A stretch of DNA of 64,000 bases from Anthopleura xanthogrammica. Lineage: Eukaryota; Cnidaria; Anthozoa; Actiniaria; Actiniidae. Shown here one piece after another: positions 1 to 64,000 of this stretch (position 1 is its first letter; each line of letters opens with the position of its first letter). The DNA lies in assembly GCA_964019055.1 (NCBI GenBank), contig OZ025220.1, forward strand, positions 1,256,334 to 1,320,333. The letters are read 5' to 3'. The position numbers and the translations under genes were made by a program. The notes under the pieces were generated by a model, which was not told the DNA's origin, ran no database searches, and saw only the letters and a program-made list of their open reading frames with translations.

Positions 1-397
1 AAGCAAAAAAAACGCGACATTTGCGACGAAATAGGGAATAAAACTTTCTCTACAAAAAGTGGGGGGGGGGGGGGGGGGGCACCCAGTACATAAAAAGGCC
101 AAACCAATATTAAAAGTCCAAAAAAATAGGAAAACAAACAAACAATTACCTAATTACCAAAACTTTTGGGGGGCCACATGCCCCCCTCCCTACGCTACTG
201 TCAGCGTGGGACACTCACAACAGAGCTAAGCTCCAATTACTGTGAAGCCCAAAGATCGAATTGCAATTTGGAAGTTGATTTTTGTGGAGGGAGGAAAACC
301 GGGGAACCAAAAAATGTATTGTATTCCACTTGGACATGAGTTTATAACCGTTTTAATACTTTATACTGCAACACATGTTTTTTTGTTCGTTTTACAG
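1..397. other. Intron or upstream sequence, no exon seen
   Basis: I see no coding exon here. It contains a G homopolymer at about 61-79 and a short C/G-rich foldback-like stretch around 165-200. It ends with the acceptor of the first visible PCSK7-like exon (TTTTACAG ending at 397), so it is most likely the intron before that exon. Confidence 0.5.
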
Positions 398-3300
398 TAA
401 CTAAGGAACAAGTGTCTGAAGTCGTGACCCTAGAGCACGTGACTGTAACAGTAAGTACCGCTGCATGCCAGACATGAATTAACCTTGGTTTGAATAATTG
501 ACTTCCGCTTGATTTACTTAGCTTGATTTACTTCCGCTTGATTTACTTCCGGTTGATTTACTTCCGGTTGTTTAGTTGTCTTATTTCCGGTGGTTTGACT
601 TAATGGTATCAATTGTCGTTGACATAAGTTCATGTTCTTGGAGCTTTCAAGGCCATTTCGCAGCCATATCGTTCGGTTAGGGCCCTCGATAGCCTGTCGG
701 TCGGGGCTCGGGTCATGCTTGGGGGGCTCCCAGGGGCTTGCGAGTTCTCGTTCTCATTCTCATGGCAACCGGCAAGTTCGCTGCAGATTTGCCAGGGATT
801 TGCCCCCCCCCCCCCCCCCCCCCATCCCTCGCCGGTTTATTGTGGGTCCCTCCCTCTCCACTGGTCTTAGCATCAGTGTGATAAGTGTGTTCAGGATGGA
901 GGCGGTTCTACAGTAACCGACCAAGCACCACGCTCAGTCTATTCCTTCCCTCGTAGGTTAATTTACGTCACCGTTACCGTGGTAACCTGATAGTCAAGCT
1001 TGTCTCTCCACATGGTACTCCGTCGATGCTCGCCACTGCCAGAAAACACGACAGGTAGGTTACTATGGAAACTAGAGATATAAACCCCATTTCACTTGAC
1101 GTCAAAGCCGCTCAATCTGGAGGACAAAACAAAAGAATTTCAATCTCCTGAGAATAGCCGATGTGCATGAGCATGAAATTCTAGCACAAACCATGATGAG
1201 AAAGTGAGTTCTTACGTTTTTCTGCCTTCTCTAAAAGTACAACTGACAATTTTTCCTTCAACATTTTCTATGGAAATAAAAGTATTTCAGCAGACCAAAA
1301 TAACAGAGTAATTTTTTTCTGATAGTTCCTTTGATTTCCCTGTTACATTTTTAAAGAACTCACTTTCCCAGTGCTTTGTGAGCTTTGATGCACATTGCCT
1401 ATTGGAACCTGTTGTTTTGTCCTCCAAATTGAGCTGCATTCCAACGTGCTTCAAGGGGACTATCTTAAAGATAACCCGTGGCATAAATTCCTAGGGAAAA
1501 AATTGCCTTTTATCTTATTATGTGATGACAAAATAGTTTATATATCGGACCAGTTTTAACATTTTATTTAATGATCTTTCATCGTTTCCAGGTCTCCCGA
1601 AGGGTTCGTGGATTGGACCTTTTCAACCGTAAGGTGCTGGGGCGAGACCCCTGAAGGAGTCTGGACTCTAATCGTCATTGATAATGGTAAGGATGCGAGA
1701 CTTTTAATCTTCCCTTGAAATATCAACATGTTTAACTTTTCGTATTTCTTGAAGGTAACGATCATGCTCGGGGTTATTTGATTGACTGGAAGATTACTCT
1801 GTATGGGTCGTCGCTGACACCAGCGGACATCAAGCGGAGGAGAAGGTAAGAATGGTTATCGTATGGTTGGGGAACGTACGGTACTGACTTACAGCACGTA
1901 CACGGTACGACATGCCGTAACATTGAAATGGCTTCCCATAAGAATGGTTATCGTATGAGTGGGAAACATACGGTACTGACTTACAGCACGTACATCGTAT
2001 AACATGCCGTAATTTTTCCTTATAGTCCAATGACTTTACTAAAAATTTTTTTCGCCTGCAGTATCATGAATGAAGGGATCAGTGGTAAATACCTCCATAG
2101 TGACAAAGCCCCTCCCTGTCCCCCTCCCCCTTCGTCAGTCAAGAGTCAAGAAGTGATGTCTGAACGAATGCTCAAGGCAAGTACCATCATTCAGGGTTAG
2201 AATTTCAACTTTTTTAGTGACAACACAAATTTATCTTGTGCATTGAGCAGCTACAAGATAAATGGATTGAATACAAACGCAAAGACTTTGTTTTTCTTTG
2301 CATTTCATGATTATTTTCTAAAAAGAGAACAAGCTAGAAAATGCGAGTTCAATTTCTTTTCACTCGATATTTTTAATTTTCGACTCGCATTTAGCCAATT
2401 ATCTTGTGAAAAATTCGAACCCTGTCATTAGCGATACACTGTGACGTAAGACTTTTTATTACACATTTAGGGTCGATATCCGTGAAATAAAGCCGTGAAT
2501 AAAAACCATATCAGTGAAGTGATACGATATCACTTCACGGTAAACTGTCCAATAAAATCTCGCGATATATAGTAATATATAATCGACCCTAAATGTGTAA
2601 TAAACAAATTATTACATGTTAAGAGCTGATATCATTTTTATTCACTCGTTTTCCGTATCATATCGCTCACTCGCTCACGGACTCGCTTGTTCGCGATATG
2701 ACGGGAAACTCTTGGATAAAAACGATATCAGGCTCTTAACATTTGATAATCTCTATGTCATTCATGCAAAAGGTAAAAGGTCGACTTTATTTTACGTCTG
2801 TGATAAAAAGTTAAATTTTACACCTTAAAAAATAAGAGAGATCACTTACTGACGTTTCGGACGCTAGTCCTTCGTCGGAGTAAAAGAGAGAATAAGAGTG
2901 GAAAGTACAGTATATATGAGATAGAAAATAGATAACCAATGAGAGCAAGGTAGGCAAGGTTACAAGGTTACTATCTTTATCATATATACACTACCGTCCA
3001 CTCTTATTCTCTCTTTTACTCCGACGAAGGACTAGCGTCCGAAACGTCAGTAAGTGATCTCTCTTATTTTTTATGGTAAAAAATTTAACTTTTTATCACA
3101 ACTGTTTCATTAGAAACAACGACGCGGCCCACACTAGCTTACCGCTAGTTATCATCTCTTTATTTAACGTCGGTAACTCGTGACAGTTAAACTTGAGGCC
3201 GACGGCGTGCTCAAGGATGAAACATCAGTTTTGCCAATTTTCTCGATTCTGATTCGTTAATATCTTTTTCTCAGATCAACTGGATATTGGCATCAAATAA

Positions 3301-5121
3301 GCCTCGTTTTCATGTTCTGTTTTTTTTTTATTGGTTACCAGGTTCTTCTGTTGTTCAGTGGCTTCTGTTTCCTGATTGCTATATATTACGTCCTCGATGT
3401 AGTGTTTGATAATGAAGGTCTTGGACCACCACAGCCAATTGAGGAGAAAGTAGAACATATAGATCCTTCACCATTGATTCCTGCCAAACTAGCCGAGGAG
3501 GACTGGAAACGACTGAGGTAAAAACGGCGAGATTTACATATTTTTTTTGTTTTCCTTTTTGCGATAGTGAACATGGTGATAGAAGTTAAATATAAAAGGC
3601 GCGCACGTGGTGTGTGGAGTTATAAAGCACGCAGGGTTTGCAGAACACGAGAGAAGTGTTAGGAGAAGCACGACGCGTAGTGGAATGACGAAATAGATAG
3701 TGCGCGTGTGTGCTGTATGTAGTTACAAAGCATGAAGAGGTTAGCAGAACACGACAAGCACGTTTATGCATGTTAGGACAAGCACGCGCATACAGGAACA
3801 ATCATATAAAATACAGCAGCGCGAGTTTGTGAGTTATTCAGTTCTTCTGGTAATGAGTTCCAGATTTTCGGTCCTGCTATAGAGAAAGCTCTATCACCAA
3901 AAGTAACTGATCGGGATGCAGGCACTGCATAAAGGGATTTCTCTGCATTTCACTTCATCTTTTTTCTTTTCTATATTTTCAGTTCTTTGTTAGAATCTGG
4001 TAAAAAGAATACACGTCCATCAAGCCAGACGTCCCAACGAAAAGGGTTTCCATCCAGTCCTACATATTCTTCAAGTAGTAACCCAGTTAACCCTGCCCCG
4101 CCTTCTCAGCCGCCATCTAAACTACCTGCTAAAGAGACTGTAGTTCCTATTGAAAGTAAAACAAGCTCATCTAGAACGTTCTTTGGTAGAAAACGTGTTT
4201 TGTCGCCTTCAGATGAAGTGAAACGCGTGAAAGATTTTGAGAAGAGGTTACGATATGCGATGGAACAGGTACGGGAACAGACAATTTTCGAGATGCGTGA
4301 GCGTTTTCAAAAATATCGCAGGCGCAGAAATGAAAAAGAGGCATTTTTGGGTAAGATCGCGCGCGCGAAAATGCCTCAAGATCATGTCTGCGCCTGCGAT
4401 ATTTTTGAAAGCGCTCACGCATCTCGAAAATTGTCTATTGATCCACTTGTTACTCAATAGAACTTATTCGTCTTGGTGCAATGTTTTTCCATTTCAGACC
4501 ACGTGTCATTCCCTAGAGTATCAGTTCTTTGTTTAATGGTTGCGCATGAGAAGACACTTGAATATGAATACAACTCAAACAAAGAATCTTATTCTCAAGA
4601 AAATGACACGTGGTCTGAAATGGGAAAACATTACACCATCCATCCATCCATCCATCCATCCATCCATCCATCCATCCATCCATCCATCCATCCATCCATC
4701 CATCCATCCATCCATCCATCCATCCATCCATCCATCCATCCATCCATCCATCCATCCATCCATCCATCCATCCATCCATCCATCCATCCATCCATCCATC
4801 CATCCATCCATCCATTTACTGTATACTTTCATTTAATGTATACTGTTCATACTTTGTTTGTAGAGTTTAAAACTCCAAACCAAACAGTCGAAAGACATCG
4901 AGGACTTTGAAAACGAACTCCAGCAAGCAGCAGAAGAGAGCCTCATTGCGCATGCGTTAGAACAGAGATTTTATAACAGTATTACCCCTACCCCTACCCC
5001 TCCACTGGAGAGTGCGAACACCAGTAAACCGACGAAAAACCGACAGTCTTCTGGACCTGGTCGATCCATTAGAAAGCCAATAAAGGGAATATTGAAGAAA
5101 AGCAAATCTTATTTGAGGTAA
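398..5121 (+). CDS. PCSK7: PCSK7-like proprotein convertase, C-terminal exons (partial)
   Basis: This is the 3' part of a membrane-anchored subtilisin-like convertase, which in this family cleaves precursors at basic sites in the secretory pathway. The exons I place are 398-450, 957-1054, 1592-1686, 1755-1845, 2062-2176, 3342-3517, 3983-4268 and 4864-5121, and all phases join. The first four exons encode the P domain: LEHVTVT, then a beta-rich stretch, then [12 protein letters not shown], then ITLYGS, all close to the PCSK7 pattern. GKYLH and a Cys-Pro-rich linker follow. Exon 3342-3517 holds one hydrophobic span (residues [20 protein letters not shown]), the transmembrane anchor. The tail is Ser/Pro-rich, then basic and helical ([10 protein letters not shown]). 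The catalytic domain lies left of the window. The intron after 2176 uses a GC donor. The stop may be TAA at 5119-5121, or the exon may splice at 5118 to a short last exon at 6659. The family call is firm; the orthologue symbol is less so. Confidence 0.85.
505..570. repeat. Short tandem repeat, ~14-15 bp unit
   Basis: Four to five imperfect copies of TTGATTTACTTCCGS lie head to tail in the intron after the first visible PCSK7-like exon. The variation between copies is in the last few bases. Confidence 0.7.
1070..1480. mobile_element. Foldback MITE, family A, interrupted
   Basis: The left arm at about 1078-1160 (CACTTGACGTCAAAG, GGAGGACAAAACAAAAG) matches the inverted right arm at about 1395-1478 (TTTTGTCCTCCAAATTGAGC). 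The same palindrome occurs compactly (about 135 bp) at 5150-5285 and 19169-19304. Here about 230 bp of other sequence separates the arms. There is no coding capacity, so I infer a non-autonomous DNA element. Confidence 0.7.
1848..2015. repeat. Direct tandem duplication, ~91 bp unit, two copies
   Basis: The segment from AGAATGGTTATCGTATG through CATGCCGTAA occurs at 1848-1920 and again at 1939-2013 with a few substitutions. It lies in the PCSK7-like intron between exons 1755-1845 and 2062-2176. Confidence 0.75.
2452..2606. mobile_element. Foldback hairpin element
   Basis: Arms of about 28 bp (TTATTACACATTTAGGGTCG and its complement ending at about 2605) enclose an AT-rich core containing a second small palindrome (AAGTGATACGATATCACTT). 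It is in a PCSK7-like intron. Confidence 0.7.
2613..2745. mobile_element. Foldback hairpin element
   Basis: TGTTAAGAGCTGATATC at the left and its inverted form GATATCAGGCTCTTAACA at the right enclose about 100 bp. It lies almost directly beside the previous hairpin. Confidence 0.65.
2786..3112. mobile_element. Long-arm foldback MITE
   Basis: Nearly perfect inverted arms of about 120 bp (2790-2915 and 2992-3110) share the core GACGAAGGACTAGCGTCC and an outer AAAGTTAAATTTTWCACC end. The spacer is about 75 bp. No open frame is preserved. It is the third foldback element in a row in this PCSK7-like intron. Confidence 0.8.
3205..3292. repeat. Dispersed repeat D fragment ending in an acceptor-like TTTCTCAG
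   Basis: The stretch TTCTCGATTCTGATTCGTTA through TCAGATCAACTGGA recurs with substitutions at about 26410-26462 and 60677-60730. Those copies share a further ~120 bp upstream. This copy lies just upstream of the PCSK7-like transmembrane exon (3342) and carries a good-looking 3' splice site at 3274 that is not needed for the exon chain. Confidence 0.6.
3598..3800. repeat. Degenerate repeat related to 5600-5790
   Basis: Imperfect copies of a motif containing AGTTATAAAGCA, CAGAACACGA and GAGAAGCAC occur here several times and again at 5600-5790. I see no frame kept open. It lies within a PCSK7-like intron. Confidence 0.5.
4270..4442. mobile_element. Foldback hairpin beside a splice donor
   Basis: The left arm (ACAATTTTCGAGATGCGTGA onward, from about 4276) pairs with the right arm ending TCTCGAAAATTGTCT at about 4438. 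The arms are about 65 bp with a short GC-rich loop. The element starts only a few bases after the PCSK7-like donor at 4269. Confidence 0.8.
4478..4635. mobile_element. Foldback hairpin element
   Basis: CCATTTCAGACCACGTGTCA at the left pairs with TGACACGTGGTCTGAAATGG at the right. Its right end abuts the CCAT microsatellite. Confidence 0.75.
4636..4815. repeat. (CCAT)n tetranucleotide microsatellite
   Basis: About 45 uninterrupted CCAT units. The open frames crossing it (PSIH on +, MDGW on -) are microsatellite artefacts. Confidence 0.97.
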
Positions 5122-5147
5122 GAAAAAATACATCTTATAAAATAGCT

Positions 5148-5287
5148 GTTTTAGACCCCTTGCCGCACTTCGGAATGCAGCTCAATTTGGAGGACAAAAC
5201 AATAAGTTCCAATTCTCAGGAGATTGAAATTCTTTTGTTTTGTCCTCCAAATTGAGCTGCTTTGACGTCAAGTGAAAGGGAGCTATA
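5148..5287. mobile_element. Foldback MITE, family A, compact copy
   Basis: This ~135-bp palindrome has arms containing GCAGCTCAATTTGGAGGACA and its complement. It is a cleaner copy of the element at 1070-1480, 7076-7436 and 19169-19304, and it starts just after the PCSK7-like stop/donor. Confidence 0.8.
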
Positions 5288-5441
5288 AGCCAGTTCAACG
5301 TTTAAGAATCGTTTTCAGTGCGCATGCGATTTTATCCCGAATTTCTCACCTTTTGTTTAATTAAAAACAAAAGAAGGTTTAAACAAAAGAAGGTGAGAAA
5401 TTCTTAAAAAACGATTCTTAAACTTTGAACTGGCTTATAGA
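5282..5441. mobile_element. Foldback hairpin element
   Basis: CTATAAGCCAGTTCAACGTT at the left pairs with AACTTTGAACTGGCTTATAG at the right. The inner arms contain GAATTTCTCACCTTTTGTTT and its complement. Confidence 0.8.
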
Positions 5442-5484
5442 CCTCGCGTTCCGATTGGTTGGAAGTGCATGCTTTAAGAGAGCA

Positions 5485-5800
5485 CACAGCACACAGCACA
5501 CAGCACACAGCACACGCGCGCACTTTCTATTCCATTATATGTGTCAAAAATAACAGCTATTCTAATTTGTATGTTAAAAAAGAAATATAAACTTGCTTGC
5601 TCTGCAATGTGCAGTTATAAAGCACTTAGGGATTGTCAGAACACTCGACAAGTGTTGAGAAGCACTCCGCTACATGACTTAGGGATTGTCAGAACACTCG
5701 ACAAGTGTAGAGAAGCACTCCGCTACATGTCTTACTTCTCCTAACCGTTCTCTCGTGTTCTGCCAATCCCTGCGTGCTTTACAACTGCACACAGCACGCA
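5485..5800. repeat. Tandem repeats: ACAGCAC run and a ~54-bp duplication
   Basis: A short ACACAGC run lies at about 5485-5515. A 54-bp unit (TTAGGGATTGTCAGAACACT onward) is duplicated at about 5626-5678 and 5680-5732. An inverted relative (TTCTCGTGTTCTGCCAATCC) follows at about 5750. Confidence 0.65.
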
Positions 5801-7075
5801 CGCGCTTTCTTAAATAAAGTATTGAGAACTGGCAGAATGCTTGAAAAATTTGAGAAGAACTCTGCTACGAGTACTTTAGAGCAGATTTCGTATAACTTTG
5901 AAAAGTTCAGTGCCGTGTGCATGCCTTGACGCGACCGCGATCTCTTCTAGAATTTTGATTACTGAATTTACTGATTTTTTTTCCGCGTAATGTGATTATA
6001 GTCTGGCGTACTTAGTCAGTGCCGTGCCCTTGCCGTGACCGCGTTCGCGCTGTGTTTGTGGCGTGTTTCGTGTGATTGGATGAAGAAAGCGTACCTTGGC
6101 GCGACCGACACGCGTGAAAAACGTCTGCGCATGCTCTAAGTCCGTATGCAAATTAGTCAAAAGCGTCTTCGTGCTATTGTAAAAATATTCAAATTTGACT
6201 TTCACACTTGCCTGAAGAATAGTCTTTACAAAATGTCAAAACTTAAAGTCAGTTCTTGAAACTTAAGGCTAATTCTTTCATATTGCCTTTATTAATACAG
6301 TATCTTGGTCTCACAAAAGCATACCCACGAATTTTTTCGTATACTCAAGCCTTATTTTCTCACTAAAACTCTTGTAAATTCTTGGAAAGCGTGCGGAAAG
6401 GCACGCATGCGCAAACGTTTTTCTCTAGCGTCGGCGCGACCGGGATGTTTTCTAGATTTTTGGTTGGCGGACTTTTTGTCGTGAACGCGTTCGTGCCTTG
6501 AGGTTTTCACAGTCATACGAGAACAGCTCTATAACTTCAACAGTAGGTGCACGTTTTTTCGACTATTTCTTCAGCATCACACGCAGCTGAGCATATAGTA
6601 ACTTCCCTGACTTTGTAACGAGTTTCTGATTCATATTTTTATTTCATTTTGTAACAGCTCCTCCAGATAGCACCCAGTTACCATAACAACCTCCATGAAG
6701 CACGTAACCATGGGACCAAAGTTACCATGCCAACAGGTATCCGCTGACCAAAGGATACCGAATTTTCCCTTCCACACGTAGCAGTCAGAACTCGCTCCCA
6801 GTATCTCCTTCAATTTTGGCAGCTAAGGAGACTGGGAAGGAGGATGTGAACTTTGAATATTTTTGAACAAAATTTTGTGCTTTTGATCTTTGACACGAGA
6901 GAAATAGTTCCTTGTTCAGGAACGCGTTTTTTGCTAAAAACGGTCGCCGTAGCTGTATTGTTCCTTGTGAAGGAGATTTTGACGTAGTTTAGTGACCTGA
7001 TTACGTATTTTGCAATCCTAAATACCTTTTGAATGAGTGATTAGGGTAAATGTCTTGGTTCAATTTTTGCCTAGT
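5801..7075. other. Intergenic or 3' region of the PCSK7-like gene
   Basis: No strong gene is visible. One candidate is a short terminal exon for the PCSK7-like gene: a good acceptor (ATTTCATTTTGTAACAG) ends at about 6658, and joining the phase-2 donor at 5118 to it gives Ser-Ser-Ser-Arg then TAG. The rest shows a GC-richer stretch with several ACGCG-type motifs at 5920-6500 but no recognisable domain. Confidence 0.4.
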
Positions 7076-7436
7076 TATAGACCCCTCTTACTTAACGTCA
7101 AAGCAGCTCAATTTCGAAGTCAAAAAAATAGAATTTCAATCTCCTGAGAATTGGAACTTATAGAGCTGTTAAGTTACGACGTATTTTCCGGGTCCAACCG
7201 CTCGAAAAACCGCTAAAATAAAGCGAAAAATATTCTCAATGATTTAACCTTCACCTAAAACAATTAGAACTTTGGACAAAAAATCCTGTCATGAAGAAAA
7301 AGTAAGAAGAATATTTTTAAATGCTTTTCGTTTTAGACTCGAAAATCGTATATTCATTGGATTCACGTAACACTTAAAAACTCTATCGTTCCATGCTCCA
7401 AATTAAGCTGCTTTCTGACGTGCTGCAATGGGTCTA
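7076..7436. mobile_element. Foldback MITE, family A, interrupted
   Basis: The left arm 7076-7163 (TAGACCCCTCTTACTTAACG, then CAGCTCAATTTCGAAG) and the right arm of about 7390-7436 (CTCCAAATTAAGCTGC, then GACGTGCTGCAATGGG) match the family A ends. About 220 bp of unrelated AT-rich sequence splits the element. Confidence 0.65.
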
Positions 7437-7731
7437 TTTGATGAAGCAGTTTGTCATCTATGCCATTCAACGGTTTCGTTAAAAACTGTTTTTCAACAAA
7501 AAAAATTGTTGAATCGATCAAAATTTAGTAGTATTTGACAATTGGCGGCTAAAAATTGGTATATAAAATAGGAGATATTTTTAAGAAATATTTTTCACAT
7601 TTGAGAGTCATATTTTAATAGATGAATTATATATATTATGAACGTATTCAAATTTCAAAAAAGCATCAGAATTTTTACAGATTATCAGTTAAGCATTTAA
7701 AATTTTACCTTTTTGGCTGTTTTCAACTTTA

Positions 7732-8046
7732 CAGCGCGACGCGCCTTACCGTAGCCACCCAACAAACTTTTTTTACAAGTTAGCCAATCAGAAAGCGAGA
7801 ATCTGTAAATTTGCATGTTAACCTGCTTTCTGTTGTTACCGCAAATATTTGAACTTCGGAGCAAGAACTTGAAGAAAATGCTTAAAAATCTCTATTTCTA
7901 AAACCAGTTTTGCTCTTTTGGCTTGCTTACACTTAATACTTTCGTAGGCATTCTTTTTCATGTGGAAATTCTTTGTAAGAAGTGATTTATCGTACTTGTA
8001 CGAAACTTTGGCAGGGTGGCCACGGTAAGGCGCGTCGCGCTGTAAA
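7732..8046. mobile_element. Foldback element with GC-rich ends
   Basis: TACAGCGCGACGCGCCTTAC at 7732 and its complement GTAAGGCGCGTCGCGCTGTA ending at about 8045 are near-perfect inverted repeats bounding about 310 bp of AT-rich sequence. No coding frame. Confidence 0.8.
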
Positions 8047-8089
8047 ACATCTCTGGTTAGGTTATGAGCTATTATCGTTGAAGTACGAC

Positions 8090-8335
8090 CCCAAAAGTTT
8101 GATATCTCGTTTGCTAACTAGCATTTCCACGGCCCTCAATCAAAGAACTTACTAGAAAATTACATTTTTGAGGGAGATTTTGGGCTGAATTAAAGATTTC
8201 AATCCTCTAATTCTCTACAATCTTCAAATCAGTCTAAAACTTCTCGGCTAAAAAATATAATTTTTTGGGGTTCAGTTCTTGATTGACGGCCGTCGAAGTA
8301 CTAGTTTCTATACAAAACTTCGGGGTTCGCACTTC
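8090..8335. mobile_element. Degenerate foldback element
   Basis: CCCTCAATCAAAGAACTT near 8134 is inverted as AGTTCTTGATTGACGGCC near 8275, and GAAGTACGACCCCAAAAGTTTG near 8082 has a partial inverse around 8312-8330. The arms are imperfect. Confidence 0.5.
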
Positions 8336-9505
8336 AAATATATATAATGGTTGTAATGTAGTTAATTAGTTATAATACTTTATAGAATAAAATTACTTTA
8401 TTTCATATTTTGTCGTTTGTATTTCCCCCCTTTGTGATATGTAAAAGAAATCCCCTTTCGTATAAGTTCCCCTCGTGATCTCGAGCAGAAAATAGGGGGG
8501 ATTGTTCTAGCTTTTTTAACTTTTGACATAATGAATGGGAAACGGATATCATAGGGATAGTCGGGAAAGGTTAAGAGTATAATAACAAAAAATTAAAATA
8601 AGTAGTAGAAAAGGTGACCTCTAAAACTCGTAGTAAAAAACTGGTTCAAACGTCGAACTTCTCATGAGCTAAGAGCTGCGTAGGAGGCTAGATTGACTAG
8701 AGCCGTCGAGAATCACGACTTGAAGCGACTCTGATTTAAACGACAAATTAAACTTTCTCAAGATCGATGTTGGAACCCTGAAATAACCTCATAGCTGATT
8801 AAAGTCAGGACACGGCTAACTACAGCTATTAATATCAGATAGCGATGTAAATTATATTTTAGAGGCGCACTTTTTCTCCCCCTTCAAAGAGCGTAAGAAA
8901 AGTGCAGTCAAGCAATGCAAACAAAAAAATATTTTCCTAAACCGGAAGTTCAATTATCAAAATCAGCGTATTGTGTCATAATGGGGGATATAAAATCGGT
9001 AAACTTGTGAACGGTAATCCTTAATTCTATAGATACTTTATGATGCTTTTGCCGGCATTCAGAAAAAAATTCTCCTCGATTTGTCTTTAATTTCGATGAA
9101 TTTTGAAAGAGATATACAAATTTTTAGCTGTCAAAATTTTAATTGTCCAGTGCATGCATACTAAAACTCTCTTAGTTGTTTGCACGGCTAGGCATTTTTG
9201 TCCAGATAGGGCAGATAGCACAGTTTTGTATAAACGTAACGTCTAAACGTATCACGGTTAAGAATTCGTCCGATATATATGTACAAATCTTATGATCTGA
9301 GTAACAAAAGTTGTAAATCTTATGTACAATTGCACGGTAAATTCATTCATGACTGCACATCAGGCTAAGGGGACTACAATACGAGACGTAACGACCAAAA
9401 TAGATCCAAAACTTACAAAAAAACACCGTTCATGCAAAACCCAACATAGCAAGTTGTCGGGAACTTTGTCAAGTAAGACCAACCATCAATGAAGTTAAAT
9501 TCCTT
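8336..9505. other. AT-rich intergenic stretch
   Basis: No gene, RNA gene or clear repeat was recognised. An AATAAA at about 8386-8395 could be a poly(A) signal for the upstream gene. Otherwise this is the gap before the CPEB1-like promoter. Confidence 0.4.
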
Positions 9506-9509
9506 CGTC

Positions 9510-9605
9510 ACAAATAACCAATCAGATCGCAAAGCCACTAAACGGTACACATTCCACGTGAGGCATTATCCAATCAGATTGTACTACACATTCTGCACGT
9601 GTTTT
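9510..9605 (+). promoter_or_regulatory. Candidate CPEB1-like promoter with duplicated CCAAT and CACGTG boxes
   Basis: Two direct copies of a short block occur. CCAATCAGAT starts at 9518 and 9570, each followed by ACACATTC and a CACGTG palindrome (9555-9560 and 9596-9601). CCAAT boxes and CACGTG E-boxes are known binding sites for NF-Y and bHLH-zip factors. The block ends about 85 bp before the proposed start codon at 9686. Promoter function is inferred from position and motifs only. Confidence 0.45.
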
Positions 9606-9685
9606 TTCTTCCTACAAAAACGACGAGGACATATTTTGAAGCTCAGAACCGTTGCTTCTTTGAAGTGTGGAAAACTCCTACAAGA

Positions 9686-12600
9686 ATGACTCAAGAGGTA
9701 TTTTTAACCATAAAGAAACCATATTTAATGTCTCTCATACACACTACGATGTCCTTTGACCTTTATTTTCAAACCATGTCGCTTATTTACGTCAAAAACT
9801 GCCTTTGAATATTTCTTTATTCACAGACATTTAAACTGATTTATGTTGTAAACCACTACTATAGTTTATAATTCACAGATTGGGAAAGATTTGCTTCAAG
9901 TTTACGGCATAAAAGCAAGGCTTTTGATAACAGAACATTGCGTCTTAGATATATATACTAGACACTTGTATTGCTGACTATGCGAAACTCATTGACTAAA
10001 AACACAGAAAGCGAAACTCAAATGGGAATATTTTACAAAAGGAGACTTTGGTCTTGTGTGGTTTTTGAAGGAATACTTTATTCAGAGTTTCTGATTTATA
10101 TTTTATGAGAAGTCAGTACAGGAACTCGTTCCCAAATATTTTTGCTAGCTGTTTTGCTTTTTAAATCCAGTAACGAGATACTCGTAAACGTCAAAAACCT
10201 AAATATAGGTTGGGATTTTTTGTTATTTTAGACCGCAAATCGTGAGGAAAAGTGCTCAATTCTGAACCATCTTAATGCTCTGCTTGATTCAGCATTGGAT
10301 CCAAGTAAGTCTCGAGTACTTATGTATTTTAAACACATTCCTAGAAATGTTATAGACAATTAGTTTAACCTGTTTTCTAATGTCTGACCTGTAGATCTTG
10401 CTGGACGTGGAATGTTCTGTCAACCACACACAACTCAAGCACCTCCAGTTAGCTATCACAATAACCCATATTTCAACTCGTACTATCAAGTTACTCCACC
10501 AGATTCACGATCTGCAAGTCCTATGAGCTATGAAGAGAAGATATCTGAGCATCTATTGGTAAGGGATTCTAGTTTTATTTTTATTTTTTAACCTTGCTTG
10601 ATGAGTTTATGGTAGAGTTTCAGAGCTTCCCTTCAATATAGTCTAGACATTCAGATCGCTATAGTTTCGAAGTAGATAAGTCTATCATTCATAAGACTTG
10701 GGTTAGAAAGTGTTTCATAAAAAAAAAAATTAAACTCGCAGATCTCAATGACAAATCGTTAAAAATTATTTATGAATTTTTTTTAAATTATCAAATTCAC
10801 ACGTGATGTAATGGTTGCTATGGTGATCTTGAAGACATCTTATGCTATTTGCACAATTTAAAATCAAGTCCTTGTATTTGTATTAATTTATAAAATAAGT
10901 CATTCACTTAAATAATTTTAACTAAGTTTCCAAATACACCAATCCCAAAATTTAGTTTTGATTGTTCCACCTCCCTTAGTTACTGTTGCTATGCCGGACA
11001 AGTTAAAAAAATTGTTTTTGATACTGCATGCAACTAACCGATTGCTGAAAATAATAAACGTGTTTCTTAGAATAAAAGCATTCCTATGGTACATTAAGAA
11101 AAAAAATTGTAACTTCTAAAAAACCTTCTGAGTTTGAGTTTGTTTGTTGTAAAATTAATTTATATTCCATTTGGAAAACTACCCATTGTTTGGTTGTCAC
11201 TCAAGCAAAGATGGAATTATGTATTCTGTTCATTTCATGGATGGGAAAACCTACATAGCACTCAGCTGATGTAATGTATTCATAAAATCTATCGTATTCT
11301 ATAATTGTCGTTCTATCTATTGTATTAGATGTGATGCATTGTATTTTTATGAATACATTACATCAACTGCTTGCTACATAGGCTCTCCCTTTCATCCCCT
11401 CCACCCCCAATACCCACCCACCCATATCATGGCATATAACTTATTTAATATCTAATATATTTCTAATATATATATCACAGCATAACCTCGCAGCGTCAAG
11501 TGTTATGGGTATGCCTTCACCTCCAGGAAGCATGCCGTCTTCTCCAATGGGATACAACTCATCCCAGTCTCCTTGTGCTGCATTCCCCTTCTCCCCCCTG
11601 ACCCCAGACAGTGACGTCAGCCCCATCAGACCCTCCTACAGTGGAGCGCTGATGTCCAGGGACTCCACTGCCAGACAGCAGTTGTTTCAACCATCTGCCT
11701 CTCAAGTTGAGCAGGATCTAATGGCAGGTAACTTATACTCATGTCGAGTTATTATAATGCTAACTATTATGGGTGATAAGCACTAGTATTATGATGGGAG
11801 GTTAGAAGCATGCAGGAGGCATTGTGGTCTAGCTTGGGTACAAACAATACCATATAAGAAAAGCTCAACACTAATGCTAGTCCACTATCCTGGAGCTAGT
11901 TAATCCTTTTCTCTGGGCTAGTGAAAATTAGGACTCGCTATTCCATAGCATGCCTGTAGCAGGGGGAGAGGCTGGAGGGCCGGACACTCCCAATAATTTC
12001 GGATGTGCTGTATATTGAACACTGAAAATTTTAGGTCTGTTACTAATACATGAGGCATTTTAGAATATAGCATCCCCAATACTTTTGACCTACCCCCTCC
12101 TCCCCCCAATATTTTTGGCCTTGCTACAGCTCTGGCATACTAGCTAGGCTTGTGGGGTTTTTGGGTTACCAGTGTGTACAAAGAAATAACACTTAAGGAA
12201 ATGATCAAAGCGTAGGGAATTAAAGTAAAGGGATCCCCCGGGGGGGGGGGACTCAGGGGGTAAAGTATTGGGTATGCTCGTCGGAAATTTCCTAAAATAC
12301 CCCTAAAAGATACCGGAAGTTTTTTCAAAAGGGCGTGGCTTGGCAAATTTTAACCCCTAAGAGATACCACAAAAATAATACTATTAGAAAAATAAAGGCT
12401 TTTGAAATGTTTTTCCTTGAGTAATATTCCAAGTTTACGCAGGCATACGTATTGCGTTATTATGCGATGGGCTAGTTCCTTTTTCAACACCCTAAAATAT
12501 ACCAGAAAGTGCTGATTTGCTAAACCTCAAATTTAAGACCCTAAAAGATACCAAATCGCTGATTTTTACCCCTAAGAGATACGACGAGCATACCCGATAC

Positions 12601-15050
12601 TTTTTCCCCGGAGTCCCCCCCCCCCCGGGAGGGATCCACTTAAATTAGGAAACAGTCATTATTTACATTGAAGGGGGCGGGTGCAAATAGAGGGGGCAGC
12701 ATTTTTTATGCTACACAAAGAATGGGTCTAAAGGCTCAGACACGTGGTGCAACATTGCGTGCAACCTTGCACATGGTCACTAGTTCGCAAGTGTCCGTGT
12801 CACAGATAAGAACACATTTACTCATTTAATATATATATAATCTAACTTACATATATTTATATGTCTGTCCTCAAGGGAAGTGCCTAGCATGGGACTTAGA
12901 GTCCTGTTCGCACTTTTCCTATTGGGTAGTTTTATTTATCTACTTTTCCTTAATTTATTTTCATGTATTATACTAACAGCTATTGCCCAATAAAGTTGTA
13001 AAATAAAAATGCAACATCACACTAAAATATAAAAAATTGAACTTCAGTTTTATTATTTTCATGTCATTTGGCATTGTATTTATAATCCTTGTAAATAAAG
13101 CAGAAAAATAGAGATTTTCTCTGATTTGGCTGCTGAAATAATACTGTAATCATAATGTTACAAGCAATGTTGCATGGAATGTTGCACCATGTATCTGAGC
13201 CTGTTGTTGCACTGTGTATCTTAAGAGAGATAAAGGGCACCTGAGCCCCCCCCTCTCCCCATCCCTGTAAATAATGACTGGTTCCTTAGACGACAGTAAT
13301 GTTACAAAGTAATACAGAGCCATAAACATACTCGTATACTGATTGGGGTGTTTTATTTTGAATTCCAGTTACAGGAAGAGGCTTGCTTACTGATCCCCGG
13401 TGGGGTAGTAGCAAAATGTCTGGTTTCCTTGGTGATCTGACAGGACAGGATTGGCTTCAGCGCCAGTCACTCTTACAGGCCCCAGGTATATATTTCAATC
13501 CTGTCGATCATATCTCATAAATTCATTGATTTTATGCTACCCCCCCCCCCCCCCCCCTTCATAAGTTGTCCAAATGTGATTTTGAATACAGTCAAACCTA
13601 CACTAACTACCACATGCACCTCCCCACCACAATGGCTACCTCTACCCATGGCCAGGAAATTTTGACCCGGTTATCACTGAGTTCATGCATATACTGTAGC
13701 TGAAAACTCTCCACAACAGCCAGCTAATCTCTACAACGGCCCGGGGGGGGGGGGGGGTACTCCCTATAATTGACTATACGGAGATGCTCCGCCCGAAAGG
13801 GGTACGTTTTTCAGTCTGCAGGTATAGAAAAGGGGTGGGAATTTGTGAATTTTGGCATAAATAGGGGTAGCTTTTCTTCAAAAGTATATGAAAGGGGTAC
13901 CTTTTCAGGCAAAAAAGTATATAAAAAGGGTAACTTTTTGCTGAAATTTGGTATATCAAAGGGTAAGGGGTCGAGAGTCCGGGCGGGGCATCCCTGTATG
14001 AAACAACCTGAAGTACCCCCGGGACAACGGCCGCAAATTTTTGTCCAGACAGCAACCATGCATGACGACTGCCATAGACAGGAGGCAGGAATAAATGTTG
14101 AATCTGGTCTAATGTGATTTACATAATTGAGAAAGAATTCAGTTTCTCAGGGGAAATATACTCTATTGTTGTGCCTCCTGTCATGGCTGTCGTCAGGTTA
14201 TGGTGCAAAGCCTCTATATTTACTGATATTTTTGTTTGTTTGTTTATGTGCAGATTACATGAGACTTAACATGAAGAAATGGTCCGGTCAACTCCCTCGC
14301 AGGAACTACAAGAATACAAGCTACTCATCCAAGGTGTTCCTGGGCGGAGTCCCTTGGGACATAACTGAAGGTAAAGTATTATATCTTCATACTGAAAAGT
14401 ATCATGCCTTTTTAGGTTTCAGCTTATCCTATATTATATATTTAGAAAAAACCTACTAATGGTCTATCACCAATTGAGCCCTGTGATTGGCTGAGCTACT
14501 AGGGGTCTATTAGTGATAGACCTCTAGTAGCGAAAAGCGCCGGTTTTGAAAACCAAAAAATATATATTTAAAGCAAAATCCAAAACTTTTTGCATCCTTT
14601 TATTGGACCTATTAGTAGGTTTTTACTAAAACAATTAGACCTCTCACCCTCATGGGCTATTGACTCGTAGACCATTCGGACTCGAGGACTAATTGTTAAA
14701 TATATATACACCTGATTGCAAAAATGTTGTCACAGGAAAATAAACTTTAAAAAAAATAAAAATAACAAAATAACAAATAGGAATTAATTAAAGATGGCGA
14801 CTTAATTTAACCTGTTAACGTTTTTGATAAAGTCCATGAGACGGAGTTTCACGTAGAGGAGCTTTCTAGTCGAGAACAAGAAACTTCCTGTTTTGTAAAT
14901 GTAGTTTAGAAGACAGTCTTGTATTAACTTGTAACACCTCTTTTGAAACGTTTGCCTCACAACACACGTTTGCCTGACAACCGCCACCCGGTTAGCTCAG
15001 TTGGTAAGAGCGTCGGTCTGTTGTGCGGGAGGTCGTGGTTTGAGTCCCGG

Positions 15051-15106
<56 letters not shown>

Positions 15107-18100
15107 CACATCTACAAATGGTTAGACTTTCAAGTTTTCTCGGATAAGGACTTTAAACTGTAGGCCCTGTCTCCCAACCCTTTCTTAACCTGTAAATGGG
15201 GGACATAAAAGAACCTGTTGAATTATTCGTGTAAGAGTAGGGGATTGTCTCCCGGTTCAACAGCCTATCCCAATTTGGAGGCATAACACTAATTACTAAC
15301 ATTTCACTCATGATTGTAAGCTGCACTGGTCAAAATTGTGAAGCGCATTGAGACGATGTGAAATGCGCTATATAAGAACCCCATTATTATTTATTTATAA
15401 TAGGAATCAACACCAGTTCCAGAAATAGGTTTCAGTATGTAACATTGCCTTTGTAATGGAAGAAAATATCATTAATGGCTATGAGTAAATCAATTAAATA
15501 AGATGAAAACAACTGTTTTTGTGTTTGTCTTGAATCTTATGAAAAATCTATTAAATTTGCCATTTTTAATTAATTCCTATTTGTTATTTTGTTATTTTAT
15601 ATTTTTATGAAGTTTATTTTTCTATGACAACATTTTTGCAATCAGGTGTATATATATATATATATATTCTTAATAAGTTTCAATTCCAAAGGGAGGGTTC
15701 ACTAGCCACTCAATTAATGTCCCCCCTGAACCCACCCTGAATGTACCTGGTGTTATATATATATAAGCTTCATATCTAAGGTTGATGTTGCATCCATGTT
15801 TCAGCTTCACTGCTGCTGTCATTCAAGCCGTTTGGTAACGTGAAGATTGAGTGGCCTGGTAAGGCAGATGGACGGCACTTACACCACCCACCTAAAGGTC
15901 AGACATGTATAATCATATGATCCCGGGGGGTTGCCTCCAGGGGTAAAGTATCGGGTATGCTCGTCGGAAATTTCCAAAAATACCCCTAAAAGATACCGGA
16001 AGTTTTTTCAAAAGGGCGTGGCTTGGCAAATTTTATCACCTAAGAGATACCACAAAAATAATACTATTAAAAAATAAAGACTTTTGAAATGTTTTTCCTT
16101 GAGTAATAATCTGAGTTTACGCAGGCATACATATTGCGTTATTATGCGATGGGCTAGTTCCTTTTTCAACACCCTAAAAGATACCAGAAAGTGCTGATTT
16201 GATAAACCTCAAATTTAAGACCCTAAAAGATACCAAATCGCTGTTTTACGCTGAGATCGCTGAGATATGACGAGCATACCCGATACTTTACCCCCGGAGT
16301 CCCCCCCCCCCCCGGGCTATGGTCCCTTGATATATTAACGTATCTTATGTTTCTATAGGTTATGTGTATCTAATCTTTGACTCAGAGAAGTCCGTCAAGG
16401 CGTTGTTAGCCTCATGTACTCATGATTTTACTAACGGAGGTGATTGGTACTTTAAGATATCCAGCAGACGAATGAGATGTAAAGAGGTTTGTAGTGGATT
16501 AATACTCCAGTTTCACATTCGATGTAAACCGCTGTTTTTGAAGACCAAAGACTCATTTGCACAGGCTTAGCCTCGTTTATAAGTCATCTATTCAACGACA
16601 TCATTAAAAGTCCCTGGGATTTCAAAACATTGGTATTGTTCAACTTGCACATTCCGTGTATGAAAACATTTGACTTTCAGAACTGCGTCCAACCCGCGCC
16701 GTTTCCGTTCCATGTGTCGTAAACATGCGCATTTCTCGACCAATCAGAGCGTGCGTACTATATAATAATTGTTGAAGATGGATACTTTGTTTGTTGATAT
16801 TTCAGCGTATTTTGTGTTTCTAGGTACAAGTGATACCCTGGGTGTTATCTGACACCAATTATGTACGTGGTCCACATCAGCGTCTGGATACCAGTTGGAC
16901 TGTGTTTGTTGGGGGTCTTCATGGCATGCTTAACGCTGGTAAAAAAATTTACTTTGTGCTTCTTTAGGGAGAATCGGAAATCCGCGTGCTGTAGGATCCC
17001 GGTGGTGCAATCCCATATAACTGAGGGCAGGGATAAACGTCGTATATTTTAGGGGTTGAATTCTAAGTCACTCCCTCTCTTAAGGTGACTGACTACTTTA
17101 GCAAGGAATAATTACAAAATGTTCTTAGAAAGATATTTTACACAGAATTTAACGCTAATTCCAAAAATGAAAAGAAAGATCGGGTGTCCCGAGCTCGTTT
17201 TCGAGATAATGAGTTTTGAATATGACCATCTTGACAAGTTTTCGTAAGAAAAATAGCGGAAATCAAGCTTTGCACACAAAAAATCATAACTCAAAAATTA
17301 AAAAAGCTCTGGAAGCAATTTTCTCAGGAAATCTACTTTAAACATTATTTTCGAAGACTAACTAAGAACATTTGAAGAAAGTTTTAAAAATAAGGTAAAT
17401 ATTCAACATCTTGTTAACTCAATCAACCGAAAATCGTACTCAAACGACAACAACAAAAACACATAAAACGCTTTTTTTATAAGTTCTAATGATTACGTTT
17501 TTTTCAAACTTTCTAGAAAAATTGATATTTACCTGTTGTTTTAGGAAATTCAAAGAAAAATATAGAGTCCCGTGCAAAATTTGGGGTTTTTGCCCTGTTG
17601 AAGTTCAAAACGTGTATAGTTCCTCAATAAAATATTGAAGGTTGTTATGCAGTTTGGCGCGGATTTTGTGCGCGCGCACATCGTGGGCTCAAATTGAACG
17701 TTCAAAAGTAGTCAGTTACCTTAAGGTTTTCTAGCACGTGCGATATTTTTTAGAAGTTGCAGAGCTTATGCTTTCCTTGCTAGTTTAAAGTATATATATT
17801 CATCTTTTTTTCTGCTCTTTCTAGAGGGACTGGCTTACATCATGAACGAGCTGTTTGGTGGAGTGGTGTATGCTGGGATAGACACTGATAAACACAGGTA
17901 TCCCATAGGTAAGTGTTGTTATTCTTATCAATATTCCCCGTATATGCATTCCAAGACCAAAGGGCATTGTGGATCTCATTAATTTGAAATAAAAAGTAAA
18001 TATACAGCGATTTGTTCTCTATATGTAGCTAGTATATCATTTCGGATGGAATGCACTACAAATAAAATAAATTATTATTATTTATAATTATTTTACTTTA

Positions 18101-19525
18101 GACAATATTACATGACCCAAAATGCATTTCGGTCTTGGTATGCAGTATTCAGTATTCAGTATTCAGTATTCAGTATTCAGTATTCAGTATTCAGTATTCA
18201 GTATTCAGTATTCAGTATTCAGTATTCAGTATTCAGTATTCAGTATTCAGTATTCAGTATTCAGTATGCAGTATTCAGTATGCAGTATTCAGTATTCAGT
18301 ATTCAGTATTCAGTATGCAGTATGCAGTATGCAGTATTCAGTATGCAGTATGCAGTATTCAGTATTCAGTATGCAGTATTCAGTATGCAGTATTCAGTAT
18401 TCAATGCTTTTTTTAAATAGCTACCTGTGTATGTTTTTTTCTTGTATATTTAACAATTAGTCCTCGAGTCCGAATGGTCTACGATTCAATAACCCATGAG
18501 ACCGAAGGCCGAATGGGCTATTGACTCGTAGGCCATGAGGGCGAGAGGTCTAATTGTTTTAGTAAAAACCTACTAATCGGTCCAATAAAAGGATGCAAAC
18601 AATTTTGGATTTTGCTTTAAATATATATTTTTTAGTTTTCAAAACCGGCGCTTTTCGCTACTAGAGGTCTATCACTAATAAACCCCTAGTAGCTCAGCCA
18701 ATCACAGGGCTCGATTGGTGATAGACCATTAGTAGGTTTTTTCTAATTGATGTTATTCAATGCAGACATTATTTACATGTGAATATGATCAAAATCAACT
18801 TTTAACATAGTGCACATAACCTTTTTTCAATGCCTCCAATACTGATTGCACAATTGATTAAAGTAAATAGTTAAATGGTAAAATATTTCTTGATCTGAGT
18901 TATGCGCCTAACTGTTGTGTATTTTTGTGTATTCTCTGTTTGATTTCCGTTCCAGGATCTGGTCGTGTGACGTTTGATAATCACAAGAGCTTCATGCAGG
19001 CCGTCCGGGCTGGCTTCATCGAGATAGAGACACCTAAGTTCACAAAAAAGGTATGGTATAAAGTTCTTTTGATCCATGCAGTTCCTTGCACTTGCAATTG
19101 TAAAACGAGCCTTATATTAGATCAAATTTCCCATTTACTCGTTTGTCTACATTCCAGGTTTGACTTGCGTATAGACCCCTTCCATGTGACGTCAAGGCAG
19201 CTCAAATTGAAGGACAAAACAAAAGAATTCCACTCTCCTGAAAATTAAAAACTATTGTTTTGTCCTCCAAATTGAGCTGCATTCTGACGTGCTGTAAGGG
19301 GTGTTATTCTTATATCATCTTCTTCCTAAGGTGCAAGTGGACCCTTACCTGGAAGACTCTCTGTGCGAGACATGTCATGCTACCCAAGGCCCATTCTTCT
19401 GCCGTGAGGAATCATGCTTCAAGTACTACTGCCATTCCTGTTGGATGTGGCATCATTCAATCGAGGGTTACCGTGACCACCGACCACTGACCCGTACCAG
19501 CAAGTCCGCAGGCTCACCCCTGTAG
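9686..19525 (+). CDS. CPEB1: CPEB1-like cytoplasmic polyadenylation element-binding protein
   Basis: This protein family binds U-rich CPEs in mRNA 3' UTRs and controls polyadenylation and translation. The coding exons I place are 9686-9697, 10232-10304, 10395-10558, 11481-11727, 13369-13485, 14254-14370, 15805-15897, 16359-16486, 16824-16938, 17825-17908, 18956-19050 and 19331-19525. They sum to 1440 nt (479 residues plus stop) with consistent phases. Residues ~1-200 are Ser/Pro/Gln-rich, with a short helix ([14 protein letters not shown]) resembling the CPEB1 N-terminus. RRM1 (~232-317) has [12 protein letters not shown] and GYVYLIF, and RRM2 (~343-415) has TVFVGGL and GSGRVTF. The ZZ zinc domain (~416-479) has [21 protein letters not shown] and paired His. 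The N-terminus is shorter than in vertebrate CPEB1, and the 12-nt first coding exon is the least certain part. The two last exons are duplicated at 59480-60968. Confidence 0.92.
12225..12640. mobile_element. MITE family B with C/G-run ends
   Basis: A ~410-bp element bounded by inverted ends CCCCCGGGGGGG / CCCCCCGGGAGGG, with subterminal GGTATGCTCGTCGGAAATTT and its inverse (GACGAGCATACCCGATACTT). It is almost identical to 15925-16316, and end fragments occur at 21235-21290 and 62765-62820. It lies in a CPEB1-like intron. Confidence 0.8.
13535..13560. repeat. C homopolymer run
   Basis: About 17 consecutive C residues just after the exon ending at 13485. Similar C or G runs occur at 61-79, 807-823, 24440-24458 and 26606-26622. 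Confidence 0.8.
13738..14035. mobile_element. MITE with CCCGGGGG ends
   Basis: It starts with GGCCCGGGGGGG then GGTACTCCCTATAATTG and ends with the inverse AAGTACCCCCGGG. The interior is a set of A/T-rich segments separated by AAGGGGTA motifs. It differs inside from family B. The open frames across it are incidental. Confidence 0.6.
14446..14702. mobile_element. MITE family C
   Basis: Begins AAAAAACCTACTAATGGTCT and ends GGACTAATTGTTAAA. The same element lies inverted at 18457-18745, and a shorter relative is at 25620-25775. Internal motifs are GCTGAGCTACTAG and GCGCCGGTTTTGAAAAC. Confidence 0.75.
14700..15658. mobile_element. Non-autonomous TIR element containing a nested SINE
   Basis: Inverted ends of about 85 bp (TATATACACCTGATTGCAAA from 14702, with its complement ending at about 15653) enclose about 950 bp. 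The interior carries a full tRNA-type SINE at 14984-15400. No transposase frame is seen. It lies in the intron between exons 14254-14370 and 15805-15897 of the CPEB1-like gene, right next to a family C MITE. Confidence 0.8.
14984..15400 (+). mobile_element. tRNA-derived SINE
   Basis: The head resembles a tRNA, with a pol III A box (TAGCTCAGTTGG, ~14993-15004) and B box (GGTTTGAGTCCC, ~15037-15048). The ~300-bp body ends with GCGCTATATAAGAACCCC and a TTATTATTTATT tail typical of SINEs. Head fragments of the same family sit after both kinase copies (32765 and 57472). Confidence 0.85.
15925..16318. mobile_element. MITE family B
   Basis: A second nearly identical copy of the 12225-12640 element, including GGTATGCTCGTCGGAAATTT and the CCCCCGGAGTCCCCCC end. 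It starts about 25 bp after the donor at 15898 and ends about 40 bp before the exon at 16359, so it fills almost the whole intron. Confidence 0.82.
17078..17738. mobile_element. TIR element in CPEB1-like intron
   Basis: CTTAAGGTGACTGACTACTT at the left is inverted as AAGTAGTCAGTTACCTTAAG at the right, enclosing about 620 bp of AT-rich sequence without a coding frame. It lies between exons 16824-16938 and 17825-17908. Confidence 0.75.
18140..18404. repeat. Heptanucleotide microsatellite (CAGTATT)n
   Basis: About 37 units of CAGTATT, with interspersed CAGTATG variants in the distal half. Because 7 is not a multiple of 3 and the unit has no stop, all three + frames stay open, giving overlapping spurious QYSVFSI frames. 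Confidence 0.97.
18457..18746. mobile_element. MITE family C, opposite orientation
   Basis: Inverted copy of the element at 14446-14702, running from AACAATTAGTCCTCGAGTCC to ATTAGTAGGTTTTTTCTAAT. An extra partial repeat of the left end sits inside it (GGGCTATTGACTCGTAGGCC). Confidence 0.75.
19169..19304. mobile_element. Foldback MITE, family A
   Basis: Compact palindromic copy (CATGTGACGTCAAGGCAGCT and its inverse GAGCTGCATTCTGACGTGCT) filling most of the CPEB1-like intron before the last exon. Absent from the matching intron of copy 2. Confidence 0.8.
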
Positions 19526-21140
19526 ACTGACTCAAGACAGAACAAAGTCTTTGGCTGAATTTAACGTTCAAGAGATGTTTACAGGTTTAGTTAATGGTAA
19601 CTTATTATGTATGGTAAAATTTAAGGTCTATCCTTACCTTGTTGCTAGGAGACGGTTAGTTCTCTTAACGTTGCCATAGCGACCTGTATGTGATGGTGGT
19701 GTGGTATGAATGTAAATAGTTTGGTTTTCAAACCATGTTTATTGACGTGGTTTTTCTTGAAGAGTTTTGATATATTTTCTCTTTTACGGTTAAAGTAATG
19801 TAATATGTATTTGAAGCTTTGATTTGAGGACCGCTTTGCATGTGATCTACCCATTCCAAGTGCGCTTTTTTTCATTTCTTTGAAATCTTTCTGAATAAGC
19901 CTTTATTATTATCGCTTGTTGACTTATCAGTATAAGCTTCAGTTTTTGCTGAGAAAACTCAACTTTTTAAACTTAATAATATTGACATTACCAGTGCCAT
20001 GGATTAGCGCCGGTAGCAGGCGAGCTAACTGAGCTGGACTTGTGGATTTAAATGAGGTGTAAATAATCTTTGATTGAAATTGCGTGCAGGAACTTTTTTT
20101 AATCCAAATATTCCGACCTATCAATCAGGTAGCTAGTTTTTAAAATATTTATGATCAAAACAGCAACTAAACATCATCGTTAGGTTTCTTCTTTTCGTAA
20201 AATTACTCAAAAATTTCTTTTAATTTCATATTTTCTTTCTAAATTTTCATATCTCATTTTGAAGTTTAGCTCGGGGGGAGGGGAGGGTGGAGTTTCTTGT
20301 ATCCCCCACCCCTCCCCCATAGAATTGTTTTGTTTATTATCATGCACATGTTTTATGAATTTCTTCGTGTGAATAGCTCAGTTTCATTGAGTGGATAGTT
20401 TTATATGTGTGAGCTTAAACAATATTTATCATCTATTTTGTCTCTTTTAAATTTGTAGTCTTGTACGTAATAATTTATAAACTGACTTGGAAAGAAAACG
20501 AAACAAGTGCGCTGTGAAACTATAAGAATATTGGTGAAAACTTCTGAAAATTTCAGCAAAGAAATGAATGACAGAAAGATATTTTTTCATAAATATTTGA
20601 GAATTTTTAAATTTTAAACTAAGGCTTAAAGCGAGAAAAATTGAAGTATAATTTTTATGAGGAAAAATTAAGAAGCCGGATTTGAAGCACTCTGTTTTGT
20701 GACTTTCCAGGTCTTGTGTGAGATAAGCTTTTTTAAATTTGGATAATATTATTAATTATTGATCTCATTTGAGATATATTTACTGTTATTATTATATTGC
20801 TCATATTTTTGATGGAGCTAGCAGCCGAGAGAACGAAATCGTTTGTTTTATATCTTCATTTCACCATCAAATATTGATGGAATTTTTCGATATTAGTGTT
20901 ATTTGTTCACAACATTTCATAAGTTTTGTTCATTTTCGATTCCCCTACTTTATTGTTCATTTTATATCATTTTTGATAATAATTTCACGTTGTAATGAAG
21001 CACTTATAATGTGCTAAATAATTGAGAAAAAAATATAAAAAATAAATAAAAATAATATATGATGAGAAATATTTGTAAGCGTATACAAGGTGCGCAATTT
21101 ACTGCTTTTAACCAAACAACTGAATAAAGTTGATATTTCA
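19526..21140 (+). other. CPEB1-like 3' UTR with poly(A) signal
   Basis: AT-rich sequence follows the stop at 19523-19525. AATAAA at 21123-21128 is the best poly(A) signal. TTTTAT occurs within the 200 nt before it (about 20962), and TTTTAAC ends 10 nt before it (21106-21112), close to CPE-like elements known to recruit CPEB. The region is retained in copy 2 (60969-62560). UTR extent is inferred. Confidence 0.55.
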
Positions 21141-21978
21141 ACGCATTTGTGTTGAACAGTGTCATTTGTGTTGGGAAGCACGGGTGGCGTAGCGTAGCTG
21201 GTTTTTAATGGTTTTTACCCCCATGCATGAGATATGAAGAGGATACATACCCGATACTTTTACCCAGAAGTCCCACCGCCCCCTCGTGCTTATCTCCTAT
21301 CGCCGAGTTTTGCTGCGACAAACATTTTAATATTACAGGTACATATACCCTTGCACTGAGTCAGTGGGCTGGAAAAATATTTGAGATATAATACTCTCGC
21401 TGATTGTCTGGCTATCGTGTTAAATGGTGGGGTAAGACTGCTGTGTTTGTGGGGAGGGTCAATATTTTTTGAGCACCTATTTGCAGAGGGTCATCACCTT
21501 TTTAGCCTATTTTTTGGAAAATCACATTTCTGAGGTTCTCACTTTCAAAATATTTCAGGGGCATATTCCCCCAAAAACCGTTAGGTACCCCCGCTTTCGG
21601 CTACCATTATCCTCCCTCCCCCCACCCCCACCACAATTACTTTCCACAGTCCCTCTACAAGATATGCAACGAAATGTAGAACTTGGGGAAAATCTACTTA
21701 ATTTCGGAAACTTTTTAAGTCAAGAAGGTAAGTACACTTCTGATTTTTATATATCCGAAGCTTTATTTCCAAAATCTTAGCAAAATCTACAAAATCCTGG
21801 CAAAATGTATTTACTACATACATTCTCTTAAAGTGGATAGTCTGGGTTACCTGTGGTTTATGTTAGTTTAGTTCAACTGGGGTTCCTGTGGTGAATAGCA
21901 CAGAATCGAGGGTGTTTTATTTCCTGTTTGTAAATCCTTGTATTGATGGATCTGTAGTGAGTATAGTCTCACTAAAAC
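21141..21978. other. Intergenic, with SINE and MITE remnants and a possible upstream exon
   Basis: A remnant SINE head (GGGTGGCGTAGCG, ~21183) is cut short compared with the full one at 62598. A family B end fragment follows (~21235-21290). A possible exon at about 21650-21727 lies between CTTTCCACAG and GTAAGT, and its open frame contains MQRNVELGENLL. Its phase does not fit the proposed CAP-Gly start exon, so it may be 5' UTR or unrelated. Confidence 0.4.
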
Positions 21979-22422
21979 ATGGCCAACACACACAGGTACA
22001 TATTACTGAAGGACAGGATTGGGGAGCACTTGAAAAGAAAAGGAAATCGATGCCCACTTACTGGAGGTACACTCCTGGAGTGTTCACCAGGGTCAGAGCA
22101 GCCGAAAGATCCTAAAAATATCGCTCTTACAGTCATACCTACATGGAGGAACATCAGACTAGAATGCTCTAAGCTGGATGTTGGTCAGGTAACAGACAGC
22201 GAAGCTGACTTGCTTAATGCTGTCTCGACATATGAAGAAAGATTGCGTATTTATCTAGACAAGAATCGTCTACGTGAAGCAAAATTATTGGATATTGGTA
22301 GTAAAGTTTTTGTGAAGATAACAAAAAAAAATACAGAACTAGAACTTCGAGGAGGTATTCGTTACAAGGGAAGGTTACCTATATGCAGAGGTACTATGTT
22401 TGGCGTAGAACTGCTAGACAAG
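21979..22422 (+). CDS. Exon A: N-terminus and first half of CAP-Gly
   Basis: The ATG at 21979 is in a good context (AAAACATGG) with an in-frame TAA just upstream. The 148 codons end at the donor AAG|GTAAAG (phase 0). The segment LLNAVSTYEERLRIYLDKNR, followed by GGIRYKGRLP and MFGVELLDK, matches the lead-in and first half of a CYLD-type CAP-Gly domain. Only one copy exists in the window; the second kinase copy has no equivalent. If an unseen upstream exon splices in at AG 21995, the start would change. Confidence 0.72.
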
Positions 22423-25400
22423 GTAAAGCATTGTATGAAAAGACCCTATGACAGGGACAGCGGAGCCAAGGGGGGCTGGAGGAGCTTTAGTCAAATAGTA
22501 AAACAAAAATTCTAGCCCCACCACAACTTTAAAATGTGCTTCCAAAAAAAAAAAAAAGAAAAAGCCGTCCCTCTTTAAAATGTGCTCCGCCGTCCCTGAT
22601 ATATTTACAATAAACTCAGTACTGGTCATAAAATACTTTAAAATTCTACATCCCAATGTTTTGTGAAGGCACAATTATACATTTTTAAGATGAATTACAA
22701 ATCCTAGAATACAAGTTGATAATATGTTTATAGGTTTAAGCCTACTATAGTTGTAACTGACTATTAAATTATTGGAGTTAATCCAGCATATATATAAATA
22801 TTATCAAGGATCAGAGTCTAATTAAAGTGCCTATATATGTGACACATCAGACAATTAATATTCTTAGTATACACCTATTTCAAAAAAGGCGAAAGGCGAT
22901 AGGTCATTCCAAGATGGAATGAATTATGGGTATACAAGTTAACATGAATAATCGAGGCCTTTAAAATGGTTTCGTGGACTACAAACAACATGGATTATCA
23001 TTCAAATTATTTTTTCCCTCATTTTGATTGGCTGAGAGAACTGCAAATAACTGCCTACAAATAACGGTTTGCTCATGCGCATTACGGTGCAGAGCCATAT
23101 TACTGCAAATAATGGTTTGCTCATGTGCAGTAACGCTTTATTTGACAATGGCTCGCTTCCCTGAAAAAATGAGCTGACTTCTTTGTTATTGAATTGTTTG
23201 ACTCGCACTGCCCCTCAAAGATTAGAAAAAATAATTTGAATTATAAAACAATTATTGGATGAGGTTATCGCAAAATATCGAGATTTGTTAGTGTCTTGCA
23301 AGCAATTATTTGCCTCTGCCTTCGGTATCGGCAAATAATTTCTTGCTCGCCACTAACAAATCACGATATTTTGCTCAACCTCATCCAATAATTGCTTAAT
23401 ATCTCAACACTAACCTCCATGTTCTTGACTAAAATAAGAAGCAGAAACACACGTTGCTCCAGGTATTCTTGGATCTTCGAATAACCTATTTCCTATCGCC
23501 TATTGCCTATGACAACCTTTTTTGAAATAGGTTTATTCTACACGAGGTGAGCTGTTTGATGACCCCCAAAAATTACATAGTTTGAGTGATGCATCTTGAA
23601 GTTATGAAGGTTTATTCTTGTCATATGTTAATGACTGATGTCAGGGGAGTCATTTAGGGATGGACCATTAGATAATAATTATCAATTATTAACAATTATT
23701 GTTGGGAGGGAGGGGGGTTGCAGGAATTTTAGTTGCACAATATTTATTTCTTTGTCTCAACCCCTGCACATCCTTTTTTTAAGATCATGACTTTGCACAA
23801 TATTTTTTTAACTGGTATGGAATGACTAATATTTATTTAATATTAATCATACAGAGGGCAAAATTACTGATTAAGTGCTGATTGTTCAATCAACGACGGC
23901 TTTTGGGCAAAATTTAAAGCCTAATTTAATGGTTAACAAAAAGTTTTTAAATCCCAGGCGTTAACATATTGAAATTGCGTCTGAATTAAATTGTATATAA
24001 CATGCAAAAAGGAATTTTTACATGCAAAATAATATATTAAACAGGTTTTTTGAAACCACTCCAGATAACCACTGAAAGAGATAATAGCTATTACTATTTT
24101 CAGGATTGAAAACTGAACATAAAAGCCTGAGTTCTGTTCTAATTATTTATATTCTGATGTTTTGCAATTATGTATTATCAGGGATCGAGGAGTGTAATTT
24201 TGAGTGGCAGCGGGACTAACAACCACCAAAGGTGGGAAAACCTAGGGAGTTTGGGAGCATGCCCCCCAGAAAAAATGTTGAAATCAAGACCCTCGGAAAT
24301 GTGATTTCAAGTGTTTTGAGAGGCATTTGCAACATATTTATTGCATTGTAAAATAGTTCATGCCATTACCCTTGACTAAAATGCTCAATTTTTTTTGCCC
24401 AGAAGAGTTTGCTTGATATTTTTTTGGGACTTATGCAACCCCCCCCCCCCCCCCCCCTCCCCCACCATCACTTATCTAATGGTCCGTCCCTTATGTTTAT
24501 TTGTTGTTCCTTGGAATTCGAAACATGCACATTGGCTACTATGCGGAAACTAATTAGCAATAATTTCTATAAAAGCCATGGGTGAAACAGTCTGTGAGGC
24601 TTTCCAAATTTAATTTATCATTACCAGTTAGGGTTTTTATATTAAATGATGACTCTCCTGACATCATAGTCATTAGCACATGACATGTAAAAACCTTCAT
24701 AATTTTAAGATCTACAGTTTATGCATCACTCAAACTATGTAATTTTTTGAACAACTCATCTCATGAAGAATCTATACTGAGAATATTGTCAGATGTGTTG
24801 TAGGCACTTTAACTTAGATCCAAAGCCCAAATGGTTTATGTAATAGATACAATATTAGTGGCAATGTTGTTGGGATATACAAACACAAGCCAGAGGTGAC
24901 ATTGATATCACAAGAAAAAATATGGAATTTCCAATTTGGGGAAAAAATGGGAAAATTTTGACATTTTCATGGGGTTCCAATGGGTTTTCCCAAAACTGGA
25001 AAAATGCTACCAAACCCAATGATGGAACAAGAAATTCACAAGAAAACACATTATTGGGAATTGTTTGTCCAAATAGAATCCCAAAAATGGGTTTTTACGT
25101 TGTCCCTATAAAATCACAAAATGGATGTTTACTATCCCGGCCAATAGAATCCCAATAGGGGGTTTAAAGTCAGATTAAAATGTCCTTATGAAATCACATT
25201 TTTGAGACTAATTCATGTAGAAATTTCCTTGCCCATTCCATTTCATTCCATTATAAATTATCTTTATCAATGAACAAAATGCCACAAGCAAAAGTATTTT
25301 GAAATTCTTTTTAATTTCAACTGAAGATGTCAAACTTTCAACAGTACAAGTCACTTTGCTAGACTTTGTGAAATTATACACTAGCAATAAAATTAAACAA

Positions 25401-28400
25401 TGACAAAATGCAAACAAATAACAAATTTCCTAGATCGAAATTACATATTTTTAGTCTAGCTAACACTAAATCATTTTGGAGGGGACAAACAAAATGGGAC
25501 CTTAATTTTAAGATTTGTGCACCCCCCTTTGGAAAATCCTGGATACGCCCCTGCACAAGTGCTCTCATGTAACCCTTCTCCCTGTCATGCGATTTCATTG
25601 GGTCTAGCTCCCCCTAATGAATTTTGTAAGGGTCAATAGCCCATTAGGTCAAAGACTAGCTCAGCCAATCAGAGCACAGACAAAAGCATATTATTTTGTC
25701 TAAAGCTACTAATGGTCCATCACGAATCCTGTGCTCTTATTGGCTGAGCTACTAGTGGTCTTTTAGTGGACCGGGCTGCCACAGGCAACCTGGTGAAAAG
25801 ATATTCTCAATTTTATAATGCAGTGTTTAAATCTAAATTTTCTTTTGTCTATCTTAGAAGTCTAGGCCTTATGGAAATATATTTATGGTAGAAATTTAAA
25901 AATTCAATAGTCGCTACAACCTCAGTATTCCCACATAAGCCAATTATCAGATCACTCGAAATTATATGGTTTCCCAGGACTTACAGTTTTTAGTGAAATG
26001 AGCAGGGTCTGTGTACAAGAATGCCCTATACCACTGTGACGTCACGGTTTGTTTACATAATAATAGATATGAAGGCCAATTCTTCTTTTGTTTGGAGTAT
26101 TTAGTGTAATATTTAACTGTAGTCATTTTCCAAAGATTACTTATTCTCTAATTTTAATTTTTTTCAATACATCCAGCTGATCTGAAATAGTGACGTACAA
26201 GTGATGTCACTGCAAAACTGAGGTGTCATGAAGACTGCGAAAATTAATTTATAAAAGTTTATATCTGAGATAAATCTAGATTTTCGGGAGAGGTTTTTGA
26301 TATTTTTTATTCATTTGCTATGATTTCTATCATTATTGAGTGGGATGATGAAATAAAGAATTAACCATTTCCCGAGTCGCTGGGATACTAGGGATGACAC
26401 CTGAGTTTTAAAAACTTTCTCGATTCTAATTTGTTAATATTTTTTCTCAGATCAGCTGGAAGATATATATGCAGGGCCGTAGCAAGCCTTGAAAAGCTGT
26501 TAGGGGAGGGGGGCACAAAGTTAATCCATAACACATGATCACAAGAAAACTATTATCAAATTCTTGATGTTTTTTGTTTTTTTTAACTGAGAGGGTCACG
26601 GGTACCCCCCCCCCCCCCCCGGCCCCTGTGGGTGCTACGGCTCAGATATGATGAAGTATATTAACTTGGATATATAGAAGATAGACAAACGATGAAATTC
26701 CAGTAGAAGGATTCACAGAAATTCAATAGTCTGTTTTCTTGATAGAAAATGTGAATATATATGTAAGAAAGAAAACAGACAACTTAGAACTGACTGTTCC
26801 AAGATTTTTTTCTTCAATAATGATGGTTAATCAGGTCTTGCGTGACATTTTAAATTTTAATCCAACAAAAAAGAAAATATAATATTTGAAAAGAGCATAG
26901 TAAAATTAGTAAAATTGGAAAGTTTGAAGTGGTTTTATTGAATAACGCCGAAGATAGTTGGCTGCTTCTACAGAGAAATGTATGGAAAAAATGTTGGGAG
27001 GCAACAGCTTGCCTCCCGAAATTTTTTCCATACATTTCTTTGTCAATTTTACGCAAGACCTGATAAACCCTCATTGTTTCAACCATTTGGTCTTCATCAG
27101 AACAAAATAAAATATAGAATATAGTAAAAATTATATAGTTAAGATAAAAAATGTATTAAATATTTTAATACATTTTTCTTTTAACTGTTGAAATCTCTTT
27201 AGGAATCAGTGATGGGATGTGATATACGTGTGAGTGATGGAACATAGGAATCAGTGATGGGATGTGATATACGTGTGAGTGATGGAACATAGGAATCAGT
27301 GATGGGATGTGATATACGTGTGAGTGATGGAACATAGGAATCAGTGATGGGATGTGATGATATACGTGTGAGTGATGGAACATAGGAATCAGTGATGGGA
27401 TGTGATATACGTGTGAGTGATGGAACATAGGAATCAGTGATGGGATGTGATATACGTGTGAGTGATGGAACATAGGAATCAGTGATGGGATGTGATATAC
27501 GTGTGAGTGATGGAACATAGGAATCAGTGATGGGATGTGATGATATACGTGTGAGTGATGGAACATAGGAATCAGTGATGGGATGTGATATACGTGTGAG
27601 TGATGGAACATAGGAATCAGTGATGGGATGTGATATACGTGTGAGTGATGGAACATAGGAATCAGTGATGGGATGTGATATACGTGTGAGTGATGGAACA
27701 TAGGAATCAGTGATGGGATGTGATGATATACGTGTGAGTGATGGAACATAGGAATCAGTGATGGGATGTGATATACGTGTGAGTGATGGAACATAGGAAT
27801 CAGTGATGGGATGTGATATACGTGTGAGTGATGGAACATAGGAATCAGTGATGGGATGTGATATACGTGTGAGTGATGGAACATAGGAATCAGTGATGGG
27901 ATGTGATGATATACGTGTGAGTGATGGAACATAGGAATCAGTGATGGGATGTGATATACGTGTGAGTGATGGAACATAGGAATCAGTGATGGGATGTGAT
28001 GATATACGTGTGAGTGATGGAACATAGGAATCAGTGATGGGATGTGATATACGTGTGAGTGATGGAACATAGGAATCAGTGATGGGATGTGATATACGTG
28101 TGAGTGATGGAACATAGGAATCAGTGATGGGATGTGATATACGTGTGAGTGATGGAACATAGGAATCAGTGATGGGATGTGATATACGTGTGAGTGATGG
28201 AACATAGGAATCAGTGATGGGATGTGATATACGTGTGAGTGATGGAACATAGGAATCAGTGATGGGATGTGATATACGTGTGAGTGATGGAACATAGGAA
28301 TCAGTGATGGGATGTGATATACGTGTGAGTGATGGAACATAGGAATCAGTGATGGGATGTGATATACGTGTGAGTGATGGAACATAGGAATCAGTGATGG

Positions 28401-31400
28401 GATGTGATATACGTGTGAGTGATGGAACATAGGAATCAGTGATGGGATGTGATATACGTGTGAGTGATGGAACATAGGAATCAGTGATGGGATGTGATAT
28501 ACGTGTGAGTGATGGAACATAGGAATCAGTGATGGGATGTGATATACGTGTGAGTGATGGAACATAGGAATCAGTGATGGGATGTGATATACGTGTGAGT
28601 GATGGAACATAGGAATCAGTGATGGGATGTGATATACGTGTGAGTGATGGAACATAGGAATCAGTGATGGGATGTGATATACGTGTGAGTGATGGAACAT
28701 AGGAATCAGTGATGGGATGTGATATACGTGTGAGTGATGGAACATAGGAATCAGTGATGGGATGTGATATACGTGTGAGTGATGGAACATAGGAATCAGT
28801 GATGGGATGTGATATACGTGTGAGTGATGGAACATAGGAATCAGTGATGGGATGTGATATACGTGTGAGTGATGGAACATAGGAATCAGTGATGGGATGT
28901 GATATACGTGTGAGTGATGGAACATAGGAATCAGTGATGGGATGTGATATACGTGTGAGTGATGGAACATAGGAATCAGTGATGGGATGTGATATACGTG
29001 TGAGTGATGGAACATAGGAATCAGTGATGGGATGTGATATACGTGTGAGTGATGGAACATAGGAATCAGTGATGGGATGTGATATACGTGTGAGTGATGG
29101 AACATAGGAATCAGTGATGGGATGTGATATACGTGTGAGTGATGGAACATAGGAATCAGTGATGGGATGTGATATACGTGTGAGTGATGGAACATAGGAA
29201 TCAGTGATGGGATGTGATATACGTGTGAGTGATGGAACATAGGAATCAGTGATGGGATGTGATATACGTGTGAGTGATGGAACATAGGAATCAGTGATGG
29301 GATGTGATATACGTGTGAGTGATGGAACATAGGAATCAGTGATGGGATGTGATATACGTGTGAGTGATGGAACATAGGAATCAGTGATGGGATGTGATAT
29401 ACGTGTGAGTGATGGAACATAGGAATCAGTGATGGGATGTGATATACGTGTGAGTGATGGAACATAGGAATCAGTGATGGGATGTGATATACGTGTGAGT
29501 GATGGAACATAGGAATCAGTGATGGGATGTGATGATGGAACATATTGGGGGAGAAGATATTTCACCTGCCCGGCAGGCCGTGGTATTTTTGTTGCAGTAG
29601 ATCAACTACGTCCTCGACAAGATCAAGATCAAGGTTTTAACCCACTTTCGATATTGTGGTTGAGTGATCACGCACAAAGCAATTCAAGGAGAGGCTCCGG
29701 GGAAATAAAAGAATGTATCAGGATTACTCCATTGTTTCCCCGTAGCCTCGTCTTGAGTTGCTTTGTGTGTGATCACTCAACCACAATAACGAAAGTGGGC
29801 TATTCTCTACTTTCACATTGCCCATAATACATTGCGGTTTGGGGGCAAAAATTTTGGTCAAAAAGTCAGTCATAAAATTAAACGTTCTGCAATCGAATGT
29901 ACACTATACCTGCTTTTATCTTTAAAATACTGATTATCAGTTCATTCTGAGTTATTTCCCCACATTCAGAACATCAAGAAGTTTAGTGTTATAGAAAATG
30001 TATTGGCTCGTGAAGAAGTGCTCAAAATTGACTTTATAGACTTCTTCAAAATTCTTTTTTTTAATGTTTCTGGCTGTTTCTTATACATCTTTAAATATCA
30101 TAAGATGCATTTACAACATCTTCTGATCAGCCTTCAGCAAAATATGTGCGGTTTTTACCCTGGTTACCCCCCAAACCGCAATGTATTATGGGCAATGTGA
30201 AAGTAGAGAATTTGTATAAAATTACTTGAAATTTCTTGATTTCTATTATGAGTGTTCTCTAATGAGTACGCGTGGACTGATTAAGCCTTAAATGCACTCT
30301 GCCTCATCATGTGATTCGGCCCTGTCCAAATCTGTTTACCATAACAACTATCAGTGATGAGCGTTTGTATGAAGTTATTGCATTTTCACCAGACATTTTA
30401 CATTTCGTTCGCTTAGTGTATCTGAGAGATAAAATCCCCATGCAACAAGAACACTCGTGAAATCAAAAGTTAACACCCTTTACGTGCCATAATGTTGGCA
30501 TCACGAAAGGCGGCAAAGTCGAGGGAATGGACTACTTCGACGATGAGGCGGCCAAATTGAATCTTAATTAATGAAAATAACTTTTTACGATAAAGAAAAA
30601 AAAAAAAATCCTGGGTTTCTCTGACCCTATCATGCTGGTTAAGTGACAAGCATTTCATTTTTCTACGTAGTATCAGTCATTATTTTCACATCTTGAATCG
30701 CAATGCATTATGGGGCGTCCAGGGGGCAAAAGAAAACAAAAATGTCGTTTAAAATAAAGAGTTTCGTTTATTTGTCTTTCTTTCGTGCCCATCTTCTTAA
30801 TTCATCTCTTGTTAAGTTGTCTAGGGGTGAAACGTTAATTTTAATCGACGCCATAAGTGTAACAAATATTTGTATATTTGCCCCCTACCAAAATGGCCGC
30901 CGTATCGTCGAAGTAGTCCATGGGAGCGAGGGAAACCTTTAGGCCAACCACTATTCCATAATTTTCAATTATGATTCACTCACTTTTAAATTCACCATCT
31001 CGTTTACTAGAGTACTCACAGTTAATCTGTAAAACAGTACCAATTTATTTTCCAATTTGCACTAAATCAGTAGAGCTATTTACTACAAATTAGAGCTAAT
31101 TGCATATTAGAATACTGTTTCACAGATCTAGTGTTTTCACTCTAGTAAGCCAATCACAGAGTTTGAGAACTGTTAATTACAGTTAATAAAATTTTCTTTT
31201 TTTCGAAACAGAAGAATGTATTCAGGAAAGCGATGGACGTTTTGCTGAACTGGTTACATCTTTAGATGAAGAAAGAAAGATACGCGAAGAAGTAGAAAGG
31301 CGTCTTCATAGCACCGAGCAGAGATCACATGAGCTTGAGTTATCATTAGCTTCGGAGAGACAAGCAAGAGAAGAAACAGAGAGACATCTTGGCAGTAACG

Positions 31401-32743
31401 AGCAGAGATTAAATCAATCGGAGACATCGTTGTCCGTAGAAAGACAAGCACACCAAGAAACAGAGAGACGCCTTCGCAGTAACGAGCAAAGATTAAATCA
31501 ATCGGAGACCTCGTTATCCGCAGAAAGACAAGCACACCAAGAAACAGAGAGACGCCTTCGCAGTAACGAGCAAAGATTAAATCAATCGGAGACATCGTTA
31601 TCCGCAGAAAGACAAGCACACCAAGAAACAGAGAGACGCCTTCAAAGCAGCGAGGAGAGGTCACACGAACTTGTAGGTACGCTGACCACAGTACGACAAG
31701 CCTATGAAGACTACCAAAGATCTATAGAGTCGACATGCGATTGGATCGTAAGCCGGGATGAAATAATATTGTCTGATAACGTAATTGGTGTCGGAGCATG
31801 GGGCGAGGTGAAAGAAGGAACATTTCGGGGATGTAAAGTTGCTGTGAAGAAAATCCACGAGCTTATTTTATCTGATCACAACAGAAGTCTGTTTGAACGA
31901 GAGATGAATATGGCATCAAGATGTCGTCATCCTTGTCTTCTGCAGTTCATTGGAGCAACAAACGATGCGGACCAAAGTCCTCTTTTTGTGACTGAACTCC
32001 TAGACACTAGTCTAAGATCAGTTTTACGTGATCGGCCTTTGGAACCTCCTGAGATCACAACCATTGCACTAGATGTTGCCAAAGGGTTAAACTACTTACA
32101 TCTGAGCCATCCAGCTCCAATCATTCACCGAGACATCAGCAATGCTAATGTGTTATTATGGAAACATGTCACTATTTGGCGGGCCAAAGTGTCCGATTAT
32201 GGGACGGCCAACTTCCTGCAGCATACCATGACGGCTTGTCCTGGTGCTGTTGCGTACTCTGCTCCTGAGGCACAGACGTCCAGACAATCACCAAAGGTAC
32301 AACCTGCATTTCAGTTGAGCTATGTCGATTTGCACTCCAACGCACACACTAAACTAGATAATACAGTAAAAACCCACATAAAAGAACCACTATTTTCCCA
32401 AGTCAGGCTGTAATGGTTCTTATATATTTGGTATTTAGTGAGAAATCAGGCTGAGTAGGTTCTTAACAGGTTCTTATTTACAAGACAAAAGGAATTGTTA
32501 TGTTTCTTCCTAGCTGTAATGGTTCTTACTCTTTCTCTACAGCTTGATGTGTACAGCTTTGGAGTTCTGCTGTGCGAGATGAACGTTCGTCAAATGCCTG
32601 ACGTAGAACGCAGAAACGTACAAGTTGCCATGGTGACCAACGATTTGTTCAGGAACCTGATCAGAAGATGTTTACAACAGAACCCAGAAGAACGTCCTTC
32701 CATGGCAGAAATCATAGAGACGCTTGAAAACTCCCAACAGTAA
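21979..32743 (+). CDS. CAP-Gly (CYLD-like)–coiled coil–TKL kinase gene, copy 1
   Basis: Four exons join in phase: A 21979-22422, B 29513-29633, C 31212-32296 and D 32543-32743, giving 616 residues. Residues ~72-188 are a CAP-Gly domain, a microtubule/peptide-tail binding fold, closest to the first CAP-Gly of CYLD: the EERL...DKNRL lead-in, GGIRYKGRLP, FGVELL, then GCDDGTYWGRRYF and FVAVDQL. Residues ~195-350 are a coiled coil with 28-residue repeats. Residues ~375-616 are a TKL-type kinase: GVGAWGEV (Gly381), VAVKK (Lys401), IIHRDISNANVLL (Asp496, Asn501), SDYG (Asp517), APE (539-541), DVYSFGVLLCEM. No CYLD peptidase is present. The natural acceptor of exon B (27202) now leads into a satellite with an in-frame stop, so a full-length product needs splicing to the last repeat's AG. 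Joining A to B is inferred from phase and domain fit. Confidence 0.7.
22423..22804. other. Intron start, no feature seen
   Basis: AT-rich start of the ~7.1 kb intron between CAP-Gly exons A and B. It has an A-run near 22543 but no recognisable repeat or exon. Confidence 0.4.
22805..24828. mobile_element. Large foldback (TIR) element, interrupted
   Basis: The left end (~22815-22865: AAAGTGCCTATATATGTG, ACACATCAGACAAT) and its continuation after an insertion (23545-23646: AAATTACATAGTTTGAGTGA) are inverted at 24654-24825 (TCACTCAAACTATGTAATTT, ATTGTCAGATGTGTTG, GGCACTTTAA). The whole is about 2.0 kb, with a C-run at about 24440. I found no transposase frame. Confidence 0.7.
22866..23545. mobile_element. 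Nested MITE inside the large foldback element
   Basis: CACCTATTTCAAAAAAGGCG at the left is inverted near 23505-23535 (ACCTTTTTTGAAATAGGT). It splits the left arm of the 22805-24828 element, so it is the younger insertion. It holds a further hairpin at about 23247-23397 (ACAATTATTGGATGAGGTTA and its inverse). Confidence 0.72.
24829..25600. other. Intron sequence, no gene seen
   Basis: AT-rich with loosely repeated GGGAAA/CCCAAT-type motifs at about 24920-25160. The end of a transposon-like GGATACGCCCCTG sequence lies at about 25540. No coding signal beyond short chance frames. Confidence 0.4.
25615..25800. mobile_element. Partial MITE family C
   Basis: AGCTCAGCCAATCAGAGCAC and its inverse GTGCTCTTATTGGCTGAGCT flank a short core. 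The ends resemble the elements at 14446 and 18457 but are diverged. Confidence 0.55.
26270..26465. repeat. Dispersed repeat D
   Basis: GGGAGAGGTTTTTGATATTT through TTCTCAGATCAGCTGGAAG matches 60555-60735 with substitutions. The last ~55 bp also matches 3235-3290. Confidence 0.6.
26466..26645. mobile_element. Short MITE with a C-run
   Basis: GGGCCGTAGCAAGCC at the left and GGTGCTACGGCTCAG at the right are partly inverted. The core has GGGGAGGGGGGCAC and a ~16-bp C-run. Confidence 0.5.
26976..27048. repeat. Perfect hairpin
   Basis: AGAAATGTATGGAAAAAATG and TTGGGAGGCAA on the left pair with TTGCCTCCCGAAATTTTTTC and CATACATTTCT on the right around a CAGC loop. The arms are about 31 bp. It lies 155 bp upstream of the satellite. 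Confidence 0.85.
27203..29512. repeat. Minisatellite array 1 (45/48-bp unit) inside the CAP-Gly exon
   Basis: Exactly 51 units fit: 46 of 45 bp and 5 of 48 bp (46x45+5x48=2310). The unit starts GAATCAGTGATGGGATGTGA, has GTGAGT in its second half and ends GGAACATAG. The array begins at the base after the intron's polypyrimidine-AG (CTCTTTAG, ending 27202) and runs directly into CAP-Gly exon B at 29513. The 48-bp units carry an extra GAT, and four of the five recur every 183 bp at the proximal end. Read in the gene frame each unit ends in TAG. The reverse strand is stop-free in two frames, so the long - frames are artefacts. Confidence 0.97.
29513..29633 (+). CDS. Exon B: second half of CAP-Gly (last, uninterrupted repeat unit)
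   Basis: The final unit lacks the 15-bp insert, so GAATCAGTGATGGG continues as coding sequence: ESVMGCDDGTYWGRRYFTCP, then FVAVDQLRP. This gives the DG-xxx-GxRYF signature of a CAP-Gly second half, which fits the first half at 21979-22422. The upstream AG is ATAG from the preceding repeat, with no pyrimidine tract, so it is a weak acceptor. The exon ends CAAG|GTTTTA (phase 1), which joins exon C. The copy at 53390-53525 has a longer loop and no Gly before RYF. Confidence 0.75.
29640..29808. mobile_element. Foldback MITE in intron B-C
   Basis: CCACTTTCGATATTGTGGTT at the left is inverted near 29785-29808 (CCACAATAACGAAAGTGG). The arms of about 65 bp include GTGATCACGCACAAAGCAAT. The copy-2 version (53531-53670) has lost the outer right end. 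Confidence 0.8.
29803..30214. mobile_element. Foldback MITE with 45-bp arms
   Basis: ATTCTCTACTTTCACATTGC at the left and GCAATGTGAAAGTAGAGAAT at the right bound about 410 bp. The copy-2 equivalent is at 53669-54060. Both copies have it, so it predates the duplication. Confidence 0.82.
30525..30922. mobile_element. MITE insertion unique to copy 1
   Basis: TGGACTACTTCGACGATGAG at the left is inverted as ATCGTCGAAGTAGTCCA at the right. In copy 2 the surrounding sequence (GGCGGCAAAGTCGAGGGAA, then GCGAGGGAAA) runs on with only a few bases between (~54358-54395), so that site looks empty. Confidence 0.8.
31212..32296 (+). CDS. Exon C: coiled coil and kinase N-lobe to activation segment, copy 1
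   Basis: 361 codons with a phase-1 entry and a phase-0 exit (AAAG|GTACAA). The first ~150 residues contain an 84-bp (28-residue, four-heptad) tandem repeat with the core SNEQRLNQSETS; three near-identical repeats follow more degenerate ones. The kinase then runs from VIGVGAWGEV through VAVKK, the hinge VTELLDTSL, IIHRDISNANVLL, VSDYG and APE. Catalytic Lys, Asp, Asn and the metal-binding Asp are all present. DYG replaces the usual DFG. Confidence 0.9.
32543..32743 (+). CDS. Exon D: kinase C-lobe, copy 1
   Basis: The acceptor TCTCTACAG ends at 32542. LDVYSFGVLLCEM supplies the conserved Asp-x-Tyr-Ser-Phe-Gly of the kinase C-lobe, and RRCLQQNPEERPSMAEII is the end-of-domain Arg motif. Stop TAA at 32741-32743. 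The intron is only 246 bp, against 1503 bp in copy 2. Confidence 0.9.
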   Translation, partial: LDVYSFGVLLCEMNVRQMPDVERRNVQVAMVTNDLFRNLIRRCLQQNPEERPSMAEIIETLENSQQ

Positions 32744-32761
32744 ATAAACCATGATTTCATG

Positions 32762-32860
32762 CATCACCCGGTTGGCTCAGTTGGTAAGAGTGTCGGTCTG
32801 TTTTGCGAGAGGTTGTGGTTCGAGTCTCGACCGGACCAACACTCAGGAAAGATAATCCAT
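32762..32860 (+). mobile_element. tRNA-SINE head, copy 1
   Basis: It has GGTTGGCTCAGTTGGTAAGA (A box) and GGTTCGAGTCTCG (B box, ~32817). It starts about 20 bp after the kinase stop and is the same family as 14984-15400, without the long body. Confidence 0.75.
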
Positions 32861-32967
32861 TACCGCCTTCATAGGCTCTTTCTAATTGCAAAAATTATCA
32901 CTACAATATTATGTATCAGTCAGCGCCGGCATATACAATAAACCCGCGTACAGCGCCTATTCTAGCA

Positions 32968-35900
32968 GTGAGTGATGGAACATAGGAATCAGTGATGGGA
33001 TGTGATGATATACGTGTGAGTGATGGAACATAGGAATCAGTGATGGGATGTGATGTACGTGTGAGTGATGGAACATAGGAATCAGTGATGGGATGTGATA
33101 TACGTGTGAGTGATGGAACATAGGAATCAGTGATGGGATGTGATATACGTGTGAGTGATGGAACATAGGAATCAGTGATGGGATGTGATATACGTGTGAG
33201 TGATGGAACATAGGAATCAGTGATGGGATGTGATATACGTGTGAGTGATGGAACATAGGAATCAGTGATGGGATGTGATATACGTGTGAGTGATGGAACA
33301 TAGGAATCAGTGATGGGATGTGATATACGTGTGAGTGATGGAACATAGGAATCAGTGATGGGATGTGATATACGTGTGAGTGATGGAACATAGGAATCAG
33401 TGATGGGATGTGATATACGTGTGAGTGATGGAACATAGGAATCAGTGATGGGATGTAATATACGTGTGAGTGATGGAACATAGGAATCAGTGATGGGATG
33501 TGATATACGTGTGAGTGATGGAACATAGGAATCAGTGATGGGATGTGATATACGTGTGAGTGATGGAACATAGGAATCAGTGATGGGATGTGATATACGT
33601 GTGAGTGATGGAACATAGGAATCAGTGATGGGATGTGATATACGTGTGAGTGATGGAACATAGGAATCAGTGATGGGATGTGATGATATACGTGTGAGTG
33701 ATGGAACATAGGAATCAGTGATGGGATGTGATATACGTGTGAGTGATGGAACATAGGAATCAGTGATGGGATGTGATGATATACGTGTGAGTGATGGAAC
33801 ATAGGAATCAGTGATGGGATGTGATATACGTGTGAGTGATGGAACATAGGAATCAGTGATGGGATGTGATATACGTGTGAGTGATGGAACATAGGAATCA
33901 GTGATGGGATGTGATGATATACGTGTGAGTGATGGAACATAGGAATCAGTGATGGGATGTGATATACGTGTGAGTGATGGAACATAGGAATCAGTGATGG
34001 GATGTGATGATATACGTGTGAGACGTGTGAGTGATGGAACATAGGAATCAGTGATGGGATGTGATATACGTGTGAGTGATGGAACATAGGAATCAGTGAT
34101 GGGATGTGATATACGTGTGAGTGATGGAACATAGGAATCAGTGATGGGATGTGATATACGTGTGAGTGATGGAACATAGGAATCAGTGATGGGATGTGAT
34201 ATACGTGTGAGTGATGGAACATAGGAATCAGTGATGGGATGTGATATACGTGTGAGTGATGGAACATAGGAATCAGTGATGGGATGTGATATACGTGTGA
34301 GTGATGGAACATAGGAATCAGTGATGGGATGTGATATACGTGTGAGTGATGGAACATAGGAATCAGTGATGGGATGTGATATACGTGTGAGTGATGGAAC
34401 ATAGGAATCAGTGATGGGATGTGATATACGTGTGAGTGATGGAACATAGGAATCAGTGATGGGATGTGATATACGTGTGAGTGATGGAACATAGGAATCA
34501 GTGATGGGATGTGATATACGTGTGAGTGATGGAACATAGGAATCAGTGATGGGATGTGATATACGTGTGAGTGATGGAACATAGGAATCAGTGATGGGAT
34601 GTGATATACGTGTGAGTGATGGAACATAGGAATCAGTGATGGGATGTGATATACGTGTGAGTGATGGAACATAGGAATCAGTGATGGGATGTGATATACG
34701 TGTGAGTGATGGAACATAGGAATCAGTGATGGGATGTGATATACGTGTGAGTGATGGAACATAGGAATCAGTGATGGGATGTGATATACGTGTGAGTGAT
34801 GGAACATAGGAATCAGTGATGGGATGTGATATACGTGTGAGTGATGGAACATAGGAATCAGTGATGGGATGTGATATACGTGTGAGTGATGGAACATAGG
34901 AATCAGTGATGGGATGTGATATACGTGTGAGTGATGGAACATAGGAATCAGTGATGGGATGTGATATACGTGTGAGTGATGGAACATAGGAATCAGTGAT
35001 GGGATGTGATATACGTGTGAGTGATGGAACATAGGAATCAGTGATGGGATGTGATGATATACGTGTGAGTGATGGAACATAGGAATCAGTGATGGGATGT
35101 GATGATATACGTGTGAGTGATGGAACATAGGAATCAGTGATGGGATGTGATATACGTGTGAGTGATGGAACATAGGAATCAGTGATGGGATGTGATATAC
35201 GTGTGAGTGATGGAACATAGGAATCAGTGATGGGATGTGATATACGTGTGAGTGATGGAACATAGGAATCAGTGATGGGATGTGATATACGTGTGAGTGA
35301 TGGAACATAGGAATCAGTGATGGGATGTGATATACGTGTGAGTGATGGAACATAGGAATCAGTGATGGGATGTGATATACGTGTGAGTGATGGAACATAG
35401 GAATCAGTGATGGGATGTGATATACGTGTGAGTGATGGAACATAGGAATCAGTGATGGGATGTGATATACGTGTGAGTGATGGAACATAGGAATCAGTGA
35501 TGGGATGTGATATACGTGTGAGTGATGGAACATAGGAATCAGTGATGGGATGTGATATACGTGTGAGTGATGGAACATAGGAATCAGTGATGGGATGTGA
35601 TATACGTGTGAGTGATGGAACATAGGAATCAGTGATGGGATGTGATATACGTGTGAGTGATGGAACATAGGAACGTGTGAGTGATGGAACATAGGAATCA
35701 GTGATGGGATGTGATATACGTGTGAGTGATGGAACATAGGAATCAGTGATGGGATGTGATATACGTGTGAGTGATGGAACATAGGAATCAGTGATGGGAT
35801 GTGATATACGTGTGAGTGATGGAACATAGGAATCAGTGATGGGATGTGATATACGTGTGAGTGATGGAACATAGGAATCAGTGATGGGATGTGATATACG

Positions 35901-38900
35901 TGTGAGTGATGGAACATAGGAATCAGTGATGGGATGTGATATACGTGTGAGTGATGGAACATAGGAATCAGTGATGGGATGTGATATACGTGTGAGTGAT
36001 GGAACATAGGAATCAGTGATGGGATGTGATATACGTGTGAGTGATGGAACATAGGAATCAGTGATGGGATGTGATATACGTGTGAGTGATGGAACATAGG
36101 AATCAGTGATGGGATGTGATATACGTGTGAGTGATGGAACATAGGAATCAGTGATGGGATGTGATATACGTGTGAGTGATGGAACATAGGAATCAGTGAT
36201 GGGATGTGATATACGTGTGAGTGATGGAACATAGGAATCAGTGATGGGATGTGATATACGTGTGAGTGATGGAACATAGGAATCAGTGATGGGATGTGAT
36301 ATACGTGTGAGTGATGGAACATAGGAATCAGTGATGGGATGTGATATACGTGTGAGTGATGGAACATAGGAATCAGTGATGGGATGTGATATACGTGTGA
36401 GTGATGGAACATAGGAATCAGTGATGGGATGTGATATACGTGTGAGTGATGGAACATAGGAATCAGTGATGGGATGTGATATACGTGTGAGTGATGGAAC
36501 ATAGGAATCAGTGATGGGATGTGATATACGTGTGAGTGATGGAACATAGGAATCAGTGATGGGATGTGATATACGTGTGAGTGATGGAACATAGGAATCA
36601 GTGATGGGATGTGATATACGTGTGAGTGATGGAACATAGGAATCAGTGATGGGATGTGATATACGTGTGAGTGATGGAACATAGGAATCAGTGATGGGAT
36701 GTGATATACGTGTGAGTGATGGAACATAGGAATCAGTGATGGGATGTGATATACGTGTGAGTGATGGAACATAGGAATCAGTGATGGGATGTGATATACG
36801 TGTGAGTGATGGAACATAGGAATCAGTGATGGGATGTGATATACGTGTGAGTGATGGAACATAGGAATCAGTGATGGGATGTGATATACGTGTGAGTGAT
36901 GGAACATAGGAATCAGTGATGGGATGTGATATACGTGTGAGTGATGGAACATAGGAATCAGTGATGGGATGTGATATACGTGTGAGTGATGGAACATAGG
37001 AATCAGTGATGGGATGTGATATACGTGTGAGTGATGGAACATAGGAATCAGTGATGGGATGTGATATACGTGTGAGTGATGGAACATAGGAATCAGTGAT
37101 GGGATGTGATATACGTGTGAGTGATGGAACATAGGAATCAGTGATGGGATGTGATATACGTGTGAGTGATGGAACATAGGAATCAGTGATGGGATGTGAT
37201 ATACGTGTGAGTGATGGAACATAGGAATCAGTGATGGGATGTGATATACGTGTGAGTGATGGAACATAGGAATCAGTGATGGGATGTGATATACGTGTGA
37301 GTGATGGAACATAGGAATCAGTGATGGGATGTGATATACGTGTGAGTGATGGAACATAGGAATCAGTGATGGGATGTGATATACGTGTGAGTGATGGAAC
37401 ATAGGAATCAGTGATGGGATGTGATATACGTGTGAGTGATGGAACATAGGAATCAGTGATGGGATGTGATATACGTGTGAGTGATGGAACATAGGAATCA
37501 GTGATGGGATGTGATATACGTGTGAGTGATGGAACATAGGAATCAGTGATGGGATGTGATATACGTGTGAGTGATGGAACATAGGAATCAGTGATGGGAT
37601 GTGATATACGTGTGAGTGATGGAACATAGGAATCAGTGATGGGATGTGATATACGTGTGAGTGATGGAACATAGGAATCAGTGATGGGATGTGATATACG
37701 TGTGAGTGATGGAACATAGGAATCAGTGATGGGATGTGATATACGTGTGAGTGATGGAACATAGGAATCAGTGATGGGATGTGATATACGTGTGAGTGAT
37801 GGAACATAGGAATCAGTGATGGGATGTGATATACGTGTGAGTGATGGAACATAGGAATCAGTGATGGGATGTGATATACGTGTGAGTGATGGAACATAGG
37901 AATCAGTGATGGGATGTGATATACGTGTGAGTGATGGAACATAGGAATCAGTGATGGGATGTGATATACGTGTGAGTGATGGAACATAGGAATCAGTGAT
38001 GGGATGTGATATACGTGTGAGTGATGGAACATAGGAATCAGTGATGGGATGTGATATACGTGTGAGTGATGGAACATAGGAATCAGTGATGGGATGTGAT
38101 ATACGTGTGAGTGATGGAACATAGGAATCAGTGATGGGATGTGATATACGTGTGAGTGATGGAACATAGGAATCAGTGATGGGATGTGATATACGTGTGA
38201 GTGATGGAACATAGGAATCAGTGATGGGATGTGATATACGTGTGAGTGATGGAACATAGGAATCAGTGATGGGATGTGATATACGTGTGAGTGATGGAAC
38301 ATAGGAATCAGTGATGGGATGTGATATACGTGTGAGTGATGGAACATAGGAATCAGTGATGGGATGTGATATACGTGTGAGTGATGGAACATAGGAATCA
38401 GTGATGGGATGTGATATACGTGTGAGTGATGGAACATAGGAATCAGTGATGGGATGTGATATACGTGTGAGTGATGGAACATAGGAATCAGTGATGGGAT
38501 GTGATATACGTGTGAGTGATGGAACATAGGAATCAGTGATGGGATGTGATATACGTGTGAGTGATGGAACATAGGAATCAGTGATGGGATGTGATATACG
38601 TGTGAGTGATGGAACATAGGAATCAGTGATGGGATGTGATATACGTGTGAGTGATGGAACATAGGAATCAGTGATGGGATGTGATGATATACGTGTGAGT
38701 GATGGAACATAGGAATCAGTGATGGGATGTGATGATATACGTGTGAGTGATGGAACATAGGAATCAGTGATGGGATGTGATATACGTGTGAGTGATGGAA
38801 CATAGGAATCAGTGATGGGATGTGATATACGTGTGAGTGATGGAACATAGGAATCAGTGATGGGATGTGATATACGTGTGAGTGATGGAACATAGGAATC

Positions 38901-41900
38901 AGTGATGGGATGTGATATACGTGTGAGTGATGGAACATAGGAATCAGTGATGGGATGTGATATACGTGTGAGTGATGGAACATAGGAATCAGTGATGGGA
39001 TGTGATATACGTGTGAGTGATGGAACATAGGAATCAGTGATGGGATGTGATATACGTGTGAGTGATGGAACATAGGAATCAGTGATGGGATGTGATATAC
39101 GTGTGAGTGATGGAACATAGGAATCAGTGATGGGATGTGATATACGTGTGAGTGATGGAACATAGGAATCAGTGATGGGATGTGATATACGTGTGAGTGA
39201 TGGAACATAGGAATCAGTGATGGGATGTGATATACGTGTGAGTGATGGAACATAGGAATCAGTGATGGGATGTGATATACGTGTGAGTGATGGAACATAG
39301 GAATCAGTGATGGGATGTGATATACGTGTGAGTGATGGAACATAGGAATCAGTGATGGGATGTGATATACGTGTGAGTGATGGAACATAGGAATCAGTGA
39401 TGGGATGTGATATACGTGTGAGTGATGGAACATAGGAATCAGTGATGGGATGTGATATACGTGTGAGTGATGGAACATAGGAATCAGTGATGGGATGTGA
39501 TATACGTGTGAGTGATGGAACATAGGAATCAGTGATGGGATGTGATATACGTGTGAGTGATGGAACATAGGAATCAGTGATGGGATGTGATATACGTGTG
39601 AGTGATGGAACATAGGAATCAGTGATGGGATGTGATATACGTGTGAGTGATGGAACATAGGAATCAGTGATGGGATGTGATATACGTGTGAGTGATGGAA
39701 CATAGGAATCAGTGATGGGATGTGATATACGTGTGAGTGATGGAACATAGGAATCAGTGATGGGATGTGATATACGTGTGAGTGATGGAACATAGGAATC
39801 AGTGATGGGATGTGATATACGTGTGAGTGATGGAACATAGGAATCAGTGATGGGATGTGATATACGTGTGAGTGATGGAACATAGGAATCAGTGATGGGA
39901 TGTGATATACGTGTGAGTGATGGAACATAGGAATCAGTGATGGGATGTGATATACGTGTGAGTGATGGAACATAGGAATCAGTGATGGGATGTGATATAC
40001 GTGTGAGTGATGGAACATAGGAATCAGTGATGGGATGTGATATACGTGTGAGTGATGGAACATAGGAATCAGTGATGGGATGTGATATACGTGTGAGTGA
40101 TGGAACATAGGAATCAGTGATGGGATGTGATATACGTGTGAGTGATGGAACATAGGAATCAGTGATGGGATGTGATATACGTGTGAGTGATGGAACATAG
40201 GAATCAGTGATGGGATGTGATATACGTGTGAGTGATGGAACATAGGAATCAGTGATGGGATGTGATATACGTGTGAGTGATGGAACATAGGAATCAGTGA
40301 TGGGATGTGATATACGTGTGAGTGATGGAACATAGGAATCAGTGATGGGATGTGATATACGTGTGAGTGATGGAACATAGGAATCAGTGATGGGATGTGA
40401 TATACGTGTGAGTGATGGAACATAGGAATCAGTGATGGGATGTGATGATACGTGTGAGTGATGGAACATAGGAATCAGTGATGGGATGTGATATACGTGT
40501 GAGTGATGGAACATAGGAATCAGTGATGGGATGTGATATACGTGTGAGTGATGGAACATAGGAATCAGTGATGGGATGTGATATACGTGTGAGTGATGGA
40601 ACATAGGAATCAGTGATGGGATGTGATATACGTGTGAGTGATGGAACATAGGAATCAGTGATGGGATGTGATATACGTGTGAGTGATGGAACATAGGAAT
40701 CAGTGATGGGATGTGATATACGTGTGAGTGATGGAACATAGGAATCAGTGATGGGATGTGATATACGTGTGAGTGATGGAACATAGGAATCAGTGATGGG
40801 ATGTGATATACGTGTGAGTGATGGAACATAGGAATCAGTGATGGGATGTGATATACGTGTGAGTGATGGAACATAGGAATCAGTGATGGGATGTGATATA
40901 CGTGTGAGTGATGGAACATAGGAATCAGTGATGGGATGTGATATACGTGTGAGTGATGGAACATAGGAATCAGTGATGGGATGTGATATACGTGTGAGTG
41001 ATGGAACATAGGAATCAGTGATGGGATGTGATATACGTGTGAGTGATGGAACATAGGAATCAGTGATGGGATGTGATATACGTGTGAGTGATGGAACATA
41101 GGAATCAGTGATGGGATGTGATATACGTGTGAGTGATGGAACATAGGAATCAGTGATGGGATGTGATATACGTGTGAGTGATGGAACATAGGAATCAGTG
41201 ATGGGATGTGATATACGTGTGAGTGATGGAACATAGGAATCAGTGATGGGATGTGATAACGTGTGAGTGATGGAACATAGGAATCAGTGATGGGATGTGA
41301 TATACGTGTGAGTGATGGAACATAGGAATCAGTGATGGGATGTGATATACGTGTGAGTGATGGAACATAGGAATCAGTGATGGGATGTGATATACGTGTG
41401 AGTGATGGAACATAGGAATCAGTGATGGGATGTGATATACGTGTGAGTGATGGAACATAGGAATCAGTGATGGGATGTGATATACGTGTGAGTGATGGAA
41501 CATAGGAATCAGTGATGGGATGTGATATACGTGTGAGTGATGGAACATAGGAATCAGTGATGGGATGTGATATACGTGTGAGTGATGGAACATAGGAATC
41601 AGTGATGGGATGTGATATACGTGTGAGTGATGGAACATAGGAATCAGTGATGGGATGTGATATACGTGTGAGTGATGGAACATAGGAATCAGTGATGGGA
41701 TGTGATATACGTGTGAGTGATGGAACATAGGAATCAGTGATGGGATGTGATGATACGTGTGAGTGATGGAACATAGGAATCAGTGATGGGATGTGATATA
41801 CGTGTGAGTGATGGAACATAGGAATCAGTGATGGGATGTGATATACGTGTGAGTGATGGAACATAGGAATCAGTGATGGGATGTGATATACGTGTGAGTG

Positions 41901-44900
41901 ATGGAACATAGGAATCAGTGATGGGATGTGATATACGTGTGAGTGATGGAACATAGGAATCAGTGATGGGATGTGATATACGTGTGAGTGATGGAACATA
42001 GGAATCAGTGATGGGATGTGATATACGTGTGAGTGATGGAACATAGGAATCAGTGATGGGATGTGATATACGTGTGAGTGATGGAACATAGGAATCAGTG
42101 ATGGGATGTGATATACGTGTGAGTGATGGAACATAGGAATCAGTGATGGGATGTGATATACGTGTGAGTGATGGAACATAGGAATCAGTGATGGGATGTG
42201 ATATACGTGTGAGTGATGGAACATAGGAATCAGTGATGGGATGTGATATACGTGTGAGTGATGGAACATAGGAATCAGTGATGGGATGTGATATACGTGT
42301 GAGTGATGGAACATAGGAATCAGTGATGGGATGTGATATACGTGTGAGTGATGGAACATAGGAATCAGTGATGGGATGTGATATACGTGTGAGTGATGGA
42401 ACATAGGAATCAGTGATGGGATGTGATATACGTGTGAGTGATGGAACATAGGAATCAGTGATGGGATGTGATATACGTGTGAGTGATGGAACATAGGAAT
42501 CAGTGATGGGATGTGATATACGTGTGAGTGATGGAACATAGGAATCAGTGATGGGATGTGATATACGTGTGAGTGATGGAACATAGGAATCAGTGATGGG
42601 ATGTGATATACGTGTGAGTGATGGAACATAGGAATCAGTGATGGGATGTGATATACGTGTGAGTGATGGAACATAGGAATCAGTGATGGGATGTGATATA
42701 CGTGTGAGTGATGGAACATAGGAATCAGTGATGGGATGTGATATACGTGTGAGTGATGGAACATAGGAATCAGTGATGGGATGTGATATACGTGTGAGTG
42801 ATGGAACATAGGAATCAGTGATGGGATGTGATATACGTGTGAGTGATGGAACATAGGAATCAGTGATGGGATGTGATATACGTGTGAGTGATGGAACATA
42901 GGAATCAGTGATGGGATGTGATATACGTGTGAGTGATGGAACATAGGAATCAGTGATGGGATGTGATATACGTGTGAGTGATGGAACATAGGAATCAGTG
43001 ATGGGATGTGATATACGTGTGAGTGATGGAACATAGGAATCAGTGATGGGATGTGATATACGTGTGAGTGATGGAACATAGGAATCAGTGATGGGATGTG
43101 ATATACGTGTGAGTGATGGAACATAGGAATCAGTGATGGGATGTGATATACGTGTGAGTGATGGAACATAGGAATCAGTGATGGGATGTGATATACGTGT
43201 GAGTGATGGAACATAGGAATCAGTGATGGGATGTGATATACGTGTGAGTGATGGAACATAGGAATCAGTGATGGGATGTGATATACGTGTGAGTGATGGA
43301 ACATAGGAATCAGTGATGGGATGTGATATACGTGTGAGTGATGGAACATAGGAATCAGTGATGGGATGTGATATACGTGTGAGTGATGGAACATAGGAAT
43401 CAGTGATGGGATGTGATATACGTGTGAGTGATGGAACATAGGAATCAGTGATGGGATGTGATATACGTGTGAGTGATGGAACATAGGAATCAGTGATGGG
43501 ATGTGATATACGTGTGAGTGATGGAACATAGGAATCAGTGATGGGATGTGATATACGTGTGAGTGATGGAACATAGGAATCAGTGATGGGATGTGATATA
43601 CGTGTGAGTGATGGAACATAGGAATCAGTGATGGGATGTGATATACGTGTGAGTGATGGAACATAGGAATCAGTGATGGGATGTGATATACGTGTGAGTG
43701 ATGGAACATAGGAATCAGTGATGGGATGTGATATACGTGTGAGTGATGGAACATAGGAATCAGTGATGGGATGTGATATACGTGTGAGTGATGGAACATA
43801 GGAATCAGTGATGGGATGTGATATACGTGTGAGTGATGGAACATAGGAATCAGTGATGGGATGTGATATACGTGTGAGTGATGGAACATAGGAATCAGTG
43901 ATGGGATGTGATATACGTGTGAGTGATGGAACATAGGAATCAGTGATGGGATGTGATATACGTGTGAGTGATGGAACATAGGAATCAGTGATGGGATGTG
44001 ATATACGTGTGAGTGATGGAACATAGGAATCAGTGATGGGATGTGATATACGTGTGAGTGATGGAACATAGGAATCAGTGATGGGATGTGATATACGTGT
44101 GAGTGATGGAACATAGGAATCAGTGATGGGATGTGATATACGTGTGAGTGATGGAACATAGGAATCAGTGATGGGATGTGATATACGTGTGAGTGATGGA
44201 ACATAGGAATCAGTGATGGGATGTGATATACGTGTGAGTGATGGAACATAGGAATCAGTGATGGGATGTGATATACGTGTGAGTGATGGAACATAGGAAT
44301 CAGTGATGGGATGTGATATACGTGTGAGTGATGGAACATAGGAATCAGTGATGGGATGTGATATACGTGTGAGTGATGGAACATAGGAATCAGTGATGGG
44401 ATGTGATATACGTGTGAGTGATGGAACATAGGAATCAGTGATGGGATGTGATATACGTGTGAGTGATGGAACATAGGAATCAGTGATGGGATGTGATATA
44501 CGTGTGAGTGATGGAACATAGGAATCAGTGATGGGATGTGATATACGTGTGAGTGATGGAACATAGGAATCAGTGATGGGATGTGATATACGTGTGAGTG
44601 ATGGAACATAGGAATCAGTGATGGGATGTGATATACGTGTGAGTGATGGAACATAGGAATCAGTGATGGGATGTGATATACGTGTGAGTGATGGAACATA
44701 GGAATCACAGTGATGGGATGTGATATACGTGTGAGTGATGGAACATAGGAATCAGTGATGGGATGTAATATACGTGTGAGTGATGGAACATAGGAATCAG
44801 TGATGGGATGTGATATACGTGTGAGTGATGGAACATAGGAATCAGTGATGGGATGTGATATACGTGTGAGTGATGGAACATAGGAATCAGTGATGGGATG

Positions 44901-47900
44901 TGATATACGTGTGAGTGATGGAACATAGGAATCAGTGATGGGATGTGATATACGTGTGAGTGATGGAACATAGGAATCAGTGATGGGATGTGATATACGT
45001 GTGAGTGATGGAACATAGGAATCAGTGATGGGATGTGATATACGTGTGAGTGATGGAACATAGGAATCAGTGATGGGATGTGATATACGTGTGAGTGATG
45101 GAACATAGGAATCAGTGATGGGATGTGATATACGTGTGAGTGATGGAACATAGGAATCAGTGATGGGATGTAATATACGAGTGAGTGATGGAAACATAGG
45201 AATCAGTGATGGGATGTAATATACGTGTGAGTGATGGAACATAGGAATCAGTGATGGGATGTGATATACGTGTGAGTGATGGAACATAGGAATCAGTGAT
45301 GGGATGTGATATACGTGTGAGTGATGGAACATAGGAATCAGTGATGGGATGTGATATACGTGTGAGTGATGGAACATAGGAATCAGTGATTGGATGTGAT
45401 ATACGTGTGAGTGATGGAACATAGGAATCAGTGATGGGATGTGATATACGTGTGAGTGATGGAACATAGGAATCAGTGATGGATGGAATATACGTGTGAG
45501 TGATGGAACATAGGAATCAGTGATGGGATGTGATATACGTGTGAGTGATGGAACATAGGAATCAGTGATGGGATGTGATATACGTGTGAGTGATGGAACA
45601 TAGGAATCAGTGATGGGATGTGATATACGTGTGAGTGATGGAACATAGGAATCAGTGATGGGATGTGATATACGTGTGAGTGATGGAACATAGGAGGAAT
45701 CAGTGATGGGATGTGATATACGTGTGAGTGATGGAACATAGGAATCAGTGATGGGATGTGATATACGTGTGAGTGATGGAACATAGGAATCAGTGATGGG
45801 ATGTGATATACGTGTGAGTGATGGAACATAGGAATCAGTGATGGGATGTGATATACGTGTGAGTGATGGAACATAGGAATCAGTGATGGGATGTGATATA
45901 CGTGTGAGTGATGGAACATAGGAATCAGTGATGGGATGTGATATACGTGTGAGTGATGGAACATAGGAATCAGTGATGGGATGTGATATACGTGTGAGTG
46001 ATGGAACATAGGAATCAGTGATGGGATGTGATATACGTGTGAGTGATGGAACATAGGAATCAGTGATGGGATGTGATATACGTGTGAGTGATGGAACATA
46101 GGAATCAGTGATGGGATGTGATATACGTGTGAGTGATGGAACATAGGAATCAGTGATGGGATGTAATATACGTGTGAGTGATGGAACATAGGAATCAGTG
46201 ATGGGATGTGATATACGTGTGAGTGATGGAACATAGGAATCAGTGATGGGATGTGATATACGTGTGAGTGATGGAACATAGGAATCAGTGATGGGATGTG
46301 ATATACGTGTGAGTGATGGAACATAGGAATCAGTGATGGGATGTGATATACGTGTGAGTGATGGAACATAGGAATCAGTGATGGGATGTGATATACGTGT
46401 GAGTGATGGAACATAGGAATCAGTGATGGGATGTGATATACGTGTGAGTGATGGAACATAGGAATCAGTGATGGGATGTGATATACGTGTGAGTGATGGA
46501 ACATAGGAATCAGTGATGGGATGTAATATACGTGTGAGTGATGGAACATAGGAATCAGTGATGGGATGTGATATACGTGTGAGTGATGGAACATAGGAAT
46601 CAGTGATGGGATGTGATATACGTGTGAGTGATGGAACATAGGAATCAGTGATGGGATGTGATATACGTGTGAGTGATGGAACATAGGAATCAGTGATGGG
46701 ATGTGATATACGTGTGAGTGATGGAACATAGGAATCAGTGATGGGATGTGATATACGTGTGAGTGATGGAACATAGGAATCAGTGATGGGATGTGATATA
46801 CGTGTGAGTGATGGAACATAGGAATCAGTGATGGGATGTGATATACGTGTGAGTGATGGAACATAGGAATCAGTGATGGATGTGATATACGTGTGAGTGA
46901 TGGAACATAGGAATCAGTGATGGGATGTGATATACGTGTGAGTGATGGAACATAGGAATCAGTGATGGGATGTGATATACGTGTGAGTGATGGAACATAG
47001 GAATCAGTGATGGGATGTGATATACGTGTGAGTGATGGAACATAGGAATCAGTGATGGGATGTGATATACGTGTGAGTGATGGAACATAGGAATCAGTGA
47101 TGGGATGTGATATACGTGTGAGTGATGGAACATAGGAATCAGTGATGGGATGTGATATACGTGTGAGTGATGGAACATAGGAATCAGTGATGGGATGTGA
47201 TATACGTGTGAGTGATGGAACATAGGAATCAGTGATGGGATGTGATATACGTGTGAGTGATGGAACATAGGAATCAGTGATGGGATGTGATATACGTGTG
47301 AGTGATGGAACATAGGAATCAGTGATGGGATGTGATATACGTGTGAGTGATGGAACATAGGAATCAGTGATGGGATGTGATATACGTGTGAGTGATGGAA
47401 CATAGGAATCAGTGATGGGATGTGATATACGTGTGAGTGATGGAACATAGGAATCAGTGATGGGATGTGATATACGTGTGAGTGATGGAACATAGGAATC
47501 AGTGATGGGATGTGATATACGTGTGAGTGATGGAACATAGGAATCAGTGATGGGATGTGATATACGTGTGAGTGATGGAACATAGGAATCAGTGATGGGA
47601 TGTGATATACGTGTGAGTGATGGAACATAGGAATCAGTGATGGGATGTAATATACGTGTGAGTGATGGAACATAGGAATCAGTGATGGATGTGATATACG
47701 TGTGAGTGATGGAACATAGGAATCAGTGATGGGATGTGATATACGTGTGAGTGATGGAACATAGGAATCAGTGATGGGATGTGATATACGTGTGAGTGAT
47801 GGAACATAGGAATCAGTGATGGGATGTGATATACGTGTGAGTGATGGAACATAGGAATCAGTGATGGGATGTGATATACGTGTGAGTGATGGAACATAGG

Positions 47901-50900
47901 AATCAGTGATGGGATGTGATATACGTGTGAGTGATGGAACATAGGAATCAGTGATGGGATGTGATATACGTGTGAGTGATGGAACATAGGAATCAGTGAT
48001 GGGATGTGATATACGTGTGAGTGATGGAACATAGGAATCAGTGATGGGATGTGATATACGTGTGAGTGATGGAACATAGGAATCAGTGATGGGATGTGAT
48101 ATACGTGTGAGTGATGGAACATAGGAATCAGTGATGGGATGTGATATACGTGTGAGTGATGGAACATAGGAATCAGTGATGGGATGTGATATACGTGTGA
48201 GTGATGGAACATAGGAATCAGTGATGGGATGTGATATACGTGTGAGTGATGGAACATAGGAATCAGTGATGGGATGTGATATACGTGTGAGTGATGGAAC
48301 ATAGGAATCAGTGATGGGATGTGATATACGTGTGAGTGATGGAACATAGGAATCAGTGATGGGATGTGATATACGTGTGAGTGATGGAACATAGGAATCA
48401 GTGATGGGATGTGATATACGTGTGAGTGATGGAACATAGGAATCAGTGATGGGATGTGATATACGTGTGAGTGATGGAACATAGGAATCAGTGATGGGAT
48501 GTGATATACGTGTGAGTGATGGAACATAGGAATCAGTGATGGGATGTGATATACGTGTGAGTGATGGAACATAGGAATCAGTGATGGGATGTGATATACG
48601 TGTGAGTGATGGAACATAGGAATCAGTGATGGGATGTGATATACGTGTGAGTGATGGAACATAGGAATCAGTGATGGGATGTGATATACGTGTGAGTGAT
48701 GGAACATAGGAATCAGTGATGGGATGTGATATACGTGTGAGTGATGGAACATAGGAATCAGTGATGGGATGTGATATACGTGTGAGTGATGGAACATAGG
48801 AATCAGTGATGGGATGTGATATACGTGTGAGTGATGGAACATAGGAATCAGTGATGGGATGTGATATACGTGTGAGTGATGGAACATAGGAATCAGTGAT
48901 GGGATGTGATGATATACGTGTGAGTGATGGAACATAGGAATCAGTGATGTGATGATATACGTGTGAGTGATGGAACATAGGAATCAGTGATGGGATGTGA
49001 TATACGTGTGAGTGATGGAACATAGGAATCAGTGATGGGATGTGATATACGTGTGAGTGATGGAACATAGGAATCAGTGATGGGATGTGATGATATACGT
49101 GTGAGTGATGGAACATAGGAATCAGTGATGTGATGATATACGTGTGAGTGATGGAACATAGGAATCAGTGATGGGATGTGATATACGTGTGAGTGATGGA
49201 ACATAGGAATCAGTGATGGGATGTGATATACGTGTGAGTGATGGAACATAGGAATCAGTGATGGGATGTGATATACGTGTGAGTGATGGAACATAGGAAT
49301 CAGTGATGGGATGTGATATACGTGTGAGTGATGGAACATAGGAATCAGTGATGGGATGTGATATACGTGTGAGTGATGGAACATAGGAATCAGTGATGGG
49401 ATGTGATATACGTGTGAGTGATGGAACATAGGAATCAGTGATGGGATGTGATGATATACGTGTGAGTGATGGAACATAGGAATCAGTGATGGGATGTGAT
49501 GATATACGTGTGAGTGATGGAACATAGGAATCAGTGATGGGATGTGATATACGTGTGAGTGATGGAACATAGGAATCAGTGATGGGATGTGATGATATAC
49601 GTGTGAGTGATGGAACATAGGAATCAGTGATGGGATGTGATGATATACGTGTGAGTGATGGAACATAGGAATCAGTGATGGGATGTGATATACGTGTGAG
49701 TGATGGAACATAGGAATCAGTGATGGGATGTGATGATATACGTGTGAGTGATGGAACATAGGAATCAGTGATGGGATGTGATGATATACGTGTGAGTGAT
49801 GGAACATAGGAATCAGTGATGGGATGTGATATACGTGTGAGTGATGGAACATAGGAATCAGTGATGGGATGTGATATACGTGTGAGTGATGGAACATAGG
49901 AATCAGTGATGGGATGTGATATACGTGTGAGTGATGGAACATAGGAATCAGTGATGGGATGTGATATACGTGTGAGTGATGGAACATAGGAATCAGTGAT
50001 GGGATGTGATATACGTGTGAGTGATGGAACATAGGAATCAGTGATGGGATGTGATATACGTGTGAGTGATGGAACATAGGAATCAGTGATGGGATGTGAT
50101 GATATACGTGTGAGTGATGGAACATAGGAATCAGTGATGGGATGTGATGATATACGTGTGAGTGATGGAACATAGGAATCAGTGATGGGATGTGATATAC
50201 GTGTGAGTGATGGAACATAGGAATCAGTGATGGGATGTGATGATATACGTGTGAGTGATGGAACATAGGAATCAGTGATGGGATGTGATGATATACGTGT
50301 GAGTGATGGAACATAGGAATCAGTGATGGGATGTGATATACGTGTGAGTGATGGAACATAGGAATCAGTGATGGGATGTGATGATATACGTGTGAGTGAT
50401 GGAACATAGGAATCAGTGATGGGATGTGATATACGTGTGAGTGATGGAACATAGGAATCAGTGATGGGATGTGATATACGTGTGAGTGATGGAACATAGG
50501 AATCAGTGATGGGATGTGATATACGTGTGAGTGATGGAACATAGGAATCAGTGATGGGATGTGATATACGTGTGAGTGATGGAACATAGGAATCAGTGAT
50601 GGGATGTGATGATATACGTGTGAGTGATGGAACATAGGAATCAGTGATGGGATGTGATATACGTGTGAGTGATGGAACATAGGAATCAGTGATGGGATGT
50701 GATATACGTGTGAGTGATGGAACATAGGAATCAGTGATGGGATGTGATATACGTGTGAGTGATGGAACATAGGAATCAGTGATGGGATGTGATATACGTG
50801 TGAGTGATGGAACATAGGAATCAGTGATGGGATGTAATATACGTGTGAGTGATGGAACATAGGAATCAGTGATGGGATGTGATATACGTGTGAGTGATGG

Positions 50901-53292
50901 AACATAGGAATCAGTGATGGGATGTGATATACGTGTGAGTGATGGAACATAGGAATCAGTGATGGGATGTGATGATATACGTGTGAGTGATGGAACATAG
51001 GAATCAGTGATGGGATGTGATATACGTGTGAGTGATGGAACATAGGAATCAGTGATGGGATGTGATGATATACGTGTGAGTGATGGAACATAGGAATCAG
51101 TGATGGGATGTGATATACGTGTGAGTGATGGAACATAGGAATCAGTGATGGGATGTGATATACGTGTGAGTGATGGAACATAGGAATCAGTGATGGGATG
51201 TGATATACGTGTGAGTGATGGAACATAGGAATCAGTGATGGGATGTGATATACGTGTGAGTGATGGAACATAGGAATCAGTGATGGGATGTAATATACGT
51301 GTGAGTGATGGAACATAGGAATCAGTGATGGGATGTAATATACGTGTGAGTGATGGAACATAGGAATCAGTGATGGGATGTAATATACGTGTGAGTGATG
51401 GAACATAGGAATCAGTGATGGGATGTAATATACGTGTGAGTGATGGAACATAGGAATCAGTGATGGGATGTAATATACGTGTGAGTGATGGAACATAGGA
51501 ATCAGTGATGGGATGTAATATACGTGTGAGTGATGGAACATAGGAATCAGTGATGGGATGTGATATACGTGTGAGTGATGGAACATAGGAATCAGTGATG
51601 GGATGTAATATACGTGTGAGTGATGGAACATAGGAATCAGTGATGGGATGTAATATACGTGTGAGTGATGGAACATAGGAATCAGTGATGGGATGTGATA
51701 TACGTGTGAGTGATGGAACATAGGAATCAGTGATGGGATGTGATATACGTGTGAGTGATGGAACATAGGAATCAGTGATGGGATGTAATATACGTGTGAG
51801 TGATGGAACATAGGAATCAGTGATGGGATGTAATATATGTGTGAGTGATGGAACATAGGAATCAGTGATGGGATGTGATGATGTATATGTGAGTGATGGA
51901 ACATAGGAATCAGTGATGGGATGTGATATACGTGTGAGTGATGGAACATAGGAATCAGTGATGGGATGTAATATATGTGTGAGTGATGGAACATAGGAAT
52001 CAGTGATGGGATGTGATGATGTATATGTGAGTGATGGAACATAGGAATCAGTGATGGGATGTGATATACGTGTGAGTGATGGAACATAGGAATCAGTGAT
52101 GGGATGTGATGATATACGTGTGAGTGATGGAACATAGGAATCAGTGATGGGATGTGATATACGTGTGAGTGATGGAACATAGGAATCAGTGATGGGATGT
52201 GATGATATACGTGTGAGTGATGGAACATAGGAATCAGTGATGGGATGTGATGATATACGTGTGAGTGATGGAACATAGGAATCAGTGATGGGATGTGATG
52301 ATATACGTGTGAGTGATGGAACATAGGAATCAGTGATGGGATGTGATATACGTGTGAGTGATGGAACATAGGAATCAGTGATGGGATGTGATGATATACG
52401 TGTGAGTGATGGAACATAGGAATCAGTGATGGGATGTGATATACGTGTGAGTGATGGAACATAGGAATCAGTGATGGGATGTGATGATATACGTGTGAGT
52501 GATGGAACATAGGAATCAGTGATGGGATGTGATGATATACGTGTGAGTGATGGAACATAGGAATCAGTGATGGGATGTGATATACGTGTGAGTGATGGAA
52601 CATAGGAATCAGTGATGGGATGTGATGATATACGTGTGAGTGATGGAAGATAGGAATCAGTGATGGGATGTGATGATATACGTGTGAGTGATGGAACATA
52701 GGAATCAGTGATGGGATGTGATGATATACGTGTGAGTGATGGAACATAGGAATCAGTGATGGGATGTGATATACGTGTGAGTGATGGAACATAGGAATCA
52801 GTGATGGGATGTGATATACGTGTGAGTGATGGAACATAGGAATCAGTGATGGGATGTGATGATATACGTGTGAGTGATGGAACATAGGAATCAGTGATGG
52901 GATGTGATATACGTGTGAGTGATGGAACATAGGAATCAGTGATGGGATGTGATGATGTATATGTGAGTGATGGAACATAGGAATCAGTGATGGGATGTAA
53001 TATACGTGTGAGTGATGGAACATAGGAATCAGTGATGGGATGTGATGATGTATATGTGAGTGATGGAACATAGGAATCAGTGATGGGATGTAATATACGT
53101 GTGAGTGATGGAACATAGGAATCAGTGATGGGATGTGATGATGTATATGTGAGTGATGGAACATAGGAATCAGTGATGGGATGTAATATACGTGTGAGTG
53201 ATGGAACATAGGAATCAGTGATGGGATGTGATGATGTATATGTGAGTGATGGAACATAGGAATCAGTGATGGGATGTGATATACGTGTGAGT
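32968..53292. repeat. Satellite array 2: ~20.3 kb of the 45/48-bp unit
   Basis: About 450 tandem units of the same sequence as array 1. The centre (about 34.1-44.7 kb) is nearly all identical 45-mers, while both edges, and especially 44.7-53.3 kb, hold variants: GTAATATAC, the 48-bp GATGATATAC form, the GATGATGTATATGTGAG form and small deletions (34018, 35672, 40445, 41257, 45480, 46879, 47688, 48949). Both edges fall at GTGAGT (32968 and 53287-53292). The unit is stop-free on -, giving huge spurious frames; indels shift them between the two repeat readings. No transcript signal is visible. Confidence 0.97.
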
Positions 53293-53389
53293 ATATAGTA
53301 AAATATATGTATAAGTTAAGATAGAAAAGGCATCAAGTTTACTACATACTTTAATATATATTTTCTTTTAACTGTTCATATCTCGTTAG

Positions 53390-56300
53390 GAATCAGAGGG
53401 ATGTGGTGACAATGATGGAACACTTCAATATTTTTCCCATATGCAAAGATATTTCACCTGCCCGGCAGGCCGTGGTATGTTTGTTGCAGTAGATCAACTA
53501 CGTCCTCGACAAGATCAAGATCAAGGTTTTAACCCACTTTCGATATTGTGGTTGAGTGATCACGCCCAAAGCAATTCGAGGAGAGGCTCCGGGGAAATAA
53601 AAGAATGTATCAGGATTACTCCATTGTTTCCCCGGAGCCTCGTCTTGAATTGCTTTGTGCGTGATCACTATTCTCTACTTTCACATTGCCCATAATACAT
53701 TACGGTTTGGGGGTAATCGCTCAAAAAGTGTCATAAAATTAAACGTTCTTCAATCGAATGTACACTATACCTGCTTTTATCTTTAAAATACTGATTATCA
53801 GTTCATTCTGAGTTATTTCCCCACATTCAGTACATCAAGAAGTTTAGTGTTACAGAAAATGTATTGACTCGTGAAGAAGTGCTCAAAATTGACTTTATAG
53901 ACTTTTTTTTCTGTTTCTGGCTGTTTCTTATACATCTTTAAATGTCATAAGATGCATTTACAACATCTTCTGATCAGCCTTCAGCAAAATATGTGCGGTT
54001 TTTACCCTGGTTACCCCCCAAACCGCAATGTATTATGGGCAATGTGAAAGTAGAGAATTTGTATAAAATTACTTGAAATTTCTTGATTTCTATTATAAGT
54101 GTTCTCTAATGAGTACGCGTGGACTGATTAAGCCTTAAATGCACTCTGCGTCATCATGTGATTCGGCCCTATCCAAATCTGTTCACCCTAACAACTATCA
54201 GTGATGAGCGTTTGTATGAAGTTAGTGCATTTTCACCAGACATTTTACATTTCGTTCGCTTAGTGTATCTGAGAGATGAAATCACCATACAAAAAGAACA
54301 CTCGTGAAATCAAAAGTTAACACCCTTTACGTGCCATAATGTTGGCATCACCAAAAGGCGGCAAAGTCGAGGGAACTGCATGGAAGCGAGGGAAAGCTTT
54401 AGACAACCACTTTTCAATAATTTTCAATAACGAAAGAGTTATAAGCAACTCACTTTTTAATACAAGCTCGTTTACTAGAGTACTCACACTTAATCTGTAA
54501 AACAGTAGCAATTCATTTTCCACCTTGCACTAAATCAGTAGAGCTATTTACTACAAATTAGAGCTAATTGCATATTACAATACTGTTTCACAGATCTAGT
54601 GTTTTCACTCTAGTAAGCCAATCACAGAGTTTTAGAACTATTAATTACAGTTAATTAAAATTTCTTCTTGTAGAAACAGAAGAATGTATTGGTCAGAAAA
54701 GCGATGGAAGTTTTGCTGAACTGGCTACATCTTTAGCTGAAGAAGTAGAAAGGCGTCTTCATAGCAGCGAGCATAGATCACATGAGCTCGAGTTATCTTT
54801 ACCTTCGGAGAGACAAGCAAGAGAAGAAGCAGAGAGACGCCTTCGCAGTAACGAGCAAAGATTAAATCAATCGGAGACATCGTTGTCCGCAGAAAGACAA
54901 GCACATCAAGAAACAGAGAGACGCCTTCGCAGTAACGAGCAAAGATTAAATCAATCGGAGACATCGTTATCCGCCGAAAGACAAGCACATCAAGAAACAG
55001 AGAGACGCCTTCGCAGTAACGAGCAAAGATTAAATCAATCGGAGACATCGTTTTCCGCCGAAAGAGAAGCACACCAAGAAACAGAGAGACGCCTTCAAAA
55101 CAGCGAGGAGAGGTCACACGAACTTGAAGGTACGCTGACCACAGTACGACAAGCCTATGAAGACTACCAAAGATCTATAGAGTCAACACGTGATTGGGTC
55201 GTACGTCGGGAGGAAATACGATTGTCTGATAAAGTAATTGGTGTCGGAGCATGGGGCGAGGTGAAAGAAGGAACATTTCGGGGATGTAAAGTTGCTGTGA
55301 AGAAAATCCATCACCTTATTCTCTCTGATCACAACAGAAGGCTGTTTGAACGAGAGATGAATATGGCATCACGATGTCGTCATCCTTGTCTTCTACAGTT
55401 CATTGGTGCAACAAACGATGACCAAAGTCCTCTTTTTGTGACTGAACTACTGGACACTAGTCTAAGATCAGTTTTACATGATCGGCCATTGGAACCTCCT
55501 GAGATCACGACCATTGCACTAGATGTTGCCAAAGCGTTAAACTACTTACATCTCATTAGCCATCCAGCTCCAATCATTCACCGAGACATCAGCAGTGCTA
55601 ATGTGTTGTTATGGAAACACGTGCCTATTTGGCGGGCCAAAGTGTCCGATTATGGGACGGCCAACTTCCTGCAGCAGTCAATGACGACTAGTCCTGGTGC
55701 TGTTATCTACTCTGCTCCTGAGGCACAGACGTCTAGACAATCACCAAAGGTACAACCTGCATTTCAGTTTCATTTCAGTCGATTTGCACTTTTTTTGTTT
55801 TTGTTCATTTAACGATATTTTTCCACCGTGTTTGCTCCAAGAGCCTAAATGGCCCATCAAGGGAGATCACACTAATTTGCACGTGCAGCACAGACACACT
55901 AAAGTAGATGATAGCATGGGTGGCGTACGATGCTAACGCGTCGTCTTTTACCACTGTAGTTCCAAAGGTTCGAGCCCTGCAGACACTATATGTAAATTGA
56001 ATTTGTTTGATTAGTTGTTCTCTTCTGTGCTACGAGGGTTTTTCTCCGGGTTGTCCAGTTTCCTCCCTCCGTAAAAATCAACATGTGAGTTGAGTGTTGT
56101 GTGCATAGAATATTGCATGAATGTAGTGGTAGTGTGTGTGAGTGAAACTATCAACATGTGAATGAGTGTTGTGTACATAGAATATTGAATGTAGTGGTAG
56201 TGTGTGTGAGTAAAACTATCAGCATGTGAGTGAATGTTGTGTGGATAGAATATTGAATGTAGTGGTAGTGTGTGTGAGTGAAACTATCAACATGTGAGTG

Positions 56301-57453
56301 AGTGTTGTGTGCATAGAATATTGAATGTAGTGGTAGTGTGTGTGAGTGAAACTATCAACATGTTAGCGAGTGTTGTGTGCATAGAATATTGAATGTAGTG
56401 GTAGTGTGTGTGAGAGTGAAAAGTGTTCCCAGTTACTGGAAAAGCGCTAGAACGACTAGACACTTAAGGAGGCTCCCTAGAGTTTACAGGTATTTGGAGC
56501 TATAAGAGAAATCCTTTTATAGCAAAAGCATATCTGCATATCGATGCCTGATAGACCAACCATATTAAAGATTATGAGTTTAGGATTTGTTTGTGGTAGT
56601 AATGATCACGTACAATGTTACCATAGCAACGCTGCATCTGTCGTAAAAAGGCCTATTTTTAACATTAAAAAAATAATAACTCGAATTTTCCACGGTCAAT
56701 ATTCTTCTAAATACATAATATAAAACTCCGTTGGGTTTTTTATAATATAACTGCGACTTAAAAAAATCTTGACATCAGAACGTGAAATATTGAGAAATTT
56801 CGATTTTCCTGGATTAAAAAAAAATCTGATGTCAGGATTTCAGTAGCATTTTGTCAGTTGCCTTTTTATAACATTGTGAAAAAACTGTATACGTTTGGGA
56901 ACATTTCACCATGTACTTTTGAGTTAATTTCATTTTGAAAATTAACGTACGCAAAATAAAAATTCTTCAAGTTTAGTAGTTGCGCATGCGCAAGCATACT
57001 CATTGCATTCTGAATATATTAAATGAACTGTTTTGAACGTGCAAGTTTGTCAAAGTCGTATAAAAATCACTAAACACAAGGGTAGATTTCACGGAGCTTT
57101 ATTTGCTGCTGCTTCTGTTGCTACTGGTTTGAAATGATTGATAATTCTGGACAAAATGCGAGTAGTTTTTGTGACTCTTGGTGGAGGAAGAGTAAACTCT
57201 AGGGAGCCTCCTTAAATGAAGAAATTTATTTTATTTATCTTTTTCTGTACAGCTTGATGTGTACAGCTTTGGAGTTCTGCTGTGCGAGATGAACGTTCGT
57301 CAAATGCCTGACGTAGAACGCAGAAACGAACAAGTTGCCATGGTGTCCATCAGTTTGTTCAGGAACCTGATCAGAAGATGTTTACAACAGAACCCAGAAG
57401 AACGTCCTTCCATGGCAGAAATCATAGAGACACTTGAAAACTCCCCACAGTAA
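53390..57453 (+). CDS. CAP-Gly second half–coiled coil–TKL kinase, copy 2 (5' incomplete)
   Basis: Exons B' 53390-53525, C' 54674 (or 54680)-55749 and D' 57253-57453 mirror copy 1, with the same phases. Exon B' follows a normal acceptor (TATCTCGTTAG) and reads ESEGCGDNDGT, then MQRYFTCP and FVAVDQL; its loop is longer and the Gly before RYF is missing. C' starts after CTTCTTGTAG with an alternative AG 6 nt later. The coiled coil has the same 28-residue repeats. Kinase motifs GVGAWGEV, VAVKK, IIHRDISSANVLL, VSDYG and APE are intact, and no frameshift is seen. No first CAP-Gly exon lies upstream: the satellite occupies that place. So this is either a 5'-truncated gene with its own start, an alternative 3' end of copy 1, or a duplicate on the way to becoming a pseudogene. 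Confidence 0.7.
53531..54062. mobile_element. Two adjacent foldback MITEs, copy 2
   Basis: Counterparts of 29640-30214. The first element has lost part of its right arm, while the second keeps both 45-bp arms (ATTCTCTACTTTCACATTGC and its inverse). Confidence 0.75.
55912..56085 (+). mobile_element. tRNA-derived SINE, second family
   Basis: The head GGGTGGCGTACGATGCTAAC and B box GGTTCGAGCCCTG are followed by a body with GAGGGTTTTTCTCCGGGTTG and TTTCCTCCCTCC. It lies in the copy-2 kinase intron and is absent from copy 1. Confidence 0.7.
56086..56425. repeat. 68-bp minisatellite in the copy-2 kinase intron
   Basis: About five units marked by ATAGAATATTG at 56105, 56177, 56245, 56313 and 56381 (spacings 72, 68, 68, 68). 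Each unit contains several GTGAGTG motifs. Absent from copy 1. Confidence 0.85.
56458..57220. mobile_element. TIR element in the copy-2 kinase intron
   Basis: TTAAGGAGGCTCCCTAGAGT at the left and ACTCTAGGGAGCCTCCTTAA at the right are perfect inverted ends of about 23 bp around about 710 bp of AT-rich sequence. The copy-1 intron (246 bp) lacks it. Confidence 0.85.
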
Positions 57454-57469
57454 ATAAACTATGATTTCA

Positions 57470-57560
57470 AGTTGGTAAGAGTGTCGGTCTGTTGTGCGGG
57501 AGGTCGAGGTTCGAGTCTCGGTCAGACCAACACTCAGGAAAGATAATCTATTACCGCAGT
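57470..57560 (+). mobile_element. tRNA-SINE head, copy 2 (5' clipped)
   Basis: AAGTTGGTAAGAGTGTCGGT and GGTTCGAGTCTCGG match 32780-32860, but the first ~25 bp (the CACCCGGTTGGCTC part) are deleted. Homologous position after the kinase stop. Confidence 0.72.
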
Positions 57561-57695
57561 ACACAGAGAGAATCCTACCAGCCAACCAATAAACTCTGCC
57601 ATATAGAAATATAGACAAACAGACATATACTCAAATTTCAAAAAAATATACTGTAAAGGCATCATACAATTTATTCATTATTCAGTCTAGCCATA

Positions 57696-58198
57696 GTTAA
57701 TGGAGTGGAATGGTTTGGAAACCTATTGTTCTAGGTTTTTGTTCAACCTTTTCTATTGTTATATGACGTTGACCGTGCACAGAGAAGAAAAAGTTGCAGC
57801 GTTTGTTCATCGTAAATTAGAGAACATAGACGTTTTTTCCTCAAAAATGTTATAAAATAGGAGATATTTCTTAATTAATTCTATATGATAAAAATTAATT
57901 GTTTACTGAAAAGGGTAATCACCTTTTTGAACGATTTCTTATTTATCATCTTGTAACTTAACTGTATCTGCGCGGGATTATATATCCTCTTCTTTGTAAT
58001 CTTAGAATGAAAATTTTACACTTTCAAAATGTTCGTACATGAAAATAGTACAGAAACTAGTATTTTCAGCCATACTTGCTTTGGTTCATAGTGCACGGTC
58101 AATATCACGTGATGGTACGCTTCAACATCGCTCGCCAAACAAAAACCTAGAACAATAGGTTTCCAAACCATTCCACTCCATTAACTATGGTCTAGCCT
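57696..58198. mobile_element. Foldback MITE, ~500 bp
   Basis: TAGTTAATGGAGTGGAATGG and GAAACCTATTGTTCTAGGTT at the left are inverted at 58130-58195. The inner arms include GACCGTGCAC / GTGCACGGTC. Confidence 0.82.
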
Positions 58199-58213
58199 AC
58201 TCAGTATTGTGAA

Positions 58214-58386
58214 GACCAGCTGAGTTGATCGCGTTCTCCTAAAGGAATTATGGGTCAACTATTTTTGGTTAGCATTTCCCGAGCAGGGACACATGGGAAA
58301 TGTTAATCAAAATACAATGTTGAATCCTCAATTCTGATTGGTTGACGTTGAGTTCGTTCTGAAGGTCAACTCAGCTGGTTTGATAA
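58214..58386. mobile_element. Small foldback element
   Basis: ACCAGCTGAGTTGATCG at the left and GGTCAACTCAGCTGGTTT at the right, with inner GCATTTCCCGAGCAGG and a partial inverse. Confidence 0.55.
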
Positions 58387-59434
58387 AGGATATTGTAACA
58401 CACACACTAGGGTTCTAGTGTAGGGTTCAATTTTATTCTAGTTTGAGCTTGTTTATATCACAAGGCTTAGGTCCCTTGGGAGGTTTTTTAGCTTAATTTT
58501 ACCTTTTTTAACATTTTTTAAACAATAATAATATACACAATTTTTATTATTCTAATTTCAATGACCAATCAAGAAAAAATTCCATGGATTTAAACAACAT
58601 TTAAAAATGCTCTCAGATTTTTAAACTTAATTTTTGAAATTCAGATTTAAATTTTCTTTGGAAGGATCACATCCTTGCTGAAAAAATTCGATTATGTACG
58701 AGTTGAATACGCTGCTTTCTTACGACCAATAAAGCATATCGATTTAGCTCACTTGCATCAAATGAACTAAATCTGAAATACCTAATAATAATCGAACTAA
58801 CTAACTAATCGAACGAACTAAATGAAGTTGGTATTTTTTGCTTCAAATATCATATTTTTATTATATTTTGAACATTTTTTATAATGTACTTTTATCACAA
58901 TAAAAATGGATGTATCTTTGAACTTGGACATCTTGCTTCAATAGCCCTTTTTTATTAGGATACATGTACAGCTTTGACTTGCGGTTTCAAAATTGGTTTT
59001 TGTTCAGGGGTGGATCCAGGATTTTGTTCAGGGAGGGGTGCTGAGTTGAAGGGTCACCCACCCACAAATTAAAAATACTGAACCAAAAAACCCCGATATC
59101 GACCAAGAAAGACAAAGTTATTACGTATTGGATATTTTCAAAGCTACAGTAGATTCATTAAATCGATCCATGGGGTGCGCTTATATACAGCTATTTCAAA
59201 AGGGTTGGTGAAGGTTTTGTCGCATGTTACATAACAAGCCAGAAATGCACTATGGGTGATGTAAATACAATCAGCGAAAGCTCACAATAATATGGGATTT
59301 TACCAAACTTTGTCTGCACGTTTTTCTCATGCATTTCAAGCTTGGTCAGTAAGCAGTGTGCAACTAAACTTGCACCAACCTTTTTTGTAACAACTGTATA
59401 TAAAAGTTATCTTGATGAAGCTGTCATTGGTCCA
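58387..59434. other. AT-rich intergenic or intron sequence, no gene seen
   Basis: No coding signal. A GGGGTGGATCCAGGATTTTG end typical of degraded elements lies at about 59005, and short AACTAA-type repeats lie at about 58780-58830. It separates the copy-2 kinase from the copy-2 CPEB exons. Confidence 0.45.
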
Positions 59435-59479
59435 ACTGTTGTGTATTTTTGTGTATTCTCTGTTTGATTTCCGTTCCAG

Positions 59480-60968
59480 GATCTGGTCGTGTGACGTTTG
59501 ACAATCACAAGAGCTTCATGCAGGCCGTTCGGGCTGGTTTCATCGAGATAGAGACACCTAAATTCACAAAAAAAGTATCGTATGAAGTTCTTTTGATCCA
59601 TGCAGTTCCTTGCACTAGTTACTTAGCCCCAGTTCAAACGTCGAACTTCACGTGAGCCGAACGCATTGAAAACAATGGATAATAAGGCGGTCTTCTTTGA
59701 TGTTATTAGGTTGGGCTCATGAGAAGATCGACGTTTGAACTGGGGCTAAGTACTTATTGTGTTCGGCGTGTGCAACGAGATAGGTAATAATAGGATTATC
59801 GTTAACCTCTAATGATGTTTTATCAACTAAATAGATAACTTAACGTTGAAGTGCGCACACAAACTAAGAGCGTGCGCACCAGTCCGGCCAACCAAAATAC
59901 CAGATAACGTAACTGAAGGTTTCAAGCCATATATTATTTGCTCAAGTATACGCTTCTTCTGGAGACCCAAAAATCTCTAGACACAGCACGTTTTCATGAT
60001 CAACTTACAATTCTAAATTATATAATGATATTTTTATTATATAGACATTAGTGTTTTACTGGGAAATACGCCACTCGTATTTTTCATACGAGCTAGATCC
60101 GGGACCTCAGGGACATTTTCCATATCTTCACACATGAAGATATCGATGACGTCACTTCCGATGTTTTGCCGCTCAGTCTAACCATAGTTAGTAAAATTCT
60201 ACTACTATACTATTGCAAATCCTGCATTCTGATTGGCTAACGTACTCACTATCTATCAGCCGATAGATAGTGGGTAGAGAAAGCCGGACTTGTTTTGAAA
60301 AAATGGCGGCTTTTCCTTCGCGCTTTTGTGAAGTTTAGTTTAGTTTAGTATAGTATAGTTTAGTTGAGATTTTTACTAAAACAATTAGAAGACTCACTCT
60401 CGATTTCTATCGGCTTTGATAGTTGACTCGGGGCCGGAGCCCCTCGTCAACTATCAGCCGATAGAAATCTCGAGTTCGTCTTCTAATTGTTAATTAGTTT
60501 TCCCCTCTACTAACTATGGTCTAACGCGCGTTGCGTAGTTTTTGTTTGTGAATTTCAGGAGAGGTTTTTGATATTTTACATACATTTACTATGATATTCA
60601 TTGTTGAGTAGGAAAATAGGTTTAAAAAATAACCGTTTCCTGCGTCGCCGGGCGACTAAGAATGACACTTCAGTTTGGCAAATTTTCTTGATTCCTATTG
60701 GCTAATATTTTTTCTTAGATCAGCTGGGTGTGATATCCTCTATATAAGAGAGATATAATTCTCATATTATCAGGTGCAAGTGGACCCTTACCTGGAAGAC
60801 TCTCTGTGCGAGACATGTCATGCTACCCAAGGTCCATTCTTCTGCCGTGAGGAATCATGCTTCAAGTACTACTGTCATTCCTGTTGGATAAGGCATCATT
60901 CAATCGAGGGTTACCGTGACCACCGACCGCTGACCCGTACCAGTAAGTCCGCGGGCTCACCCTTGTAG
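59480..60968 (+). CDS. CPEB1-like last two exons, duplicate (partial)
   Basis: Exons 59480-59574 (end of RRM2: [28 protein letters not shown]) and 60774-60968 (ZZ domain: [21 protein letters not shown]) keep frame, acceptors and stop. The donor is AAA|GTATCG rather than AAG|GTATGG. The residues after CHSCW are IRHH instead of MWHH. All upstream CPEB exons are missing here, so this is either a truncated duplicate or an alternative 3' end for the CPEB1-like gene ~40 kb upstream. The reading frame shows no damage. Confidence 0.75.
59624..59758. mobile_element. Foldback MITE in the copy-2 CPEB intron
   Basis: CTTAGCCCCAGTTCAAACGT at the left and ACGTTTGAACTGGGGCTAAG at the right, ~130 bp in all. 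A distant relative may lie near 8640 (TTCAAACGTCGAACTTCTCA). Confidence 0.82.
60175..60530. mobile_element. Foldback MITE with internal hairpin
   Basis: CTAACCATAGTTAGTAAAAT at the left is inverted at the right end (ACTAACTATGGTCTAA). Inside, TCTATCGGCTTTGATAGTTG and its inverse form a second hairpin. Confidence 0.72.
60550..60735. repeat. Dispersed repeat D
   Basis: Counterpart of 26270-26465, ending in TTTCTTAGATCAGCTGG about 40 bp before the duplicate CPEB last exon. Like the copy near 3274, it ends in an acceptor-like AG close to a real exon. Confidence 0.6.
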
Positions 60969-62560
60969 ACTGACTCAAGACAGACCCAACGTTCAAGAGA
61001 TGTTTACAGGTTTAGTTAATGGTAACTTATTATGTATGGTAAAATTTAAGGTCTATCCTTACCTTGTTGCTAGGAGACGGTTAGTTCTCTTCACGTTGCC
61101 ATAGTGACCTGTATGTGATGGTGGTGTGGTATGAATGTAAATAGTTTGGTTTTCAAACCATGTTTATTAACGTGGTTTTTCTTGAAGAGTTTTGATATAT
61201 TTTCCCTTTTACGGTTAAAGTAATGTAATATGTATTTGAAGCTTTGATTTGAGGACCGCTTTGCATGTGATCTACCCATTCCAAGTGCGCTTTTTTTCAT
61301 TTCTTTGAAATCTTTCTGAATAAGCCTTTATTATTATCGCTTGTTGACTTATCAGTATAAGCTTCAGTTTTGCCGAGAAAACTCCACTTTTTAAACTTAA
61401 TAATATTGACATTACCAGTGCCATGGATTAGCGCCGGTAGCAGGCGAGCTAACTGAGCTGGACTTGTGGATTTAAATGAGGTGTAAATAATCTTTGATTG
61501 AAATCGCGTGCAGGAACTTTTTTTAATCCAAATATTCCGACCTATAAATCAGGTAGCTAGTTTTTAAAATATTTATGATCAAAACAGCAACTAAACATCA
61601 TCGTTAGGTTTCTTCTTTTCGTAAAATTACTCAAAAATTTCTTTTAATTTCATATTTTCTTTCTAAATTTTCATATCTCATTTTGAAGTTTAACTCGGGG
61701 GGAGGGGAGAGTGGAGTTTCTTGTATCTCCCACCCCTCCCCCATAGAATTGTTTTGTTTATTATCATGCACATGTTTTTGAATTTCTTCGTGTGAATAGC
61801 TCAGTTTCATTGAGTGGATAGTTTTATATGTGTGAGCTTGAATAATATTTATCGTCTATTTTGTCTCTTTTAAATTTGTAGTCTTGTACGTAATAATTTA
61901 TAAACTGACTTGGAAAGAAAACGAAACAAGTGCGCTGTGAAACTATAAGAATATTGGTGAAAACTTCTGAAATTTTCAGCGAAGAAATGAATGACAAAAA
62001 AATATTTTTTCATAAATATTTGAGAACTTTTAAATTTCAAACTAAAGCTTAAAGCGAGAATTGAAATATAATTTTTTGAGGAAAACATTAAGAAGCCGGA
62101 TTTGAAGCACTCTGTTTGGTGACTTTCCAGGTCTTGTGTGAGATAAGCTTTTTTAAATTTGGATAATATTATTAATTATTGATCTCATTTGAGATATATT
62201 TACTGTTATTATTATATTGCTCATATTTTTGATGGAGCTAGCAGCCGAGAGAACGAAATCGTTTGTTTTATATCTTCATTTCACCATCAAATATTGATAG
62301 AATTGTTCGATATTAGTGTTATTTGTTCACAACATTTCATAAGTTTTGTTCATTTTCGATTCCCCTACTTTATTGTTCATTTTATATCATTTTTGATAAT
62401 AATTTCACGTTGTAATGAAGCACTTATAATGTGCTAAATAATCGAGAAAAAAATATAAAAAATAAATAAAAATAATATATGATGAGAAATATTTGTAAGC
62501 GTATACAAGGTGCGCAATTTACTGCTTTTAACCAAACAACTGAATAAAGTTGATATTTCA
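60969..62560 (+). other. Duplicate CPEB 3' UTR
   Basis: Follows the duplicate stop at 60966-60968. It retains the AATAAA near 62543 and the TTTTAAC just upstream of it. Short deletions relative to copy 1 occur (for example just after the stop). Confidence 0.55.
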
Positions 62561-62593
62561 ACGCATTTGTGTTGAACAGTGTCATTTGTGTTG

Positions 62594-62715
62594 GGAAGCA
62601 CGGGTGGCGTAGCGGTGAGAGCGCTCGCCTCTCACCAATGCGACCCAGGTACGAGTTCCCTCTGGCTCGGTGTTGTATGTGAGTAGAGTTTCCGCCACAG
62701 AGGGCCACAGGTTCG
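62594..62715 (+). mobile_element. tRNA-derived SINE head (full in copy 2)
   Basis: GGGTGGCGTAGCGGTGAGAG resembles a tRNA 5' half with A box, and GGTACGAGTTCCCTC a B box. Copy 1 (about 21183) has the first 13 bases and then jumps to the sequence after the element, suggesting deletion there. Confidence 0.7.
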
Positions 62716-63129
62716 TCAGCCACTTACCAAATCGCTGGTTTTTAATCAGGTTTTTACCCCCATGCATGAGATATGACGAGCATACATACCCGATACTTTT
62801 ACCCAGAAGTCCCGCCCCCTCGTGTCTCCTATCGTCGAAATTGGCTGCGACAAACATTTTAAAATTACTGGTACATATACCCTTGCACTGAGTCAGTGGG
62901 CTGGAAAAATATTTGAGATATAATGCTCTCGCTGATTGGCTGGCTATCGTGTTAAATGGTGGGGTAAGGCTGCTGTGTTTGTGGGGAGGGTCAATATTTT
63001 TTGAGCACCTATTTGCAGAGGGTCAGGGACTTTTGAGCCTATTTTGTGGAAAATCACATTTCTGAGGTTCTCACTTTCAAAATATTTCAGGGGGTGTCCC
63101 CCAAAAACCCTTAGGTACCCCCGCTTTCG

Positions 63130-63312
63130 GCTGTAATCAGATCTGTACTGTAAATTTATAACCGTTGGTAACGCACTCTCTATAAAGCATTGAATGCTTT
63201 ATAGACGGTGCGTTACATTCAAACAACACAGGCAACCCATAAAGAGCACGTTACCGACGGTTATCAATTTACAGTACAGATGAGTACAGATCTGATTACA
63301 GCTTGTGTAACC
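63130..63312. mobile_element. Foldback MITE, ~180 bp
   Basis: GCTGTAATCAGATCTGTACT at the left pairs with AGTACAGATCTGATTACAGC at the right. A further internal hairpin contains CTATAAAGCATTGAATGCTT. It lies where similarity to copy 1 fades. Confidence 0.85.
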
Positions 63313-63517
63313 GAAGCCGATCTTAAACCACAGGAAACCCATAAAAAGCAATTACGTAAAGAATAATGAATATTGAATGCGGCAAAGGAAAGTCGGGCTC
63401 CCTGTGGTATTGATGGATCTGTAGTGACTCAGGGGGGTTGGACACAGCGCGCGAAGCATCATGGTAGTGAAAACCGACCAATCAGGACCCTCTATTTCGA
63501 GAGAGGGAAAAACAAAA

Positions 63518-63550
63518 ATGGCAGAGAGAACTGATAAGGCAAGTGCTAAA
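63518..63550 (+). CDS. Possible first coding exon of a new gene
   Basis: An ATG in a good context (AAAAATGG) opens MAERTDKASAK, followed by the donor-like GTTAGT at 63551 in phase 0. No domain can be recognised from 11 residues, and no downstream exon is convincing before 64000. Weak call, based on start context and donor alone. Confidence 0.22.
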
Positions 63551-64000
63551 GTTAGTAGGTTTTATAGCATTTATTTGTTTTTTCTTACGATAAAATTTCG
63601 TACGATTAAAGTGTATGTTATATTGAAGGTGTCATAGAAGTTTGGCTTCAAAATCTTGCTTATGAGTTTTTTTTATCGTCATTCATTGACGTGTGTTAAT
63701 TTTGATCTCGAGTCATTTTGTCTAAAACTGCTGGCTTCACACTTCTGTTGTTTACTCTTGAAATATAAGGGATCTCGTATTGAAACTATAACAAAATGTA
63801 AAGGAGGAAAGTACCTTTCATGTGGTATAAACGCTCCCCAGGGCTCCCCATTACTTTTGGAGATATAAAGACTCATATTGAAGCCTTTCTTGAGCTAGCC
63901 TTCGTATAGCAGGTAACTCAGTTCTTCCAATATTTGATGAAGAAAATTTTATAGTGTTGTACCACTTTGGTCAGATAAATGTCGAAATAATATCAGTTTA
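63551..64000. other. Unassigned sequence at the right edge
   Basis: Short open frames occur on both strands at 63656-63876 but show no recognisable domain, and the two strands overlap. I see no repeat structure here. Confidence 0.35.

Follow-up and report, generated by a model that had tools for sequence, protein, structure and literature searches.

A minisatellite of satellite length, very probably born at an intron-exon boundary of a sea anemone CAP-Gly/kinase gene

Organization of the Locus

The stretch of DNA analyzed here (the window) comprises 64,000 nucleotides of the sea anemone Anthopleura xanthogrammica (C15:1256334-1320333; assembly size 290 Mb) and contains gene 1, gene 2, and two arrays of one tandem repeat (Table 1). 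With splice sites read from the sequence, gene 1 is predicted to encode a CAP-Gly domain split over exons 1 and 2 and a kinase domain split over exons 3 and 4. Profile searches gave a weak CAP_GLY match in exon 1 (E 0.038, under the curated cut-off, profile positions 7-34 of 65), a CAP_GLY match in exon 2 (E 8.1e-08, positions 37-64 of 65), and a Pkinase match in exon 3 (E 3.7e-24). The donor GTAAAG lies directly 3' of exon 1, and the intron-1 acceptor is arranged as it is in sister genes. Joined via the last repeat copy, the four exons form an open frame of 616 residues.

Exon 1 has 45 matches in its own genome at E<=0.001. Protein searches with the N-terminal part returned a CAP-Gly/kinase protein from a coral, a pair of CAP-Gly proteins of a different type (one annotated as a ubiquitinyl hydrolase), and two fragments without names that resemble exon 1; exon 2 from any named anemone was not found in these searches. 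Homologues of the kinase exon occur in Actinia tenebrosa, the nearest named one at 61% identity. The length of the CAP-Gly loop is already variable across the family. An Rfam search of the window gave no matches.

Table 1. Positions of genes, arrays, and neighboring elements within the window.
Feature	Position	Strand	Description
Gene 1 exon 1	21979..22422	+	ATG, N-terminal region, predicted CAP-Gly first half; 148-codon open frame
Gene 1 authentic intron-1 acceptor	27163..27202	+	Pyrimidine-rich tract, terminates in ...TCTCTTTAG
Array 1	27203..29512	+	51 tandem units between intron-1 acceptor and gene 1 exon 2
Gene 1 exon 2	29513..29633	+	Final unit copy, then rest of CAP-Gly exon; open frame 29513-29827
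Gene 1 exon 3	31212..32296	+	Coiled coil with 84-bp repeats, first part of predicted protein kinase domain
Gene 1 exon 4	32543..32743	+	End of predicted kinase domain, TAA; PK_Tyr_Ser-Thr E 2.1e-06
Dispersed element end	32915..32969	+	Cut off by left end of array 2
Array 2	32968..53292	+	447 units, array 1's unit and orientation; gene 1 3' flank to gene 2 intron 1
Gene 2 exon 2	53390..53525	+	Short-form start GAATCAGAGGGATGTGG, unexpanded; no own exon 1 found

As the initial annotation had described, array 1 follows directly on the acceptor AG (...TCTCTTTAG, ending at 27202) and runs into the exon for the second half of the CAP-Gly domain, so that its final copy is the exon start itself. One identical 45-mer accounts for 46 of the 51 units, and a 48-mer with an extra GAT for the other five. 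All units end in TAG, which provides an acceptor-like AG and, in the frame of the exon, reads as a stop; array 1 holds 52 TAG/GAATCAG sites and 51 GTGAGT sequences.

As assembled, array 2 is 20.3 kb long, and 370 of its 447 units are the same 45-mer. A script divided its units into 18 forms, including one 93-bp double unit and one 24-bp stub. The element at its left end has at least 39 other matches on many contigs (best 40 of 73 candidates). In five of nine other loci read, the element runs on uncut as GCAGTTAA, and one of these copies (L089) sits in the matching 3' flank of a sister gene; in the remaining four it diverges just before the point at which array 2 cuts it. The right end of array 2 lies within the intron of gene 2, 97 bases upstream of the exon, and sister introns run on at this position without an array. 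The gene 2 exon is single copy, in agreement with the earlier description of the homologous exon at 53390 as related but unexpanded. A search of the genome placed no exon-1 match between C15:1278755 and 1322233 among the matches listed; because none is listed from gene 1 exon 1 to C15:1322233, exon 1 of gene 2 appears to have been lost, and array 2 seems to occupy the place where that exon should be. Together, the two arrays amount to ~22.6 kb and ~500 head-to-tail copies.

Confinement of the Repeat

The initial annotation had proposed a genome-wide search for other arrays of the unit, and none was found elsewhere: at up to 3 mismatches, the assembly contains 496 matches to a 30-mer across the unit junction, and all 496 lie inside the window, at a sensitivity that more diverged copies would escape. 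The reversed-pattern control gave 0. A genome-wide search with the first 21 bases of the unit, again allowing up to 3 mismatches, yielded 506 forward matches and 15 reverse ones (control, 1 and 1); 496 of these matches lie in the window. The 25 others include five exons of the long form described below; the other 20 are counted against the origin proposed here. With up to 3 mismatches allowed, the unit junction is absent from all 25 sites. Tandem Repeats Finder (TRF) runs across the exon-2 loci found only one array of the 45-bp unit, array 2 in the gene 2 locus. None of the 41 other exon-2 loci, examined over 0.7 to 3.1 kb apiece, had tandem copies at the intron-1/exon-2 boundary.

An older, genome-wide satellite, which the initial annotation had named as a finding that would refute its proposal, is rejected at up to 3 mismatches by this confinement of the junction to the window. 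The repeat shares with satellites a long, homogenized head-to-tail array, and it occupies the window only, at up to 3 mismatches, rather than many loci or heterochromatic blocks. Since it sits at a single locus, it strictly qualifies as a minisatellite, albeit one that reaches the length of a satellite.

Sister Exons as the Source of the Unit

A protein search of the same genome with the gene 2 exon identified 42 loci, and a search with a long-form exon identified 48, the extra ones being weak. Exon starts were parsed at 34 of the 42 loci; three of the eight dropped had no anchor in the script and five had no recognizable AG/GAATCAG. Two forms can be told apart among the parsed starts, one short (GAATCAGAGGGATGTGG...) and one long. 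In 12 of the 34, the start aligns without gaps and in register to all 44 of the unit's exon bases, with 32-37 of 44 positions matching; these 12 represent six distinct sequences, which are kin rather than independent. The remaining starts match less well (short-form exons 18-23, the shortened copy of gene 1 27, L072 25); the L072 start is 6 bases longer, and L031 is without its first 9 bases. The best sister exon (L036) agrees with the unit at 37 of 44 positions without gaps. By comparison, the background maximum was 26 of 44 over 348,018 scanned positions, a count that includes the masked positions and exon neighborhoods that were set aside, and the best of 20,000 letter shuffles reached 25 of 44. 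Chance similarity between unit and exons is rejected on these values.

A BLAST search of the genome with 135 bp of array returned 21 array 1 matches (best 2 of 3 candidates; none from array 2), and the sole other match among those listed was the L036 exon start, in register (E 2.4e-7), a match obtained before the two exon forms were recognized. Translated in the exon frame, the unit reads ESVMGCDIRVSDGT and L036 reads ESVSGCYTYVSDGT.

These alignments strongly support the view that the unit is made up of the acceptor G and all of the initial 44 bases (47 for the 48-bp form) of a long-form CAP-Gly exon 2. The initial annotation had instead described ~31 shared exon bases interrupted by a 15-bp insert. 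Because 12 sister exons align over all 44 bases without gaps, the supposed insert is original exon sequence, and the exon copy that remains in gene 1 is, as aligned, the shortened one. It has 12 bases fewer than the 45-bp form of the unit; the difference of 15 bases holds for the 48-bp form only. The further suggestion that the 45-bp form followed from the 48-bp form by loss of a GAT is not favored, because the 12 long-form sister exons agree in length with the 45-bp unit, but it may still hold in view of a 48-bp variant with an ancestral base in array 2. This variant (variant E) makes up six of the 447 units, at and near the right edge. It has A at position 26, a base shared by all six distinct gap-free long-form exons and replaced by G in the main unit; counted against the origin proposed here are its base at position 22, which is absent from all six, and its extra GAT. 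The A at position 26 agrees with the expectation that the edges of an array may keep older forms.

The source of a satellite is seldom known, and in this genome the ancestral sequence is still present as a single copy in a dozen sister genes. Birth of the repeat can therefore be read base by base, in the bases taken, the position of the join, and the units that are most exon-like.

Birth of the Repeat

The minisatellite very probably arose when a segment spanning the junction of intron 1 and exon 2 in a CAP-Gly/kinase gene was duplicated in tandem, and it would later have gained a second block. The duplicated stretch would be 45 bp, made up of the last intron base and the 44 bases that open a long-form exon 2 (ESV.GC...VSDGT). 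At base 45 the unit has G and the six distinct long-form exons have T, a difference that would follow if the duplicated segment started with the last base of the intron and ended at exon base 44. The join would read ...ACATA/GGAATCAG, with TA common to both break points, and would recreate TAG/GAATCAG, thereby placing an acceptor-like site and an exon-frame stop in every copy. Slippage or unequal exchange could then have driven growth and homogenization to 51 copies at gene 1, after which the terminal exon copy may have lost 12 bases; the 12-base gap could alternatively mark the place where a long-form array meets a short-form exon. In this way, a coding exon would have turned into repetitive DNA in which its splice site and a stop codon recur with every copy.

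A block of array units would later have joined between the dispersed element and gene 2 intron 1, where it now numbers 447 units, and its arrival may have cost gene 2 its first exon. The arrangement of array 2 is read directly from its two ends, and the order and mechanism of joining are reconstructed from it. Growth in place from the gene 2 exon is rejected, as array 2 ends in the dispersed element and in the gene 2 intron. The original proposal that a coding exon seeded at least 22.6 kb of repeat thus holds for an origin from an exon start with single-copy sisters, and fails in so far as array 2 did not grow from the exon of gene 2. A simple recent tandem duplication of gene 1 is also rejected as the source of array 2, with the gene 2 flank ~8% diverged and its exon unexpanded. 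Insertion of a circle, suggested by the similar phase at both ends of array 2, is a weak reading, as such phase similarity arises by chance in ~13 in 45 cases, and it was not used.

The seed is judged more probably to have been the exon of gene 1 itself than that of a sister. Seeding in place is favored because array 1 is flush with both the acceptor and the exon. A substantial though lesser chance attaches to a long-form sister exon as the seed, perhaps one now lost between genes 1 and 2, with the repeat reaching gene 1 by recombination or gene conversion and long-form repeats becoming fused to a short-form exon at the common GATGGAACATA. Several features of gene 1 point this way: past GGAACATA its exon looks short-form, after the repeat (GGAACATATTGGGGGA) it resembles short-form L010-L013, and its intron is nearest to short-form L018. 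A tree of downstream flanks pairs gene 1 with short-form gene 2 (support 89/86, under the tool's mark of 95/80 and not a starred fork), and long- and short-form genes are intermixed along the sister cluster. Against a sister as the seed, L031 combines a long start (called by eye) with a short-form flank, nested among short-form rows and without an array, and the sister route takes one event more than seeding in place. In the same tree, the long-form rows do not form one group, L032-L035 standing apart, L031 among the short-form rows, and the others unresolved; exon-start form and flank therefore do not travel together.

The order of the two arrays could also be reversed, array 2 being the original and array 1 its copy. 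Array 2 could be older because it is larger and more varied than array 1, with its 447 units, 18 forms, and right-edge units carrying an exon-like base. This order is nevertheless rather unlikely: neither end of array 2 is in exon register, whereas array 1 is flush with the acceptor and the exon. Misassembly, in which repeat copies are piled up in the wrong place, has a precedent in a lancelet mirage locus reported as aberrantly assembled in a draft (PMC3087553), but it is very improbable for arrays that differ in variant content and in both flanks, array 1 being just 2.3 kb. An independent satellite that inserted and overwrote the exon start, so that the exon derives from the repeat, would explain why the gene 1 exon start equals the unit where it differs from short-form sisters, but is given almost no credence, since 12 single-copy exons on C15 carry similar 44 bases in register with no boundary arrays and the unit junction occurs nowhere else at up to 3 mismatches.

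Consequences for Splicing of Gene 1

The authentic acceptor has 13 pyrimidines among the 20 positions from -23 to -4, compared with 7 for every one of the 51 copied sites. Reading frames opened from the 52 acceptors stop after 162 residues in 46 cases and after 163 in five, and the last acceptor alone gives 616 residues. Use of the strong first acceptor (27203) is predicted to yield a protein of 162 residues. Judging from these frames, the array is most likely without function and obstructs gene 1, which is expected to be damaged or weakly expressed.

Each unit also contains an acceptor TAG and a donor-like GTGAGT that bound 27 in-frame nucleotides, ESVMGCDIR (30 nt in the 48-bp form). That the array is becoming a protein cassette, assembled by splicing from in-frame mini-exons, is improbable. 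If it were, any number of mini-exons joined to the last copy would lengthen the CAP-Gly loop, and the rest of the array would become a satellite intron.

Comparison With Known Systems

The mirage minisatellites of lancelets are the closest known kind. They are reported from Adh3, the globins BflGb6 and BflGb9, troponin C, and PGBD5, with Adh3 units of 10-72 bp (PMC3087553, PMC3902484). As reported, mirages are intragenic tandem repeats of an intron-exon boundary lying beside the authentic one, and many copy AG/GT. The anemone unit likewise spans an intron-exon boundary, one to three bases at most being intronic; array 1, but not array 2, lies beside the authentic boundary within a gene, and array 1 copies retain AG/GT splice signals. 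In contrast to the mirages, the host is a sea anemone, intron sequence in the unit comes to about one base with no pyrimidine tract, and every copy carries an in-frame stop; 51 copies compare with 6 and 3 in BflGb6 haplotypes, and a block of 447 units lies outside the exon. The lancelet authors report regular splicing that mirages do not disturb (PMC3087553, PMC3902484), whereas splicing of anemone gene 1 is predicted from reading frames.

A second related kind consists of variable internal tandem repeats in human segmental-duplication genes, with units averaging 30 bp (PMC2812944). These too are minisatellites of young paralogous genes and can be situated at exon-intron boundaries; they average 4 units and 160 bp and may create novel introns. 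The anemone arrays differ in their 51 and 447 units, and it is for the human repeats that new introns are reported. Because lancelets and human duplicated genes have such repeats, the anemone array is viewed as an extreme case of a known kind, one that would add a cnidarian to the known hosts of the boundary minisatellites described in these sources and greatly exceed them in length.

Intron gain through a tandem copy of exon sequence that holds a proto-splice site (PMC2891723) is similar in that a coding tandem duplication makes new AG sites, and the units here hold the donor-like GTGAGT; it differs in that the anemone stretch starts at an existing acceptor and expanded to an array. A literature search, mostly at title and abstract level and with thin coverage of subscription journals, found no report of a cnidarian satellite seeded by a coding exon. 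Satellites seeded by rDNA spacers or transposable elements are described in a review (PMC5615363). In those satellites, as here, a known genomic sequence seeds a tandem array; here, unlike there, the seed is the start of a protein-coding exon and the array occupies a single locus.

CAP-Gly exon-2 copies

About 40 copies of the CAP-Gly/kinase exon 2, which encodes the second half of the CAP-Gly domain, occur in the A. xanthogrammica genome in clusters on C15 and C6 (loci L009-L038 and L069-L078). The DGT motif of these copies is flanked on either side by loops of strongly variable length, e.g., GCDDGT, GCGDNDGT, GCYTDLTDGT, and GCDTYLKVTDGT, and the reading frame is intact in most of them, being broken in L074 and L078. 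Three sister loci, L015, L016, and L017, have an exon-2 boundary without the usual TTAG|GAATC, and a GAG farther along may substitute for this site. Exon 3 in the window contains 84-bp coiled-coil repeats; sister loci have periods of 42, 63, and 84 bp and variable copy number.

Additional features of the window

The antisense strand of the array is mostly free of stop codons, which accounts for the long mechanical open frame on the minus strand; nothing indicates that this frame is a gene.

Coordinates of additional features (window positions)
Feature	Position	Strand	Remarks
Exon-3 coiled-coil repeats	31371-31643; 54824-55096		84 bp (28 codons)
Open frame	32916-46913	minus	4665 codons; mechanical
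Probable small inverted-repeat element	26824-27070		gene 1 intron 1; read by eye from sequence
Near-identical copies, apparent 3' gene end	19329-21602; 60772-63132		pieces 97% and 92%

The probable intronic element, with ends ...ATCAGGTCTTGCGT and ACGCAAGACCTGAT..., is skipped by sister-intron matches to gene 1. The near-identical copies resemble the 3' end of a gene, possibly encoding a CPEB-type zinc domain.
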